DNA of 64,000 nucleotides from Hygrophila difformis (Eukaryota > Streptophyta > Magnoliopsida > Lamiales > Acanthaceae), in the NCBI GenBank assembly GCA_030278955.1, contig JAOANR010000003.1:50378902-50442901 (forward strand), given 5' to 3'. Made by a program: the position numbers and the translations under genes. The notes under the pieces were generated by a model that was given only the letters and a program-made list of their open reading frames with translations, was not told the DNA's origin and made no database searches. This document shows, piece by piece, positions 1 to 64,000 of the stretch. Positions within the stretch are counted from its first letter, which is position 1. Each line of letters begins with the position of its first letter.

Positions 1-540
1 AAGATTTTAGTAGAGTTCTAACCCTTCATCAGGATTTTAAAAGAAAAGATCTGATGAAAGAAGGGAACATGCCATATTCTATAACTTATAGAATCTCTTA
101 TGCACTTTCCAATAGTCATCATTCTGACTTATTTCTTAGGAAAGAATATATAGAAATTCCTAGAATTTTCAAGGAATTTGCTAAAGTTATGACTCCAAAT
201 CCTACCCAAATTCCAAGGTTATGAGAGTAAACATACAGATAAGAGATCATCCAATTCTAGACAGATCAACGAGTGCTAGAATTGAGTACGCATGCCGTAT
301 GTCTTTTTTGGAAGACAGAATTATGGCGTATAAAGGAAAGGAGTTCATCAAAGATCTAACTCCTCAATCCATTGGGGTAGATAATATAAAGATTAAATGC
401 CCTGAAGGATGGAAAGAAATACGAGTAATATTTGAAATCACTGAAAAGATTAACCGTTTCCCATATGATGACTTATACTACTTGCAGCAGCCATCAATTG
501 GAACCTATGAAGGAACAATTGAAATCACATGACACGAGAT
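1..540 (+). pseudogene. Movement-protein-like remnant of the caulimovirid
   Basis: From base 3 a frame is open to a TGA at about 222, and another frame is open at 221-532. Together they read as one protein region broken by a frame change near 220. The first part contains a stretch of the type SYALSNSHHSDLF, which resembles the conserved region of caulimovirid 30K-superfamily movement proteins (cell-to-cell movement through plasmodesmata). The second part, rich in charged residues, I cannot assign firmly; it may be the C-terminal part of the movement protein or a linker before the protease. The 5' part of the gene lies outside the window. Confidence 0.45.
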
Positions 541-1436
541 CAGAGTCTTAGGCACCGCCGGAAAAGACAATGGGGTTATGATTTTAGGATTAAGTTTTCT
601 CGAAAATCATAAACCATGGGTAAGAAAATATAATGGTATAGAATTTAATCTGAAGGGTCACACCATCAGAATTAAATGACAAGTCCATTTTCCATTTATA
701 TCTCGGTAGGGATAAGTCAGAATATTTTGCAGCATATATTGATTCAGGATCAGGTATTTGCATAGCAAAACCAGGAGTTTTTCTTAGCGAAGCTATGGAA
801 TCATTACCCATTATTGCAGGAAGAGATTTTTCCCAAAAAATCTTAGTACTAAATAAGGGTATTCGACATACCAATATCATGATTGGAGGAGCATTTAGTA
901 CACCTTGGTATAAGGTAAAAACGCCTCCTATTTACTTTCATGATACAGGAGCGGATATTTTGTTTGGAAGTAATTTCATACAATCCTTTACAAAATATAT
1001 TCAAGACAACAAAAGAAATTTGTTAATATTTACCACAAGTTGTGGAAATGAGATACAGGTGTTGCGCAGAGAAAAGGCATTCAACATGTTAATGCCTATA
1101 TTATTTCGCAACAAACGTGGTGATGATGCCAAACTAACACATCCAAAAATGCAGGATAAAAGAAAGTTTGGTAAGGCTTTGTTGTCTTTTAGACAGCAAG
1201 GATTTGATGAAGCTTCTATTGAGGAAATTATAAACCTTAAAGAAGCAATGCAGGAAATGAAATCATTAAAAATAACTTCATTAGACATTGATAGGGAAAC
1301 TAAATTGTCCCTCGAAAATGTCAAAAGACTTATCCAGAGAAACTTTAACGAGGATCCTCTATCATGGTGGGATAAAAACAAGATCGAAGCTACTCTACAG
1401 GTAAAAGAACAATATAAATATGAGTATGTTCGATAA
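540..1436 (+). pseudogene. Caulimovirid aspartic protease region, broken
   Basis: A frame open from about 670 to 1436 contains AAYIDSGSGICIA (near 729-767), the DSG active-site triad of a retropepsin-like protease, followed by an ILFGSNF stretch (near 957-977) that matches the C-terminal hydrophobic-glycine motif of this fold. In caulimovirids this protease cuts the polyprotein. The preceding DNA (540-680) reads in another frame with stops, so the region is not a continuous polyprotein. The C-terminal part of the frame (about 1080-1436) is a linker rich in K and E leading to the reverse transcriptase, which continues in the next frame after an overlap at 1420-1436. Confidence 0.65.
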
Positions 1437-2711
1437 ACCCATCTTAATGAATATGCAGGATAAGAAAGATATGCAGCAAATTATCAAGGAGCATATCGAC
1501 CTTAAACTCATCGAGCCCGGAGTCTCAGCTTATAGTAGCCCTGGATTCTTGGTAAGAAACCACGGTGAAATAAAGAGAGGTAAACCCAGGTTGGTAAACT
1601 ATCAAGGTATTAATAAAATAATACAGTTTGATGGTCATTACATTCCGAGTAGAGAACAATTAATTGATTGCATCAAAGGTGCTAAAGTGTTTTCTAAATT
1701 TGATTGCAAATCTGGTTTCTATCAGATTAAGATGGAGAATGAGTCGAAGAAATTCACAGCATTCTCCACCCCACAAGGGCAATATATTTGGAATGTTATG
1801 CCAATGGGACTTTCTAAAGCCCCTCCGATATTCCAAAGAAAGATGGATAATCTATTTAAGGATTATCTAGAGTTTATGTTCGTCTACATAGATGACATTC
1901 TGATTGCATCTCGAAATATTAAAGAGCTTACTAAACATCTTGAAATATTTTCTGATGCATGTCACAGGGAAGGTCTAGTTCTCTTTGAGAAAAAAGGCCA
2001 CTATCGCTGCTAAAAAATTGAATTCTTAGGAGTTCAAATCGATGAAGCAGGGATAGAGTTACAGGAATACATTGTGGAGAAAATCTGCAATTTTCTTGAT
2101 ATATTAAAAGACAAGAAACAACTTCAGAGTTTCTTGGGAGTTGTAAATTTTGCGGGTATATTTATTAAAGACCTTGCAAAATATAGAAAGGATTTTAGAC
2201 CACTCCTGAAAGAGACTGAAAGCTCTAGATGGAAATGGGAAAAAATCCATACCAAGAGATTCGTGAACTAAAGCAAGTCTGCAATAAGTTGTCAAAACTC
2301 GCGATACCTCAAGATGAGGATGAGCTGATAGTCTACACAAACGCCAATGATTTTCGATGGGCAGGAGTGCTCATGAGAAAAACAACTACGGGTCAAGAAC
2401 CTTGTAGATACACAGTAGGGTTGTTCACTAAACAACAAGCCAAACTTTGGCACATTAACGAGAAGGAATTCTTTACAGTATGAAAAACATTTAAAAAATG
2501 GCATTTATTCTTGCTTGCAAAGAAATTTGTATTAAAAGTTGATAATACTAATGTTAGGGCTTTTTTAAAAAATAAACTTGAATCAAAATTTGAAAAAGCT
2601 CGTATTATCAGATGGCAAGCTGAATGTCAATATTATACTTATGATATTGATGTTATAAAATCTCATGAAAATGTTCTTGCAGATTTCTTGACGAGAGATG
2701 AAAGCATTTGA
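1420..2711 (+). pseudogene. Caulimovirid reverse transcriptase and RNase H, broken
   Basis: 1420-2013 carries the reverse transcriptase fingers and palm: PRLVNYQGIN, FSKFDCKSGFYQI, MPMGLSKAP and the catalytic YIDDILIAS (near 1888-1914). An in-frame TAA at 2011-2013 interrupts the thumb, which continues to 2271 (SFLGVVNFAG). The frame then changes near 2230-2270 and RNase H follows (2229-2483 and 2511-2711), interrupted by a TGA at 2481-2483. In RNase H the position normally DAS reads TNAN, so the first catalytic aspartate is asparagine; later acidic residues (EKEFF, KVDN) are present. This is the replicase of the viral fossil and cannot be expressed as one protein. Confidence 0.85.
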
Positions 2712-3327
2712 AGCTGATTCCATCATTACGAGATTCAGGCACCTCAGAGAAAACCTAGAGGAGCTATCAAAGCATTTTGGACAACTCGAGATCAATGCAC
2801 GAGCAGCTGGCCAAATACAATAGAGCAATGTGGACATGATCCGCAACAATATACGAGTCTCCCATATAGCAATGACTGCACTGTGGGAAACAGTATTAGA
2901 GCCAATCAGGAAAGCGTCAGCCTCCCTGGTAAACAAAGAGAAATGTGCCCAAAAAGCTAAAGTGGTCACATATGAAGAAACAGATTCAAGCACTGCTTCA
3001 AAGGAACCATTGTTGGATACCGACAAAAATGTTGAGCAAGAGGAAAGTCACATTTCCGAAAGTTCAAGTCAACCTACTGCCTCTAGGGTAAAAGAGGAAG
3101 AAATTAACCTTAAGCCAATGACAGGCACCTCTAAGGTTAATTCAGACGAGAAGGTCCTATCTACTGCCTGGCTGGACTACCAAGGAAAATGGGAACAACT
3201 GGTTTCCAAAAGGGGAATTAACCCCAGCAAAACAGTAATCGAGACATCCGGGAGATGTAACAGGGTATGGATGCTCGAAGGATCGAAACAAGAAGAGGTT
3301 CGAAAGTGGTATGACTTTGAGCATTAG
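2699..3327 (+). pseudogene. Caulimovirid downstream ORF of unknown function, with one stop
   Basis: The ATG at 2699 overlaps the end of the RNase H frame in the arrangement ATGA-type, common between adjacent viral ORFs. The frame runs to 3327 with a single TAG at about 2822. The first 40 codons look helical and charged (RFRHLRENLEELSKHF), perhaps a coiled coil; the middle is rich in S, E and K and looks disordered; the end has aromatic residues (WLDYQGKWEQL, RKWYDFEH). I do not recognise a family. By position it could correspond to the C-terminal ORF seen after the replicase in several caulimovirid genera. Confidence 0.45.
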
Positions 3328-3406
3328 CATCTGTTCATACTACATCACTAGGGTTTCCGGAAATCGAAAAACTTCCGGGATGGATAAGTAGCGCGGTGCA
3401 AGAATC

Positions 3407-3990
3407 ATGGCAGAACAACCCGCACCTGCAAAGAGAGATATTCTGGAGCTTAAGTTCATTTCAGCAGTACCAGAAATAGTCAGGAAAGGTTCTTATCCGG
3501 TCTTTCAATTTATTAAATTACAGAGACCTGATATGATTGCCTTCAACAGAGTTAAGTCTATGGATGAGAGGGCACCATTGGTATCTTCAATCAGCGAAGA
3601 TGAAATCTCCACCCGACGAGCATGGGGATTCTGGGTCTGTCTCACCGAGATGGAAAAGGTTAAATATCCGTTTAAAATATTCTCAAACAATTTAAATGGA
3701 CCGTTCCTGGTTAATTCTTAAACAGGGAAAAGCACAGAGTTTGCGGAAACCTCCTTCGAAAAGAAGAGGTTGTTCATCTGGGAAAATAAATTGCCAGCAA
3801 CCGAGTCTACCAGAAAGAAGGCATGCAACATGATGCATGTTGGCCAATGGGATAACCACATATGTCTATATTGTGCATAACAGGAGAAACCCCTATTCGG
3901 TACAAAGATCCGGGTAACCCAGAAAAAATCCGGACCCGAACAGGACAAAGGGAAGAAACGTCCAAAAAACTTTCACAAGCCAAAGTAAGA
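3407..3990 (+). pseudogene. Second caulimovirid downstream ORF, unknown function, frameshifted
   Basis: An ORF begins at ATG 3407 and runs 104 codons to 3721. Directly after, the next frame stays open from about 3721 to 3880 and contains C and H residues (MMHVGQWDNHICLYCA), suggesting the same protein continues after a frame change. A further K-rich stretch follows to about 3990. By position, last ORF before the promoter, it could be a transactivator-like or other accessory protein, but I see no recognisable motif. The first part has the odd composition of a folded domain (RAWGFWVCLTEMEKVKYPF). Confidence 0.35.
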
Positions 3991-4156
3991 TTAGCTGGAT
4001 GTAAAAGAAAGAGCGGTGTTGGCAACACTCATAATTAAAAGCCGACAAAGAAGGGCAGTAAATGGCCAACAAAAGAAGGTGGAGAGTTTACAAAAAGCCA
4101 CCTAATGCAATAATTCCAAAAGGACAATAATGTAGCCAGTGGAAATTAAGGCCAAG

Positions 4157-4176
4157 TGACGAACGCAGTGACGTCA
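4157..4176 (+). promoter_or_regulatory. as-1-like element (paired TGACG motifs)
   Basis: TGACG at 4157-4161 and TGACGTCA at 4169-4176 are in the same orientation with a 12-bp repeat distance, as in the as-1 element of the cauliflower mosaic virus 35S promoter that binds TGA-type bZIP factors. It lies about 50 bp upstream of the TATA box at 4226, close to the spacing in the 35S promoter. Confidence 0.75.
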
Positions 4177-4225
4177 CAAGGATTTAGAGGAAGATTGGAA
4201 TTCGGGATTTAAGTCTGCGGGCGCC

Positions 4226-4235
4226 TATAAATAAA
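4226..4235 (+). promoter_or_regulatory. 35S-type TATA box of the caulimovirid
   Basis: TATAAATAAA stands 50 bp downstream of the as-1-like pair and after the last viral ORF. Transcription would start near 4255-4260 and read into the leader. The poly(A) signal at 4440 is about 180 bp downstream of the expected start, giving the short terminal redundancy that caulimovirid genomic RNAs have. Confidence 0.75.
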
Positions 4236-4439
4236 GGAGTTTGAAGCAGATGGAAGGCATCAGAAATCCTCCGAACTCTTCAAAAAATAAGTTGTATTTC
4301 CTTTCTGCAAAATTTCCTTTCTGTATTTGTTTTCATATGGGGTCAGTCCCCCAGAGTCAAGCATCCTCATATATGAGGAGCTAAGTGTCAGTCTTCTCCA
4401 TTAGGAGAAATATTTCTGTAATATTTTCAATATTTCTTC

Positions 4440-4445
4440 AATAAA
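4440..4445 (+). terminator. Poly(A) signal of the caulimovirid transcript
   Basis: AATAAA preceded by a T-rich stretch with TTCTGTAAT, resembling the upstream elements of plant and caulimovirid poly(A) sites. Confidence 0.55.
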
Positions 4446-4699
4446 ATCCAGGCTTCCAGTATTCCAAATATTCCGATAAGTTAGTAAAAAAAAAACCTTT
4501 ATCCATACCTTGTTACGTCCTAAGGTAGGAAATGAAATAGGACTGTGCTGTTTGTTGCTGAAGGAGCCAAGAATCGGTGAACCATCGGTCGCGACTGCGT
4601 GGTTGGAGGAGGTCCGTAAAATTCCGGAGCTTAGGAAACCCGGCAGCAAGGCGGTCAAACCCAAGGTATGAAATTTAGTGCTTAATTTAATTATCGGAA

Positions 4700-5370
4700 G
4701 CATGATGGGCTGTCATTGGACTAATTTAAATGAAAAAGCTAAAGTTGGGGTAAAAGGGGAATAAGGCTAAGTTGGAAGTCAACTGTTGGGGTAAAAGTAT
4801 ATAATAAATCAAAGTCGGCAGGGTCAATGGTAATTTGAAAAAGACTAAATGGCCTAATCTGATCAAAGCTGGTTTCTAATGGCCTAAAATCAAAAATGAA
4901 GTTTTAATGGCCCAAAACTGGAATAGGTGCCTTCTCATGGCCTATTTTATTAATTACTGCTTCTTTTTTATTTCATTTAATTACAGGAAAATTAAACTTG
5001 AAAAAAATAAAAAGGAATCTAAACTGCTTTCTAGTAGTAATACCAAATTGTAGTTCGGATTTAAACTCAATTGAGTTGATACTTCTTTATCAATGTAAAA
5101 ACTCAGTGTATGTTAGCAAGCATCATATCATCAGTTATGAAAAGCTTTCAAGTGTTTTCTTATTACACGATGATATGCATCGAGCGTCGGCCAAGAGAAA
5201 ACTACAAAACATCTCCCAGAAATACTTCACTTATATTGAGATCAGTATTAATGTATCGAGCTTATATGTAATTACCATGACCGGAATTTCTTGAAGAATT
5301 AACTTGATGCATCATATGTAGCCAAGATATCATATCATATACTTTACTAACACTATTTTTCAGTTTTTGA
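4700..5370. other. AT-rich DNA without recognised genes
   Basis: The stretch 4735-4960 contains a loose recurrence of phrases such as TGGCC(T/C)AAAA and GGGGTAAAAG, too irregular to call a tandem repeat. A 98-codon frame at 4998-5294 has no recognisable domain and no supporting context. Confidence 0.5.
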
Positions 5371-5371
5371 A

Positions 5372-5830
5372 TTAAATAACAAGGTATCTCTAGACCTTAT
5401 TGGACACAAGAGTAATACCTCAAGGATTGGGTAGGCATTGAAGGATTGCATCTCCCAAAGCAAAATCTGCATACACTTTGGGCCTGTTCTGCACGTCGAG
5501 CTGTAGCTGCAAGCTGTAGCTTTTGGAAGCTGTGGGAGCTATAGCTATCAGTTTTTGCATAAGTGTTCTGTACAAATAGCGGTAGCTGTAAAAAATTATA
5601 ATTTAAAGAGAAAAATTAATTAAATTTGAAAAGTAGCTTCCGAAAGCTCCCAAAAGCTACCTCTTGTAGCTTCTAAAAAAAGCTTCCAAAAGCTCCCAAA
5701 AGCCAGTGCACATAACGGAGCTTTTGTTTTGAAATAAAAGCTAAAGCTACCAAAAGCTCCCAAAAGCTGCGTGCAGAACAGATCCTATAAAAGTCTGGAA
5801 CCCGAGAACTTTGCTTAAACACTTTTTTCA
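5372..5830 (-). mobile_element. tRNA-derived SINE, split by a MITE
   Basis: 5372-5480 and 5787-5830 are both similar to the SINE at 33431-33613 (shared phrases include GGATTGGGTAGGCATTGAAGG, CTCCCAAAGCA and CTTTGCTTAA). The intervening 306 bp have inverted-repeat ends and are absent from the other copy. The B-box side (TGGAACCCGAGA) is on the right, so the SINE reads on the - strand. The A-box end is decayed. Confidence 0.6.
5481..5786. mobile_element. AGCT-rich MITE inside a SINE
   Basis: The ends form an inverted repeat: GGCCTGTTCTGCACG on the left and CGTGCAGAACAGATCC on the right. The inner part is built from many copies of AAGCT(C/A)CCAAAAGCT and their reverse complements, so it could fold on itself. 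No target duplication is clear, so the superfamily (hAT or Harbinger) is open. The precise ends are uncertain by a few bases. Confidence 0.6.
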
Positions 5831-6714
5831 GTTAATATACATGCTCACACTTTATTAAAAAAAGAAAAAAAATCCCTTAATTAATTATCTATTACCGGAG
5901 TATATTTTTTCATTTTAACTTATACTACTTCATGTACTTGGGCAATAATGTGAGACAGATTGAAGATCAGCTTTCGATTTTTTTGTACGGGAGAAAAGGG
6001 ACAAATTTTGACTAGAATTTTAAATGAATAATTTAAAATCCTCATCACATATACTATAACTCAACCAATTCCAGATCGACTGTATCAAATGATAAATTAA
6101 TGCCATTATGGACCAACTATATTTCTAGTTGCATTATTAATGCTGAGATGATGGAATCATCAAATTTTATCTTTTTCTATCTCAAGCCAATTACGACTAT
6201 TTCGAAACATTTAGTTCAAGACAATTTTATAGTTTTAAAATTATTATTACAAGAACAAATTAATTAATTAATTAATTACTCTATTCAATTTTTAAATAGT
6301 TGTCTTTTCAATTCAATTTTAATCACTAATATTGTATCAATTAACCCATAAATTTCAATTTTAACCTTCAACTAAACTTTTTCGTAATAATATGAAGAAA
6401 TAATATTTACATAAAATAAATGGTAATATAGTAAAAACATAATATAACTATCTATAAATGACAACTATTGTGTAACACTTTTTAATTTAAAAAAAACAAT
6501 TAAAAAGTAACGGGGATTAATTAATGTTAATTACTCAATTTTCAAAATTTTAAAGTGGTGGGCTGGTAGTTGAAACAAACTAGTCACTAGTTAGCCATCT
6601 GGATCATTTATGATTAATCATCATTATGACATAAATTGAAATCCCCCTTTGTGGCATTTTGTGATTAGTTGGAAAATGGGGTCCTTCCAATTATAAATTT
6701 ATATTATTTTTATT
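5831..6714. other. AT-rich intergenic DNA
   Basis: No ORF, repeat or RNA gene can be supported. There is a short (TTAA)n run near 6260. Confidence 0.5.
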
Positions 6715-6865
6715 TTTCCGAACAACCTATACACTAGGCTAGAAAATGATAGTGAGAGTTCATGCCACACAAATTGCAAAGGGAAAAAAGGATAAAGGGG
6801 GCCAGATGGGGAATCGGACGGAGTTTGGGGACTTGACTACGATGGTAAATCCTCAACCCCAAATT
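6715..6865 (-). mobile_element. Degenerate SINE-like repeat
   Basis: Shares the phrases CACACAAATTGCAAA, GGATAAAGGGG and a B-box-like CGATTCCCC (reverse strand) with the copies at 19610-19740 and 63795-63935. The internal sequence is much diverged. Confidence 0.35.
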
Positions 6866-7636
6866 TATACAATACTAATCATTGTTATTTGTTCAATTAT
6901 TTCACTCATGCAAAATTAGGTGCAAGTTGTGAGTTCTTGACTTTTTTTTTTTTTTTACAATTTAACAAATGACAATTGTGGTTAAAAAGTCCACTTCTGC
7001 CTATGTGGTGAAATTTAAATCCACTCCTAGAAGCATGTGATTTGATGATTGTTTATATTTCTGTTGTTTTTTTTAAATAGTATTATTGATTATATATAAT
7101 GTAATGTAATTTATTATCATAGAGCTTATATATGCTTCATAAATGAAATCTCATTTCCTGCCTACACTTATAAATAATTTTTTTAAAATTAAATTCCATG
7201 TGTATGAATTTATGATATGAGGTGTTTTTTTCACTTTAAGTTACTAGCTAGGCCACGTTTGATACGTGTCACTTTAAGTCCATGTATTGATTTTTACGGC
7301 AATCCGATTATGATGCATATAATTGAAAATTCTGTATATGATGAATATTGAGAGAGTATGGTTATGTGATAAGAGAATAGAATTATGTAAAGTATTTAAA
7401 GTGACACCACAAAATTATATTCGGAAATCACATCATAAACATTATAAAATCCACCCGTGACATCACAAACCCTCTTCTGCTAGCACATTCTGCTTGTGCA
7501 GAATCTGCTCAATAACCGATTCCTATTTTTTAATACTATTTTTATATATTAGAAGTTTTTTTTAAAAAAAATATTTTAATGATCGATGTAATTTGCTATC
7601 AAAACTCATTAGTTAATAAAGGTTAACCAAAAATAA
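6866..7636. other. AT-rich intergenic DNA
   Basis: Nothing recognisable; only homopolymer runs and low-complexity AT sequence. Confidence 0.5.
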
Positions 7637-7900
7637 AGGCCCATGTTTGGCAAATAAGCTAAATGAAATTAGCTTATTCTAATTAATTTAAGATAAATTA
7701 GCTTATTTAAAAAGACAAAATAACTTAAAATAGTTCAATCAGCTCTTGTTGAATCTGCTGCAAATAGCAGCGTTTTGGAATTAGCTTATTCTACGCAAAA
7801 AAAATTGTCTCAAAACTACCAAACAACTATTTTTAACTAATTTATTACTCAAATTACTCACATTAGTTAACATCTAACATCTAATTCCCAAACAAGCCCA
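7637..7900. mobile_element. MITE with GGCCCATGTTTGG-type ends
   Basis: The left end GGCCCATGTTTGGCAA and the right end TTCCCAAACAAGCCC form imperfect inverted repeats of the kind found on plant PIF/Harbinger or hAT MITEs. A diverged copy with the same inner phrases (AAAATAACTTAAAA, AATCTGCTGCAAATA, CTAACATCTAATTCCC-like) lies at 52720-52970. The target duplication is not clear. Confidence 0.55.
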
Positions 7901-8130
7901 AAATATTCCTGTAATGATATTTTTATCAATGCAATTGCTAACCCTAGATTCAAGGAATTTTCAACAATGCGCATTCGAACACTAGAAACTGCCCGCAGCT
8001 ATGAATTAAATTCTTAGTAAATTCCCCTTATGAAATCGAATCGATATAATTTTCATCATTAGCACCTGCTCTATGAAAAAAAAAAATGATGAAGTTCTAA
8101 TCCAAAAAGCATGTAACTCTCTACGTCTAT

Positions 8131-8212
8131 GGAAATTCTTGTTGTGAACACCTACTGTTTCCCATAGATATATATCTATGGGAAACAGTAGGTATTCACA
8201 ACACGAATTTCC
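8131..8212. repeat. Near-perfect hairpin, arms about 40 bp
   Basis: GGAAATTCTTGTTGTGAACA at the left pairs with the reverse complement at the right, and the inner part (CACCTACTGTTTCCCATAGA) pairs almost perfectly around the centre ATATAT. Only about three mismatches are seen in 41 pairs. It could be a tiny MITE or a microRNA-like precursor. Confidence 0.7.
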
Positions 8213-8214
8213 TA

Positions 8215-8365
8215 TTTTAATGACCGGAAAAGTGGTAAAATTCGGTTGCTAAAGAGATTAGTGACCGAATCTGCAACTGAAATTCGTCAACGACCACAAT
8301 TTTAACGACCGAAATTCGTTAGCGACCACAACTTTAGCAACCGAATCGAGAATTTTACTAGTTCT
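8215..8365. mobile_element. Repeat with (C)GACCGAAATTCGTTAGCGACC motifs, CACTA-like
   Basis: Repeated phrases CGACC(A/G)AA and TTCGTTAGCGACC in direct and reversed form match the inner sequence of the small CACTA MITE at 24304-24415. The chromovirus LTR begins immediately after it at 8371, so the repeat may have been the insertion target. Its own ends are not resolved. Confidence 0.4.
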
Positions 8366-8370
8366 GGTTG

Positions 8371-10977
8371 TGTAACACCCCGGTTTTTGGTCACCCAGGT
8401 CGGGATGTCACCGCCACATCCCCCTAGTAAGACACGGTTTCTCCGAGCTTACTAAAGGAATGCAAGGCTAGGTATTGCAGTATTTAAAACATTTAAAGCA
8501 TTCAAAACAGCCCGTACGATATAATTCGAAAATAATAATATCATAGCGCAGGGGAAATAATTGTTTTAGTATAGTATCGCAGCGGAAAATGTAAATAGGG
8601 CCGACATGGCCAAAACACGGGTTAAACAGACCCGTTTATAATATAGTCTAATGTACGAATTTAAAAACAAAATAATGTTTCCCAAAAGTAAAGTTCCCAT
8701 GCATGAACGTGCTCATGTTCATTCTACGTACTCTGTAAGAAAAGAAAATAAAAATGGTTTGGTCAGCACAACTTGCTGAGTAAGTTAACACATGCATGAT
8801 TGTAGGGTTTAAAAGCCATTAATTTAATATTTAAATAAAACATGATAATAACATAAATAATTCAGTCTAATTTAATCAACTATCCAGTTTGCATAATTCA
8901 GTTCAGGGCTTCCTTTAACAGCACATTTCATATAATCTATAATAAAAGCCACAATTTAAATAAGCATTTAAATAATTTAATTGGACAACAAATATAATTT
9001 AATTTAATTTAAATTTCCCCCTTACATCCCAGATTCAGTATTTCAAATATTTCACGATTGCATCGCAATCTCAACAAGTTTAGCCGGTAGCCCGGCGGCC
9101 GCAACCGTATCAGCCATACCCAGTACCACTCCGGAGCCTCGGGAAACCCATGTGGATATTCTCGAGAGTGTAAGCTCTATATCTCATGCCGTTTTGGCAA
9201 TATCATATCTCAATTTCGCGCGGGGTCACCATCGTCCATTAAGGCATGAAGTGAATCGTTAGGGGGCACCCTGCAGAGCACTCACCCCTAATTTTAATTT
9301 ATCAAGTTTGTAAGGGGATTTAGTTTCAAAAATCTGATTTCAATTTAGTTTATTCAACAATCATGTTTCAACTCATTTCAACCCTAAAGGTTAATTTCAT
9401 GTTTCAACAAGATTTCAAGATTTGACTTTCGGTAAACCACTGTTTACTCTAAAATTCGTCTAAAATCAGATTTAATTCCAAAAATTCTGAAATTTCACGA
9501 CTGACTCAGAAACGTCGAGATCTACAACATTCGTGTTTTAACGTTTTCAATCCGAGATACCGAAATAGGTCAAAAAAACCAATTTTCACAGAACCACAAA
9601 TCTGTCCGAATTTTTACAGACCACAGTTTAGAGATATTGAAATCTACCATAGCAAATCAACTCCAAATTTAATGCCATTTTACAGAGACCATCTTAAGAC
9701 ATTTATCTACAACTTTCATGTTCGGCCAAAGATCTAAATCGGTCTAGAACCTATGTCAAAAACGTGATCAAGATCGGACCTAAGTTCTGTCAAGAATTTC
9801 AAGATCTAGTTTCAAGCAGTTCGGTTTCGGATGGTTTTCACATATCAAATCGTCTCTAAAAATTCTGAAAATTTTACAGTAGATATATCTAAGCCTTAGG
9901 AACGTTTTTTATGTTTTAAGGTTTTCCTTTTAACGTCGTTTTAAGGTTCGGAAAAATTCGACAAAACTGTTGCGCCGGTAAAAACAAACATTGGCAGATT
10001 TACGATTTCTTGTTAAATCTTTTAGTTTCGAACGTTTTAATTCATCCCAAAACCATGTAAGGCTAACTTACTGAGTTGTGAACGTACAGGACCGTCTATT
10101 TCGAAGGCGTGGCTTCCAGGTCACCGTTTCTCCTCTCCGTCCGTCGGGTTCTACGTTCTAGATCCAATTCGAGGTGTAGAAAGGAAAGAGACGGGGTTAG
10201 AATCCGTTTTCGGATTGAAACTAAAAAGAATCTGATGGCTAGAACTTACCACACGTCGGAAATCCTTTGATTTTCGTCCAAAAGCTGCTGCCTTGGTTTT
10301 TGATGCCTTCGTAGACTTCCGGATCTAGGGTTTTGTGTATAGAGAGTATCGTAGGGTGTTGAAAAGGGTTTAGGGTCAGTCAAGAGAGTTATTTATACAG
10401 GTTAGGACCTAGGAGGACATCCAACTCCGCCTCTAAGGGTCTTGAGCTGATAGATCTTCAACCGAAGGTCGAAAAATCCGCGTTCGGGCGAGAGATTCAC
10501 GCAACGGGCGAATCTATCGCGTGGCGCGGTCGTGGCGCGCTCCCCCTTCTTCGACCGCGCGGCCACCGCGCCGGCTTCCCCTGGACTTCGGTCCGGGCGG
10601 GTCGTGCTATCCGTCGTGCTTTCCCTCCTCTCTTTCGGACTTCTATCCCTCTATGCTCCCGTTTTATTATCTTCGGGGTCTCTTCGGGTTTCTACTTTCT
10701 CTCTAAGTTTTTACTCGGGTCTAATTGGATGTTTGGACTCGAATTCTCGAGTTCATTGGTGTCGTGTTCCGGTGTATAATTTATTTACCTTTAATAATTC
10801 CTTTTATTTAATTAAATTCCTTTAATTCCTTTTTAAGTAAAAATCTCATTTCTCATTCCCTTATCTTTATTTATTTCTTTATTTGCTGGATTTATTTATT
10901 TATGGTATTTATTGTATTTATTATTTATTTATTTAATTATTATTTTATTTTATGTTGGAAAATTCTCGGGTATTACA
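8371..10977 (-). repeat. 3' LTR of the chromovirus
   Basis: 2607 bp, TG...CA ended. On the - strand a TATA box (TATAAATAA) lies at about 10388-10397. The GC-rich block at 10440-10620 contains the sequence read as small ORFs on the + strand, which are not genes. Confidence 0.92.
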
Positions 10978-10991
10978 GTCTACCCTCCTTA
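10978..10991 (-). other. Polypurine tract of the chromovirus
   Basis: On the - strand AAGGAGGGTAGAC directly precedes the 3' LTR. A second purine run (CTTAAGGGGGAGAGGA, 11190-11205) lies just after the pol stop and could be an additional tract. Confidence 0.7.
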
Positions 10992-11213
10992 AGAATCGAC
11001 TTCGTCCTCGAAGTTGTGTTACGGCCTTTCTCGTGCTAAGGTCTTTTGTTTGTTTTGTTATTTTGTGACTGAATTTAGAATTAAAACTTCTAAGCTGCCT
11101 ACGTACCCTGTGAAGGGATCAAGCCATAACGTAGTTCAAAAGTTTACAAAGATGCACGAAAAATAGGTGGTAAAAATAGGTGGTATGACATCCTCTCCCC
11201 CTTAAGATTGCAG

Positions 11214-13304
11214 TTATGTCCCCATAACTGTGTCGGTATCGGTTTGGAACAATGTCGGGTAGCGTTCTCTCATGTCGGATTCTACTTCCCAAGTTGCCGT
11301 CTCACTTTCGTGGTTCGACCAAAGAACTTTGACAATTTTGATGGTTTTATTCCTCGTTACTCGTTCCTTAGTGTCGAGAATACGCACTGGGACTTCTTCA
11401 TAAGTCAAATCCTCATCGAGCTCAATTATCTCCGGTTGAAGTACATGTGTCGGGTCCGGCACATACTTCTTTAGTTGTAAGACATGGAAGACATTATGAA
11501 CTCGATCTAATTGTGGCGGTAAAGCCAGTCGATAGGCTAGAGTTCCGACTCGTTCTAGAATTTCGTAAGGTCCGATGTATCGAGGACTCAACTTTCCTCG
11601 TTTGCCAAAGCGCATCACCCCCTTCATGGGTGATATCTTTAGCATGACCCTATCTCCCACTTGAAATTCTAGGTCTCGTTGTCTCACGTCAGCGTAACTC
11701 TTCTGACAGTCTTGAGCGGCTTTCATTTTTTCTTGAATCACTTTGATTTGTTGAGCCATGTCTTCGATAAGTTGTGGTCCCACTACCACCGACTTATCGT
11801 TTTCTTCCCAGCTCAACGGGTTTCGGCACTTTCGTCCATACAACGCCTCGAAAGGTGCCATGCCAATGCTAGCATGATAGCTATTATTATAAGAGAATTC
11901 GATTAAAGGTAAATGGGATTCCCAATTTCCCTTAAATTCCAACACGCATGCTCTCAGCATGTCTTCTAGAGTTTGGATTGTTCTCTCGGTTTGACCATCC
12001 GTCATTGGGTGGAATGCGGTGTTCATTTTGATTTGAGTACCGAGAGCTTTTTGTAACTCCGTCCAAAAGTGAGAGACAAATCTACTGTCTCTATCGGAAA
12101 TGATGTCATGTGGTACTCCATGTCGTCGTACCACATTATCAATGTAGGCTCGGGCCAATTGGTCCATAGTCCACGTGTCCTTCATCGGGATAAATATGGC
12201 TGTCTTTGTTAGCCTATCCACAATCACCCAAATCTTGTTCATGCCTTTAGGTGATCGGGGTAATCCCGAGACAAAGTCCATCGAGATGCTATCCCACTTC
12301 CAACTTGGAATCTCTAGTGGTTGCATCAGTCCTAAGGGTTTATGTCGCACTGCCTTAACCTTTTGGCAGGTGAGACATTTCGCCACGAAGTCTGCCACTT
12401 CCTTCTTCATTCCCGGCCACCAATAGATCTTTTTCAGATCTTTGTAAAGTTTGTCGCCTCCGGGATGCACTGAATATGGCGTGTTGTGCCCTTCCTCCAT
12501 CAACCTTCGCTTCAACTCGGCACATTTAAGGGGCACGCACCATCTCCCTTTGAAACAAATGCTTCCATCCTCATGGACAGCAAATCCTATTGCCTTTCCT
12601 TCGGCAATATACCCCCTTATCTTCTCGAGTTTCGCATCGCCCGGTTGGGCGAGCTTAATCTCGTCCAATATTAGAGTTTCTACGACCATGGCGTTGATCG
12701 TTTCACTCACTGTGCCAGGATGCACAAGTTCTAACTCCAATCTTGCTAACTCATTGTACGATGCCGGCGGAATTACCAACGAGTTTGTCACGTGTTGGGT
12801 TTTCCGACTTAGGGCATCGGCTACCACATTCGCCTTCCCCTCGTGGTATGCTATCTCTAAATCGTAGTCTTTAATAAGTTCCAACCACCTTCGCTGTCTC
12901 AAATTCAACTCCTTCTGAGTGAATATATATTTCAAGCTCTTGTGATCGGTGAACATTCGACACTTCCGCCCATAAAGATAATGTCTCCATATCTTTAGAG
13001 CGAAAACGACCGCTGCCAACTCCAGGTCATGTGTCGGATAGTTTTCCTCGTGAGGTTTTAATTGGTGTGATGCATACGCTACGACTCTCGAGTCTTGCAT
13101 CAAAACACAACCTAAACCTTCATTCGAAGCATCGCTGTAAACTTCAAAGTCACCATTCTCTGATGGTAGTGTTAATACGGGTGTGGTTGTGAGTCGTTTC
13201 TTCAGCTCTTGAAACGCTGTCTCACAAGCCTCTGTCCACACGTATTTTACTCCCTTCTTAAGTAGCTGGGTCAAAGGTCGTGCGATTTTAGAAAAATCCT
13301 TCAC
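11214..13304 (-). CDS. Chromovirus pol part: RNase H, integrase, chromodomain
   Basis: 696 codons open. RNase H is at the start ([34 protein letters not shown]; residues about 55-165). The integrase zinc-binding HHCC region ([12 protein letters not shown]...CLTCQKVK, about 270-315) is followed by the catalytic core with D, D and E in [17 protein letters not shown] and [20 protein letters not shown] C-terminal motif and a chromodomain-like tail ([19 protein letters not shown]) end the protein; the tail targets integration to chromatin in this group. The upstream stop TGA at 13305-13307 lies exactly where relatives have arginine (GYYR then stop), so this frame is cut from the reverse transcriptase and cannot be translated normally. 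Confidence 0.9.
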
Positions 13305-13453
13305 GAGTCATCTATAGTACCCGGCTAAGCCAAGGAAACTCCTTATCTCAGTTTGGCTTTTGCGAGTTGCCCATTCAGTTACGGTAGAGACTTTTGCCGG
13401 ATCCACTGAAACTCCATCAGCGGATACTATATGTCCAAGAAATGCTACCTCCT

Positions 13454-14191
13454 TCAACCAAAAATCGCATTTGGACAATTGCCGTATAGCTGATCCTTTC
13501 GCAAGGTCCCTAACACTTGGTGCAAGTGCTGGGCATGCTCCTCCTCGTTTTTCGAGTAGATCAAGATGTCATCAATGAACACCACTACGCACTGATCTAA
13601 CAGCTCTCGAAATACATTGTTCATGAGGTTCATGAACATTGCCGGAGCATTTGTTAACCCAAAGGATAACACCGTGAACTCGTATTGACCATATCGAGTT
13701 CGAAACGCCGTCTTCGGAATGTCTTTCTCGGCAATTCTCAACTGGTGATACCCAGATCGTAAGTCAATCTTCGAGAATACTGAAGCTCCCTTCAGTTGAT
13801 CAAATAGATCCTCTATTCTCGGCAGAGGGTATTTATTCTTAATGGTCACTTGGTTTAATCCTCGGTAATCTATGCAAAGACGTAATCCTCCGTCTTTCTT
13901 CTTAACAAATAAAACCGGTGCTCCCCAGGGGGAAGTACTCGGCCTTATGTATCCTTTTCCTAACAGCTCCTCGAGTTGGTCTTTTAACTCCTTCATTTCC
14001 AGTGGTGCCATCCGGTACGGAGCTTTTGAGACAGGCTCTGTGCCCGGAATGAGATCTATAGTAAACTCAAGATCTCTCTCAGGTGGCATTCCCTGGATGT
14101 CTTCGGGAAACACATCCGGGTATTCTCTTACCACTGGTATCCTATCAACCTTGTTCTCTTCCGCCTCAAGGTTGTGCACATAGCACAGCAT
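13454..14191 (-). pseudogene. Chromovirus reverse transcriptase, frameshifted
   Basis: Contains the palm motifs of a Ty3/gypsy reverse transcriptase: [50 protein letters not shown] and the active site [11 protein letters not shown] frame change near 13480-13500 ends the ORF within the connection after the palm; the expected sequence resumes in another frame and reaches the TGA at 13305. At the 5' end the frame differs from that of the protease (overlap 14166-14191), a second frame change. Confidence 0.88.
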
Positions 14192-14681
14192 ACAGTTCGT
14201 ACCTCTTACGCATCAAGTTACTTAGTTTAAGTGCACTAACGATTTTGTTAATTTTCTTAGGGGGCTGAGAGTAAAAGATAACTCTCTTTCCCCTACTTTT
14301 TGACAAGGTGATCTTTTGCTTTTGGCATTCGATCACCGCCTTATACTGGGATAACCAATCCATCCCCAGTAAGATGTCAAAGTCTCTTAAGTTAAATTCT
14401 ACTAAGTTCGCGAAGAATTCTACGTTCTTTATCACTATAGGAATTCCGTTATATCGTTTAGGGCAAGATACTACTTCTCCAGAAGGCAATTGAATTCCTA
14501 AGCTAATTCTCTCGCACTTAGGTAGAACTAACTCAGGCACTATCCTCGATGCTATGATTGAGCAGCTAGCTCCAGAATCAAATAGAATTCTAAGGGGCGT
14601 ATTCAAAACGTAAAATGTACCTGCCATCACTTCTCCTTGAGCAGGCACGTCCGCTTGATTAACCACGTTAAGCCTCCCCAT
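14166..14681 (-). pseudogene. Chromovirus aspartic protease
   Basis: The retropepsin active site reads ILFDSGASCSII, and the second motif DILLGMDWLSQY follows about 60 residues later. The frame is the same as that of gag (14775-15320) but separated from it by a TAG at about 14775-14777 in a Q/N-rich linker. It releases the mature proteins of the element. The ORF ends in a different frame from the reverse transcriptase. Confidence 0.85.
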
Positions 14682-14774
14682 AGGGCGTCCCTGATTGCCC
14701 TGCTGGTTCGCATTCGGCTGCTGATTTTGTTGTTGGTTTTGATTCTGAGGGTGCGGAGGTCGTTGGTTCTGATT

Positions 14775-15945
14775 CTAGTTTTGCGGCCTATTTTGAGGGG
14801 GTCTGTACCCCTGGTTATTTCCGTTCCGCCCGTTTTGATATTGAGGCCGTTCTTGCCCCGTGACCAAATCGTCCCTTCTCGTTATGTTCTCGACCCTGGT
14901 TCGGAAATCCCGTCGAACGTGACCCATTCGACCACATCGGAAGCAGACGCCCTGTTGAGGGCATCCCCTCGTCAGATGGGGTCGTCCACACCTTGGACAG
15001 GGTGGTATGGGTTCTTCTTGGTTAAACCTTCTCCCATTATTGTTTTGTTGGGGCCTATTCGGCCCTCTCCGCTGTTCGTTCCTTCCAGTGTTGTTCTCGC
15101 TTCTCGAGTCCCGGTTTCTCTTATCTTGGGGACCCCTACTGGACTCCCCACTCACCCTTCTCTTCAGTTGTTGCACACGCGCTACCGCCACAGCGCGGTC
15201 AGACACAGCTTGCAAATCGGGGTAGTGTACCCCCGCGATCACCTCGCGAACAGACAGGTTCAGTCCCATCTCGAACTTCTGTGCTTTCTCTGCATCCGTG
15301 GGGTACGAGTCTCGGTGCAAATCTCACCAGCTCCTTGAATCGTGTGTAGTACTCTTGTACGGTTTGGCCTCCTTGCTTCAGTGACAGGAATTCTTCGTAC
15401 ATGGCGGCTTTAGTACTCAAGGGATAGAATCGATCCCTGAGTAGTTCCATCATCTCCATCCACGAGTAGGGCTCGTCATCTTCAGTCAGCTTAGCTTGAG
15501 TCGCCTGCCACCAGTCGTCCGCTTCGCCTCCCAAGTAGTACGAAGCGACATGCACTCTTTCTCCTTCCGGACATTTCACTGCTCCCAGCAGCTTATCGAA
15601 GGTCCGGATCCATTCCTCCAGTTTGGCTGGATCCTCCTCACCAGCATAGTGGGGTGGCTGGTAGGGATTCACCATAGCCAGATAGTTAGGGCGAGCTTGG
15701 GGCGGAGGTACCGCCGCAGCTTGGCCCTGGTTGACTTGCGCGTTTCCGAGCGCAATCAACACCTCCTCTATCGTCCGAAGACGATCGCCCACATTGTTCG
15801 GTGCGGGGGCATCCTGTGCACCTTGGAGTTGTTCCTCTACAGGTTGGGCCGGTTCCGTGACATTTGGGGGTATTTCGGTAGGTGTTTCAGTGGTGGTTTG
15901 GGGAGCGGGTTGAGTTCTTCCTCTTCCTCTTCCTCTGGGTGCCAT
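14775..15945 (-). pseudogene. Chromovirus gag, frameshifted
   Basis: I place the start at the ATG at 15943-15945 (MAPRGRGRGRTQ). The capsid region (YAGEEDPAKLEEWIRTFDKLL, WWQATQAKL, EYYTRFKELVRFAPRLV) is clear. A 1-2 base indel near 15310 shifts the frame; the rest continues at 14775-15320 and ends in a nucleocapsid with CPRCGRPHLTRGC and CFRCGRMGHVRRDF. In the second knuckle the last cysteine of the CCHC pattern reads phenylalanine. The protein packages the element's RNA; this copy is inactive. Confidence 0.87.
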
Positions 15946-16248
15946 TCTGGTACAAATAGGGTGGATTAGGACTTGTGAATTTAACATATAGTCTAAGCAA
16001 TTTCTATAAATATATATGTGTTTGGTAATTTAGCACGTGGTGCTCGATCGAACTAAGAAGCGCCGTACACCTCGGGGTTTTATTTTAATTTGTTTTATTT
16101 CGATTTTTTTCTGTTGTACGGACAGGTCTGTTCGTTTTTTTTTTTTCGATTTATTACAAATAAATCGGGCATTTTATTTCCTTAAACGAAATTTTAGTAC
16201 AAAAGTAGAAAGATTTTCCTAGCAAAATAGTATCTAAAAATAGAATCT

Positions 16249-16569
16249 CTAGCGTCTCAAGACGTCCTCCGGTGGGGTAGCAGGATCCTTCTCCGGGTCT
16301 TCCTCCTCCGAACTCGGCGGCAGTAGATCATCAAAGATAGTGTTCAGGTCTTGCCCATGGGCATCGATGTGTTCCTTCAGTATTAGGTTTTGTGTAGTGA
16401 GGGTTTGGACTTGGCGTTCGAGTTGGTTTATGCGGTGGTGATCCGCCTCTCTCAAGTTGCCCATGTGGTGCAAATTGGCCTCCAATTGAGCCATACGATG
16501 TTTCATTTGGTCTAGGGTTTGTTTGGAGTCGAAGTGCACGCTCATCATTTTGATCATCAAGTTCACCAT
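16249..16569 (-). CDS. Small coiled-coil ORF between the 5' LTR and gag
   Basis: 106 codons from an ATG at about 16569, in the leader upstream of gag. The sequence has heptad-like leucine spacing (MAQLEANLHHMGNL, INQLERQVQTLTTQNLILK) and an acidic tail (PPSSEEEDPEKD). It is the only intact frame in this otherwise broken element apart from RNase H-integrase. I do not recognise a family; it could be an extra ORF of the element, translated first from the genomic RNA, or a chance frame. Its regular coiled-coil pattern argues for a real protein. Confidence 0.5.
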   Translation of the reverse strand: MVNLMIKMMSVHFDSKQTLDQMKHRMAQLEANLHHMGNLREADHHRINQLERQVQTLTTQNLILKEHIDAHGQDLNTIFDDLLPPSSEEEDPEKDPATPPEDVLRR

Positions 16570-16608
16570 ATCTTAACTAGCCATCTAGCGCAAGCAAAAG
16601 ATCTAAGT

Positions 16609-16722
16609 TAATTTCGCCAAGATTCTAAGTTCAATTTCACCAAGATTCTAAGTTCAAATTCGCCAAGATTCTAAGTTCAAATTTGCCAAGATTCTAAGTT
16701 CGAATTCGCCAAGATTCTAAGT
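16609..16722. repeat. Five tandem 22-23 bp repeats in the chromovirus leader
   Basis: The unit TTCGCCAAGATTCTAAGTTC recurs five times with single-base changes, between the small ORF and the primer site. Confidence 0.85.
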
Positions 16723-16920
16723 TTATAGAAGAGATGCAATATGCATATGCAAATGATGATCCCCCCCAAAAATAATTTAATGCACCATACATGTTTTTTT
16801 TCCATGGGTTTTAAAATAAAAATTTTCCATGGAAATAATACTTTAAAATTTAAAATAATAGTCAGAATATTAATAGTAGTTTAAAAATAATAGGGGTTTA
16901 AAAATAATAGTTTAAAAATA

Positions 16921-16940
16921 GCCGGGCTCTGATACCAACT
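16921..16940 (-). other. Primer-binding site of the chromovirus (initiator tRNA-Met type)
   Basis: On the - strand, three bases after the 5' LTR end, TGGTATCAGAGCCCGG reads; TGGTATCAGAGC is complementary to the 3' end of plant initiator tRNA-Met. Confidence 0.88.
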
Positions 16941-19552
16941 TGTAACACCCCGGTTTTTGGTCACCCAGGTCGGGATGTCACCGCCACATCCCCCTAGTAA
17001 GACACGGTTTCTCTGAGCTTACTAAAGGAATGCAAGGCTAGGTATTGCAGTATTTAAAACATTTAAAGCATTCAAAATAGCCCGTACGATATAATTCGAA
17101 AATAATAATATCATAGCGCAGCGGAAATAATTGTTTTAGTATAGTATCGCAGCGGAAAATGTAAATAGGGCCGACATGGCCAAAACACGGGTTAAACAGG
17201 CCCGTTCATAATATAGTCTAATGTACGAATTTAAAAACAAAATAATATTTCCCAAAAGTAAAGTTCCCATGCATGAACGTGCTCATGTTCATTCTACGTA
17301 CTCTGTAAGAAAAGAAAATAAAAATGGTTTGGTCAGCACAACTTGCTGAGTAAGTTAACACATGCATGATCGTAGGGTTTAAAAGCCATAATTTAATATT
17401 TAAATAAAACATGATATTACCATAAATAATTCAGTATAATTTAATCAACTATCCAGTTTGCATAATTCAGTTCAGGGATTCCTTTAATAGCACATTTCAT
17501 ATAATCTAGAATAAAAGCCATAATTTAAATAAGCATTTAAATAATTTAATTGGACAACAAATATAATTTAATTTAATTTAAATTTCCCCCTTACATCCCA
17601 GATTCAGTATTTCAAGTATTTCACGATTGCATCGCAATCTCAACAAGCTTAGCCGGTAGCCCGGCGGCCGCAACCGTATCAGCCATACCCAGTACCACTC
17701 CGGAGCCTCGGGAAACCCATGTGGATATTCTCGAGAGTGTAGGCTCTATATCTCATGCCGTTTTGGCAATATCATATATGAATTTCGCGCGGGGTCACCA
17801 TCGTCCATTAAGGCACGAAGTGAATCGTTAGGGGGCACCCTGCAGAGCACTCACCCCTAATTTTAATTTATCAAGTTTGTAAAGGGATTTAGTTTCAAAA
17901 ATCTGATTTCAATTTAGTTTATTCAACAATCATGTTTCAACTCATTTCAACCCTAAAGGTTAATTTCATGTTTCAACAAGATTTCAAGATTTGACTTTCG
18001 GTAAACCACTGTTTACTCTAAAATTCGTCTAAAATCAGATTTAACTCCAAAAATTCTGAAATTTCACGACTGACTCAGAAACGTCGAGATCTACAACTTT
18101 TGTGTTTTAACTTTTTCAATCCGAGATACCGAAATAGGTCAAAAACACTAATTTTCACAGAACCACAAATCTGTCCGAATTTTTACAGACCACAGTTTAG
18201 AGATATTGAAATCTACCATAGCAAATCAACTCCAAATTTAATGAAATTTTACGGAGACCATCTTAAGACATTTATCTACAACTTTCATGTTCGGCCAAAG
18301 ATCTAAATCGGTCTAGAACCTATGTCAAAAACGTGATCAAGATCGGACCTAAGTTCTGTCAAGAATTTCAAGATCTAGTTTCAAGCAGTTCGGTTTCGGA
18401 TGGTTTTCACATATCAAATCGTCTCTAAAAATTCTAAAAATTTTACAGTAGATATATCTAAGCCTTAGGAACGTTTTTCATGTTTTAAGTTTTTCCATTT
18501 GACGTCGTTTTAAGGTTCGGAAAAATTCGACAAAACTGTTGCGCCGGTAAAAACAAACATTGGCAGATTTACGATTTCTTGTTAAATCTTTTAGTTTCAA
18601 ACGTTTTAATTCCTCCCAAAACCATGTAAGGCTAACTTACTGAGTTGTGAACGTCCGGGACCGTCTATTTCGAAGGCGTGGCTTCCAGGTCACCGTTTCT
18701 CCTCTCCGTCCGTCGGGTTCTACGTTCTAGATCCAATTCGAGGTGTAGAAAGGAAAGAGACGAGGTTAGAATCCGTTTTCGGATTGAAACTAAAAAGAAT
18801 CTGATGGACTAGAACTTACCACACGTCGGAAATCCTTTGATTTTCGTCCAAAAGCTGCTGCCTTGGTTTTTGATGCCTTCGTAGACTTCCGGATCTAGGG
18901 TTTTGTGTATAGAGAGTATCGTAGGGTGTTGAAAAGGGTTTAGGGTCCGTCAAGAGAGTTATTTATAGAGGTTAGGACCTAGGAGGACATCCAAGTCCGC
19001 CTCTAAGGGTCTTGAGCTGATAGATGTTCAACCGAAGGTCGAAAAATCCGCGTTCGGGCGAGAGATTCACGCAACGGGCGAATCTATCGCGCGGCGCGGT
19101 GCGGTCGTGGCGCGCTCCCCCTTCTTCGACCGCGCGGCCACCGCGCCGGCTTCGCCTGGACTTCGGTCCGGGCGGGTCGTGCGATCCGTTGTGCTTTCCC
19201 TCCTCTCTTTCGGACTTCTATCCCTCTATGCTCCCGTTTTATGATCTTCGGGGTCTCTTCGGGTTTCTACTTTCTCTCTAAGTTTTTACTCGGGTCTAAT
19301 TGGATGTTTGGACTCGAATTCTCGAGTTCATTGGTGTCGTGTTCCGGTGTAGAATTTATTTACCTTTAATAATTCCTTTTATTTAATTAAATTCCTTTAA
19401 TTCCTTTTTAAGTAAAAATCTCATTTCTCATTCCCTTATCTTTATTTATTTCTTTATTTGCTGGATTTATTTATTTATGGTATTTATTGTATTTATTGTT
19501 TATTTATTTAATTATTGTTTTATTTTATATTGGAAAATTCTCGGGTATTACA
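16941..19552 (-). repeat. 5' LTR of the chromovirus
   Basis: 2612 bp. It contains a TATA box on the - strand (CTATAAATAA, about 18960-18969) that would drive the genomic RNA. It differs from the other LTR by scattered substitutions and small indels. Confidence 0.92.
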
Positions 19553-19609
19553 GGTTGTATGGGACGCATAATAAATTTCAATTTTTAAAAAATGTATTTT
19601 CCATTATTT

Positions 19610-19740
19610 TTTTTTTGATAAAAATTGACACTAATGTGTCGGCAAAAGTGTATGGGAATCAAAGTCACACAAATTACAAAAGGGATAAAGGGGAGGGATA
19701 GGGGACGGGGGAGAATCGAAACCCCAACTATAAGATTGAA
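19610..19740 (-). mobile_element. SINE-like repeat
   Basis: Shares GACACTAATGTGTCGGCAAA, GGGATAAAGGGGAGGGATAG and an end CGAAACCCCAACT with the copy at 63795-63935 and, in the other orientation, 21792-21960. A B-box-like motif and A-rich tail on the - strand suggest a tRNA-derived SINE. Confidence 0.5.
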
Positions 19741-20039
19741 AGTCGTGGAAAATGAACACTAGGTCAAGTGCTCATTCAATTTTCCAATAATAAGGTTTTA
19801 ATACAAATAAATTTCGAATATAGTACAAAATTTTATAGGTTCTTGTTTAATTTCTTTTTAACGAAAAATAATATGGGATTTGTTAGGGTGCAGAGACATG
19901 ATGTACTGCGGATGCTTGTACACCGTTGATGCATTTTGTAAATTGATGGTTGAGATTAATTTAAGGTTAAAATAGTAAATTTGTGTAAAAGTAAATGTAA
20001 CGGAAATGAGAGAATTTTTTGCTACTAATATATGAGTAA

Positions 20040-20535
20040 TATATAATTCAGCGACAGTAATGTATAATTCAGCGACGAAACATGTATTATTCGGTATAAA
20101 AACGTACCTGAAATGCTTTCAGTTGAGTCCTTGAATTGTTGATGAAAAAGTCGCTGAATTGTTCTTGATAGTGTCGCTGAAATGTTCTTGGTAGCGTCGC
20201 TGAATTGTTCCTGTAAATGTCGCTGAATTGTTTTTGATATCATCGCTGAAGTTTTCCGTAGCATCTCTGAATTCTTCTTGGTTGAGCCGCTGAATTATTC
20301 TGGGTAGTGTCGCTGAATTCCTTTACTTAAAGTCGCTAAAATATATTTGATAGCATCACTGATTTATTTTCTGTAGCACCACGGAATTATATTTGGTAGC
20401 ATTGCTGAATTATTCTTGGTAGTATCGCTGAATTATGCTAGATACGGTCGCTGAATTCCTCTACTTGTGGTCCCTGAAATATATTTTATAGCATCACTTA
20501 ATTGTTTTTGGTAACATCGCTGAAATGATCTATTA
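20040..20535. repeat. Degenerate tandem array, unit about 27 bp
   Basis: The unit resembles GTCGCTGAATTGTTCTTGGTA and recurs about 16 times with many changes. The 27-bp period leaves a reading frame open on the - strand at 20025-20264, which I regard as a by-product. AT-rich repeats of another kind (AAATATTAGATATGAT) follow to 20690. Confidence 0.75.
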
Positions 20536-20699
20536 ATAAATTTGATACATATCTTTGATCATAAAAAGATATTATTTGAAATATTAGATATGGATTATCA
20601 AATATTTGATATGATTTACCAAATATTAAATATGATAACATACTAAATATAGAGTTACCAAATATTAGATATGATAACATGTCTAAAATACTTGTCTTG

Positions 20700-21080
20700 T
20701 CGCTGAAATGATTTGTTATTAAAATGGATTATCATTGTGTTATTACAATTATACCCCTATTAACCTACCACCGTTGAATGCTTTTGAATGACTATGATTG
20801 ATGTCTTAATGTGCTGCGGACTCCATGATTGCACCATAACTGAACCCATAATAATATAGTTTAAAAAAGGAAAATTGAGTCCTAGTTGTATAATACTTGT
20901 TCGTGTGTAACTTGAAAATTAAATTAATCATGCATGAGAAAATAACAATTTACTACAATATACCCTCTTTTTAATCCAGTTACCTCTCGTGTAATTATAA
21001 TACGGAGTATATACAATTAGTTTTAAAATCCTGAATTAAAAAAACACATCAGGTGATCAAACAACTCAATAAAACTATTT
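20700..21080. other. AT-rich intergenic DNA
   Basis: No gene or repeat recognised. A phrase near 20745-20845 (ACCGTTGAATGCTTTTG, GTGCTGCGGA) loosely repeats one at 19905-19945 in direct orientation, flanking the tandem array. Confidence 0.4.
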
Positions 21081-21095
21081 TTACGGGGATGCGGT

Positions 21096-21791
21096 TAGGG
21101 ATGTAAACGGGTAGGGTAGGGTACGGGTAGGTCACCTCCACTTACTATCCGAAATATAATTATCCTACCATTACTCTATCCTATTACCCTAAAAGTAAAT
21201 ATTGGGTAGGATTTGGGTCATACCAGTCGGGTATGTAGATTATCCACGGGTTAACGGATACCCGAAATCTTAAATATTACATAGTTAACCGACTCTACCC
21301 GACCCAAATTTAATAAAGAAAAACTTATTTTTCACCATCAAAAATAAATAAAACCTTCATTATTGCACGAGAACAAAATTTAAAGAATATTCAAAAGATA
21401 CCGCTAAAGCAACATAAATAAATACTGTAATATTTAATAATATTAAGCAAAAAATTCATAAATCTTTTTACTGTCAAATCTCAAAAGTTAATAAATTTAA
21501 AATATAAAAATAAATAAATAAAAAATATATAAATATATCTCAATATATAATATAATTTAAATATATATATAAGTATATTATATATAGATAAATAAATATA
21601 TATATTTTAATCGGGTAATCGGGTAGGATAATCGGGTAATATATGAAATCCGTACCCTACCCGCACCCGATATGATTTAGTTCGGTTTTGGGTAATACCC
21701 TACCCGTTATCCGATTATTTCTACCCTACCCTACCCGATACCCGATTACCCGACGGGTTACCCGACCCTACGGGTAAAGTTGACATCCCTA
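21096..21791. mobile_element. hAT-type MITE rich in GGGTA motifs
   Basis: Ends TAGGGATGTAAACGGG and its inverted partner at the right (ACATCCCTA). Flanks GATGCGGT (21088-21095) and GATGCGGG (21792-21799) form an 8-bp duplication with one mismatch, typical of hAT. Arms carry many GGGTA/TACCC motifs. It is inserted in a SINE. Confidence 0.82.
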
Positions 21792-21960
21792 GATGCGGGA
21801 CTTACGCTAGTAGTGAGGTCTCCCAATTCTTAATCTATAGGTTGGAGGTTCGATTCCCCACCCGGCCCTTATCCCTCCCCTTTATCATTTTGTAATTTAT
21901 GTGGTATGGGCTCTCACCACCCTTTAATAGCCTGTATAAAATTAAAAAAAAAAAAAACTA
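21792..21960 (+). mobile_element. tRNA-derived SINE, split by the hAT MITE
   Basis: B box GGTTCGATTCC (about 21847-21857), an A-box-like TAGTAGTGAGG about 35 bp upstream, shared body CCCTTATCCCTCCCCTTTATC, and an A-rich end at about 21943-21957. The 5' tip lies on the other side of the MITE, just before 21096. Confidence 0.65.
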
Positions 21961-22346
21961 TTTTCACATTTCTTGCAAAAATTTCTCAGGTACTATTTAG
22001 AATTACTTTGTTACTATAATAGAAGGTGAATCGAAACTAATGCATAAATTTAATGCCCAAAATTAAGTGCATGGATATCTTCTTCTTCTTTTTTTTTCAT
22101 GAAAAATTGCTCTCAGGTAATATTAAAATTCCTGCAAATACAGAAGTTTTTTTTTTTAAAAAAAATGACACCAGCAAACTCCACTTTACCGTTGAATGGA
22201 ATATTGGAATCTAAACTAACACGTAAAGTTAATGCTAAAATTAAATGCTTGAAATTGAATCTTGTAATTTTATGGTGTATTCTGCACAATTATCTGTACC
22301 TACCAGCGGGAGCTTTAGGAATTATACGTAGATTGATAGGGATGAG

Positions 22347-22937
22347 TAGGGCTGGGGAAAAATACCGAATATACCGCATACCGCACATATCGTGCCGAAA
22401 AAATACCGAGAATACCGAAATTTTTGGTATACTGTAATTTTCGGTACGGTATGATACCGTACCGTAAGATTTCGGTACGGTAACGGTATAAATTTTTTGA
22501 TACCGCGGTATACCGTTACCGTACCGAACTTCACTATATACCGCGGTATCGGTATATCGGTATGTACCGATTCTTCGGTATATCGGTATATACCGCGATA
22601 CCGATATATACCGCAATACCGATATGCTGGTATATAGAGAATGTTCGGTATGTCGGTATATACCGCAATACCGGTATGTCGGTATGTTGGTATATACCGT
22701 GATACCGGTATTCCGGTATGTACCGAAAGGTTCGGTATATCGGTATATACCGAACATACCGAAATGTCGGTATGGCAACGGTATGGAAATATTTCATACC
22801 GAAAATTTCGGTATACCGAAGATCGGTATACCGAAAGGTGCGGTACGGCAACGGTATAAAAATTTCCATACCGTAAGGTTCGGTACGGTATACGGTACGG
22901 CGAAATTTTTTCGGTATACCGTACCGACCCACCCCTA
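22347..22937. mobile_element. hAT-type MITE built of CGGTATACCG motifs
   Basis: Ends TAGGGCTGGGG and CCCACCCCTA (inverted, about 10 of 11 bases). A perfect 8-bp duplication GGGATGAG flanks it at 22339-22346 and 22938-22945. The inside consists almost wholly of GGTATACCG-like palindromic units, which keep long frames open on both strands; those frames are not genes. Confidence 0.9.
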
Positions 22938-22945
22938 GGGATGAG

Positions 22946-23640
22946 AGCTATAAAATTTATATAAATTGTTTATTAAAAATAATTATAGTTTTTAAAATAA
23001 TAAAAATATAATTAAATTGAAAAATAGTTTCGAAAGTTTCCAAAATTTATTAAGGGTAGCTTTTGTTCGCAAATTACAGAAATTACAGAGTTGGTTTAGC
23101 ATCCATATTCCATAGCCTTCAAAAGCTTGTGTTTTCCAGAAGGTAAAAAACACACCCTTAATTAGTACGGATACGGTTTGTGTATAGAATTTTAGGGTTG
23201 AATATGATAGTTTGAATTACTCGAAAGTTGCCTCATATTCTTTTTTGGGCTATTTCATGAAATTTGATCACTTTTCATTTTTAAATATATTAAATTAATA
23301 TAAGTATTTTCAAAACCCATTAAAAATGGTCACTTTTACTATTCTATACAAATTTCAATACATTTTTTATTTTTCTATACATAGTCCCTTGCATTTCTTT
23401 AACTTTTAACATTTGAGAATGGGTACATATAAAAATTGTATAAAATATGTATTCTGAAACTAGACGATTCGACGATTCCAACAAGACCACACTTGAGTGT
23501 ATTTCTCTAGTTGCATCATTAAAATAATACTAAGTCAAAGTTAAATAATTAACAGTGTCAAAAGTCAAATAAACAATGAATAAAATTATTAAAATCTTAA
23601 ACACAAATACTTACACAATTTTAACTACTAAACACCATTG
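22946..23640. other. AT-rich intergenic DNA
   Basis: No feature recognised. Confidence 0.5.
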
Positions 23641-23647
23641 CCTAAGT

Positions 23648-24176
23648 CAGGGCCGTCTCCAACTTTTTTGGGACCCGGAGCAAAAATTTAAATTAGGCCC
23701 TAATTATAATATTAGATAAGTATTGAATACTTTATTATTGAATTACAAGTATTTTAAAAAATAACTAAAACAAGAATAATTTAATAGAGTATCATTTTAA
23801 AACTCTTACCCTTCAAATGAAGTAAATTTATCAATCAAGTCTTCATAACCAATATAAATTGGTTGCCTACAATAACTGCAAAAATTCAACATTATTTAAA
23901 TAATACTTCATTCATATCACAATGTTTCCATTTGGTAATGCGCTACCATTCACTCAGAGTCTTTTACTTAAAATTTTATCATATTTATCCAAGTTAAATA
24001 TAGTCAAATGAGATTTTGTTACATTCGTCTCGTTGTGTAATTTTTAAATATCTACTTACAATTATAAAAATAATAAATTAATATAGGTATATTATTAAAA
24101 TATTTGAATGTGGGGCCCACACATGCGTGGGGCCCTGAGCACTTGCTCATAGTGCTCCCTATAAGAGCCGGGGCTG
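23648..24176. mobile_element. hAT-type MITE with CAGGGCCG ends
   Basis: Left end CAGGGCCGTCTCCAAC, right end GAGCCGGGGCTG; flanks GCCTAAGT (23640-23647) and ACCTAAGT (24177-24184) are an 8-bp duplication with one mismatch. GGGACCCGGAGCAAAA and GGGGCCCTGAGCAC near the ends are typical of a widespread plant hAT family. Confidence 0.82.
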
Positions 24177-24303
24177 ACCTAAGTTACGGTACCCAAAAGA
24201 AATGAGCCAAATTTCGCTGGACAAGATGGAGTATTATTATTTATTTATTATTTTGTGATGGATCTATATTTTGACATATTAGTGATGTACATTATTTTTG
24301 TTA

Positions 24304-24415
24304 CACTACTAGAAAAATGTGGATTCAGTAGCTAACGAATTTCGGTCGCTAACTTCTTTAGTGATCAAATTTTACCAAAAAATTTCGATCGCTAGAACAG
24401 AAAATTCTTGTAGTA
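24304..24415. mobile_element. Very small CACTA-type MITE
   Basis: Starts CACTACTAGAAAAATG and ends TTCTTGTAGTA; the 3-bp duplication TTA is on both sides (24301-24303, 24416-24418). Only 112 bp long. Inner TAACGAATTTCGGTCGC matches the repeat at 8215-8365. Confidence 0.7.
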
Positions 24416-24589
24416 TTATGAATAAATAGTTACACATAATAACGTATATAACCAATTTTTATTTTTATTTTTATCTTTTTTCTGAACAGCCTTTAAATAC
24501 TAAGTAATGAGTATAAGTGTATAACCCAGTTTTATGTATTTAGTGGGAAATTAGTTTTTTATAATGAATAAAAGAACTACCATGCATTT

Positions 24590-24745
24590 TTATAGGAAAT
24601 AGGGACTTGGCCTAATGGCCGTGTCCCACTCCAACCTTATGGTAATTTTTGTCGCTTGAGCTCCCACATACCTTTGCCGACACATGAGTGTCTTGTTTAC
24701 AAAATCAGAAATTAAAAAAAAATAAATAAATAAAAATGAAACCAT
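24590..24745 (+). mobile_element. SINE-like fragment with A-rich end
   Basis: A-box-like TTGGCCTAATGG, shared phrase CACATACCTTTGCCGACACATG, and an A-rich end (AATTAAAAAAAAATAAATAAATAAA). No B box is visible. Confidence 0.45.
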
Positions 24746-24954
24746 ACAGGTAATCTATACGATACGAATGCATACATGTAGGGTCTATGAATTCCTGATA
24801 GTGTATTACTTCCATTCTGGGGGATCCATATGATGTATACACCTTTTTTTTTTTTTTTCCCTAATTAGTGATTACCCACCACATACTTTTGAATGATTCA
24901 TTACATAACTTCCTATATTTATCACTAGCATGTAGCACAGGACCAAAGTACCTT

Positions 24955-25204
24955 TTTCTTTTTTTTTTTTTTTTTTGTATGATGCAGGCTGGGGATTTTT
25001 TTTTTTTGGCCAGGAAGCCAGAGCGTCAGAAAATAAGATAAAAAATTACAGCAGGGAGGAAAGGAAAAAGAAAGAACAAAAAATAAAGAAAAGAAAAATC
25101 TAGAAACGAGTGAATCAAGTTCCCGACATGTCTGCGACTCTGCGTTGATCAGGGCCCAAACCTCATCAGGAGGAAACGTCCAGGTTGTAAAAAAACTCCA
25201 CAGT
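24955..25204 (-). pseudogene. 3' end of a LINE: tail of RNase H and poly(A)
   Basis: On the - strand DNA just below 25204 reads WSFFTTWTFPPDEVWALIN, resembling the C-terminus after a plant LINE RNase H domain. After a stop comes an untranslated stretch and runs of A (T on the + strand, 24960-25005). It continues the RNase H fragment at 28708-28860; a hAT MITE with a solo LTR separates the two parts. Confidence 0.6.
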
Positions 25205-25716
25205 GCGAGAACTAGGGGTGTACGCAGTGCGGGTTAGTGCGATTTCGCACCAAAACCAAACCAAACCGCAAAAAACCGGTTTGAGAAAAAATTAAACCAA
25301 ACCAAACTATTTTAGCATTTCAAATCAAATCAAACCAAACCGAAAAAAGCGGTTTGGTGCGGTTTGGTTATAGTTTAACCAAGGTTTTAAAAAGAAAAAA
25401 AAATCATATGAATTATAGTCGTAAGTGTAACAGCCCAAACTCCGAAATGCAAATTAAAAGTTAAAAAAAATACAAATTTACTGTTTACAAGCCAAATACG
25501 TAATAATCTAGAACTATTATAAGCTATTGGAAAAAAAATAAAACTACAAATATAGCATAAGAAAACAACAGTAGTAGTAGAGTCTAAGAAAACAACAGTA
25601 GTAGTAGAGTCAATGAAGGGTAGCAGTAGTAGCATGTGCTTTCTGAAGCATATCAGAATTACAAATATAACCTGTAAACAAATAAACAGAAGCCAATGAA
25701 AGGGCATGAATCACGG

Positions 25717-28375
25717 TGTAATACCCGAGAATTTTACAACATAAAATAAATAAATAATAAAGAGAACATAATAAATAAATAAAGAATCATAAAAGATGAG
25801 AAATGGAATTTAAATTAAAAAGGAAACAAAATTCCGAGAACCCGGGAAGCCGAAGACAATTTAATCGAATAAATTGTTACACGGAAACCCAACACCGATG
25901 GACTCAATAACCCGAGTCCAAATGTAAATTTAGATCCGAATAAAATTAGGATAGGAAATCGGAGCCCGAAGATACCCCGGAAATCGGAATCTGGGAACAT
26001 AGAGGGATAGAAGTCCGAAAGAGAGGAGGAAAAGCGCGACGGATCGCACGACCCGCCCGGACCGGAGTCCAGGCGTGAGTGGCGCGCTGGCCGCGCAGTT
26101 GTTGGCCTTAGACCGCGCCACGACCGCGCCACACTGGCAGCAACAAACCAAGCGAGATTTTCTCGCCCGAACGCGGATTTTTCGACTTTCGGTTGAACAT
26201 CTTTCGACTCTAGACTCTTAGAGTCAGATCTTGGATGCCCTAGGCCTTAGTTATCTATAAATAAGACCTCCGAAAAGCTCCGAATACGTTTTAAAAACCC
26301 TACGAAATCTCTCTACACGATTGAAACCCTAATCCCGGAGTCGTCGGAGGCACGAAGGCAAGAGAGGGGACTGGGTTGGACGAAAATCCAAGGACTCCCG
26401 TCATCGTGGTAAGATCTGATCCCTTCCTTACCATTTGTGATTCGAAAACGAATCCTAATTAAACCTCTTTTCTATTCTAAACCCCGATCCGGACGCTCGG
26501 AGGGAGAACGAAGAACGTGGAAGCCACGCCTCCGAATCATCGAGCCGAGACATCCATAGATCTGTAAGTTAATACTTACATGGTTTTGGGAGTGACTAAA
26601 ACATTCAAACCTAAAAGTTTAAACGAATCTTTCATAAATCTGTCAATGTATGTTTTTACCGGCGCAACAGTTTTATCGAATTTTTCCGAACCTTAAAACG
26701 ACTTCAAACGGAAAAACATAAAACACAAAAAACTTTCCTAAGGCTTAGATCTATCTATTGTAAAATTTTCAGAATTTTTCATGATGATTTGATATATGAA
26801 ATCCACTCAAAACCGAACTGCATTAAATTTGGATCTTGGAATTCGTGACAGAACTCTAGTTCGAACTTGTTGGTGATTTTTACCTTAGTTCTAGACCGAT
26901 CTAGGATTGGCGTTGAACATAAGAATTGTAGATCTATGAGTTTAGAACATCTCTGTAAAATTTGAGAATTTTTCGTTAATATTTGAACCTCCGAACCTGA
27001 GCCGATCCGATCTGCGTTCGTACCGAAATCAAGAAACTTGAACATAATGAGTTTCGAACTTGATGACGTTTTTGACATTAGATCTAAACCGATTTGGAAC
27101 TTTAGCCGAACATGAAAGTTGTAGGTATATGTCTTAGGTATCTCTCTGTAAAAGTTCATCAAATTTGAAGTTAGTTTGCTATGGTAGATCTTGAAATCTT
27201 GAAACTGGTGTTGAAATTTTCGGACAGATTAACATCCTGTTAAAGATTGACATTTTCCACCTACTTCCGTGTCTCGGATTGAGAAACTTAAAACATGAAA
27301 CTTGTTCATCTCTGTGTTTCAGTGTTACCGGTAAATTTTCAGAATGATCTGGTTTAAAATGAATTTTTAAATATTTTTGGAGCAAAACAACGACTAGTGA
27401 AATTATATGTTGAAACGTGTGAAATTTGTGAAACTTGTTTTGACCTTGCGGGTTCGATTCCCCAAGGGCGTCCGTGTCCCTGCGGGTTCGATTCCCCAGG
27501 ATGTCTGTGTCAAATCTTGCGGGTTCGATTCCCCAGGGTGTGTTTGAGTTCTTGCGGGTTCGATTCCCCAAGGGCGATTGTATGTTTTCCTGCGGGTTCG
27601 ATTCCCCAGGATGTCCGTGTCAAACCTTGCGGGTTCGATTCCCCAGGGTGTGTCTTTCTGCGGGTTCGATTCTCCAGAATATGTGTTGATTCCTACGGGT
27701 TCGATTCCCTGGGATGTATGTGAGTTCTTGCGGGTTCGATTCCCCAAGGGCGATTGTCTGTTTTCTTGCGGGTTCGATTTCCCAAGAATAAATTATACTA
27801 GATTATATCGAATAAAAGTGGAAGAGTGAAATCCTGAAATACTTGAATATTGTCCCTATTTAAATTATGTCTTGCGATTATTTTATCATGTTGTAGAACA
27901 AATTACATTATGCACATGTTTCCTTTAAATTTAAATAATGGCTTTGAAACCCCTTAATCATGTTTGTGTTAACTTACTCAGCACGTAGTGCTGACCAAAC
28001 CATTTTTATTTCTTTTTCTTCTATAGTTGAGAATTATGCATCGTCATATGCATACACGGGAAGCTTGGGGTGATGTATTATTTCGACTGGTTGTATTAGA
28101 CTAGATCTTGTATGAACGGGCCTGTTTAACCCATGATTAGGCCATGTTGGCCCTATATTTAAATTCCGCTGCGATACATATATGTAGATATTATTTTCCG
28201 CTGCAACTTTGATGTATTATTTATTTAAATTATATATAAATGGGCTGTTTGAATGTTTTAAATTCTGAAAAACCATAGCCTTGCATCTCTTTAGCAAGCT
28301 CGGAGAAACCGTGTCTTGCTAGGGAGGTGTGGCGGTGACATCCCGACCTTGGTGACCAAAAACCGGGGTGTTACA
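25717..28375 (+). mobile_element. Solo LTR of a chromovirus related to the 8371-19552 element
   Basis: Starts TGTAATACCCGAGAATTTT and ends GGGGTGTTACA, the LTR ends of the complete element in reverse orientation. The perfect 5-bp duplication CACGG flanks it (25712-25716, 28376-28380), with no internal region or second LTR, so unequal recombination has left one LTR. A TATA box (CTATAAATAAG) is near 26255. Sequence is clearly diverged from the complete element, and the middle part is replaced by the repeat array at 27446-27785. Confidence 0.9.
27446..27785 (+). repeat. Ten tRNA T-arm/B-box-like repeats within the solo LTR
   Basis: TGCGGGTTCGATTCCCCA recurs ten times with 32-38 bp spacing (starts near 27448, 27482, 27518, 27554, 27592, 27628, 27660, 27695, 27730, 27767). 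The spacers alternate among a few types (AGGGCG..., GGATGTC..., GGGTGTG...), so the array grew by copying multi-unit blocks. GGTTCGATTCC fits the RNA polymerase III B box. No tRNA body or A box is present, so this is not a tRNA gene. Confidence 0.9.
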
Positions 28376-28707
28376 CACGGTCTCTGTACCTTGAACTAAT
28401 ATAAAGTCATTTGTCACTAAATCTAATTCAAATCTATAAAATTCTAATAGTATATTATTATATAATATATATTTTTATTAAATATAAATAATTGCGGTTT
28501 ACGGTTTGGTCCAATTCGGCTCTTTCAAATTGTTTCTCATTATTGAGAAAAGGTAACAAAGATAAAATACGAGCTAAACCGCAAACCACGGTTTTCTAAA
28601 AAAAAAACCATAAATTTTAAACCGCAAACCAAACCAAACTGTCAAAATACGGTTTGGTTGGTCTGGTTTATAGTTTGAACCGCACTCTTAACAGCCCTAG
28701 CGAAAAC

Positions 28708-28860
28708 CACACTTAACAAGAGCATCAACCACATAGTTTCCCTCCCAAATGATGTGGTACCATCTGTAGCCCGGGTGAGCCGCAAGAATATCCCGAATAT
28801 TGTTAACCAAAGCAAAATATCTACTTCCCTTACGGACATCGAGTTTGATTTCAATTTATT
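28708..28860 (-). pseudogene. LINE-type RNase H fragment
   Basis: About 48 codons are open on the - strand: VRKGSRYFALVNNIRDIL, then GYRWYHIIWEGNYVVDALVK. The ending matches the conserved tail of plant RVT_3-type RNase H (histidine/acid region and VxDALAK). It joins the piece below 25204, before the hAT insertion. Confidence 0.65.
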
Positions 28861-29027
28861 TTAGTTATGGGAGTGGAATCAACTAAAATAGGAATTCTTC
28901 CCATAAATTTTGGTTAAGCAAAAAAAAACCATCACATTTTCATGAAAAAGTATCATAGTTTTAAAATTTGCAATATACATAAAGTTTGAAATATATCATG
29001 GTAATATCACAAAAAATTACACATAAA
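28861..29027. other. AT-rich spacer next to the Helitron
   Basis: No feature recognised. Confidence 0.4.
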
Positions 29028-29057
29028 CTAGTAAATAACCCGTCGAGACTCGACGGG
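29028..29057 (-). other. Helitron 3' terminus (hairpin and CTAG)
   Basis: Stem at 29039-29047 and 29049-29057 with one-base loop; the distance from hairpin to the CTAG end is 7 bases. Rolling-circle transposases end transfer at this type of structure. Confidence 0.72.
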
Positions 29058-29339
29058 CATAACTTTATATTTTATATAAATATATACTTATATTATATAA
29101 AGCTATAATAAATTGCATTTTGAGTAATGAAAAATGTGTAATGATTTTTTATACATTCAAAAGATGATGTATATGATAATATAATTTAGTTATTTTTAAA
29201 CTAACAAAGAAATCATATTATAACATATTCTTTAGCTTCTGTGGCTTGTCCAGTACAAATCTAACAAATCAATAAAAATAACTATTAAAATAAACTTAAA
29301 AATAAGTATGAAGCATAATATGAAAATTTTCCTAACAAT

Positions 29340-31330
29340 TTGCTGAAAAATTCATTGGTGAAAATCTCATTGATAGGGGCGAGTATAAGACTATCTTTAA
29401 AATGTCTGAATTTGAAGTGGTGCAGTTTATATTTGTATATGTACTTTCAAAAATTACTGCTATAGGATCACCCATAGAGTTTATAAGAATATCATCCGAA
29501 AATGTCACATCTAATTGTAAATCTCCAAAATCAATACCCGCTTTACCATCACCTATATCAACTATCCATTTTGTAAATTTTCTGCCATATATAAATTTCA
29601 TTGTAAACAACAATTTCTTGTAGTATCTTGAGTTAATCATTCTAAATTGCATATTAATACTTTAGCTACATCTTGCTAGTGGCACGAAATATTACAACAT
29701 AACTGTTCATGGCTAAAAATTGGTTTTGGAATATAAAATCCGACATTTTTTAAAGATTAACATTGACTTTTGTTTATAATTATAGCAAAACAAACTGTGA
29801 GTGAGAATTTTCTCATCTCAAATCGAACAAAAATTTTGGTTAAATCAAATAGACTCATAAACATTCTACCAATCAAGAATTTTCTACTTTCTTCCGAAAA
29901 TTAGTTTAACCTCAACTATCTAGTTCCAATTATTGGTTACTATCAACCTACTTCCATTACATAATTTATTTGATGGATATATATTCCTAAGAAGCATGAC
30001 TACGGAACCCTCATTCAACTATATTTCATGATTCAGTAATCCAGAACAATTGATCGTGTCGAGATATTCCAGTGAAAATAATTAATTGGCATTATCTATG
30101 TTTTCACCCTTTTGACAAATATTGTTAAAACTGGTATATATATATACATACATTTTCATTTACAAACATACGCTCCATGATGTAATTATTGATTGTAGCA
30201 ATAATCTCATTGGTAGGGGTTAATATATAGTAAAAATATTTGGATTTGAAGTGGTGCAGTTTATATTTGTATAAGTATTCTCAACAATAGCCGCTATAGA
30301 ATCTCTCGTATAATTTATAAAATTATCATTTGAAAATGTCACATATAATTGTACATCTTCAAGATTAATACCAACTTTACCAATTACGATCATGTACATG
30401 AAGTATTTATTGTGGAAATTTATGCCATATATAATTTTCATTGTAAATTACATTTCTTATAGTATCTTAAGTTAATCAATCTTAATTACATATTAATACT
30501 TCGAGTCCCACTCTTTACAGTGACACGAGATATTAAGGTAAAAACTGATTTTTTGAAGATAGAGTCTAACTTTCTTTAAAGGTTGACATCTACCTTTTTT
30601 TTTTGGTTTTTTATAGTCATAGTAAAACAAACCGCGAGTGGAATTTTTTCCTTTGAAATCGAATGGAGAATTTGGTTAATTCAGACGGGCTCATAATCAT
30701 TCCACCAATAAAAAATTTTCATCCCAAATATTGAGTTTTGTTTTAATGAGAAGAGAGGTAAAATAATTTTCTAGAGAGGTTAAACAATTTTCTGATGTAA
30801 GTTTTTTGCAGGTAGACTTCTCGTCACAATCTAGTGGAATACCAAATCTAGAATGTGCCGTCCTACCTCTTGGAATGAGTAAGGGTGCTATTCAATTGGA
30901 TCCTACAGACAACACAATATTACATCTACCATGAAGGGTTAAACATAATATTTTCTAGATAAATTATCGATAAATGTCTAATCAGTTCCACCACGTAGAA
31001 AAAAAATGAATCAACACCCAGTACTATCAACTACATACATTATTTTATTATAAACATTATTCTCATCATCAATCAACAAAGGTAATATTAGCATGATCCA
31101 TTTTCATTTCTTTCTTACTATAATATGTTTCTTCTAGTTTCAAAAGATTATTTGTTTCAGACGTTAAAACTTCATTCAATACTGGCATTCCAAAGAAAAT
31201 TTTCAAACTTATAGAATTTGCAGCAATTAGTTTTTCAATATGAACTTACTTTGATCATTCACAATCATAATTTTCTAATAAAGCTAGATTTATATTTATT
31301 TTTTCATCAATTGCAAATCTGATAAAATAT
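29340..31330 (-). pseudogene. PIF1-like helicase of a Helitron, decayed and partly duplicated
   Basis: Fragments on the - strand, from high to low coordinates: EKLIAANSISLK and KKEMKMDHANIT (around 31120-31250); a degenerate Walker A region (about 30960-31000); RGRTAHSRFGIPL (about 30820-30890); GKVGINLEDVQLYVTFSND (30300-30400); NEIIATINNYIMERM (about 30170-30215); INCSGLLNHEI and LNEGSVVMLLRNI (about 29960-30070). These follow the order of the Helitron helicase. A second copy of the GDGKAGIDFGD segment (29332-29652, with its non-coding flank to 29890) lies downstream, so about 550 bp are tandemly duplicated. Many stops and frame changes are present. Confidence 0.75.
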
Positions 31331-31632
31331 AGATTAATGAATTACATTATCTGTTTTTAAGTGTTACACTTTCCCTTTTTGGGTGTTGGAATTAAGTGTT
31401 ACACTACCATATTTGAAATGTTTTGAAGGTTAATAATTTTTACTAATTATACTTAATTTATTAATTTTTTATGTTCATTAAAATAAAACTCAAAAGGAAT
31501 AAAGTCAAATGTGACTTATTTTATTTATTTAATTACTTCAACTAAATAAATTTTATTAACTTACCTTAAATCTTGTGTCATTTCCTAGTGTTATACTTAT
31601 TGTAAAATGGATGGAGTATTTCTTAAAAAATA

Positions 31633-31880
31633 TTCCCTCTGTTGCACTCAAAGCATCTCATTTGGACTTTTGAACACTGTTTATTGATCAACTTTGACCT
31701 AATGTTATCGCAATTATATACGATAACATTTAGTCAAATTCGGTCTTGTTAGATTTTTCTAATCATGTCGTTTTAGAATATATATTTTACAAAATTTTTA
31801 TATATGTACATTTTAAGATATTAAATGTTAAACAAATGTATTGGACGGCGTGTCCAAAAGTTTTGAGACACTGCAAATTC
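31633..31880. mobile_element. Truncated Stowaway-like MITE
   Basis: Begins TTCCCTCTGTTGCACTCAAAG after TA. The inside contains TCTTGTTAGATTTTTCTAATCATGT and TTTTAGAATAT, phrases shared with the MITEs at 52974, 56876 and 62803. The right end is lost. Confidence 0.5.
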
Positions 31881-31954
31881 CATTTAAATTTGAACTTCCA
31901 TTTTTTAAAAAAACTGAAAATTGTGGAAACGTCATATAAATTGAAAATTTAATA

Positions 31955-32253
31955 CTCCCTCCGTCCCACTAATCCTATCTCATTCCTTTTTGGTATGTCC
32001 CACTATATTGTCACATTTCTCTTTTTAGAAATAATTAAATATTTTAATTACCAAACCCACTACCATCATATCACATTAATAAATAAATATATTAAAATTT
32101 CAAACACACAACTATCACATCACACATAAATAAATCAATTCATTATGTATCAACACTTTAAATACTAATCTACCCCGACATTAAATACTAACTATCCCCA
32201 CATAAAATACCGTGCCCAAAAGAAATGGAACACTATTAGTGGAACGGAGGGAG
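31955..32253. mobile_element. Stowaway MITE
   Basis: CTCCCTCCGTCCCACTAAT at the left and ATTAGTGGAACGGAGGGAG at the right, flanked by TA on both sides. 299 bp. Confidence 0.9.
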
Positions 32254-32970
32254 TATCTTTTAAAAACTAATATATACACATTAATATATATTTAAGATGA
32301 ATAAATAAATCTGACCTGCAATGTACATTTTGATTACATCATTCACCATACAAAAAAATTATAACCAAAATTGAGACCAAACTTATACAAAATTACCGGC
32401 ATTACAATATATTCACCATATTGCAACATAAACGCAACATAATTCTTAGTTTCCAGTGCAAAACTCGTCATAATAATTCTATGGTGTAAAACTAAAAATC
32501 TATAAATAAATACAAAATGAAGCAATAAAATTTAAAATAAATAAAATAAAAAATGCAAAATAATAAAATTTCAAATAGATAAAATAAAAAAATACAAAAA
32601 AATAAACTCCAACATAGATAACATAAAAATGCAAAATTTCATCTTTCAAATCTTTTTAAAAGTGAATATATAGTGACACTGATAGAGTGAAAATTTATAA
32701 GTAAATGATAGATTTTATACACGGAAGACACCACATTAAATATAGGATAAGTTGTTCACTAATGCTTTAATATATATATATATATATATAGATTACATTA
32801 TGCGCACCACTGAAACATTGAATTCTGCACTCTAACCAAACTATGTTGGGGCCAAGTTCTTTTTTGACTTAAAGTAACCCATTTTACTCTTTTTTTTTTT
32901 AAAAAAAAAAAGTATACAAATCATCATGGAAAATTCAACAATCACAGCATTAAAAAGATATTAATATATA

Positions 32971-33318
32971 CTCCTTCCTTCCATCCCAATTGAAATGTCT
33001 TACTTTTGGATATCCCATCACAAATATCTTATTTCTATAAATAGAAATAATTTTTCTTCCAATAATTATGTGGACCTCATCATATACTTACAAATCAATT
33101 CTACCTTAATTCTTGTACTCAATAGTAACAAAATAAATCCATCCCAATTGAAATGTCATACTTGTTACTTTTGGATATCCCATCACAAATATCTTATTTC
33201 TATAAATAGAAATAATTTTTCTTCCAATAATTATGTGGACATCATTATATATTTACAAATCAATTCTACCTTAATTCTTGTACTCAATAGTAACAAAATA
33301 ATTCCAATGGGACGGGAG
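32971..33318. mobile_element. Stowaway MITE with a 165-bp internal duplication
   Basis: CTCCTTCCTTCCATCCCAAT...GGGACGGGAG between TA dinucleotides. The block from CATCCCAATTGAAATGTC to AACAAAATAA occurs twice, 165 bp apart, nearly identical. The family is the same as that at 33948-34136. Confidence 0.85.
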
Positions 33319-33430
33319 TAGTAAATAATTAAAAAGGCATATATAGAAATATAGCTGAAAACGTAATTTTATTTTGGTATAACTAGATTGCGCACACAAT
33401 TTTTCTATTTTAAATTAGACGAAACAAAAA

Positions 33431-33613
33431 TTTTTTAGGTGAATACCAGGGTATCCCCAGGCCTCATTGGACCCAAGACTAATCCCTCGAGGATCGGGTG
33501 GGCATTGAAGGGTTGCCTCTCCCAAAGCAGAATTCTGCATACACAAAGGCTCGAACCCGAGATCTTTGCTTAAGCTGCCAGAGCCCCATACCACTCAGGC
33601 CAACTGCGCTTGG
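33431..33613 (-). mobile_element. Intact tRNA-derived SINE
   Basis: On the - strand: A box TTGGCCTGAGTGG, then about 35 bp later B box GGGTTCGAGCC, body, and an A-run at the low-coordinate end. The 14-bp duplication TAGACGAAACAAAA flanks it (33416-33429 and 33614-33627). This identifies the split copy at 5372-5830. Confidence 0.88.
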
Positions 33614-33947
33614 TAGACGAAACAAAATTGAATAGTTTATCAATAAATAAAATAAAAATTTGATATATTTTTTTATAATAAAATATTATTGATTATTTAT
33701 AACTGAGTATTATACCCTATTTCAATAGTAACTAAATTACTTGCTTTTATAATTTTTGTAGTATGAGCTCCCAAAATGCTCACACAATTTTTTGGCATGA
33801 GCTCCGATAATGATCCCATATTCAACAATCACCACCCTTACTCTTCTTCGAAAAAAATAGTGTCAAAATGCTGGGGGAATGGAAGAGTGCCATGTCATGC
33901 TCAGACATAGGAATTGAGAATCTGATCCCACATATAAATAAATAATA

Positions 33948-34136
33948 CTCCCTCCGTCCCATTCCAAATGTCCTACTTACTATTTTTGGATGTTCCATTA
34001 CAAATGTCTTCTTTCTATAAATAGAAATAATTTCCCCTCCAACAACTATGTGGACCCCACCATATACTCACAAACCAACTCTATCTTAATTCTCGTGCCC
34101 AACAGTAACAAGACACTTGGAGTGGGACGGAGGGAG
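33948..34136. mobile_element. Stowaway MITE
   Basis: CTCCCTCCGTCCCATTCC and GGAGTGGGACGGAGGGAG as inverted ends, TA on both sides. 189 bp. Lies about 660 bp upstream of the ERF gene's TATA box. Confidence 0.9.
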
Positions 34137-34273
34137 TAGTAGTATTTGATTTTTCAGTATCCCCTCCCTCTTATTACCGTTACTGTATTTTTACTTTATA
34201 CCGTTAACTACGGTGAAACGGACGATCGGGAACGAGAGTAGTAGTAGTACAACGGAAAAGACACGGAAGCGGC

Positions 34274-34805
34274 GGTCAACAGCACCGCCACCGGTGGATC
34301 CCGATTACGTGGACAGATCCCATTGGCTGATGCCCAAATCCTGTCTTACATAAGACCAAGCCAAACGAAAACCGTGTATGAACAGGATATGAACGGACAA
34401 AACATTAAATTCTCCAACGTGAAAACATTATGATCCGAAAACCCAACCTTATCCATCGTCATCAACACACACTTTGCTTTCTCATCCGATTCATCCCAAA
34501 CAAATGCACGATCCCTACATAGATAGGACCCCTAATTTAAAAACAAAAAATACTATATACATACATACAAGCAAAACCAAGTGGGGGCTGGCTGATCGCT
34601 CTTACTTTCTTGAACTTTAACATGGATTATTATTTATTTCTAGAAAAATAAGAGAAAGTGAAGAAAGAGTATCCCATTAGGAGTGTCGTGTAAACTAGTT
34701 AGGCTCGCTTGGTCATGACTCAAATGGCTAATTATGAGGCGGTTTAAGTGGGAAAACAATTAAACCTATGGGCTCAATTCCACCTTCCTTTCTTTCTATA
34801 TATAC
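34274..34805 (+). promoter_or_regulatory. Promoter region of the ERF gene
   Basis: TATA box TATATATA at 34797-34804. Upstream lie an ABRE/G-box core ACGTGG (34307-34312) and a W-box core (GGTCAA, 34274-34279). The expected start near 34830 leaves a leader of about 700 nt with a GA-rich stretch (34840-34880) and small upstream ATG frames (for example at 35041 and 35122), unless an intron removes them. Confidence 0.5.
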
Positions 34806-35527
34806 CCTTTGTCAAGACTTGGAATCCCACAAGAAAAAAAAAAGAGAGAGAGTGAGGTTTGAGGGGAGAGAGTGAGAGAGATTTCTTTTCTTACTCCTTT
34901 TCTTTTCTCACTAGCACACACTTCACTTGAGAGTTTGTCATCTTTTTAGGGTTCTGGTTCTTTTGGTAGACTTGTCTTCTCCCCCTTCTGATATTTCCCC
35001 ACTTCTTTGGATCCCTTTCTGCATTTCATCTGCTTTTTCTATGGTTTTCTGAACCTTTGGGTTTGTTCTTTTGTTTGTGGTATACTTTGAAACAATTACT
35101 ATAATTTATACATTTGGTGAAATGGACAAAAGGCAAACTTAATTCCTTATCAGGACTTCAAGAAATCCAGGTGTTTTCAGAACAGAGATCATTTCTGTTG
35201 CCTATTTTTTCATTGTTTTTTCTTCTTTTTAAGCACAGATTAGCTCACATCAAATGGCTGGTTTTTGTTTGGCCAAAGGGATTTCAAGGAGGGTTGTTTA
35301 TTTGTAAACCCTTTCTTAATCCACCAATTCTTTTTCCCCCCCTCTTCTATTTTCTTTAGAAATTAGAACACAAAACCTGTTCTTTAATTTTATTAAGAAA
35401 CAGGCCTTTCTTTCTTTCTTTCCATCCTCTAATTCTTTAATTCAAGGGAAAAACGAAAAAGCAAAAAGAAACATATTTATATATTATTATTATTCTTTTA
35501 ATTGTTTCATTTAGAAGGGCAGGTGCT

Positions 35528-36595
35528 ATGGATTTTTGGAGTAGCACACCATCTGTAGATGATCCCTTTGGAGGTGGTGAATTGATGGAAGCACTTGAGC
35601 CTTTTATGAAAAGTGCTACCTCCCCACCTATTTCTTCTTCTTCCAATCTCCCTCCTCCTTCTTCTTACCCTTCTTTTCCTAGCTCCACTCCATTTTCTTC
35701 TATTCCCATACCCAATGAGAGCTTCTATCCCTATGTTACCTCTTCCTCAAGTTCCTACCCCTACACTTCTTACTACCCCTCTTCCCAATTTGATACTGAT
35801 TCCAACATGGGCCAGTACCAAATCCCGACCCAAGATTATTCATTTGGGCTGGACTGCACCCAGCCTAGCTACTCAGCTGGGCCTGACCAATTTTCATCCT
35901 ATCAGATCCAGGAATATCAAGGATATAATTCTTTGGGCCAAGCCCAATATCAGGCCCAACTAGATTATACAGCAATGCAAAGCAACGAATATCTTGAGCC
36001 GCGGCCCATTTCGATGAAGCGGGATGGATCGCCGCAGAAGCCCACGAAGCTGTACAGAGGCGTCCGGCAACGCCACTGGGGAAAATGGGTGGCGGAGATC
36101 CGCCTGCCGAAGAACCGCACGCGCCTGTGGCTCGGCACCTACGACACGGCGGAGGAGGCCGCACTGGCCTACGACAAGGCGTCGTACAAGCTCCGGGGAG
36201 ACTTCGCCAAGCTCAATTTCCCGCACCTGCGCCACAGCGGTTCCCACATCGGCGGCGAGTTCGGCGAGTACAAGCCGCTCCACGCCAGCCTGGAGGCCAA
36301 GCTGGAGGAGATTTGCAAGACGCTGGCCGAGGGCAAAAGCGTACAATCCGGCAGGGCCAAGAAATCACGGTCGTCGAAGCAGAAACCGGCCGCGGCCGCG
36401 GCCGCCGAAGAATCAATCGGTAAAGATAAAATCTTCGGCAAGGTGGCGGAGTCCGAGAGCGACGGATCGGGTTCCGGTCAGGATCCGGATCCGAGGTACC
36501 CGGACTTCGGCGCGGCACAGGAAACCAATTGGGAAATGGGCGCGTTGAATTTGCAAAGATATCCCTCTTGTGAGATTGATTGGTCTGCTTTATAA
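35528..36595 (+). CDS. AP2/ERF transcription factor, DREB A-6 (group I), RAP2.4/WIND1-like
   Basis: A single-exon gene of 355 codons. The AP2 DNA-binding domain is at about residues 175-235: [38 protein letters not shown] and [12 protein letters not shown]. The V and L at the positions that separate DREB from ERF types and the [16 protein letters not shown] wording are those of the A-6 group, which includes RAP2.4 and WIND1, nuclear factors that bind GCC-box or DRE sequences in stress, light and wounding responses. The N-terminal part is rich in S, P, Y and Q, with [19 protein letters not shown] near the start (residues 12-30) as a likely conserved motif. An alanine run (AAAAAAEE) and an acidic end follow. 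The 3' half of the gene is much more GC-rich than its surroundings. Start: first ATG with the conserved N-terminus. Confidence 0.93.
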
Positions 36596-36599
36596 TTTA

Positions 36600-37305
36600 A
36601 TAAGAGTAGAAACCATTTCTTGCAAAAACAAACTGTATTTTTTGGTGTTTAATGTAGTTCTGCAATGAAATTTTAGGAAATTGCAGGGCCAAGGGTGCGT
36701 TTAGGTTTTAATTTTCACTTGGGAAAAAATATTTGTATTTGTAGGTAGGGGTTAAAAGTATTTTAAGTTTTGGGATTAGTGTGTAAAAGTGGGTTTTGTT
36801 TGACTTGGTTTAAGGCCAGATTTTGTAATTTGTTGAAGTTTATGTCACTTGTAATGTCCTAGTTGTACTCTATTTTTTAATTCTATTCTTCATTGTTTCA
36901 TCAATGGCGAGTGTTGGAGGAATCTTTAAGCATGATGAATGATGATAAATTATAGTTGGCCTATGAATGAAAATGGACTAATTTCAATTGTGATTGCAGA
37001 TAATATGAGAATCATGAAACTGAAAGGAAACCATAATAATTTCCAAACATAATTTGGGATGAGTATGTAGTTATTTTCTTGAAGTTTCTAGCAAATAAGG
37101 ACTTTAAGATTTCAGTGCAATGCAAGTTTGAATTTATTTCTAACCATCGCTATCTTAACTCCCACAAGGAGAATGAGAAATGCCCAGTCGTATATATATT
37201 GATCATGTTTGGATGGCAGCATATTCACAAGCATATAGCGGATTGAAACAATATATTTTCTTACAGTTCTCTCTCCAAATCTATTATATGCTAATAAATC
37301 AGCTG
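36600..37305. other. 3' flank of the ERF gene
   Basis: T-rich stretches such as TTTGTATTTGTAG (about 36730) and TTGTAATGTCC (36850) may be poly(A) control elements. Otherwise no feature is seen up to the LTR at 37311. Confidence 0.4.
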
Positions 37306-37310
37306 ACTCC

Positions 37311-38055
37311 TGTTAACCGAGAATTTTTTTGAGGGAGAAACCTCTTTTTTGATTGATGAGTATCAAAAGGATTACAAGAATTGCAGAAAGAAAATACACG
37401 AAAATAAGAAAGCTGTAAAGGAATGGAAAATTTGCAGGAATGTAAAAGCAGGAATTGAACTGCAGAATAAAACAAGTGCAGAATGGAAATGCAGGAAAGT
37501 AAATCCTCTTGAGAGGGAGTTGTGTGAAGGTGTCTGTGTTGAGTGCCTCCCTTCCTCCTTTTATAGGAGGAAGCCTCCTTCTGTAGAGTCACGGGAGGCT
37601 TCCTGTGGAGAGGCGTGATGCCTCTGTAGAGCCACGGGAGGCCTCTCTACAAGCCTCCTTCTGTGAGCCACGGGAGGCCTCCTGTGTAGAGGCGTGATGC
37701 CTCCTGTAGAGCCGCGGGAGGCCTCCTGTAGAGAGGCGTGAGGTCTCCTGTAGAGAGGCGTGCAGTATAGGAGGCTTGACTTCAGGGGTGGCATGAAGCA
37801 CGCGGATGGCTTTGATTGGCAAGCTCTGGTTATTATCCGGAAAAATCTTGAATTGGACCGTGCCAAGAAAAATAGATTGGGCCTTTTGGAAGTGTGTTCT
37901 TTTTTCCGGATATATTTTCACGGACTGGGCCTCCGGATATATTTTTACTGAACTGAAGACGCGTCTTCTCTTCCGGATATATTTTCACGGACTGGGCCTC
38001 CGGTTTTTCACGGACTGGGTCATGTAAATTTGGATGGGCTATAATTGGGTTAACA
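37311..38055 (-). repeat. 3' LTR of the Tat-type element
   Basis: 745 bp. It contains repeated GGAGGCCTCCTGTAGAGAGG blocks (37570-37765) and three copies of TTTTCACGGACTGGGCCTCC-like sequence (37915-38020). No base difference from the other LTR was found. Confidence 0.95.
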
Positions 38056-38068
38056 GATGCCCCCCTCG
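38056..38068 (-). other. Polypurine tract of the Tat-type element
   Basis: On the - strand GAGGGGGGCATC immediately precedes the 3' LTR. Confidence 0.8.
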
Positions 38069-38127
38069 CGCATTTTGTCTGATTAGCATTTTAAGACAAA
38101 TTTGCGCGCTTAATTTGGGAAGTTTCA

Positions 38128-38169
38128 GCCCATTAAGGCCCATTAGGGAAAAACCCTAACCATATAAAA
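38128..38169 (+). promoter_or_regulatory. Promoter of the antisense PMD gene
   Basis: GCCCATTA (38128-38135), GGCCCATTA (38137-38145), telo-box AAACCCTAA (38151-38159) and TATAAAA (38163-38169) follow each other in 42 bp. Site II/UP1 motifs with a telo-box are typical of plant genes expressed in dividing cells, such as ribosomal protein genes. The expected start is near 38195, followed by a pyrimidine-rich leader. The promoter lies inside the element, about 70 bp from the polypurine tract. Confidence 0.7.
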
Positions 38170-38194
38170 ACTCTTTCAAATCTTCTAACCATCA

Positions 38195-38813
38195 TTTTCC
38201 TTCAACATTTCTCTCTCTTCTTTTCTTCCTCCCTCATTCTCTCCCTCTCTTCTTCCCTTATTCCTCCACCGGCCGTCGGAAATCGCCGGGAAGCCGTCGC
38301 CGTCGTTCAGATTCCGGCCGTAGAGATCGTCGCCGGACGTCGTCAAGGCCGCCGTGCCGCCGCCAGGCCGCCCGTCGCCTCCGCCAGGCCGCCTCGCCCA
38401 GGCCGCCCCGCCTGCCCAGGCCGCCTGCTCGCCCAAGGCCGCCCCCTCCTCCGGCCGCCCAGCACGAGCCGCCTGCCGCCCGGAGTTGCTGAAGCCGCCC
38501 GGAGTATCGCCGAGGCCGCCTGCGCGCCGAGGCCGCCCGTGCCATCGCCGAGGCCGCCCGTGCCCATCGCCGAGGCCGCCCGTGCCCATCGCCGAGGCCG
38601 CCCGTGCCTCCGCCCGAGGCCGCCCGTGTCTCCGCCCCGAGGCCGCCCGTGCCTCCGCCCGAGGCCGCCCGTGCCTCTGCCAAGGCCGCCCGTCACCACG
38701 CGCAAGGCCGCCTGGGCGCCACGCTGAAGGCCGCCTGCTGCACACCTGGAAGCCGCCCGGCCGCTGTTCGAGGGCTCTCTCTGCTTGCAACCAGGTCCTC
38801 TCTTATTCGCTTC
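38195..38813 (+). other. Long AUG-free, GC-rich leader of the PMD gene
   Basis: Some 620 nt between the expected start and the first ATG (38814) contain no ATG in any frame. 38340-38750 is dense with AGGCCGCCCGTGCC-like units. Frames on either strand here are by-products of this composition. Confidence 0.6.
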
Positions 38814-41800
38814 ATGGGCCAGGTTAGTGAGCTATCCTCCATTTTATATTTTGCTATTTATATTTTGGTGGAGACTTATATGGGGATATCATGAAGGTTG
38901 ACGGGTATTTTATCATGTTTACGATTATGGGAGGGATGTTGGACTGAATTTTGTGAACTTTGCTTGCTTTTCTTGATTCCGCTGGATTCATGCTTGTCTT
39001 TGCTAAATTTATTGCTCGTATGATAATCTCGCATTTGATATCATAGAACATAGCAAGATTACTCACATTGCCTTCTCTCATAGACTTAGAGAACATAAAG
39101 CATCATACGGGATTTAGAGAAAGTATCAGATCGTGTTATCTCTTGCTTAGGCGTTAGGTTAACTTAAAGTTAGCTTCTAGTCATCCCATACTTTGTTCAT
39201 GACATAGGATCCAGTAGAGGACACTACACGGGCTGCCACTTCATTGGCTCAGGCCGCCCCTCACCAGCCCGGGTCCTCCTCGGCCGCCGCTGTTCAGGCC
39301 GCCTTTCCTGTGACTCAGGCCGTCTCCGATCGTCGCCCTGAGTCGTCATCGACTGCCACTCAGGGGCCATCAGCCGCTACTGACCAGGCCACCATCTCGT
39401 CAGCTCGGGCTGTCCGGAGTCGTCAGCCAGGGCAGGCCGCTGCTCCCTTGACCGGATTTGCTGCCTTGTCGAGCAGCATGACTTTTCAGGTTAAAATGGC
39501 TTGATTAGCACCTTCTCATGTTGACTTAAATCTTGTTAGCCGCTTGACTTATCTGGGTATCTATGTAGGACATTGCCAGGTCCACACAGCCGCATTTTGT
39601 TCAGTTCACCACCCCTAGTACTGCTCAGGCCGCCACTTCGGCTTCTCCTCTGACTATTCAGGTTTGTCTGATCTTACCTGCTTGTTCCGTTGCCTATGTT
39701 CGTATCCTTCAATCTCATGCTTGTTTTTCTCATCTGCAGCGTCCGCTTATTCCGGATTCTGATGGTGAGGCATATGAGTTCGATCGTCGGCAGGAGTCGG
39801 AGCTTTTTCTTCGGCCGTTTCATAGTACGCCTGAGCGCGCGAATGATTCGAGACGGTTTTTATCTTGCAAGTTACTTGTCACCGAGGCCGCCTTTAGCAG
39901 TGCCCTTGTGTCTCGCACTAAACCTATTAAATCCCAGCCTCAGCATTTCGGTATTTCTACCTCCAAGTCCAAGGCTAAAATTCCCAGGACTCAGATTGAC
40001 GATGATAGCAACCTAGGTCAGTATACTTCATGGGTGCATCGGATGTCGGGTCGCACTTCTGATTGGCGTGAGTGGGGGATCGATGAGGCCATCCGTCTAT
40101 CTACTAAGCCTGTGGTGATAGACCATCGCTTGCTTTACTATCTTATGGGCTTCTGGAACTCTTCTGTTAATGCTTTTCAGCTTCCCTGTGGATTTGTCGG
40201 TCCTACACTTCTTGATGTGGTGATGATCACGGGGCTTCGTGTGGTCGGATCGGAGTTGACCCAGTCCGCTGTTGATGACCCTAGACTTGGTGCGTCGATT
40301 TGCCCTAAGGGCAAAGAGGCCAGGCGATACCCGGCTTACATTGTGCACAATAAAACGTCAGGGCCTTATCCTTCTACGCGAGACGAGCACGTAGCCTTCC
40401 TTTTACTGTGGTTTAGCCGGTTTGTTATTTGTTCCAGTGCACGTACTGTTCTTAGTACTGCACTGCCCCTCGTCTTAGGGCTTATGAGTACAGAGACTCG
40501 AGCTATAGGCTCCTACTTCCTCGGCACTCTGTTTAGCGGCATGGCTAAGCTTTCTGACAAGCTGGCCGAAGGACTAGATCCCTCTACCACTGCTTCTGGG
40601 CCGCTATGGTTCTTGCAGTTATGGGTCCAGCTATATTTTCCCCAACTGTTCACAGGGGTAATACGCCCTAGTCCGCAGGAGGTTTCGGAGGGTGATCCGA
40701 TAGGTGAGATATTGGCTGCTCAGTCTGTGAGTATTAGCCGGGACGGCCTTCTGAACCGAGATGGTCTGGGGATTATCCACTGGCTTTATCATTATCGGCC
40801 GTCCTACCATGATCTATTTGTTTATGCCTCCGTTCCTCGGTTGCTGGCTACGCTGATATGTTTCCCTACTCATCCACGTGGCATTCATGGGGAGTTTACA
40901 TGGAATATCATCATGAAACCTCACATGCTTTTGAGTGGGGTGAAGAGGACGGACGCTTATAATCCTTTCATCGCTGAGCCTTATTGCCCTCACCTGCTTG
41001 CTCGCCAGTTTGGCTGCCACCTCGGGCTTCCTCGCCGGGTGAAGTGGCCGACTCGTTTTACCAGGAAGGAGAGGATGACACCCGCAGCTATCAAGGCTGT
41101 GATAGCCTTTTCGTCTCGTCTGACGCTCTCCAGCTATCTCCCGTTTACTCCGACTGGATCGCTGGCTGCTGGTTTTATGGCGTGGTGGACGCCGTATATC
41201 ACTTCTATTTTGCCGCCTTATGATCAGCTGGCGTCTCGTTTTGGAGATTCAGTCACTTCGCGTCAGTCTCGTGTTTCAGCTTCTCGCGGGAGTACCTCGA
41301 GGTCCAAGAAGTCCCAGTCTGGTCCAGCCTCTTCCTCCCGTAAGCGCCGAAGAGGTATGTTGAATCATTTCATTGTCAATACAGCGTTTCATACACTGCC
41401 CTTTTTGATATTGTCTCTTTGTCTGCAGTTGATGATGATGTTTCAGTTAGCGCCGAGCAGTCTGGTTCTGTCGAGGAAGATGCCAGTTCAAGTGATGATG
41501 GATCACGCTCAGGTGGTGAGGAGGGTCATGAGGGTGATGAGGAGGACCATGAGGATGAGTCGGTAGACCCCTATGATGATGATCATGGCCAGGCGGATGA
41601 TCATGTTGATTCCTTGCCTGCAACTACTGCCGACCAGGTATGTTTTGCCACTGTTAGACTTTTTATTTGCATTTTTTTTTTTTTTTTTTTTTTTAGTATC
41701 GTAGTGACATCGCGCTTGACCGCTCAGGTTGATCCACGTTTCTCTCGGTCCGCGATTGGCTCAGCTGGCCATGACTTGGTTCCACAGGTATTTCTTGGTT

Positions 41801-42936
41801 GTCTTCCCTCTCCTTTTATGCTTATTTTGTTTAAGCAATGAATTCTAAGGATGTTTGTGTCCTCCAGGTTCCTCCTGCAGACATTATTCGGGTTGCGGAT
41901 CATATTTTCCAGACTAGTCAGGTTGGCCCTTCGGTGATCTCTCAGGTATTTTTATTGATTATGTCGTTTCTGTTTTTCTTTTCCAAGGACATGTTTTAAG
42001 GATCTCCCATTCTAGCTTCCTATGGACCAGGCAGACCATCCTACTACTGCTGCTCCTATTACTTCAGTTGATTCAGTCGCGCCGCCTCTTCCGGTATGGC
42101 TCACTTCAGCTTTCGTGTTAATGAAATTTTCTTGGCATATACTTATGTGAAGCTGTCTTCAGGTACCCATGATCCGTGCCTCAGTCCCAGCGACCTCTGT
42201 TCCAGGTCCTTCGGTGCCTACTCCTGCTGACAGGATTGTTTCATCATGCGAGGCGTTTGACCGCCTTCTATCCACTCATGTTGATCGGCTCTCCACTGAG
42301 GTGTTCTCTAGTCTTGATCGCCTGTTAGACGACGTCAGCGCAGTTTCTGCCTTTACCGAGGATGCTGACTTTCTCAGCTTTTCAGAGCGCGTTGCTGATT
42401 TAGCTGTTTCTTATCCTGCTCACAGTAGCTCTGCAGATCAGTCTGCTCACGATCTGACGCTGCTTGATGACCTCGAGGCACGATACCGCGAGGTTTGTCT
42501 TCAGATAGAGGCTATCCACCCTCAGCGCGAGCAGTTGTCTACTGATCGCGGGGTTAGAGAGAGTCGCAGATCCCATCTTAGGGATGTTGCTACGCGAGCA
42601 GAGCGTGATATTGAGGAGGCAGAGCGTTTCATTCTTGAGAGGAGGCGTATCCTCCAAGAAGTTAACGAGGAGCTTGCTACCTTAGAGCCTGTCTTGGCTG
42701 ATATTTCTTCCCGAGCTGCTGAGTTAGAGACTTCCTATGGTCGTTTAGCCGCAGATGAGCGTGACTTATCGGCTGAGTTATCGGGAGTTCGGACTCGTCG
42801 GCTTCGGTTGTCGGTTCGCGCTCGTGCTTCGGCAGCCGCACTTCTTCGTCTGACGGACATGTTCGAGCGCACTCGTGATCAGTGGGCCCTTATGCGTCGG
42901 CGTATACTGAGTGGTGTTAGGCAGCCTCTTCCTTAG
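38814..42936 (+). CDS. Antisense plant mobile domain (PMD) gene within the retrotransposon, nine exons
   Basis: Exons: 38814-38822, 39208-39489, 39569-39661, 39740-41354, 41429-41637, 41728-41787, 41868-41945, 42016-42093, 42163-42936. All introns are GT-AG; spliced length is 3198 nt, 1065 codons, no stop inside. Residues 4-128 are low-complexity, rich in Q, A and S (QAA motifs). About 220-620 are a PMD (PF10536-type, formerly aminotransferase-like): YTSWVHRMSGRTSDWREWGI, LLYYLMGFWNSSVNAFQLPC, GPTLLDVVMITGLRV, LWVQLYFPQL. Residues 675-735 are strongly acidic. About 885-1040 are a coiled coil (RAERDIEEAERFILERRRIL). Relatives MAIN and MAIL1 are nuclear and act in genome stability and transposon silencing; PMDs also occur in plant transposons. 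It converges on pol, the stops being 147 nt apart. Intron 5 could use another AG at 41696, which gives an early stop. Confidence 0.85.
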
Positions 42937-43083
42937 TTTTTTGCACTGTTTTGTTTTCAGTACACTTTTGGGTCAGCCCATCGGCCTTGTGGTGGGCAAC
43001 TCTTGCCTTTACTTTGGGAGATTACTGTTACTTTTTTGGCCGGGCTTGTGACTTGGCCACTTTTTTGATGCACTTTGCGTTTC

Positions 43084-45414
43084 TTATTCAGATTCCCACA
43101 CTGATGGATAGAACACTTTGAGGTATTTTGCATTTATACTCTGTTTGTGTTCTTGGCCATCGATGTCCATTAGTTTGTATGCACCATTAAGCAGTCTTTG
43201 CGTAACAATGAATGGTCCTTCCCAATTTGGAGACCACTTGCCTGTTTCATTGCTACGCACCCCCGAGGGTAGAATCACCTTCCATACTAGGTCTCCCTCG
43301 TTAAAAGTTTTGCCTCGAACCCTCTTGTCGTAATGTCTCGCCATTTTCATCTTTTGGCGACGGATATTTTCCAGAGCGGCGAGCTTGTCTCCGTCTGCTG
43401 TCTCCAATTCTTGCAACATGGTTTCTTCATACTTAGATAAGTCTAATTGATGCTGCTGAGCCACCCTTAGAGAAGGAACTGTTATTTCCAAAGGCAAAAC
43501 AGCGTCATGACCATATGTCAAGTAATACGGCGTAAACCCTGTAGCTGTGGATTTAGAGTTTCTGTAAGCCCATAGAACCTCTAATAAGGTCTCATGCCAT
43601 TTCCTAGGCTTTTCGCCTACCACCTTTTTGATCATACTTATTAAGATCTTATTGGTGGCTTCAGCCTGACCATTTGCTTGGGGATAGTACGGAGTGGAAT
43701 GATAAATGCGGATTCCAAACTGCTTGGCAAAAGCTATAAACTTTTCGCCAGTGAACACTGTACCTTGATCGGCAGTGATTGTTTGGGGAATCCCAAATCG
43801 ATGTATGAGCTCAGTTACGAACCTAATTACATCGCTTTGGTCAATTTTCCTCATTGGCCACGCTTCTACCCATTTGGTGAAGTAGTCAGTGGCCACTAGT
43901 ATAAATGCATGGTTTTTGGATGACGGTGGATGAATTTTTCCAATGATGTCCATCCCCCAGCCATGGAATGGCCAAGGCTTAATGACCGTGTGTAATTCTT
44001 CCGCCGGTACCCTTTGAATCGGGCCGTGCTTTTGGCAAGCTTCACACCCGCGAGCATACATGATACAGTCCTCCATGATGGCTGGCCAAAAGTATCCATG
44101 ACGGTGGATGCTCCATCTCATGCTCGGTCCTGCTCGATGGGAGCCGCATATCCCCTCGTGAACTTCTCCCATTACCAACTTCGCCTCCTCGGGACCTACA
44201 CACTTGAGCAGTAATCCATCGACCGCCCTTCGGAATAACTCACCATCTATCAGTGTGTATCGTAAAGATTTGATTTTTAGCGAGCTGTCCCCTCCAGACG
44301 ACGGGGTCTCGAGATATTGTATGATTTCGGTTCTCCAATCACCACTCTCTTGTTGGCTCTCAGATTCACTTGCGATGGCGGCAATGTGTGGTGCCCCCCT
44401 AGGGCGACAAGACTGCCAGCCTGAAGCAAGTTGTGCAGCCTCGTTGGCCTCTTGATTTTGGCTTCTGGGCACATGTGTGATGGTAGCGTCCGAAAACTTG
44501 TTCAATAGTTCTAGTGCTGTCTCATAGCACTTAATCAATCTGGGACTCTTGCATTCATATTCTCCGGTTAACTGCTTCATGATGACTTGGGAGTCTCCAA
44601 ATATTGTAATTGATTTCGCACCTTTAAGCAATGCAGTTTCGAGGCCAAATATCAAAGCTTCGTATTCTGCTTGATTGTTGGTGGTGCCAGGCTCTAACTC
44701 CCGAGCAAGCTTCCAATGTTCCCCAAGAGGACTAGTGATTGTAATGCCGGCCCCCGAGCCGCTGCTTGCACAAGATCCGTCAAAGGTTAACTCCCATAGT
44801 TCGAATCCTATAAAGGAAGCTTCTCTGGGATCTTCTGACAGCACCAATGAAGGGTGTTGAGCTAAGAAATCAGCTAAAGCTTGTCCCTTGATTGCCTTTT
44901 GAGGAACGTGTACAAGGGTAAAAGGACTGATCTTCATAGCCCACTTAGCTTGTTTACCCTTCAATGCTGGTTTGTGCAAAAGGGTTTTTACCAAGTCAAA
45001 GGGAGCCACTATATGGACTGTTCTTGGCAGCATGTAGTGTTCTAACTTGTTGCAGGAGTATACCAGGGCGTAACACAGCTTTTCTAATGCAGTATATCTT
45101 ACCTCTGGCCCTTGTAGAGTCTTGCTAAGGTAATAGATAGCCCTCTCCTTGCCGCCTTCATCGTCCTGTGCAAGCAAGCACCCGATAGATTCTTCGGCGG
45201 CCGATACATATAGTTTCAAAGGTATTCCAGGTTTTGGCGGCACTAATACTGGAGGATTGACCAATGCTCTTTTTATTTCTTCGAAGGCTGCTTGATGCTC
45301 ATTCGTCCAAAGAAACTTCTCGTTCTTTCTTCCTTTAAGCAAAGTAGTGAACGCTTTCATCTTGCCGGCAGCATTGGCAATGAATCTCCTTAGGAAATTG
45401 ATTTTGCCCATCAA
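43084..45414 (-). CDS. Tat-type pol part: two RNase H domains and integrase
   Basis: 776 codons. The first RNase H (residues about 65-190) reads LYVSAAEESIGCLL where an active enzyme has a DAS, so it is a degenerate connection domain. The second, archaeal-type RNase H (about 205-340) has LTFDGSCASSGSGAGI, NNQAEYEALIFGLETA and IFGDSQVIMKQL, and appears active. The integrase has the HHCC region (HEGICGSHRAG...ARGCEACQKHG), and D, D, E in GWGMDIIGK, ITADQGTVF and NGQAEATNK, then a C-terminal domain ending at a TAG/TGA near 43084. It is in the same frame as the reverse transcriptase ORF and separated from it by one amber codon at 45418-45420. Confidence 0.93.
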   Translation of the reverse strand: MMGKINFLRRFIANAAGKMKAFTTLLKGRKNEKFLWTNEHQAAFEEIKRALVNPPVLVPPKPGIPLKLYVSAAEESIGCLLAQDDEGGKERAIYYLSKTLQGPEVRYTALEKLCYALVYSCNKLEHYMLPRTVHIVAPFDLVKTLLHKPALKGKQAKWAMKISPFTLVHVPQKAIKGQALADFLAQHPSLVLSEDPREASFIGFELWELTFDGSCASSGSGAGITITSPLGEHWKLARELEPGTTNNQAEYEALIFGLETALLKGAKSITIFGDSQVIMKQLTGEYECKSPRLIKCYETALELLNKFSDATITHVPRSQNQEANEAAQLASGWQSCRPRGAPHIAAIASESESQQESGDWRTEIIQYLETPSSGGDSSLKIKSLRYTLIDGELFRRAVDGLLLKCVGPEEAKLVMGEVHEGICGSHRAGPSMRWSIHRHGYFWPAIMEDCIMYARGCEACQKHGPIQRVPAEELHTVIKPWPFHGWGMDIIGKIHPPSSKNHAFILVATDYFTKWVEAWPMRKIDQSDVIRFVTELIHRFGIPQTITADQGTVFTGEKFIAFAKQFGIRIYHSTPYYPQANGQAEATNKILISMIKKVVGEKPRKWHETLLEVLWAYRNSKSTATGFTPYYLTYGHDAVLPLEITVPSLRVAQQHQLDLSKYEETMLQELETADGDKLAALENIRRQKMKMARHYDKRVRGKTFNEGDLVWKVILPSGVRSNETGKWSPNWEGPFIVTQRLLNGAYKLMDIDGQEHKQSINAKYLKVFYPSVWESE

Positions 45415-45417
45415 TGA

Positions 45418-46494
45418 CTACAATTCTTTGAGATTGGTTGGTGCACGAGCCTCCATGATGGCCTTAGCTTTGTTCTGGTCTACCTCAATGCCCCTCTCAT
45501 GTACCAAGAAACCTAGGAAATTCCCTGCTGCCACTCCAAAGGCACATTTAGCTGGATTAATTTTCAATCCATGCTGCCTCATTCGGATGAAGGCACTTTC
45601 CAGGTGAGCCAAGTGTTGGCCAAATTCACATGATTTTACCACTATGTCATCAATGTACACTTCAAGTGTGTGACCGATTAAATCATGAAAAATCATGTTC
45701 ATGGCTCTTTGGTATGTTGCCCCTGCGTTTTTTAATCCAAAGGGCATGACTACCCATTCAAAAATGCCGACTGGCCCTGGGCAGCGAAAAGCTGTTTTAT
45801 GCACATCATTTTCAGAAATGAAGATTTGATTGTATCCAGAATAACCATCCATTAATGATAAAAACTTGTGGCCGGCGGCCGCATCAACAAGCATATCGGC
45901 CATAGGCATCACATATTCATCCTTGGGTGTTGCCAAGTTTAAATTTCTAAAGTCTATACAGACTCTTAATTGACCGTTCTTTTTTATAACAGGTACAATA
46001 TTTGCAAGCCATTCCACATAACGACAAGTTCTAATGTAACCTGCTTTAAGAAGTTTCTCGATTTCGGCCTTTATTTTTGGGATGGTGTCTGGGTCGAACC
46101 GTCTTGGCGGCTGCTTATGAGGTCTGAACTCTGGGTGCGTTGGCAACTTATGTTCCACTAGCTCCCTTGATAGTCCTGGCATATCTGTGTACTGCCACGC
46201 AAAACAATCCTTATACTTATGAATCAGCTCCACTAGCTGGCGTCGCTTTTCATCTGATAATGACGCACTGATCTTGGTCAGCTTTGGTTCTGTCTCTGTT
46301 CCGAGGTTGATGTCTACAAGTGGTTCATTGGCTTCCGGACTAGGCAACATCCGCTTTATAGGAGATGGCCATTCAGATGGCCGACTGTCAGTTGGATTTT
46401 TGGACTTGATTTCGGCACCCATCATTATTTCAGTGTTGGCGAGCCGCTGCAACAAGTCTTTATAAATGTCGTAGCTGCTCGTCATGCAGAGCAT
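45418..46494 (-). CDS. Tat-type reverse transcriptase
   Basis: 358 codons. Motifs: QPPRRFDPDTIPKIKAEIEK, LRVCIDFRNLNLATPKDEY, FLSLMDGYSGYNQI, MPFGLKNAGATYQRAMN and active site LEVYIDDIVVKS (near residue 280), then GFLVHERGIEVDQNKAKAI. It starts at an ATG overlapping the end of gag-protease by 13 nt in the -1 frame; a second ATG overlaps the gag-protease TGA as ATGA. It ends at TAG in NLKEL-stop-SLMGKINFLRRF, where relatives have glutamine (CAG), so one C-to-T change separates it from RNase H and integrase. Whether the amber codon is suppressed is unknown; the following TCA is not the known plant-virus readthrough context. Confidence 0.93.
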   Translation of the reverse strand: MLCMTSSYDIYKDLLQRLANTEIMMGAEIKSKNPTDSRPSEWPSPIKRMLPSPEANEPLVDINLGTETEPKLTKISASLSDEKRRQLVELIHKYKDCFAWQYTDMPGLSRELVEHKLPTHPEFRPHKQPPRRFDPDTIPKIKAEIEKLLKAGYIRTCRYVEWLANIVPVIKKNGQLRVCIDFRNLNLATPKDEYVMPMADMLVDAAAGHKFLSLMDGYSGYNQIFISENDVHKTAFRCPGPVGIFEWVVMPFGLKNAGATYQRAMNMIFHDLIGHTLEVYIDDIVVKSCEFGQHLAHLESAFIRMRQHGLKINPAKCAFGVAAGNFLGFLVHERGIEVDQNKAKAIMEARAPTNLKEL

Positions 46495-49400
46495 GATGCT
46501 TCATGTCGGCTATATGCAGAACGTAATTTGAAGCCGCTTGTTGTGAAGTCAATGGATTCCAGATCCATGTTCATACCAATTAAAGCTGATGCAGGTTGAA
46601 TGTCTTCTAAGTAGAAGATCGCCTCATCATTGTTGGCGTCCGGTCCTGCAAAGGGTTGAGGATCTGCCTCCACCAATTCTATCTGGTCACCATCCCAAAT
46701 TAACAACTGTTGGTGGAGGGTGGATGGCACACACTGCGCCATGTGAATCCAGTCGCGCCCAAGCAATGCTGAGTAACACGTCTTAGATTTCACCACGAAG
46801 AAGGCCACTTTGATGGTCTTGGATCCAATAGTGACGTCCGCCGTTATGAATCCGGCAGGTTGTGTTGCTTCTCCTACAAAGCTGCACATTCTGACCCTGG
46901 TAGGGATCAGATCTCTTTCACTTTTTCCTATCTTTCTCAAAGTTGACATCGGCATCACATTGGCTGCTGCTCCATTATCAACGAATACCCTGCTCACAGG
47001 ACGCCCATCAAATTGAGCCTTAACATACAAGGGTTTCAGTTGCCTTGTCTGGGCAACTTTGGGTTTGGCAAACTGTGCCACGGCCTCTGAAGCATCATGT
47101 CGACCGCCAAGTTCTTGCGTGGGAGGTGCATCCCTGGTTGGATGGGACAATTCGGCTATCATTTCATCCACTCTTTCGATAAGCCTTGCGAACGATGGCT
47201 CTTCCTCATCCCATATCTCGGATTCGGTATCGCTTATCTCTTCATCGGCCGCCAACCCAAAGACCCGTATAGGCACAGAAGGATCATTTGGCCCTTCTTT
47301 CCTATCGTCAGCTTCTTTAAGTTCTTTGTTCAAATTCTGCCAAAAAACCTCATCTTCAAGATCCATGCCGTCTAATTCAAAATGAGGCTCCTCATCAATA
47401 TTGAGGTTCACATTACCCCACATATCATCTTCATACCCTTCGTCAATATTCATGTCTTCCATCGTGCCATATTCATCGGTCACGATGCCTAGGGCGTTAA
47501 TCCCAACTTTCGGCTTATCGAGATTGGCCTCCACAGCGGCCTCCACCTCTGTAGGTGTAATAGCACCAAAATTCACTTGTGATGCCTCATTGGTCGCTTG
47601 AAGTGCTTCACTAGTTGATTTTGTTTCATCTTGTGCCTGCGACTTCTTCTGGGTTTCTACAGTTTTGCAATAGGCCGTGAATCCTTCAAAACTGTGTGGT
47701 TCACTTCCAAATTCACCGGCTTCATGAGCCGCCAAATACGCCATGTATTTCATCAGTACACTAGCCATAGCCATGTTTGAAGGAGTCATGTCCATTTTGT
47801 CCAGCTGCTCAATGAACTTCTGTCCCGCAGATTTGACCTTGTTTCCTCCTTCATCAGATTCGGTTATGGCGACCGCTTTCCCTTTGTCATTAGAAGCTGA
47901 TGATGAAGTGATAGTCTGAGGAAGTCCAGCTTTGGTTACTTTAGGTCTTGTTGATGATGACGGCTGAGGCTTTCGTTCTACCCACTGCAGCCTTTCTTGT
48001 ACTGGCCTCCTAGTGGTAGAAGGTGATGGTGGTTGTAACCTTTCTCTCACTGGCCTCCTGGCGGAGGAAGGCGGTGGCTGCCTCCTCTCCAGTATTGGTT
48101 CCCTAGCGGAAGGTGATGGCGCCTGAGGTGGTCTTCTTGAGGCCTTATAAAATCTTTCCTCACGAGGTGGTATGGGTGAATCAGGTTCTCTTGCCACCGT
48201 CCTACTGTGTGTCTTCTCGTGAAGGGGTCTCTGCTGTTGGGATGTCTCTCCTTTGAAATAAGTTGGTTGTATTGGCTTCCGAGGCCTGGAAGTTTCCAAC
48301 TTATGAATTTGTGCCTCCCACTGCCGCATTTCCTCGGCACATCGTCTTTGAGCCCGCCTAAATTGACTCCTGGTCATGGGTGGCGGCTCCTTGTGGGTGG
48401 CTTTGTTCTGAGCCCTATTCTTCATCCACCTTTCAATCTCGACTGGATGTTCTGGTCGCCTCATTAAGGTTGGAACCACCTGTACACCATGCCTATAATC
48501 ACGAGCAATGGGTTGGTGTTTTCCATTGTCATGGATCTCCACCGCCTGCTTAGAGATCTCAATCCTCAAAGGAGGGTTCTTCTTCTTGTGGTGCTCTCTT
48601 TCCTCAGCTTCCAGGACCTTCTTGAAGTCCTCCTTCGACATGTTCTTAAACTTTGGTTGTTTACTGCACAACTCTTTTCTTTCATGATCGGACTCATCAG
48701 ATAATAAGTCCACATCCTCCTCCTCGATTTCAATGTGTTCCTTTCCTCTATTATTCTGGCTACTGGAGCCACCATCTTCTGGATTTGGGATGAGTCCAGA
48801 AACACCAATTGGCAGTTGAGGGAATGGATCTAAATCCACTTTCATACCTGCAATTTTCAAACGACCCTCTTTTATTTTGTTCTGTATGGCCGTTCTAAAA
48901 CTCCTGCATTTAGTAATGCTGTGAGTATACGAATTATGCCACTTACAAAATGCTCGGCCTCGAATTTCCTCGGCCGCTGGTAATTTTTGCCCTTCAGGCA
49001 ACTTGATTACACCGTCTTTGAGTAGGGCATCGAACACTTGGTCCGCTTTGCCCATGTCAAAAAGGTCTTCTTCAGGCTTATACTTAGCCTCTCTTTGTTT
49101 TGGCGGCTTGAGAGCCGCACATGTATGTGGTTTGGCTGTCTGTACTAGCTCAGCAACAGCCACCTCTACAAGTTCGTCCTCATCATCACTGAGTTTTATT
49201 TCTTCGAAATGGACTCGACGCATAGGACGTTTCTCTTCCTGCTCCCTCAGGAATTTTTCCACACGGGCCGCTCTCTCGGCCAGCTGGGCAAGGTCAGTTG
49301 CATCCTGCACAATTAAATGTTCTCTTAATTTCGGTAGCATATTAGCCACTGCTATATTGGCTATTTCTTTATCGGGTATTGCTATAGTACATCGGCCTTT

Positions 49401-51260
49401 AATGCGTTGTAATCTATTAATAAAAGAACTTGCCGTCTCATCGGCAAATTGTTTGGTGTTAGTGAGATCTGCAAGACTAACCTGCGACAGAGGTGTATAA
49501 AATCTGTCGTGAAATGCCCGCTCGAGATCGGCCCAATTTTGAATTGAATTTGGCCGCATGGCTGCAAACCAAACAAATGCGGGTCCAGTCAAAGAGGAAC
49601 TGAACAATCTTAACTTCAACCAGTCGTTGGCCGCTGCTTCCCCACACTGAGCAGTAAACCTGCCCACGTGTTCTACGGTTGATTTGTCGTCGTCCCCCGA
49701 GAACGTGGTGAACTCGGGCATTTTGAAGCCTTTAGGGTAAGGCTGCATGGTGTCTACCCAATCCGGGTATGGTTTCCTATAGGTGGGTCGTTCCATCGGC
49801 CTCAATTGAATGCCGAAATGTTGCTGCATCATATCTGCTAAGGATTCGGGCGACACTACCGGCGCCTGTGTAGGAGGCATGGCAGCTTGTTGATGTACGG
49901 CGGCCGGATGAGCCATGGCGGCCTGAGGCATGGCGGCCTGGACCATGGTGGCGGTCGAGACCAAGTTGGTGGTCGGATGACTCGTGTTGATGGCCGGCCG
50001 ACTTATGTTGGCGGCCTGAGGTTGCATGGCGGCCTGGTGTGAACTGGAAGCCTGGGTGGCCAAGTATGGACTGGCCTGTTGTTGGGCGGCCTGAAGTGGG
50101 TTGGAGGTCTGAAAGTGGGCGGCCTGCAGGGAGGCGGCCTGATGATATGTGGCCTGTGGTAATGGGGAGGCCTGATGATGGGCGGCCTGAGGCAATGGGG
50201 AGGCCGCCTGATAGGAGGCCTGATGTAATGGGGAGGCCTGATGATGGGAGGCCTGAGGCAATGGAGAGGCCACCTGATAGGAGGCCTGATGCAATGGGGA
50301 GGCCTGATGATGGGAGGCTTGAGGCAATAGAGAGACCGCCTGATAGGAGGCCTGAGGTAATGGGGAGGCCTGATGGGAGGCCTGAGGCAATGGAGAGACC
50401 GCCTGATAGGAGGCCTGAGGTAATGGGGAGGCCTGATGGGAGGCCTGAGGCAATGGAGAAGCCGCCTGATAGGAGGCCTGAGGTAATGGGGAGGCCTGAT
50501 GGGAGGCCTGAGGCAATGGAGAAGTCGCCTGATAGGAGGCCTGATGGAATGGGGAGGCCTGATGATGGGAGGCCTGGAGCAATGGGGAGGCCGCCTGATA
50601 GGAGGCCTGATGTAATGGGGAGGCCTGATGATGGGAGGCCTGGAGCAATGGGGAGGCCGCCTGATAGGAGGCCTGCAACGGGGAGGCCGCCTGGGCGGCC
50701 TGAGACACTGGGGAGGCAGCCAAAGGTATGTTGGTGCCTTGAGGTTGCAGGTGTCCTCCTCCAGTATTATGCACGGCGGCTGGGATGGAAGCCACCGCTC
50801 CAAATGGCGGAACAGATGCCATTAAGTATCCTGATGGAGCATACATCATAGGAGGTGGTGCTCCAAACTCAGATAGTGATGGCTGACCAGTCCCCCAAGT
50901 CCTTTGTAGACCGCCATACGGTCCTGTAACACTTGGTGACACATTCATGCCATGGATATATCCCTCTGGAGTATGCAGGGATCCACATATCCTGTCGGTT
51001 TGATCGGCCATGGCAGGCCGCAATACATCCATAAGGTGCCTTGTTAATAGAGGCATGAATTCAGCCATCGATTCATTCATCGATAGCCGTATTTGTTCCG
51101 AAAAAGTTGGGACCTGCATTATCCCCTGCGGTTGTTGAGAGGTAGTCGCTGTATCATCGACGTTCTCAGATGGTGTTCTTACTGGAGTTTCTTCAGGCAG
51201 CGACATTTCTCCAAATTTTTGTGTTAAGTCCCTTACTACCCGTCCGGATCTGAGTTGCAT
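46482..51260 (-). CDS. Tat-type gag-protease with Q/A/S/P repeats
   Basis: 1592 codons, uninterrupted, starting MQLRSGRVVRDLTQK. Residues about 185-390 are repeats of the type QASYQAASPLPQASHQASPL. The capsid domain (about 500-700) shows FTTFSGDDDKSTVEHVGRF, WLKLRLFSSSLTGPAFVWF and DLERAFHDRFY. A nucleocapsid-like FCKWHNSYTHSITKCRSFR lies near 770. A long disordered charged region follows. The protease (about 1410-1540) reads SRVFVDNGAAANVMPMSTL with ALLGRDWIH; its active site is D-N-G rather than the usual D-S/T-G, as seen in some relatives of this branch. The ATG is 54 bp from the primer site, and no other start precedes it. Confidence 0.92.
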   Translation of the reverse strand: MQLRSGRVVRDLTQKFGEMSLPEETPVRTPSENVDDTATTSQQPQGIMQVPTFSEQIRLSMNESMAEFMPLLTRHLMDVLRPAMADQTDRICGSLHTPEGYIHGMNVSPSVTGPYGGLQRTWGTGQPSLSEFGAPPPMMYAPSGYLMASVPPFGAVASIPAAVHNTGGGHLQPQGTNIPLAASPVSQAAQAASPLQASYQAASPLLQASHHQASPLHQASYQAASPLLQASHHQASPFHQASYQATSPLPQASHQASPLPQASYQAASPLPQASHQASPLPQASYQAVSPLPQASHQASPLPQASYQAVSLLPQASHHQASPLHQASYQVASPLPQASHHQASPLHQASYQAASPLPQAAHHQASPLPQATYHQAASLQAAHFQTSNPLQAAQQQASPYLATQASSSHQAAMQPQAANISRPAINTSHPTTNLVSTATMVQAAMPQAAMAHPAAVHQQAAMPPTQAPVVSPESLADMMQQHFGIQLRPMERPTYRKPYPDWVDTMQPYPKGFKMPEFTTFSGDDDKSTVEHVGRFTAQCGEAAANDWLKLRLFSSSLTGPAFVWFAAMRPNSIQNWADLERAFHDRFYTPLSQVSLADLTNTKQFADETASSFINRLQRIKGRCTIAIPDKEIANIAVANMLPKLREHLIVQDATDLAQLAERAARVEKFLREQEEKRPMRRVHFEEIKLSDDEDELVEVAVAELVQTAKPHTCAALKPPKQREAKYKPEEDLFDMGKADQVFDALLKDGVIKLPEGQKLPAAEEIRGRAFCKWHNSYTHSITKCRSFRTAIQNKIKEGRLKIAGMKVDLDPFPQLPIGVSGLIPNPEDGGSSSQNNRGKEHIEIEEEDVDLLSDESDHERKELCSKQPKFKNMSKEDFKKVLEAEEREHHKKKNPPLRIEISKQAVEIHDNGKHQPIARDYRHGVQVVPTLMRRPEHPVEIERWMKNRAQNKATHKEPPPMTRSQFRRAQRRCAEEMRQWEAQIHKLETSRPRKPIQPTYFKGETSQQQRPLHEKTHSRTVAREPDSPIPPREERFYKASRRPPQAPSPSAREPILERRQPPPSSARRPVRERLQPPSPSTTRRPVQERLQWVERKPQPSSSTRPKVTKAGLPQTITSSSASNDKGKAVAITESDEGGNKVKSAGQKFIEQLDKMDMTPSNMAMASVLMKYMAYLAAHEAGEFGSEPHSFEGFTAYCKTVETQKKSQAQDETKSTSEALQATNEASQVNFGAITPTEVEAAVEANLDKPKVGINALGIVTDEYGTMEDMNIDEGYEDDMWGNVNLNIDEEPHFELDGMDLEDEVFWQNLNKELKEADDRKEGPNDPSVPIRVFGLAADEEISDTESEIWDEEEPSFARLIERVDEMIAELSHPTRDAPPTQELGGRHDASEAVAQFAKPKVAQTRQLKPLYVKAQFDGRPVSRVFVDNGAAANVMPMSTLRKIGKSERDLIPTRVRMCSFVGEATQPAGFITADVTIGSKTIKVAFFVVKSKTCYSALLGRDWIHMAQCVPSTLHQQLLIWDGDQIELVEADPQPFAGPDANNDEAIFYLEDIQPASALIGMNMDLESIDFTTSGFKLRSAYSRHEASCSA
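50090..50705. repeat. Minisatellite within gag
   Basis: Units such as TGATAGGAGGCCTGAGGTAATGGGGAGGCC recur with a period of 57-72 bp, around ten times. They encode the QASYQAASPLPQASHQ repeats on the - strand. Long frames on the + strand here are shadows. Confidence 0.88.
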
Positions 51261-51291
51261 ACACTTTCAAGCGGATATGGTTTCCACTTCG

Positions 51292-51310
51292 GGTCCCACT
51301 GGGCGTGCCA
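51292..51310 (-). other. Primer-binding site of the Tat-type element
   Basis: On the - strand, three bases after the 5' LTR end, TGGCACGCCCAGTGGGACC reads. Sequences of this form follow the LTR in Tat/Retand relatives; I cannot name the tRNA with certainty. Confidence 0.6.
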
Positions 51311-51313
51311 AAT

Positions 51314-52058
51314 TGTTAACCGAGAATTTTTTTGAGGGAGAAACCTCTTTTTTGATTGATGAGTATCAAAAGGATTACAAGAATTGCAGAAAGAAAATAC
51401 ACGAAAATAAGAAAGCTGTAAAGGAATGGAAAATTTGCAGGAATGTAAAAGCAGGAATTGAACTGCAGAATAAAACAAGTGCAGAATGGAAATGCAGGAA
51501 AGTAAATCCTCTTGAGAGGGAGTTGTGTGAAGGTGTCTGTGTTGAGTGCCTCCCTTCCTCCTTTTATAGGAGGAAGCCTCCTTCTGTAGAGTCACGGGAG
51601 GCTTCCTGTGGAGAGGCGTGATGCCTCTGTAGAGCCACGGGAGGCCTCTCTACAAGCCTCCTTCTGTGAGCCACGGGAGGCCTCCTGTGTAGAGGCGTGA
51701 TGCCTCCTGTAGAGCCGCGGGAGGCCTCCTGTAGAGAGGCGTGAGGTCTCCTGTAGAGAGGCGTGCAGTATAGGAGGCTTGACTTCAGGGGTGGCATGAA
51801 GCACGCGGATGGCTTTGATTGGCAAGCTCTGGTTATTATCCGGAAAAATCTTGAATTGGACCGTGCCAAGAAAAATAGATTGGGCCTTTTGGAAGTGTGT
51901 TCTTTTTTCCGGATATATTTTCACGGACTGGGCCTCCGGATATATTTTTACTGAACTGAAGACGCGTCTTCTCTTCCGGATATATTTTCACGGACTGGGC
52001 CTCCGGTTTTTCACGGACTGGGTCATGTAAATTTGGATGGGCTATAATTGGGTTAACA
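51314..52058 (-). repeat. 5' LTR of the Tat-type element
   Basis: 745 bp, identical to 37311-38055. On the - strand a TATA box (CCTATAAAAGGAGG) is at 51557-51570, so the genomic RNA should start near 51530 and run through gag. Confidence 0.95.
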
Positions 52059-52063
52059 ACTCC

Positions 52064-52719
52064 CTAACATCCCCATTGTCGTGTCCAACAAGGAGTTTAA
52101 TTCTCTAGTGGTGGTGTTGTATTGTGTATTTGGAAGCTTTGTGTTGGTTTCTCATCTCCGAATCTCTATGATGGATAGCTTCATCTTGATAAAAGAAGAT
52201 TGCGGATTTGCTTATTTCATCGTTCAAACACCATTTCTTAGATTGCTTATTTTGGATTTCCAGATATAATAATGCCAAAATGGTGTGTGCTTGTTGTAAC
52301 TTGTGTAGTAGTTAGGCGTGGATGCATACCATAGAAAATCCAATAATGGGTAATCTTTCCCATATCTCTCTTTAGGAATTTTTCGGACAACCTCATCATC
52401 ATTTTCTCACTAGAGTAATACTAGCAATGATAATAATAATAACAATTATTACATCATATCAAAAGCACCTCTAGATGCCATCAAGGAATGAAGACTTATC
52501 TCGTTCTTTATTCTGCCTTTTGTCTTTGTCTCAACTAAGTCATTTATTAGTAAGTAATAATTCTCACCTTTAATCAATTAAGAATTACCGTTTTTCCCCT
52601 TGTTTTGTCCCGATGTTTTGGTTTATTGCTTGTCTCATGTAGGTAGTGATGTGAGTGCAACATGCTTGATTGTATTGGGAAAATCCCATTCGTTATTTCT
52701 TTATGGAACACGGGCAAAA
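52064..52719. other. Intergenic DNA right of the Tat-type element
   Basis: It contains a 62-codon frame (52081-52269) without recognisable domains. Nothing else is seen. Confidence 0.4.
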
Positions 52720-52970
52720 CGGCTAAATTGAATCGGTTAATTTGCGAGACATTTTATAAGACAATATAGCTTTTTAAAGTGACAAAATAACTTAAAACTG
52801 TGTCCAATCAGTGTTTTTTTGAATCCGCTGCAAATAACAACATTTTGAATTCAGCTTATTGTAGATTTGTATGCAAAAAATTGAACTCGAAATTTCTAAA
52901 AGCAAATTTTGACTAATTTATTATACGCGTAATCAGTTAACAGCTAACAGTTAATTTCCAAACATGCCAT
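52720..52970. mobile_element. Diverged copy of the MITE at 7637-7900
   Basis: Shares AAAATAACTTAAAA, AATC(C/T)GCTGCAAATA, CAGCTTATT and an end TTAATTTCCAAACATGCC. Its left end is unclear. The Stowaway-like element at 52974 begins right next to it. Confidence 0.5.
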
Positions 52971-52973
52971 ATA

Positions 52974-53243
52974 CTCCCTCCGTTTTTTTTTTATCCTCAC
53001 CATTAGCATAGTAAGTACTATTCATTGAGTAACTTTGATTCAAAATTTTTCATATAGTTATATAAGATAAAACATAGTCAAGTGAGATCTTCTTGAATTC
53101 GTCTAAACACGTAGTTTTAGAATATCAAATTTTTATAATTTCTACTTTTATACAATTTGAGTTATTAACGATTGAAAATGCGTATTGGATTGCGTGAAAA
53201 TGCAGGATGAGTGAAGATAAAAAAAAAAAAAAAAAGGAGGGAG
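52974..53243. mobile_element. Stowaway-like MITE, 'TTCGTCTAA' family
   Basis: CTCCCTCCG at the left and GGAGGGAG at the right between TA dinucleotides. The inside has CAAGTGAGATCTTCTTGAATT and GTAGTTTTAGAATATCAAAT, shared with 56876-57131 and 62803-63063. An A run of about 20 lies near the right end. Confidence 0.85.
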
Positions 53244-53244
53244 T

Positions 53245-55192
53245 ATATCTTTTCCTGAAAAGAAAATGAAGAATTACTACTTTCACTCCACAGCAAAGCC
53301 GAAAGGATGCAACCAAGGAAGCATGCCAATATTTATTTTCAACTTGCAGCCATTTATTTCTGTGCAAAAATATCTAGATCAGGTGTGAACTATATGATCC
53401 CTTTTATGGCTTTATCTGTAAATATTCCATAAAGCACTAAATTTTCAAAAAAAGTGCACATCAACACAAGATTTGGATGGACTAACTTGAGCCTTACATC
53501 ATCTTCTTGCCACTCATTCTATTCCAAAGGCAAACCCCTCTTGTCAAAATTAATTCTCCATCAAAGCACTACCAAGGAAGCTGCTTTTCAACAAATCTGA
53601 AAGTTAAAAGAAACAAGAAAATGCCATCAATAACTCTTTCTTACAGTATGTGCTGGCCTTGGTCGTATGACGTATAATATCAAAATTCTTCAAAATGTTG
53701 AACCAAGAAGTTTAAATCATCTACAAAGTTAATCTAGTCCAAAGAGAAAACATGGAAGATGATATGTCTGGCTCAAGAAGTTCTTAATCCAAATAACGCC
53801 TTTGTATGGAAAAGACTCTCACAATGTGTCTTAGAGGGCTGATCCTTTGATCCTTTCTGGGTAGCTGGTTCCCATTGTGACCAGTGAGCGATATTTGCAG
53901 GGACGTTATTTATCAGTTTAACTACCAATTCAGCCGTTAAATACAGTTGGTACCTCCTACAGCAAAAATTCAGCAATAGCAAAATACTCGAAAACTTAAA
54001 CATAGGAAATTTATCTTTATAGTTTGTGATAGTTACACAGCTCCAATGTATGTCACGAGAATAACTGGAGTGTGCAGGTAAATTGGTCGACCAAGCAATT
54101 TGATTTGAATTGTTTAACGGCAGCATCAATATAGGCCACCTAAACGACTATAAGCTATTTAGATCAGAAGCCTATTGCCTACAAGTACATGCACAATGAT
54201 ATCTACTAATGGATCCAGCTAAAAAATGAATATGCAACTACAAAGCAATCAAAATAATTTAATCATGCTGCTGTTTTGCTCTTCCTAGTAAAAATACAAA
54301 GGTAATACACATTCCGACCCATGAAAATACAACCTGAGAACAAAAATTTCTAGCTTACAGTGTCACAATTAATCATTCATCACAATTCACAATTGCAACA
54401 AAAGATCTAGGAGATGGAAAATAAATATACATTTAGCCCCAAAGCTGAACCTAGATCCATTCAGGAGATGTGGATAAATATCCATAAAGATCCAGGGAAG
54501 GGAAAAATAATTCAAAACATATCATCCAAACTTAAAAACTAGATCTTTTGGTTAGTACTATTAGTTATATTAGTTATTAGTTACTATTAAAATTTTGAAT
54601 TGACTTATGGTTTCAAGTTTTTAATTGATTGGTTGATTTTTTTCTGAACTGAATTCAAATATCTACTCAGCTCAATCGAGCCAACTTCAAATAGCAATGG
54701 AAAAAATCGTACTAATGTAATGTCAATGCCAAGTGAATCACTTGTTAAAAAAGTGAGAGTCTTATTAAATACAGTATATACCAAAATTCCCCTATGAATT
54801 GCCATTCCAACCATTGGATATACTAAAAATCCCCAACAAGCATTGGACATACAGTGATACAGCATGCAAGAATAGGTAGCAATTGCATGTATAAAACAGA
54901 AAACAAAAGATAACAAATTCAACATGAAAAATTGAGAATAGCAGTAAAGGTTTCTAACATTAAATTAAAGCCCAAGTAAGCTTTAGAATGAGTCATTCAA
55001 TATCAAAATGCTAAACTAATAAAGAAACTAAATTCTGTTTAAAACACTTGTGTCCCAAAATCTCAACCAAAACTTGCCAAAGGAATCATAAAATTTCAAA
55101 TTATCAAAACCATCATAATTAAACAGAGATTAGAATCTCTTGTCCCTCTGCCTTTGCTCCCAATAGCACTTTGGATCATTTGCTTCAATCTC
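53245..55192. other. Intergenic DNA downstream of eS12
   Basis: The only candidate is a 60-codon exon-like stretch on the - strand (53773-53960), preceded by a pyrimidine tract and AG (TGTAG at about 53955) and reading YQLYLTAELVVKLINNVPAN up to a stop. I do not recognise it; it might be the last exon of an undetected gene or a chance frame. Nothing else is supported. Confidence 0.35.
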
Positions 55193-56176
55193 TTAGTGAG
55201 ACTTGACATACTCTTGAACAATGTGGAGCCCTTCGCTTTCCTCACCGAAATCCTATTATGAGATAATAGACATGATGAATATAGTATTTCTTTAAAACTT
55301 GGTCAGAACACAAACATTTGGTCTGTTATATACCTTCACAACAACACAAGAGGCTCCCACAACCTTCCTGGCTTTTCCTTCTGAATCAATCTTGCACAAC
55401 TGCAAAAACAACATTCAATACTACAATTCAAATACTATCTCTACGTCTGCACACAAGAAGAGCAACAAGTGGCTCAAGATGAGATCCGTCATCACCATTG
55501 TTGTTGGGAGCAAATCATGTAATGCCACAAGACTTTGAAAACCAAAAGGCTTCAATAACATTGTTCAAGATTTGAACATATGCTGCCATTAACAAATAGA
55601 CAATAAATGCACTTACACCAGCCCATTCACCAAGAGTCTTGGCACTTGGGACGGTTACAAGGTTCACATTATGGTCGGCGCAGAGTGCCTTCACCAATTT
55701 GATGTAGTTGGCTTCATTACAATCCTCAGCTAACACACATAGCTGGGCAGCATGCTTCTCAATGGCCTTTGCACCCTCGTGAAGGCCTCGGACAAGACCT
55801 CCATGGGCCAATGACTTTTTTAGGACAAGTTGCAGTGCAGTCATGATATCCATTGGTTCACCTAGCACGGGAGCAGGTGCGGCCTCCACAGCAACAGGCT
55901 CTTCGCTGCAGAACATATGAACAAAATGACTTAAGCATTGACAGTCACATAATTCGCTCATGACACCATCGAATTGCGATTCGATTCGCTCGAACCCATT
56001 CGGGGTTCGAAAGCTATATAAATCGCCTGAAATCGCGATTCAAATTGCCAATATTAGCGAATTGAAGAAGGGAATGGAGGAAAAAAGGAGGGGGGAGGGA
56101 GATAAACTAAAGATAATCCAATCTATCAGGAAATCTACCATGGCAGCTTTGGAAATGGAGCATACCTAGTGGACAT
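55193..56176 (-). CDS. RPS12: 40S ribosomal protein eS12 (S12), four exons
   Basis: Exons on the - strand: 56166-56176, 55617-55905, 55334-55399, 55193-55252; all introns have GT-AG ends. The spliced frame is 426 nt, 141 residues plus stop, close to the usual plant length of about 144. It starts [16 protein letters not shown] and contains the family core [40 protein letters not shown] and [20 protein letters not shown], then [20 protein letters not shown] and a C-terminus ending KSH. It is a component of the cytosolic small ribosomal subunit. The first exon holds only 11 coding bases, a layout common in ribosomal protein genes. No disabling change is seen. Confidence 0.96.
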
Positions 56177-56299
56177 GGCTGCAGAAGAGTTGAAATCACA
56201 CTTTTCGATCGACGCTACAAGCTTACCGGCGGAGAGGCAAAACCTGGTGTAGTATATCCACTGGCGGAGGAGGAGAGGCAAATTTGAGGAAGAAGCTTT

Positions 56300-56352
56300 T
56301 TCTAGGGTTAGTTTTAGGGGTTGTTTTATTATTAGTGGGCCTTTAATGGGCC
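56300..56352 (-). promoter_or_regulatory. eS12 promoter: telo-box and site II motifs
   Basis: On the - strand: GGCCCATTA (56344-56352), GGCCCA (56336-56341) and CTAACCCTAG (56302-56311, telo-box-like) precede the transcribed region. No TATA box is evident, as usual for ribosomal protein genes. More TGGGC(T/C) motifs lie at 56420-56510. Confidence 0.7.
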
Positions 56353-56875
56353 TAAATATCTAGGCCAATATGAATTAACTGATAAATTCATAAATATCTT
56401 GGACCATACTGCAGTCCAACATTATGGCCCAATACATGTTACAATTTTTATTATCATCATTTTATTAATGGGCTTTTGCGGCCAATTTTTGCATGTTAAT
56501 GGGCTAGACGATTTGATCCATAATCCATAAGATATGTCTTCTGGATAACAAGAACCCAATTTGATCCATATTCCATAAGGCAAACAAGCAAGAACAGAGG
56601 CAATAAAATCCTGGTCCACCTTTCTTGGCTAAATCATGAATGGAGTGGGGTGCATTTAGGATGGGAATCTTGTTCCTATTAGGGAACTTATTGGGGAGAA
56701 CCCATTCGTTTAGGATGAATGTATATATATACATTCGAAAAATATTTTTACTCGAATTCTTGAGCTCGATATGTAATATTTTTTTATATATATTTATTAA
56801 GTAAAAGGTCAACACCATCGCTTTTGCTTCCAAATTCCAATATTTATTAAGTAAAAAAATGTTGATTAATATATA

Positions 56876-57131
56876 CTACTTCTATTTCCGTAAAAGTGAA
56901 ACGTTTGTTTTTTTTTACACTAATTCATTATTTAACTTTGATTCACGTTTATATAATATTTATAGTAAAAAAATATAGTCGAGTGAGATCTTGTAAAGAA
57001 TCGTCTTCTCTTAAAGTTTTAGATTATCAAATTTTTATAATTTTTACTTGTACACAATGCATGTTATTCATTATTAAAAATGTGTATTGTATTATGTTAC
57101 AGAATCATGAAAACAGAGGAAACAGAGGAAG
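56876..57131. mobile_element. Stowaway-like MITE, 'TTCGTCTAA' family
   Basis: CTACTTCTATTTCCGTAAAA at the left, CAGAGGAAG at the right, TA on both sides. Inner GTCGAGTGAGATCTTGTAAAG and ATCAAATTTTTATAATTTT match the copies at 52974 and 62803. Confidence 0.72.
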
Positions 57132-57133
57132 TA

Positions 57134-60100
57134 AATGTTTATTTGGGCTCATGCCCAAAATGGACGATGATGATTGGAGCCTTATTAATTATACTTACAT
57201 GGTAAAATCGTTTATTAATTTTCTTTTTACTTTTATTTTCAGGGGAAGATGGGGCCGAAACCATTTTATTCAAGAAACTATTGCGAGCAATACACTCCAA
57301 TCTTATCATTATGTAAAACATCAATAACTCCATTGGGGCTAGCTAGGTGGTTCATCACCATATAATGGTGAAGTGCAGCGGAAGAGTGTGTCGTCTGCTG
57401 CCATAATGTTACTCTCTCTTGGGACGGCTCGAAAAAGTATCTCCCAATTCCACTGGGACATTTCTCTAATCTGGCCGGGCAATCGTTCGAATATGAGTTC
57501 CTTCCCATCCAAAGTCGCCATGAATAATATCTATTGCTTCTTTACTGTCTATTAAATTCCTTTTTTAAGTAATACAGTATAAATTTAATTGAAAATAAAT
57601 GCTAACATAATGAAAGAAATTAGTAGCGATTGCAATTATACCAGCATTTATATTAATACTGCAATCTTTTTCTTTTTTCTTTTTTTCTTTTTTTTTAATT
57701 TTTTTTTATTCGGTCATTGAGCTCAGTAGTCTTTCTCAAAATGAGTTCTAACATCTCACTGATTCAATCTTCCTTTCGTAGTCATTATGGGGAATAAAAC
57801 CATAGTGTTTCCTATCAAATCCAACACTAACTATTAATGAACCAACCAATAATTTCTAACACAACAATCTTATTACAGTGAATAATGTCTAATCAGGGAA
57901 AATATTACTAAAATTGAGAAAGAACATGGAGAATTGATGAGACACTATTTGGTGCTTAACATATTAATAATAAAGAATTTGAAAGAACATGGAGAATTGA
58001 GAAACCCTAGATCGAGAAGCCAAGCTAAGCTCTGCAAAACCCTAATTTTCAGTATATCCCAAATAGGCAACCACAATTGGTCCACAACAGCTACATTATT
58101 GCACATTGATGCCAAATTATTACACAAGATACACGTAATGGTAATAATATACATATTGAATTCTGATCACACATACATACAAACATTATTAGTACATACA
58201 AATTAATAATCTAAAATCCAAGATTCCAACATTTGAGGGGTCTGCTCCCTCCCACCATGCATGTCGCTTTTATTCACATGCAAATCCAACTGGCCCATCT
58301 CAACTCTATTTTCTATACCCTATAAGGCTACCAGCTACTCTATACGTACAATTAATCACTACTTAATTAATATGTATACCCCATATCATTTAATCTTTTT
58401 TGAAAAGAAAAATAAAGAAAATGAATATATCTTTTAATTTATACTGTTATGTACTAAGAGAAAATCAAAGGAGTTACAGTATGTTAATTTTATATATGAT
58501 GCTCGAGCATCTATGTTGGGGACCATTTCCTTTATTGACACGTATACCTTAAATTTAGGAGCTGATTGTTTACAAATAATTGGTCATGGATTTGCCCATA
58601 TAATTCTATTAATTACCTTAATTATATATGATTCCCAATGAGTGGATCTTAATTTTGTACAAGTGTTTCACATTATTGCCTCATGTAAAACCTTGTTTAT
58701 GCAATACTTTAACTTTAATTAAAACAAATTAAGAAATTAGTTCCAGTTATATTTGAGGATACAATAATGTAAAGGAATAAAGGAATATACTTTAGAATAC
58801 AAAAGATTTCTTAGTGATTATTACTACTTCTTAGACTAATGCTCTAAGCTAGGATTACCATACTCAGCATCCCTAACTATAGTTAATAATCCAAAGAGAA
58901 CCTAGCTAGTGATGAGATCATTGATAATAATGGTGTCGAACAAGGGGACAATAATGAGTGTTGAGTAAGTAGTGCTTTATTTTTGTGAACTTGTGGAATA
59001 ATACTAGATTTGTTGATATATCGATGTGAATTGCGGACTGATTGTTGAAAGAACATAAATAGGTTAAGACGAGGTTGTGTGCTAAAGCTTCAGCCTTCAA
59101 TACAATTGGCTTCCGTTGATGATATTGACTCTGCGGATGAAAAATACATTATGTACAAAGTCATGACATGTATCTCAATTCCAATCATAATTTACAATAT
59201 GGTCAAGAGTAAAATGCACTGTGCCTTTGAGGTACCTGCAGCTGAGCACATGCATTGCAGCTTCCGATGGCTCTTGGTAAGATATCCCTCAACACTCAAC
59301 TTCTTCGACTAGTTATTCTAAAAAAATTAAAAAAAAAAATGTTTATATATAGTCCTCGTCCTTTGTTAAAATGCCTTTGTTTAATGTTTATGAGGAGTGG
59401 CTAGTTATTATAAATAGTTCAAAACTACTATTACCTATGTGATAAGCACGCTATATCGCTTAAAATGAGTAGAACAAGCTACGTTATATATATGACTTAG
59501 AAGGATCGAAAGAAGTTGTCTATATTATACACTTCTTTATCATTAATCATTCTATAACAACTCCAAAATTAAGCATGATAGCTTTGGAGTAATTATATGG
59601 TTGGTGACCTTCGGAAAGTCTCTAAGGGTATGCATGATTTAGCCCAAAGCGCAGCATTAGAAAGAGCTATGTTAATCACTCGGATCAACCTTTACCTCTG
59701 AAATTGCAAACTAGTAACACCTTGTTTCGGGGTGTTACAACAAAGCCCAATTTCTTGATCTGCCAATTCATTTGGACTCTTCTATTAGTTCAATCTTGCC
59801 TTCTTTTTCGGTTTCACCAGCCTTAATTCACGTTTGGTTCAACTCGATAAATACATACATAAAATTAAAGAAGTAATTATCATAATTGTGAAAGGTTTTC
59901 CAATCAATAATACTACTAAGTATATTACTTATGAATAAGACAATAGCCAACAATGTTGGAGCCTCCAACAATGTACTCTCGTTGGTAGGTGATTGAGATC
60001 ATTTGGGAGAGAGTGAATCTGCTAGCAAATAGCTAATTTAGAGAGCAGATTGTGATCCGCTGGTGGATTCGATTTCTCCCAAACAACCACATATATATAT

Positions 60101-62800
60101 GTATGTTATAGTATCATGTACATTTTTATGCATGAATATTATTCACCTGTGCCTTTGTCATGTCCTAACTATTTCATAGGAAGTAAAATTTTGGACTTTA
60201 GTGTTACGTTATTATTTGAATGTGGTGTAGCCCAGCCTTGTGCTAGGTTATTCCATTGAGATAATATCGAGAATGTCTCAATGTGTAAAGATCGAAGTAT
60301 TATACGATACGTGTTAATTTCAATTAGGGGCTATCAAATTTGCTTTTGTTTAATTCATTTTTACCTCAAAAAAATATTTTGATTTTGAATTGGTGGCATG
60401 TTTAGATTGAATGAGTTCTAAAATAGAGGCTCAAATGTCTTTATATTTGGGTCTGAATCTACTACAAAAGAAAAACCTATAGAAATTGGGTATTTCACCG
60501 GGGGCTAGCTAGCCCCCCTTTACCTTTAGTAGATCCACCCATGGAAGCAACAAAAATAGTGTCAACAAAACCCTAAAAGCGACGAACACACTCCTCTACC
60601 TCATTGTCACCCACCTAGGAAAACGTTTCATCATGGGGATGCAATTGTAATAGAAGTATTTGTTGCTGCCAAGAGATTGAGGTGACACCCTAAAATAATG
60701 GCCCCAACATTAGAACAAAGGGCTAGGGTTGGAGAGGTTTGTAACCCTTGATGAGATTGAACTTGCCATAATAGCCCTCCTACCATTATTGCAGCAGTGG
60801 CAATAATCCTGAGACTGCCAGTCTGGGGAAGCTAAGGTTACCACTTGCCACCCCAGAGGCTTCATCTGTTATGAACTTATGATGAGGAGTTTAGGGTTAA
60901 GTTGTAAGTTTGTATTATTAAGGTAGAATGAAATGTCATTAATGTAATACGAGGAAAAGAATTATTATCCCCAACACATTTTAATGATTCGACTTGAAAT
61001 AACTAGTACTAGTATTGTATTTTGTGGTGTAAATTTGATGTAAAAAGGCTAAAAGAAAAATCAAGGAATAGTGTCATTTGATTTTAGTAAACGAACCAAT
61101 ACTCTCGTGTTACGATTAAGTTTATATCCAGATTCTGGACCCTAGAAGTGATATGGTATTTAGATTAAAATACTATGTAAACATATATCACTAAAATGAC
61201 AACAAATCTCATTAAACAGCATACATAATTTCTGTCCTCATTCTTTAGCATAATTAATTAATTATTATATTGCATTTCCATTACAACAGTGATCATTAAA
61301 ATGTCAACAAATCTCATTAAACAGCATGTATCATTTCTGTCCTCATTCTTTAGCATATATGGATATCCAGAATTAGTGTATTCTGGAAAGAAACCGAGTC
61401 ACTCATGTTAGGACCGTTCTCGATTCTTTAATTTCGTACCAAGCTTTAAATATAGTATTAGTAATGAAATAAGTATGGCACTTGTGGTTGGATATCTGCC
61501 ACTTTTCCCCCCAATAATTGTTGATTCAAGGGGGGTTTGAAATTAATTTAATTCCAAAGATCGATGGAACCAAGTGGAAGCAATTCTTTACACGTCGAAA
61601 AGAAGGCCAACTTTTTTTAAAGAATAGAAAAGGGGTTTCCTTTGAATAAAGAAATATTTCAAAGGCATATATATGTCAGTGTCCCCAAACCCATGCCTTG
61701 TTCACATAAATCAAGCACTTAAAGTGGATTCCAACTCCAACAATGGCCTCTTTTCCAAGACTTGGAAGTGGGTTTTCACTATCACCACCTAACTCCCATT
61801 GAAATAAACTAAAAACAAATAAAAAACAAAAAAAACCACTAAAGTAAATAGAAGTGGCATTGAAACTCATTATCTAAGACATGTTTGAGTTTGGCTTTCA
61901 TCTTTTTGAGGTGGGCTCTCACAAAATCCAAGTGCCCACTTGTATTGATTGGAGTTAACAAAAAAAAATTGTGCAGTATATGGTTTGGAATGATAAATAA
62001 AAATCCAAACCATCTTATAACTTACCTCTATTCTCATTTAATCCATAAAATAATGTACTGAATAACTCAATTGATCCCGTAAGTAAACTAGTCTTGACCC
62101 ATCCTTTTGTTCAAATTGACCCGCAACACTTTTAATTTACTACATTTATACCCCAATTATTACTCAAATTGGCTCACAACACTTTTGATTTATTATGTTT
62201 AGACCCTCAATTCGGGGTCTAAATATAATAAATTAAAAATAAAATTGGAAAACAAAATGACCATTTGAATTAAGACTACTATACTAACAGGATGAATTTA
62301 GTATTTTAAACTAAATAAGAATCAGAGGTAAATGATATGATCTTTTGGGTATTTACTTATGGCAAAGTGATATACTTCTACAATAGTTTAACGAGTTTTC
62401 TTAATCAGCACATAAAGTCCGTAATTAATTAAGAAGTCAAAATAACTATTATTGCAGAACTCAAGAATGTATAAAGTATAAAACTATCATTAAATTTAAT
62501 TATAGAGGTGGAGTTTTATCTCCAAAGGCCAACCATTCAAACACTAACTAAGGGCCGGGGTAAACATATATAATTGACCCATACCATATCTCTGGCTCAT
62601 CATGCTAGTAATATTTGTCGAATAGAAAATGCATGTCTAATATAGACTAAGATTAGTACCTCAATTCTTGGACAATAATAAAGTAGGAAGGAAAGGAACA
62701 AGAACATTTAGATACGAGGAAATTTAATTCTACGTGCATATTTCCCACCACACCTTTAGCTTCCAACTTCGCCATAAAATATGTAGCCTTGTTACCCAAA
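57134..62800. other. Gene-poor AT-rich region
   Basis: No convincing coding sequence. A 60-codon frame on the - strand (57339-57521, starting MATLDGKELIFERLP) has ordinary protein-like composition but matches nothing I know. There is an 18-bp palindrome (60500-60517, GGGGGCTAGCTAGCCCCC) and a small duplication at 61188-61360. Confidence 0.4.
61188..61360. repeat. Local duplication of about 65 bp
   Basis: AACAAATCTCATTAAACAGC with TTTCTGTCCTCATTCTTTAG occurs at about 61200-61250 and again at 61304-61354, separated by AT-rich DNA. Confidence 0.75.
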
Positions 62801-62802
62801 TA

Positions 62803-63063
62803 CTCCCTCTGTATTTGAAAAATATTAACATTGGCATAGTAAACACTATTAATTGAGTAATTTTTATTCGACTTTTTAATACAGTTACATAAGATGAAAC
62901 ATATTCAAGTGAGATCTTGTTAGATTCGTCTAATCACATAGTTTTATAATATTACATTTTTATAATTTTTTTATTGTATAAAATTTGAGATATTACACTT
63001 TAAAAATGTGTATTGGATTGCGTGAAAACATTAAATGTTAGTATTATTTGAATACGGAGGAAG
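62803..63063. mobile_element. Stowaway-like MITE, 'TTCGTCTAA' family
   Basis: CTCCCTCTGTATTTG and GAATACGGAGGAAG as inverted ends between TA. The inside GTGAGATCTTGTTAGATTCG and GTGTATTGGATTGCGTGAAA matches the other copies. Confidence 0.85.
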
Positions 63064-63076
63064 TATTAAGGAACAA

Positions 63077-63420
63077 AAAACTCATTTAGTTACATATGTT
63101 TTCTTAATTTCTAAAACCATCCCACAAATATCGAATTAGATGAATCCATCCATTAACTATCCTAATCGTTGCCGAACCCGTCCATGAACCCGGTTTTTTC
63201 GCAAATCATCGCCGAACCCGTCCATTAACTACCTTAATGGAGGGATGGGTTCGGCGATGATTAGGGTAGTTCATGGACAGGTTCGGCGATGATTTGCAAA
63301 AAAATCGGGTTCATGGATGGGTTCGGCGATGATTAAGGTAGTTAATGGACGGATTCGTCTAATATGATATTTGTAGGATAGTTTTGGAAATTGAAAAAAC
63401 TTATAAGACTAAATGGGTTT
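63077..63420. repeat. Long fold-back (arms about 165 bp)
   Basis: AAACTCATTTAGT... at the left is the imperfect reverse complement of ...ACTAAATGGGTTT at the right. Pairing covers CAAATATCGAATTAGATGAA, CCGAACCCGTCCAT and GCAAATCATCGCCGAACC. Within each arm the phrase CATCGCCGAACCCGTCCATTAACTA is itself repeated. There is almost no loop. It could be a MITE or a source of small RNAs. Confidence 0.82.
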
Positions 63421-63794
63421 ATTTTCCCAAATATTAACAATCACAGTGGCGTATGCACAGGCACAGCATGGGTGGAATCACATATTATTACCTCAATAAT
63501 TACATAGGTTCAATATTTTGGGATTTCAGCAGTACGTATCATTGTTTAAATTGGATAATGAACTACCCAAAATACTGTATATAGTTAATTGCTGATCAAT
63601 ATTTTAACTAGGGTATATAAATTTGATTATAATTTAAGTTTTCTGCCAAAGAAATTTTCCACATAATTCACCATGGTTCGAACCCAAATTCTTGGTTAAC
63701 TAAGGAGCACTATACCCACTCAAGTTAATTATTGTTAATTAATTATGAGATCTTAATTTAAACCCTTATCATAGTAATATTAATTATTATTATT

Positions 63795-63935
63795 ATTTTT
63801 TTAAAACATTGACACATATGTGTCGGCAAAGGTGTGTGGAGCCCAAGTCAGATAAATTACAAATGGTGATAAAGGGGAGGGATAGGGGACGGATAGGAAT
63901 CGAACCCCAACCTATGATTAGAAAACATAGTATAA
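63795..63935 (-). mobile_element. SINE-like repeat
   Basis: On the - strand a B box GGGTTCGATTCC, the body CCCCTATCCCTCCCCTTTATC, GCCGACACATATGTGTCAAT and A-rich end. The same family as at 19610-19740 and 21792-21960. Confidence 0.6.
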
Positions 63936-64000
63936 AGAAACGTGTGAGAATGGTTTTTCGGGACGAGAATAGAGTTTGATATCATGTCTGTTCCACCTAG

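Follow-up and report, generated by a model that had tools for sequence, protein, structure and literature searches.

Proteins with the plant mobile domain (PMD; PF10536) have roles in the silencing of transposons and in plant development, and they occur in many gypsy elements; the domain has been described as one of unknown function (PMC8616336). As far as the accessible portions of the sources cited here describe them, PMDs of gypsy elements are already known (PMC5418596, PMC9289625), with a PMD in 57% of Ogre elements (PMC6317226), and for the PMD-MULEs Ikeda et al. 2017 name grasses and Amborella (PMC5418596). It has also already been proposed that transposable elements may make PMD proteins against silencing (PMC8616336). 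Among the antisense extra genes of plant retrotransposons, gene23 of Grande has its own upstream promoter and a nuclear protein product, and the same review discusses the dsRNA cost of antisense ORFs (PMC7264820). Plant LTR retrotransposons are generally without introns, the exceptions given in a 2025 review being Ogre and EVADE (PMC12786077). Finally, the protein VANC21 binds a 9-base motif and induces methylation loss there, the motif occurring in one orientation and densely in tandem repeats of the non-coding DNA of its own element (PMC5735166, PMC10398659).

The window analysed here is a stretch of 64,000 nucleotides from Hygrophila difformis. Its - strand carries an LTR retrotransposon of 14.7 kb (37311-52058), with a PMD gene on the + strand inside it, and the features of the element are as follows.

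37311..38055, - strand: 3' LTR, identical to 51314-52058
38056..38072, - strand: polypurine tract with approximate limits, a + strand C-run directly inside the left LTR
38151..38169, + strand: AAACCCTAACCATATAAAA, a candidate promoter box for the antisense gene, shared among copies
38193..38813, + strand: putative 5' leader of the PMD mRNA, its start set from the TATA box
38346..38735, + strand: array of 17 AGGCCGCC cores, all on one strand
38814..42936, + strand: predicted nine-exon PMD gene, 1065 codons plus stop in one spliced frame
39740..41354, + strand: exon 4, which contains the whole plant mobile domain (PF10536 = 40076-41188)
41429..42093, + strand: exons 5-8, acidic linker, the length of exon 5 being the most variable among copies
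42163..42936, + strand: exon 9, heptad-like C-terminal region (hydrophobic periodicity, dN/dS)
43084..45414, - strand: pol, end of reverse transcriptase, RNase H, second RNase H and integrase (PF17919/PF17917, PF13456, PF17921, PF00665)
45418..46494, - strand: pol, reverse transcriptase (PF00078)
46482..51260, - strand: gag and protease (PF03732, PF13975)
51314..52058, - strand: 5' LTR, identical to the 3' LTR

The two LTRs, 745 bp each, show zero differences, as the original prediction had it; the element ends are TG...CA, and ACTCC stands at both outer flanks as a 5-bp duplication. At a substitution rate of 1.3e-8 per site and year, the zero differences in 745 bp (upper 95% limit by the rule of three) make the insertion younger than roughly 0.16 million years. 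In five other copies the parts of the LTR pairs that were compared differ at 1/661, 1/633, 1/750, 3/583 and 10/577 positions. The element lies about 0.7 kb past the stop of an AP2-domain gene (PF00847; window 35528-36595). Its order from 5' to 3' is gag, protease, reverse transcriptase (RT), RNase H, second RNase H and integrase. Angiosperm Tat elements are marked by an additional RNase H of archaeal type, placed after the first RNase H and ahead of integrase (PMC6317226), and it is by this single criterion that the element is assigned to Tat, with PF17917 at 65-165, PF13456 at 211-329 and PF00665 at 482-578. Ogre elements are recognized by a gap of about 274 bp on average between the gag-PR and pol frames, with an intron in pea and Medicago; in the window copy, to which this comparison applies, the frames 46482-51260 and 45418-46494 overlap, and the element is therefore called Tat and not Ogre. 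The overlap (46482-46494) is 13 nt long with the two frames different, unlike the intron-separated Ogre layout. The family is best read as a recently active one of the Tat lineage of Ty3/gypsy. The description of the locus as intact holds for the PMD gene and fails for the pol of the window copy, whose frame is broken by a stop codon at about 45415-45417, where the RT piece reaches its 3' end. Among 18 other copies the RT piece has an internal stop in none (0/18) and partial-codon gaps in 7, and its last codon is uninterrupted in 16 and gapped in 2; the RNase H-integrase piece has a stop in 6 of 19 other copies.

The original prediction had described a nine-exon gene encoding a PMD, an acidic linker and a coiled coil opposite to gag-pol, and these parts were recovered, the coiled coil as a heptad-like region. 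Splicing at 38814-42936 reproduces a single frame of 1065 codons from exons 1-4 (38814-38822, 39208-39489, 39569-39661, 39740-41354) and exons 5-9 (41429-41637, 41728-41787, 41868-41945, 42016-42093, 42163-42936), separated by eight GT-AG introns of 69-385 nt; the GC content of the exons is 0.50-0.67 as against 0.31-0.42 in the introns, and all gag-pol domains are on the - strand. PF10536 is matched by residues 241-611 over positions 1-346 of its 347 (E 1.8e-31, 110.1 bits, cut-off 34.9). It is followed in order by a basic cluster (RKRRR, residues 662-666), the acidic linker (D+E = 38% in residues 668-740) and the heptad-like tail, in which residues 906-1052 have a hydrophobic period of 3.51, a value reached by 3 of 2000 shuffles that were scanned at half as many periods, with a slight bias toward the observed value. 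A Pfam scan of the protein to E 1 recovered PF10536 and, below threshold, a CENP-H match. An ORF scan that is blind to introns splits the gene in two (39908-41566 and 42169-42936); the survey in PMC6317226, in its accessible portion, used ORFs of this kind of at least 250 codons. A four-row profile search, with scoring limited to the 7994 candidates that had the most words in common, recovered at least 76 PF10536 proteins, mostly from legumes where named. A Lotus protein of 1021 aa (P0001) has PF10536 at residues 131-498 followed by a long tail, and in a rice protein of 762 aa (P0003) PF10536 is combined with DUF1409.

In the plant's own genome (915 Mb), scoring 117 of 3306 first-look candidates gave at least 146 PF10536 matches. 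Those with about 112-117 bits supplied 34 places, picked by eye, and 20 of these (L009-L028) were analysed. The PMD gene lies antisense beside pol in all 20, a count for copies selected by their PMD matches, by which elements without a PMD would escape notice. L019 is without the 5' end of the gene and the L010 and L021 pieces hold pol only in part; the exon-plan alignment thus comprises the 19 copies that reach the ATG. All eight GT-AG pairs are present in 15 of these 19, the frame is open to the terminal stop in 15 (interrupted in L015, L021, L024 and L028), and both hold together in 12. The exceptions at splice sites are L014, with a deletion across intron 5, L017, at the donor of intron 1, and L021, at two sites; in L018 one acceptor is off in this alignment, and another alignment gave AG there. 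With L014 left out, 33 of the 36 differences in exon length are multiples of three; for intron length the figure is 16 of 72, and the counts are non-independent through the shared ancestry of the copies; the three remaining exon differences are trailing bases past the stop (L011, L013) and a frameshift (L015). Clean loss of an intron occurs in none of the 19 aligned copies, intron 5 of L014 having been lost along with adjoining exon sequence. Such retention would follow from packaging of RNA of the opposite strand, and it agrees with the earlier proposal that the antisense position lets the introns be kept through transposition.

Of the checks suggested along with the original prediction, the PF10536 profile search and the dN/dS comparison, made here between PMD and pol, both gave the anticipated result. 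The pairwise medians, from up to 21 sequences and 169-210 pairs, are 0.16 for the PMD domain, 0.34 for the whole PMD frame, 0.48 for its N-terminal part, 0.46 for the linker, 0.29 for exon 9, 0.15 for RNase H-integrase and 0.09 for RT. Codon-likelihood estimates of omega for the 19 sequences present in all sets are 0.187 for the PMD, 0.353 for exon 9 and 0.178 for RT, and fixing omega at 1 (same tree, best of eight kappa values) costs 99.3, 28.6 and 115.3 in 2dlnL, respectively, the value for exon 9 being an upper bound because the fit of its null peaked at the limit (13) of the kappa values tried. The constraint on the PMD is thus about that on RT by codon likelihood and weaker than that on RT by the pairwise medians, in a set of copies whose selection by PMD score favours conserved PMDs. 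By these estimates purifying selection acts on the PMD frame at a strength close to that on pol, and the + strand gene, judged from sequence, appears to be a real accessory gene of the element family. A comparison of intron divergence with dS was left out of the results, the intron alignments being rich in gaps. The PMD and pol trees of L009-L028 reject each other (AU p ~1e-30 both ways), and the two modules are therefore not strictly inherited together, which suggests their exchange between elements by recombination.

Upstream of the gene, the promoter-like box AAACCCTAACCATATAAAA lies about 100 bp inside the 3' LTR. It is found in exact or slightly relaxed form in the window copy and 15 of 19 others, of which L017 and L021 differ in its first part; L011, L020 and L025 carry a variant with TATAAG and L022 has none. 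The sequence around the box is merely 68-87% identical between copies. The presumed transcription start is followed in the window by a leader with no ATG as against 2.6 expected. Over 16 sequences, counted from 30 nt behind the TATA to the ATG of the PMD gene, there are 6 ATGs, as against an expectation of 42.9 from dinucleotide shuffles and a count of 99 for the opposite strand. The depletion is consistent with ribosomes scanning this leader on the PMD strand, in a transcript that would then be spliced. In the window copy and 19 copies of L009-L028 the LTRs are more divergent than the coding parts, and the short repeats on the LTR side vary between copies, with CCGGATATA present at least three times per copy in 12 of 20 sequences.

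The leader further contains an array of AGGCCGCC cores, which in the window are 14-23 bp apart except for a single gap of 77 bp. In the 650 nt before the ATG, measured from the ATG and hence unaffected by placement of the LTR end, 317 such cores are present in 20 sequences as against 2.6 expected, never reversed and in a single orientation in all 20. Their spacing (at most one mismatch) is most often 22 (86) or 21 (76) bp, followed by 13, 19 and 14. When the cores are aligned by GGCC only, conservation covers about A-GGCC-GCC and is near background on both sides, indicating that the core is kept and the spacers are not. The form AGGCC(G/T)CC occurs 66 times in the window, always within the element: in the two LTRs, in the leader and exons 2-4 of the PMD gene, and in the N-terminal part of gag; in the 64-kb window there is none in pol and none in the AT-rich 49 kb outside the element. 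A related motif, AGGCCTCC, forms the cores of an imperfect tandem repeat of about 22 bp in the 3' LTR (TRF and motif counts) and is absent from the LTR of at least five copies; these LTR counts leave out L013, L014, L017, L022, L026 and L028, in which the LTR end is misplaced (leader lengths 364-624). The motif is also carried by five further gag/5' LTR pieces, less often in L035 and L036, and the gag N-terminal repeats carry it as AGGCC(T/G)CC. At the coding level, the QAS/QAA repeats of the gag N-terminus (49917-50694, mostly -) and the Q-A-A/S or E-A-A stretches of PMD exons 2-4 (39251-39885, +) are encoded with the AGGCC(G/T)CC core, which therefore recurs in coding sequence of both strands.

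Such an array might simply serve host factors of the ERF type as a GCC-box-like enhancer of the antisense promoter, or act at the RNA level in the leader. Its location in the leader of the PMD gene, in one orientation in 20/20 sequences, and the GCCGCC within the core, with AAGCCGCC present too, would suit this explanation. However, the GCC-box form proper (AGCCGCC) is in the minority, with 111 AAGCCGCC against 317 AGGCCGCC in the same 650 nt, and the same core is also found in gag repeats and some LTRs, so that we regard the explanation as unlikely.

A different role for the array is suggested by the predicted structure of the PMD. Predicted models of the PMD match the fold of the DNA-bound domain of VANC21, the model of the window protein alone being borderline, and by prediction the two have this fold in common. 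Sequence similarity between PMD and VANC is not detectable, with no match to DUF1985 (PF09331) or DUF287 up to E 1 in the Pfam scan. A search of PDB sequences with the PMD exon gave nothing, PDB searches with two PMD alignments gave matches above E 0.2 only and no usable relative, and a Foldseek comparison with viral models found no match at E 0.001. The conjunction of a VANC21-type predicted fold and a VANC-style array in one element leads us to favour self-targeting anti-silencing of the VANC kind. The antisense gene would be transcribed from a promoter of its own, close to the 3' LTR on the inner side. Its transcript would begin with a long leader poor in ATG, and its eight introns would be kept through retrotransposition since the packaged RNA would be the other strand. 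The product of the gene would most likely share the fold of VANC21 and act in the nucleus as a sequence-specific DNA-binding protein, which may bind the AGGCCGCC core arrays in the terminal region of the element (the leader, some LTRs and perhaps gag) and, once bound, keep silencing marks off them. We hold this sequence of events tentatively, at slightly less than an even chance. Convergent sense and antisense transcription of the element could also produce dsRNA. The interpretation given with the original prediction is, as a whole, partly supported. As to its proposal that the element may use the protein to interfere with host silencing, the fold match and the array raise the plausibility and point to a mechanism more specific than the one given there.

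The relationships of the PMD bear on two other roles for the protein. In a tree of 25 rows, including rows that probably fall under the clade names PMD-B and PMD-C, the element PMD groups with 12 plant proteins at 100/99 on a long branch; one of the 12, P0064, has an RNase H domain. This group is separate from the cellular type as well as from L001/L002, and the proteins closest to the L005-type PMD come from Penstemon and Rehmannia. L001-L003, being long single-frame genes, were set aside as cellular-type. Three other PMD loci, considered as candidate sister retrotransposon families, were set aside as MULE-type: L029 and L031, which have MULE transposase domains (PF10551) alongside, and L030, with a SWIM zinc finger alongside. 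In L029 the PMD frame (2412-4391, +) stands beside an opposite-strand MULE frame (6612-7892, -), and the partner frames of L031 (MULE transposase) and L030 (SWIM) are likewise on the strand opposite to the PMD.

The protein could act as a decoy or partner of the host MAIN/MAIL1-PP7L silencing complex, with DNA binding unneeded and the array unrelated, given that host proteins of the same domain family work with PP7L in silencing of transposable elements (accessible portion of PMC7156037) and that this genome has a cellular-type PMD gene, L005. But the element PMD forms its separate group from the cellular type at 100/99, gives no tblastn match to L005 at E 1e-3 and is only 26-28% identical to the cellular-type L001 and L002; no interface is known and the array would be left unexplained, which together make this role distinctly unlikely. 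Alternatively, the protein might serve the replication cycle through import into the nucleus, tethering of the integrase complex to chromatin or selection of the insertion site. The idea of an accessory factor and the nuclear location of GENE23 from Grande, both in PMC7264820, would agree with this, as would the basic cluster and heptad-like C-terminus of the PMD protein; yet the sequence holds no tie between the protein and integrase, and the PMD and pol trees reject each other, so that we consider it quite improbable. That the frame is a chance or decaying one, or a host gene captured recently and functionless within the element, is hardly credible despite its interruption in four of 19 copies, as it is countered by the omega tests with dN/dS far below 1, by an exon plan and exon/intron length pattern that hold across 19 further copies, by its same place in the fetched copies, and by the long post-domain tails of the Lotus and rice proteins.

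Returning to VANC-like anti-silencing, the PMD may more generally be a VANC-type sequence-specific DNA-binding fold. Gypsy elements would use it, through an antisense gene with introns, to bind AGGCCGCC arrays at their own ends and reverse silencing, and the host factors MAIN/MAIL1 would use it for silencing; if so, the plant proteins on the two sides of silencing would have a single origin. We consider this possible but less likely than not. A fold in common with a DNA-bound anti-silencing protein would give the PMD a testable biochemical role, with the array as the DNA to test, and the element illustrates how a retrotransposon can carry an intron-rich gene.

Outside plants, HBZ of HTLV-1 is a spliced antisense gene near the 3' LTR of a retroelement and starts in the 3' LTR. 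The PMD gene is likewise antisense near the 3' LTR, but here the splicing is predicted from sequence, the promoter-like box is just inside the element from the LTR and the protein is unrelated; an HTLV antisense promoter is mentioned in PMC7264820. In the window the extra ORF stands antisense between pol and the 3' LTR, as do the aORF-3R or eORF-3'R of maize Grande (gene23), rice RIRE2 and Silene Retand, whose position, orientation and presence in most copies of the family are the same, as far as the accessible descriptions go; the element described here differs in its eight introns and full 1065-aa PMD, both read from DNA. The gypsy PMD-A1/A2 of Ikeda et al. 2017 (PMC5418596, in its accessible portion) are similarly PF10536 domains in Ty3/gypsy apart from the cellular type, a clade label that may apply here, and to these the present analysis adds exon structure, selection, leader and array. 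Ogre and EVADE too have introns inside an LTR retrotransposon, but in the sense gag-pol RNA (PMC12786077). The word intron is absent from the main text of the review PMC7264820; in the open-access text searched, including passages of that review, PMC6317226, PMC5418596, PMC9289625 and PMC12786077, no such intron structure was found, and in that including PMC8616336 and PMC10398659 no structural link between PMD and VANC, even where two papers mention both; the paper of the structure 9LNJ may mention one. The full intron structure, the selection on it, the leader with its array and the link to the VANC21 fold are thus new as far as these searches reach. VANC21 and VANC are proteins of VANDAL MULE transposons, whereas the PMD gene is part of a retrotransposon and its role is read from sequence and models; the likeness between them consists in the predicted fold of the PMD models and in the possession of a one-orientation motif array in the own element, the latter being here a likeness of arrangement.
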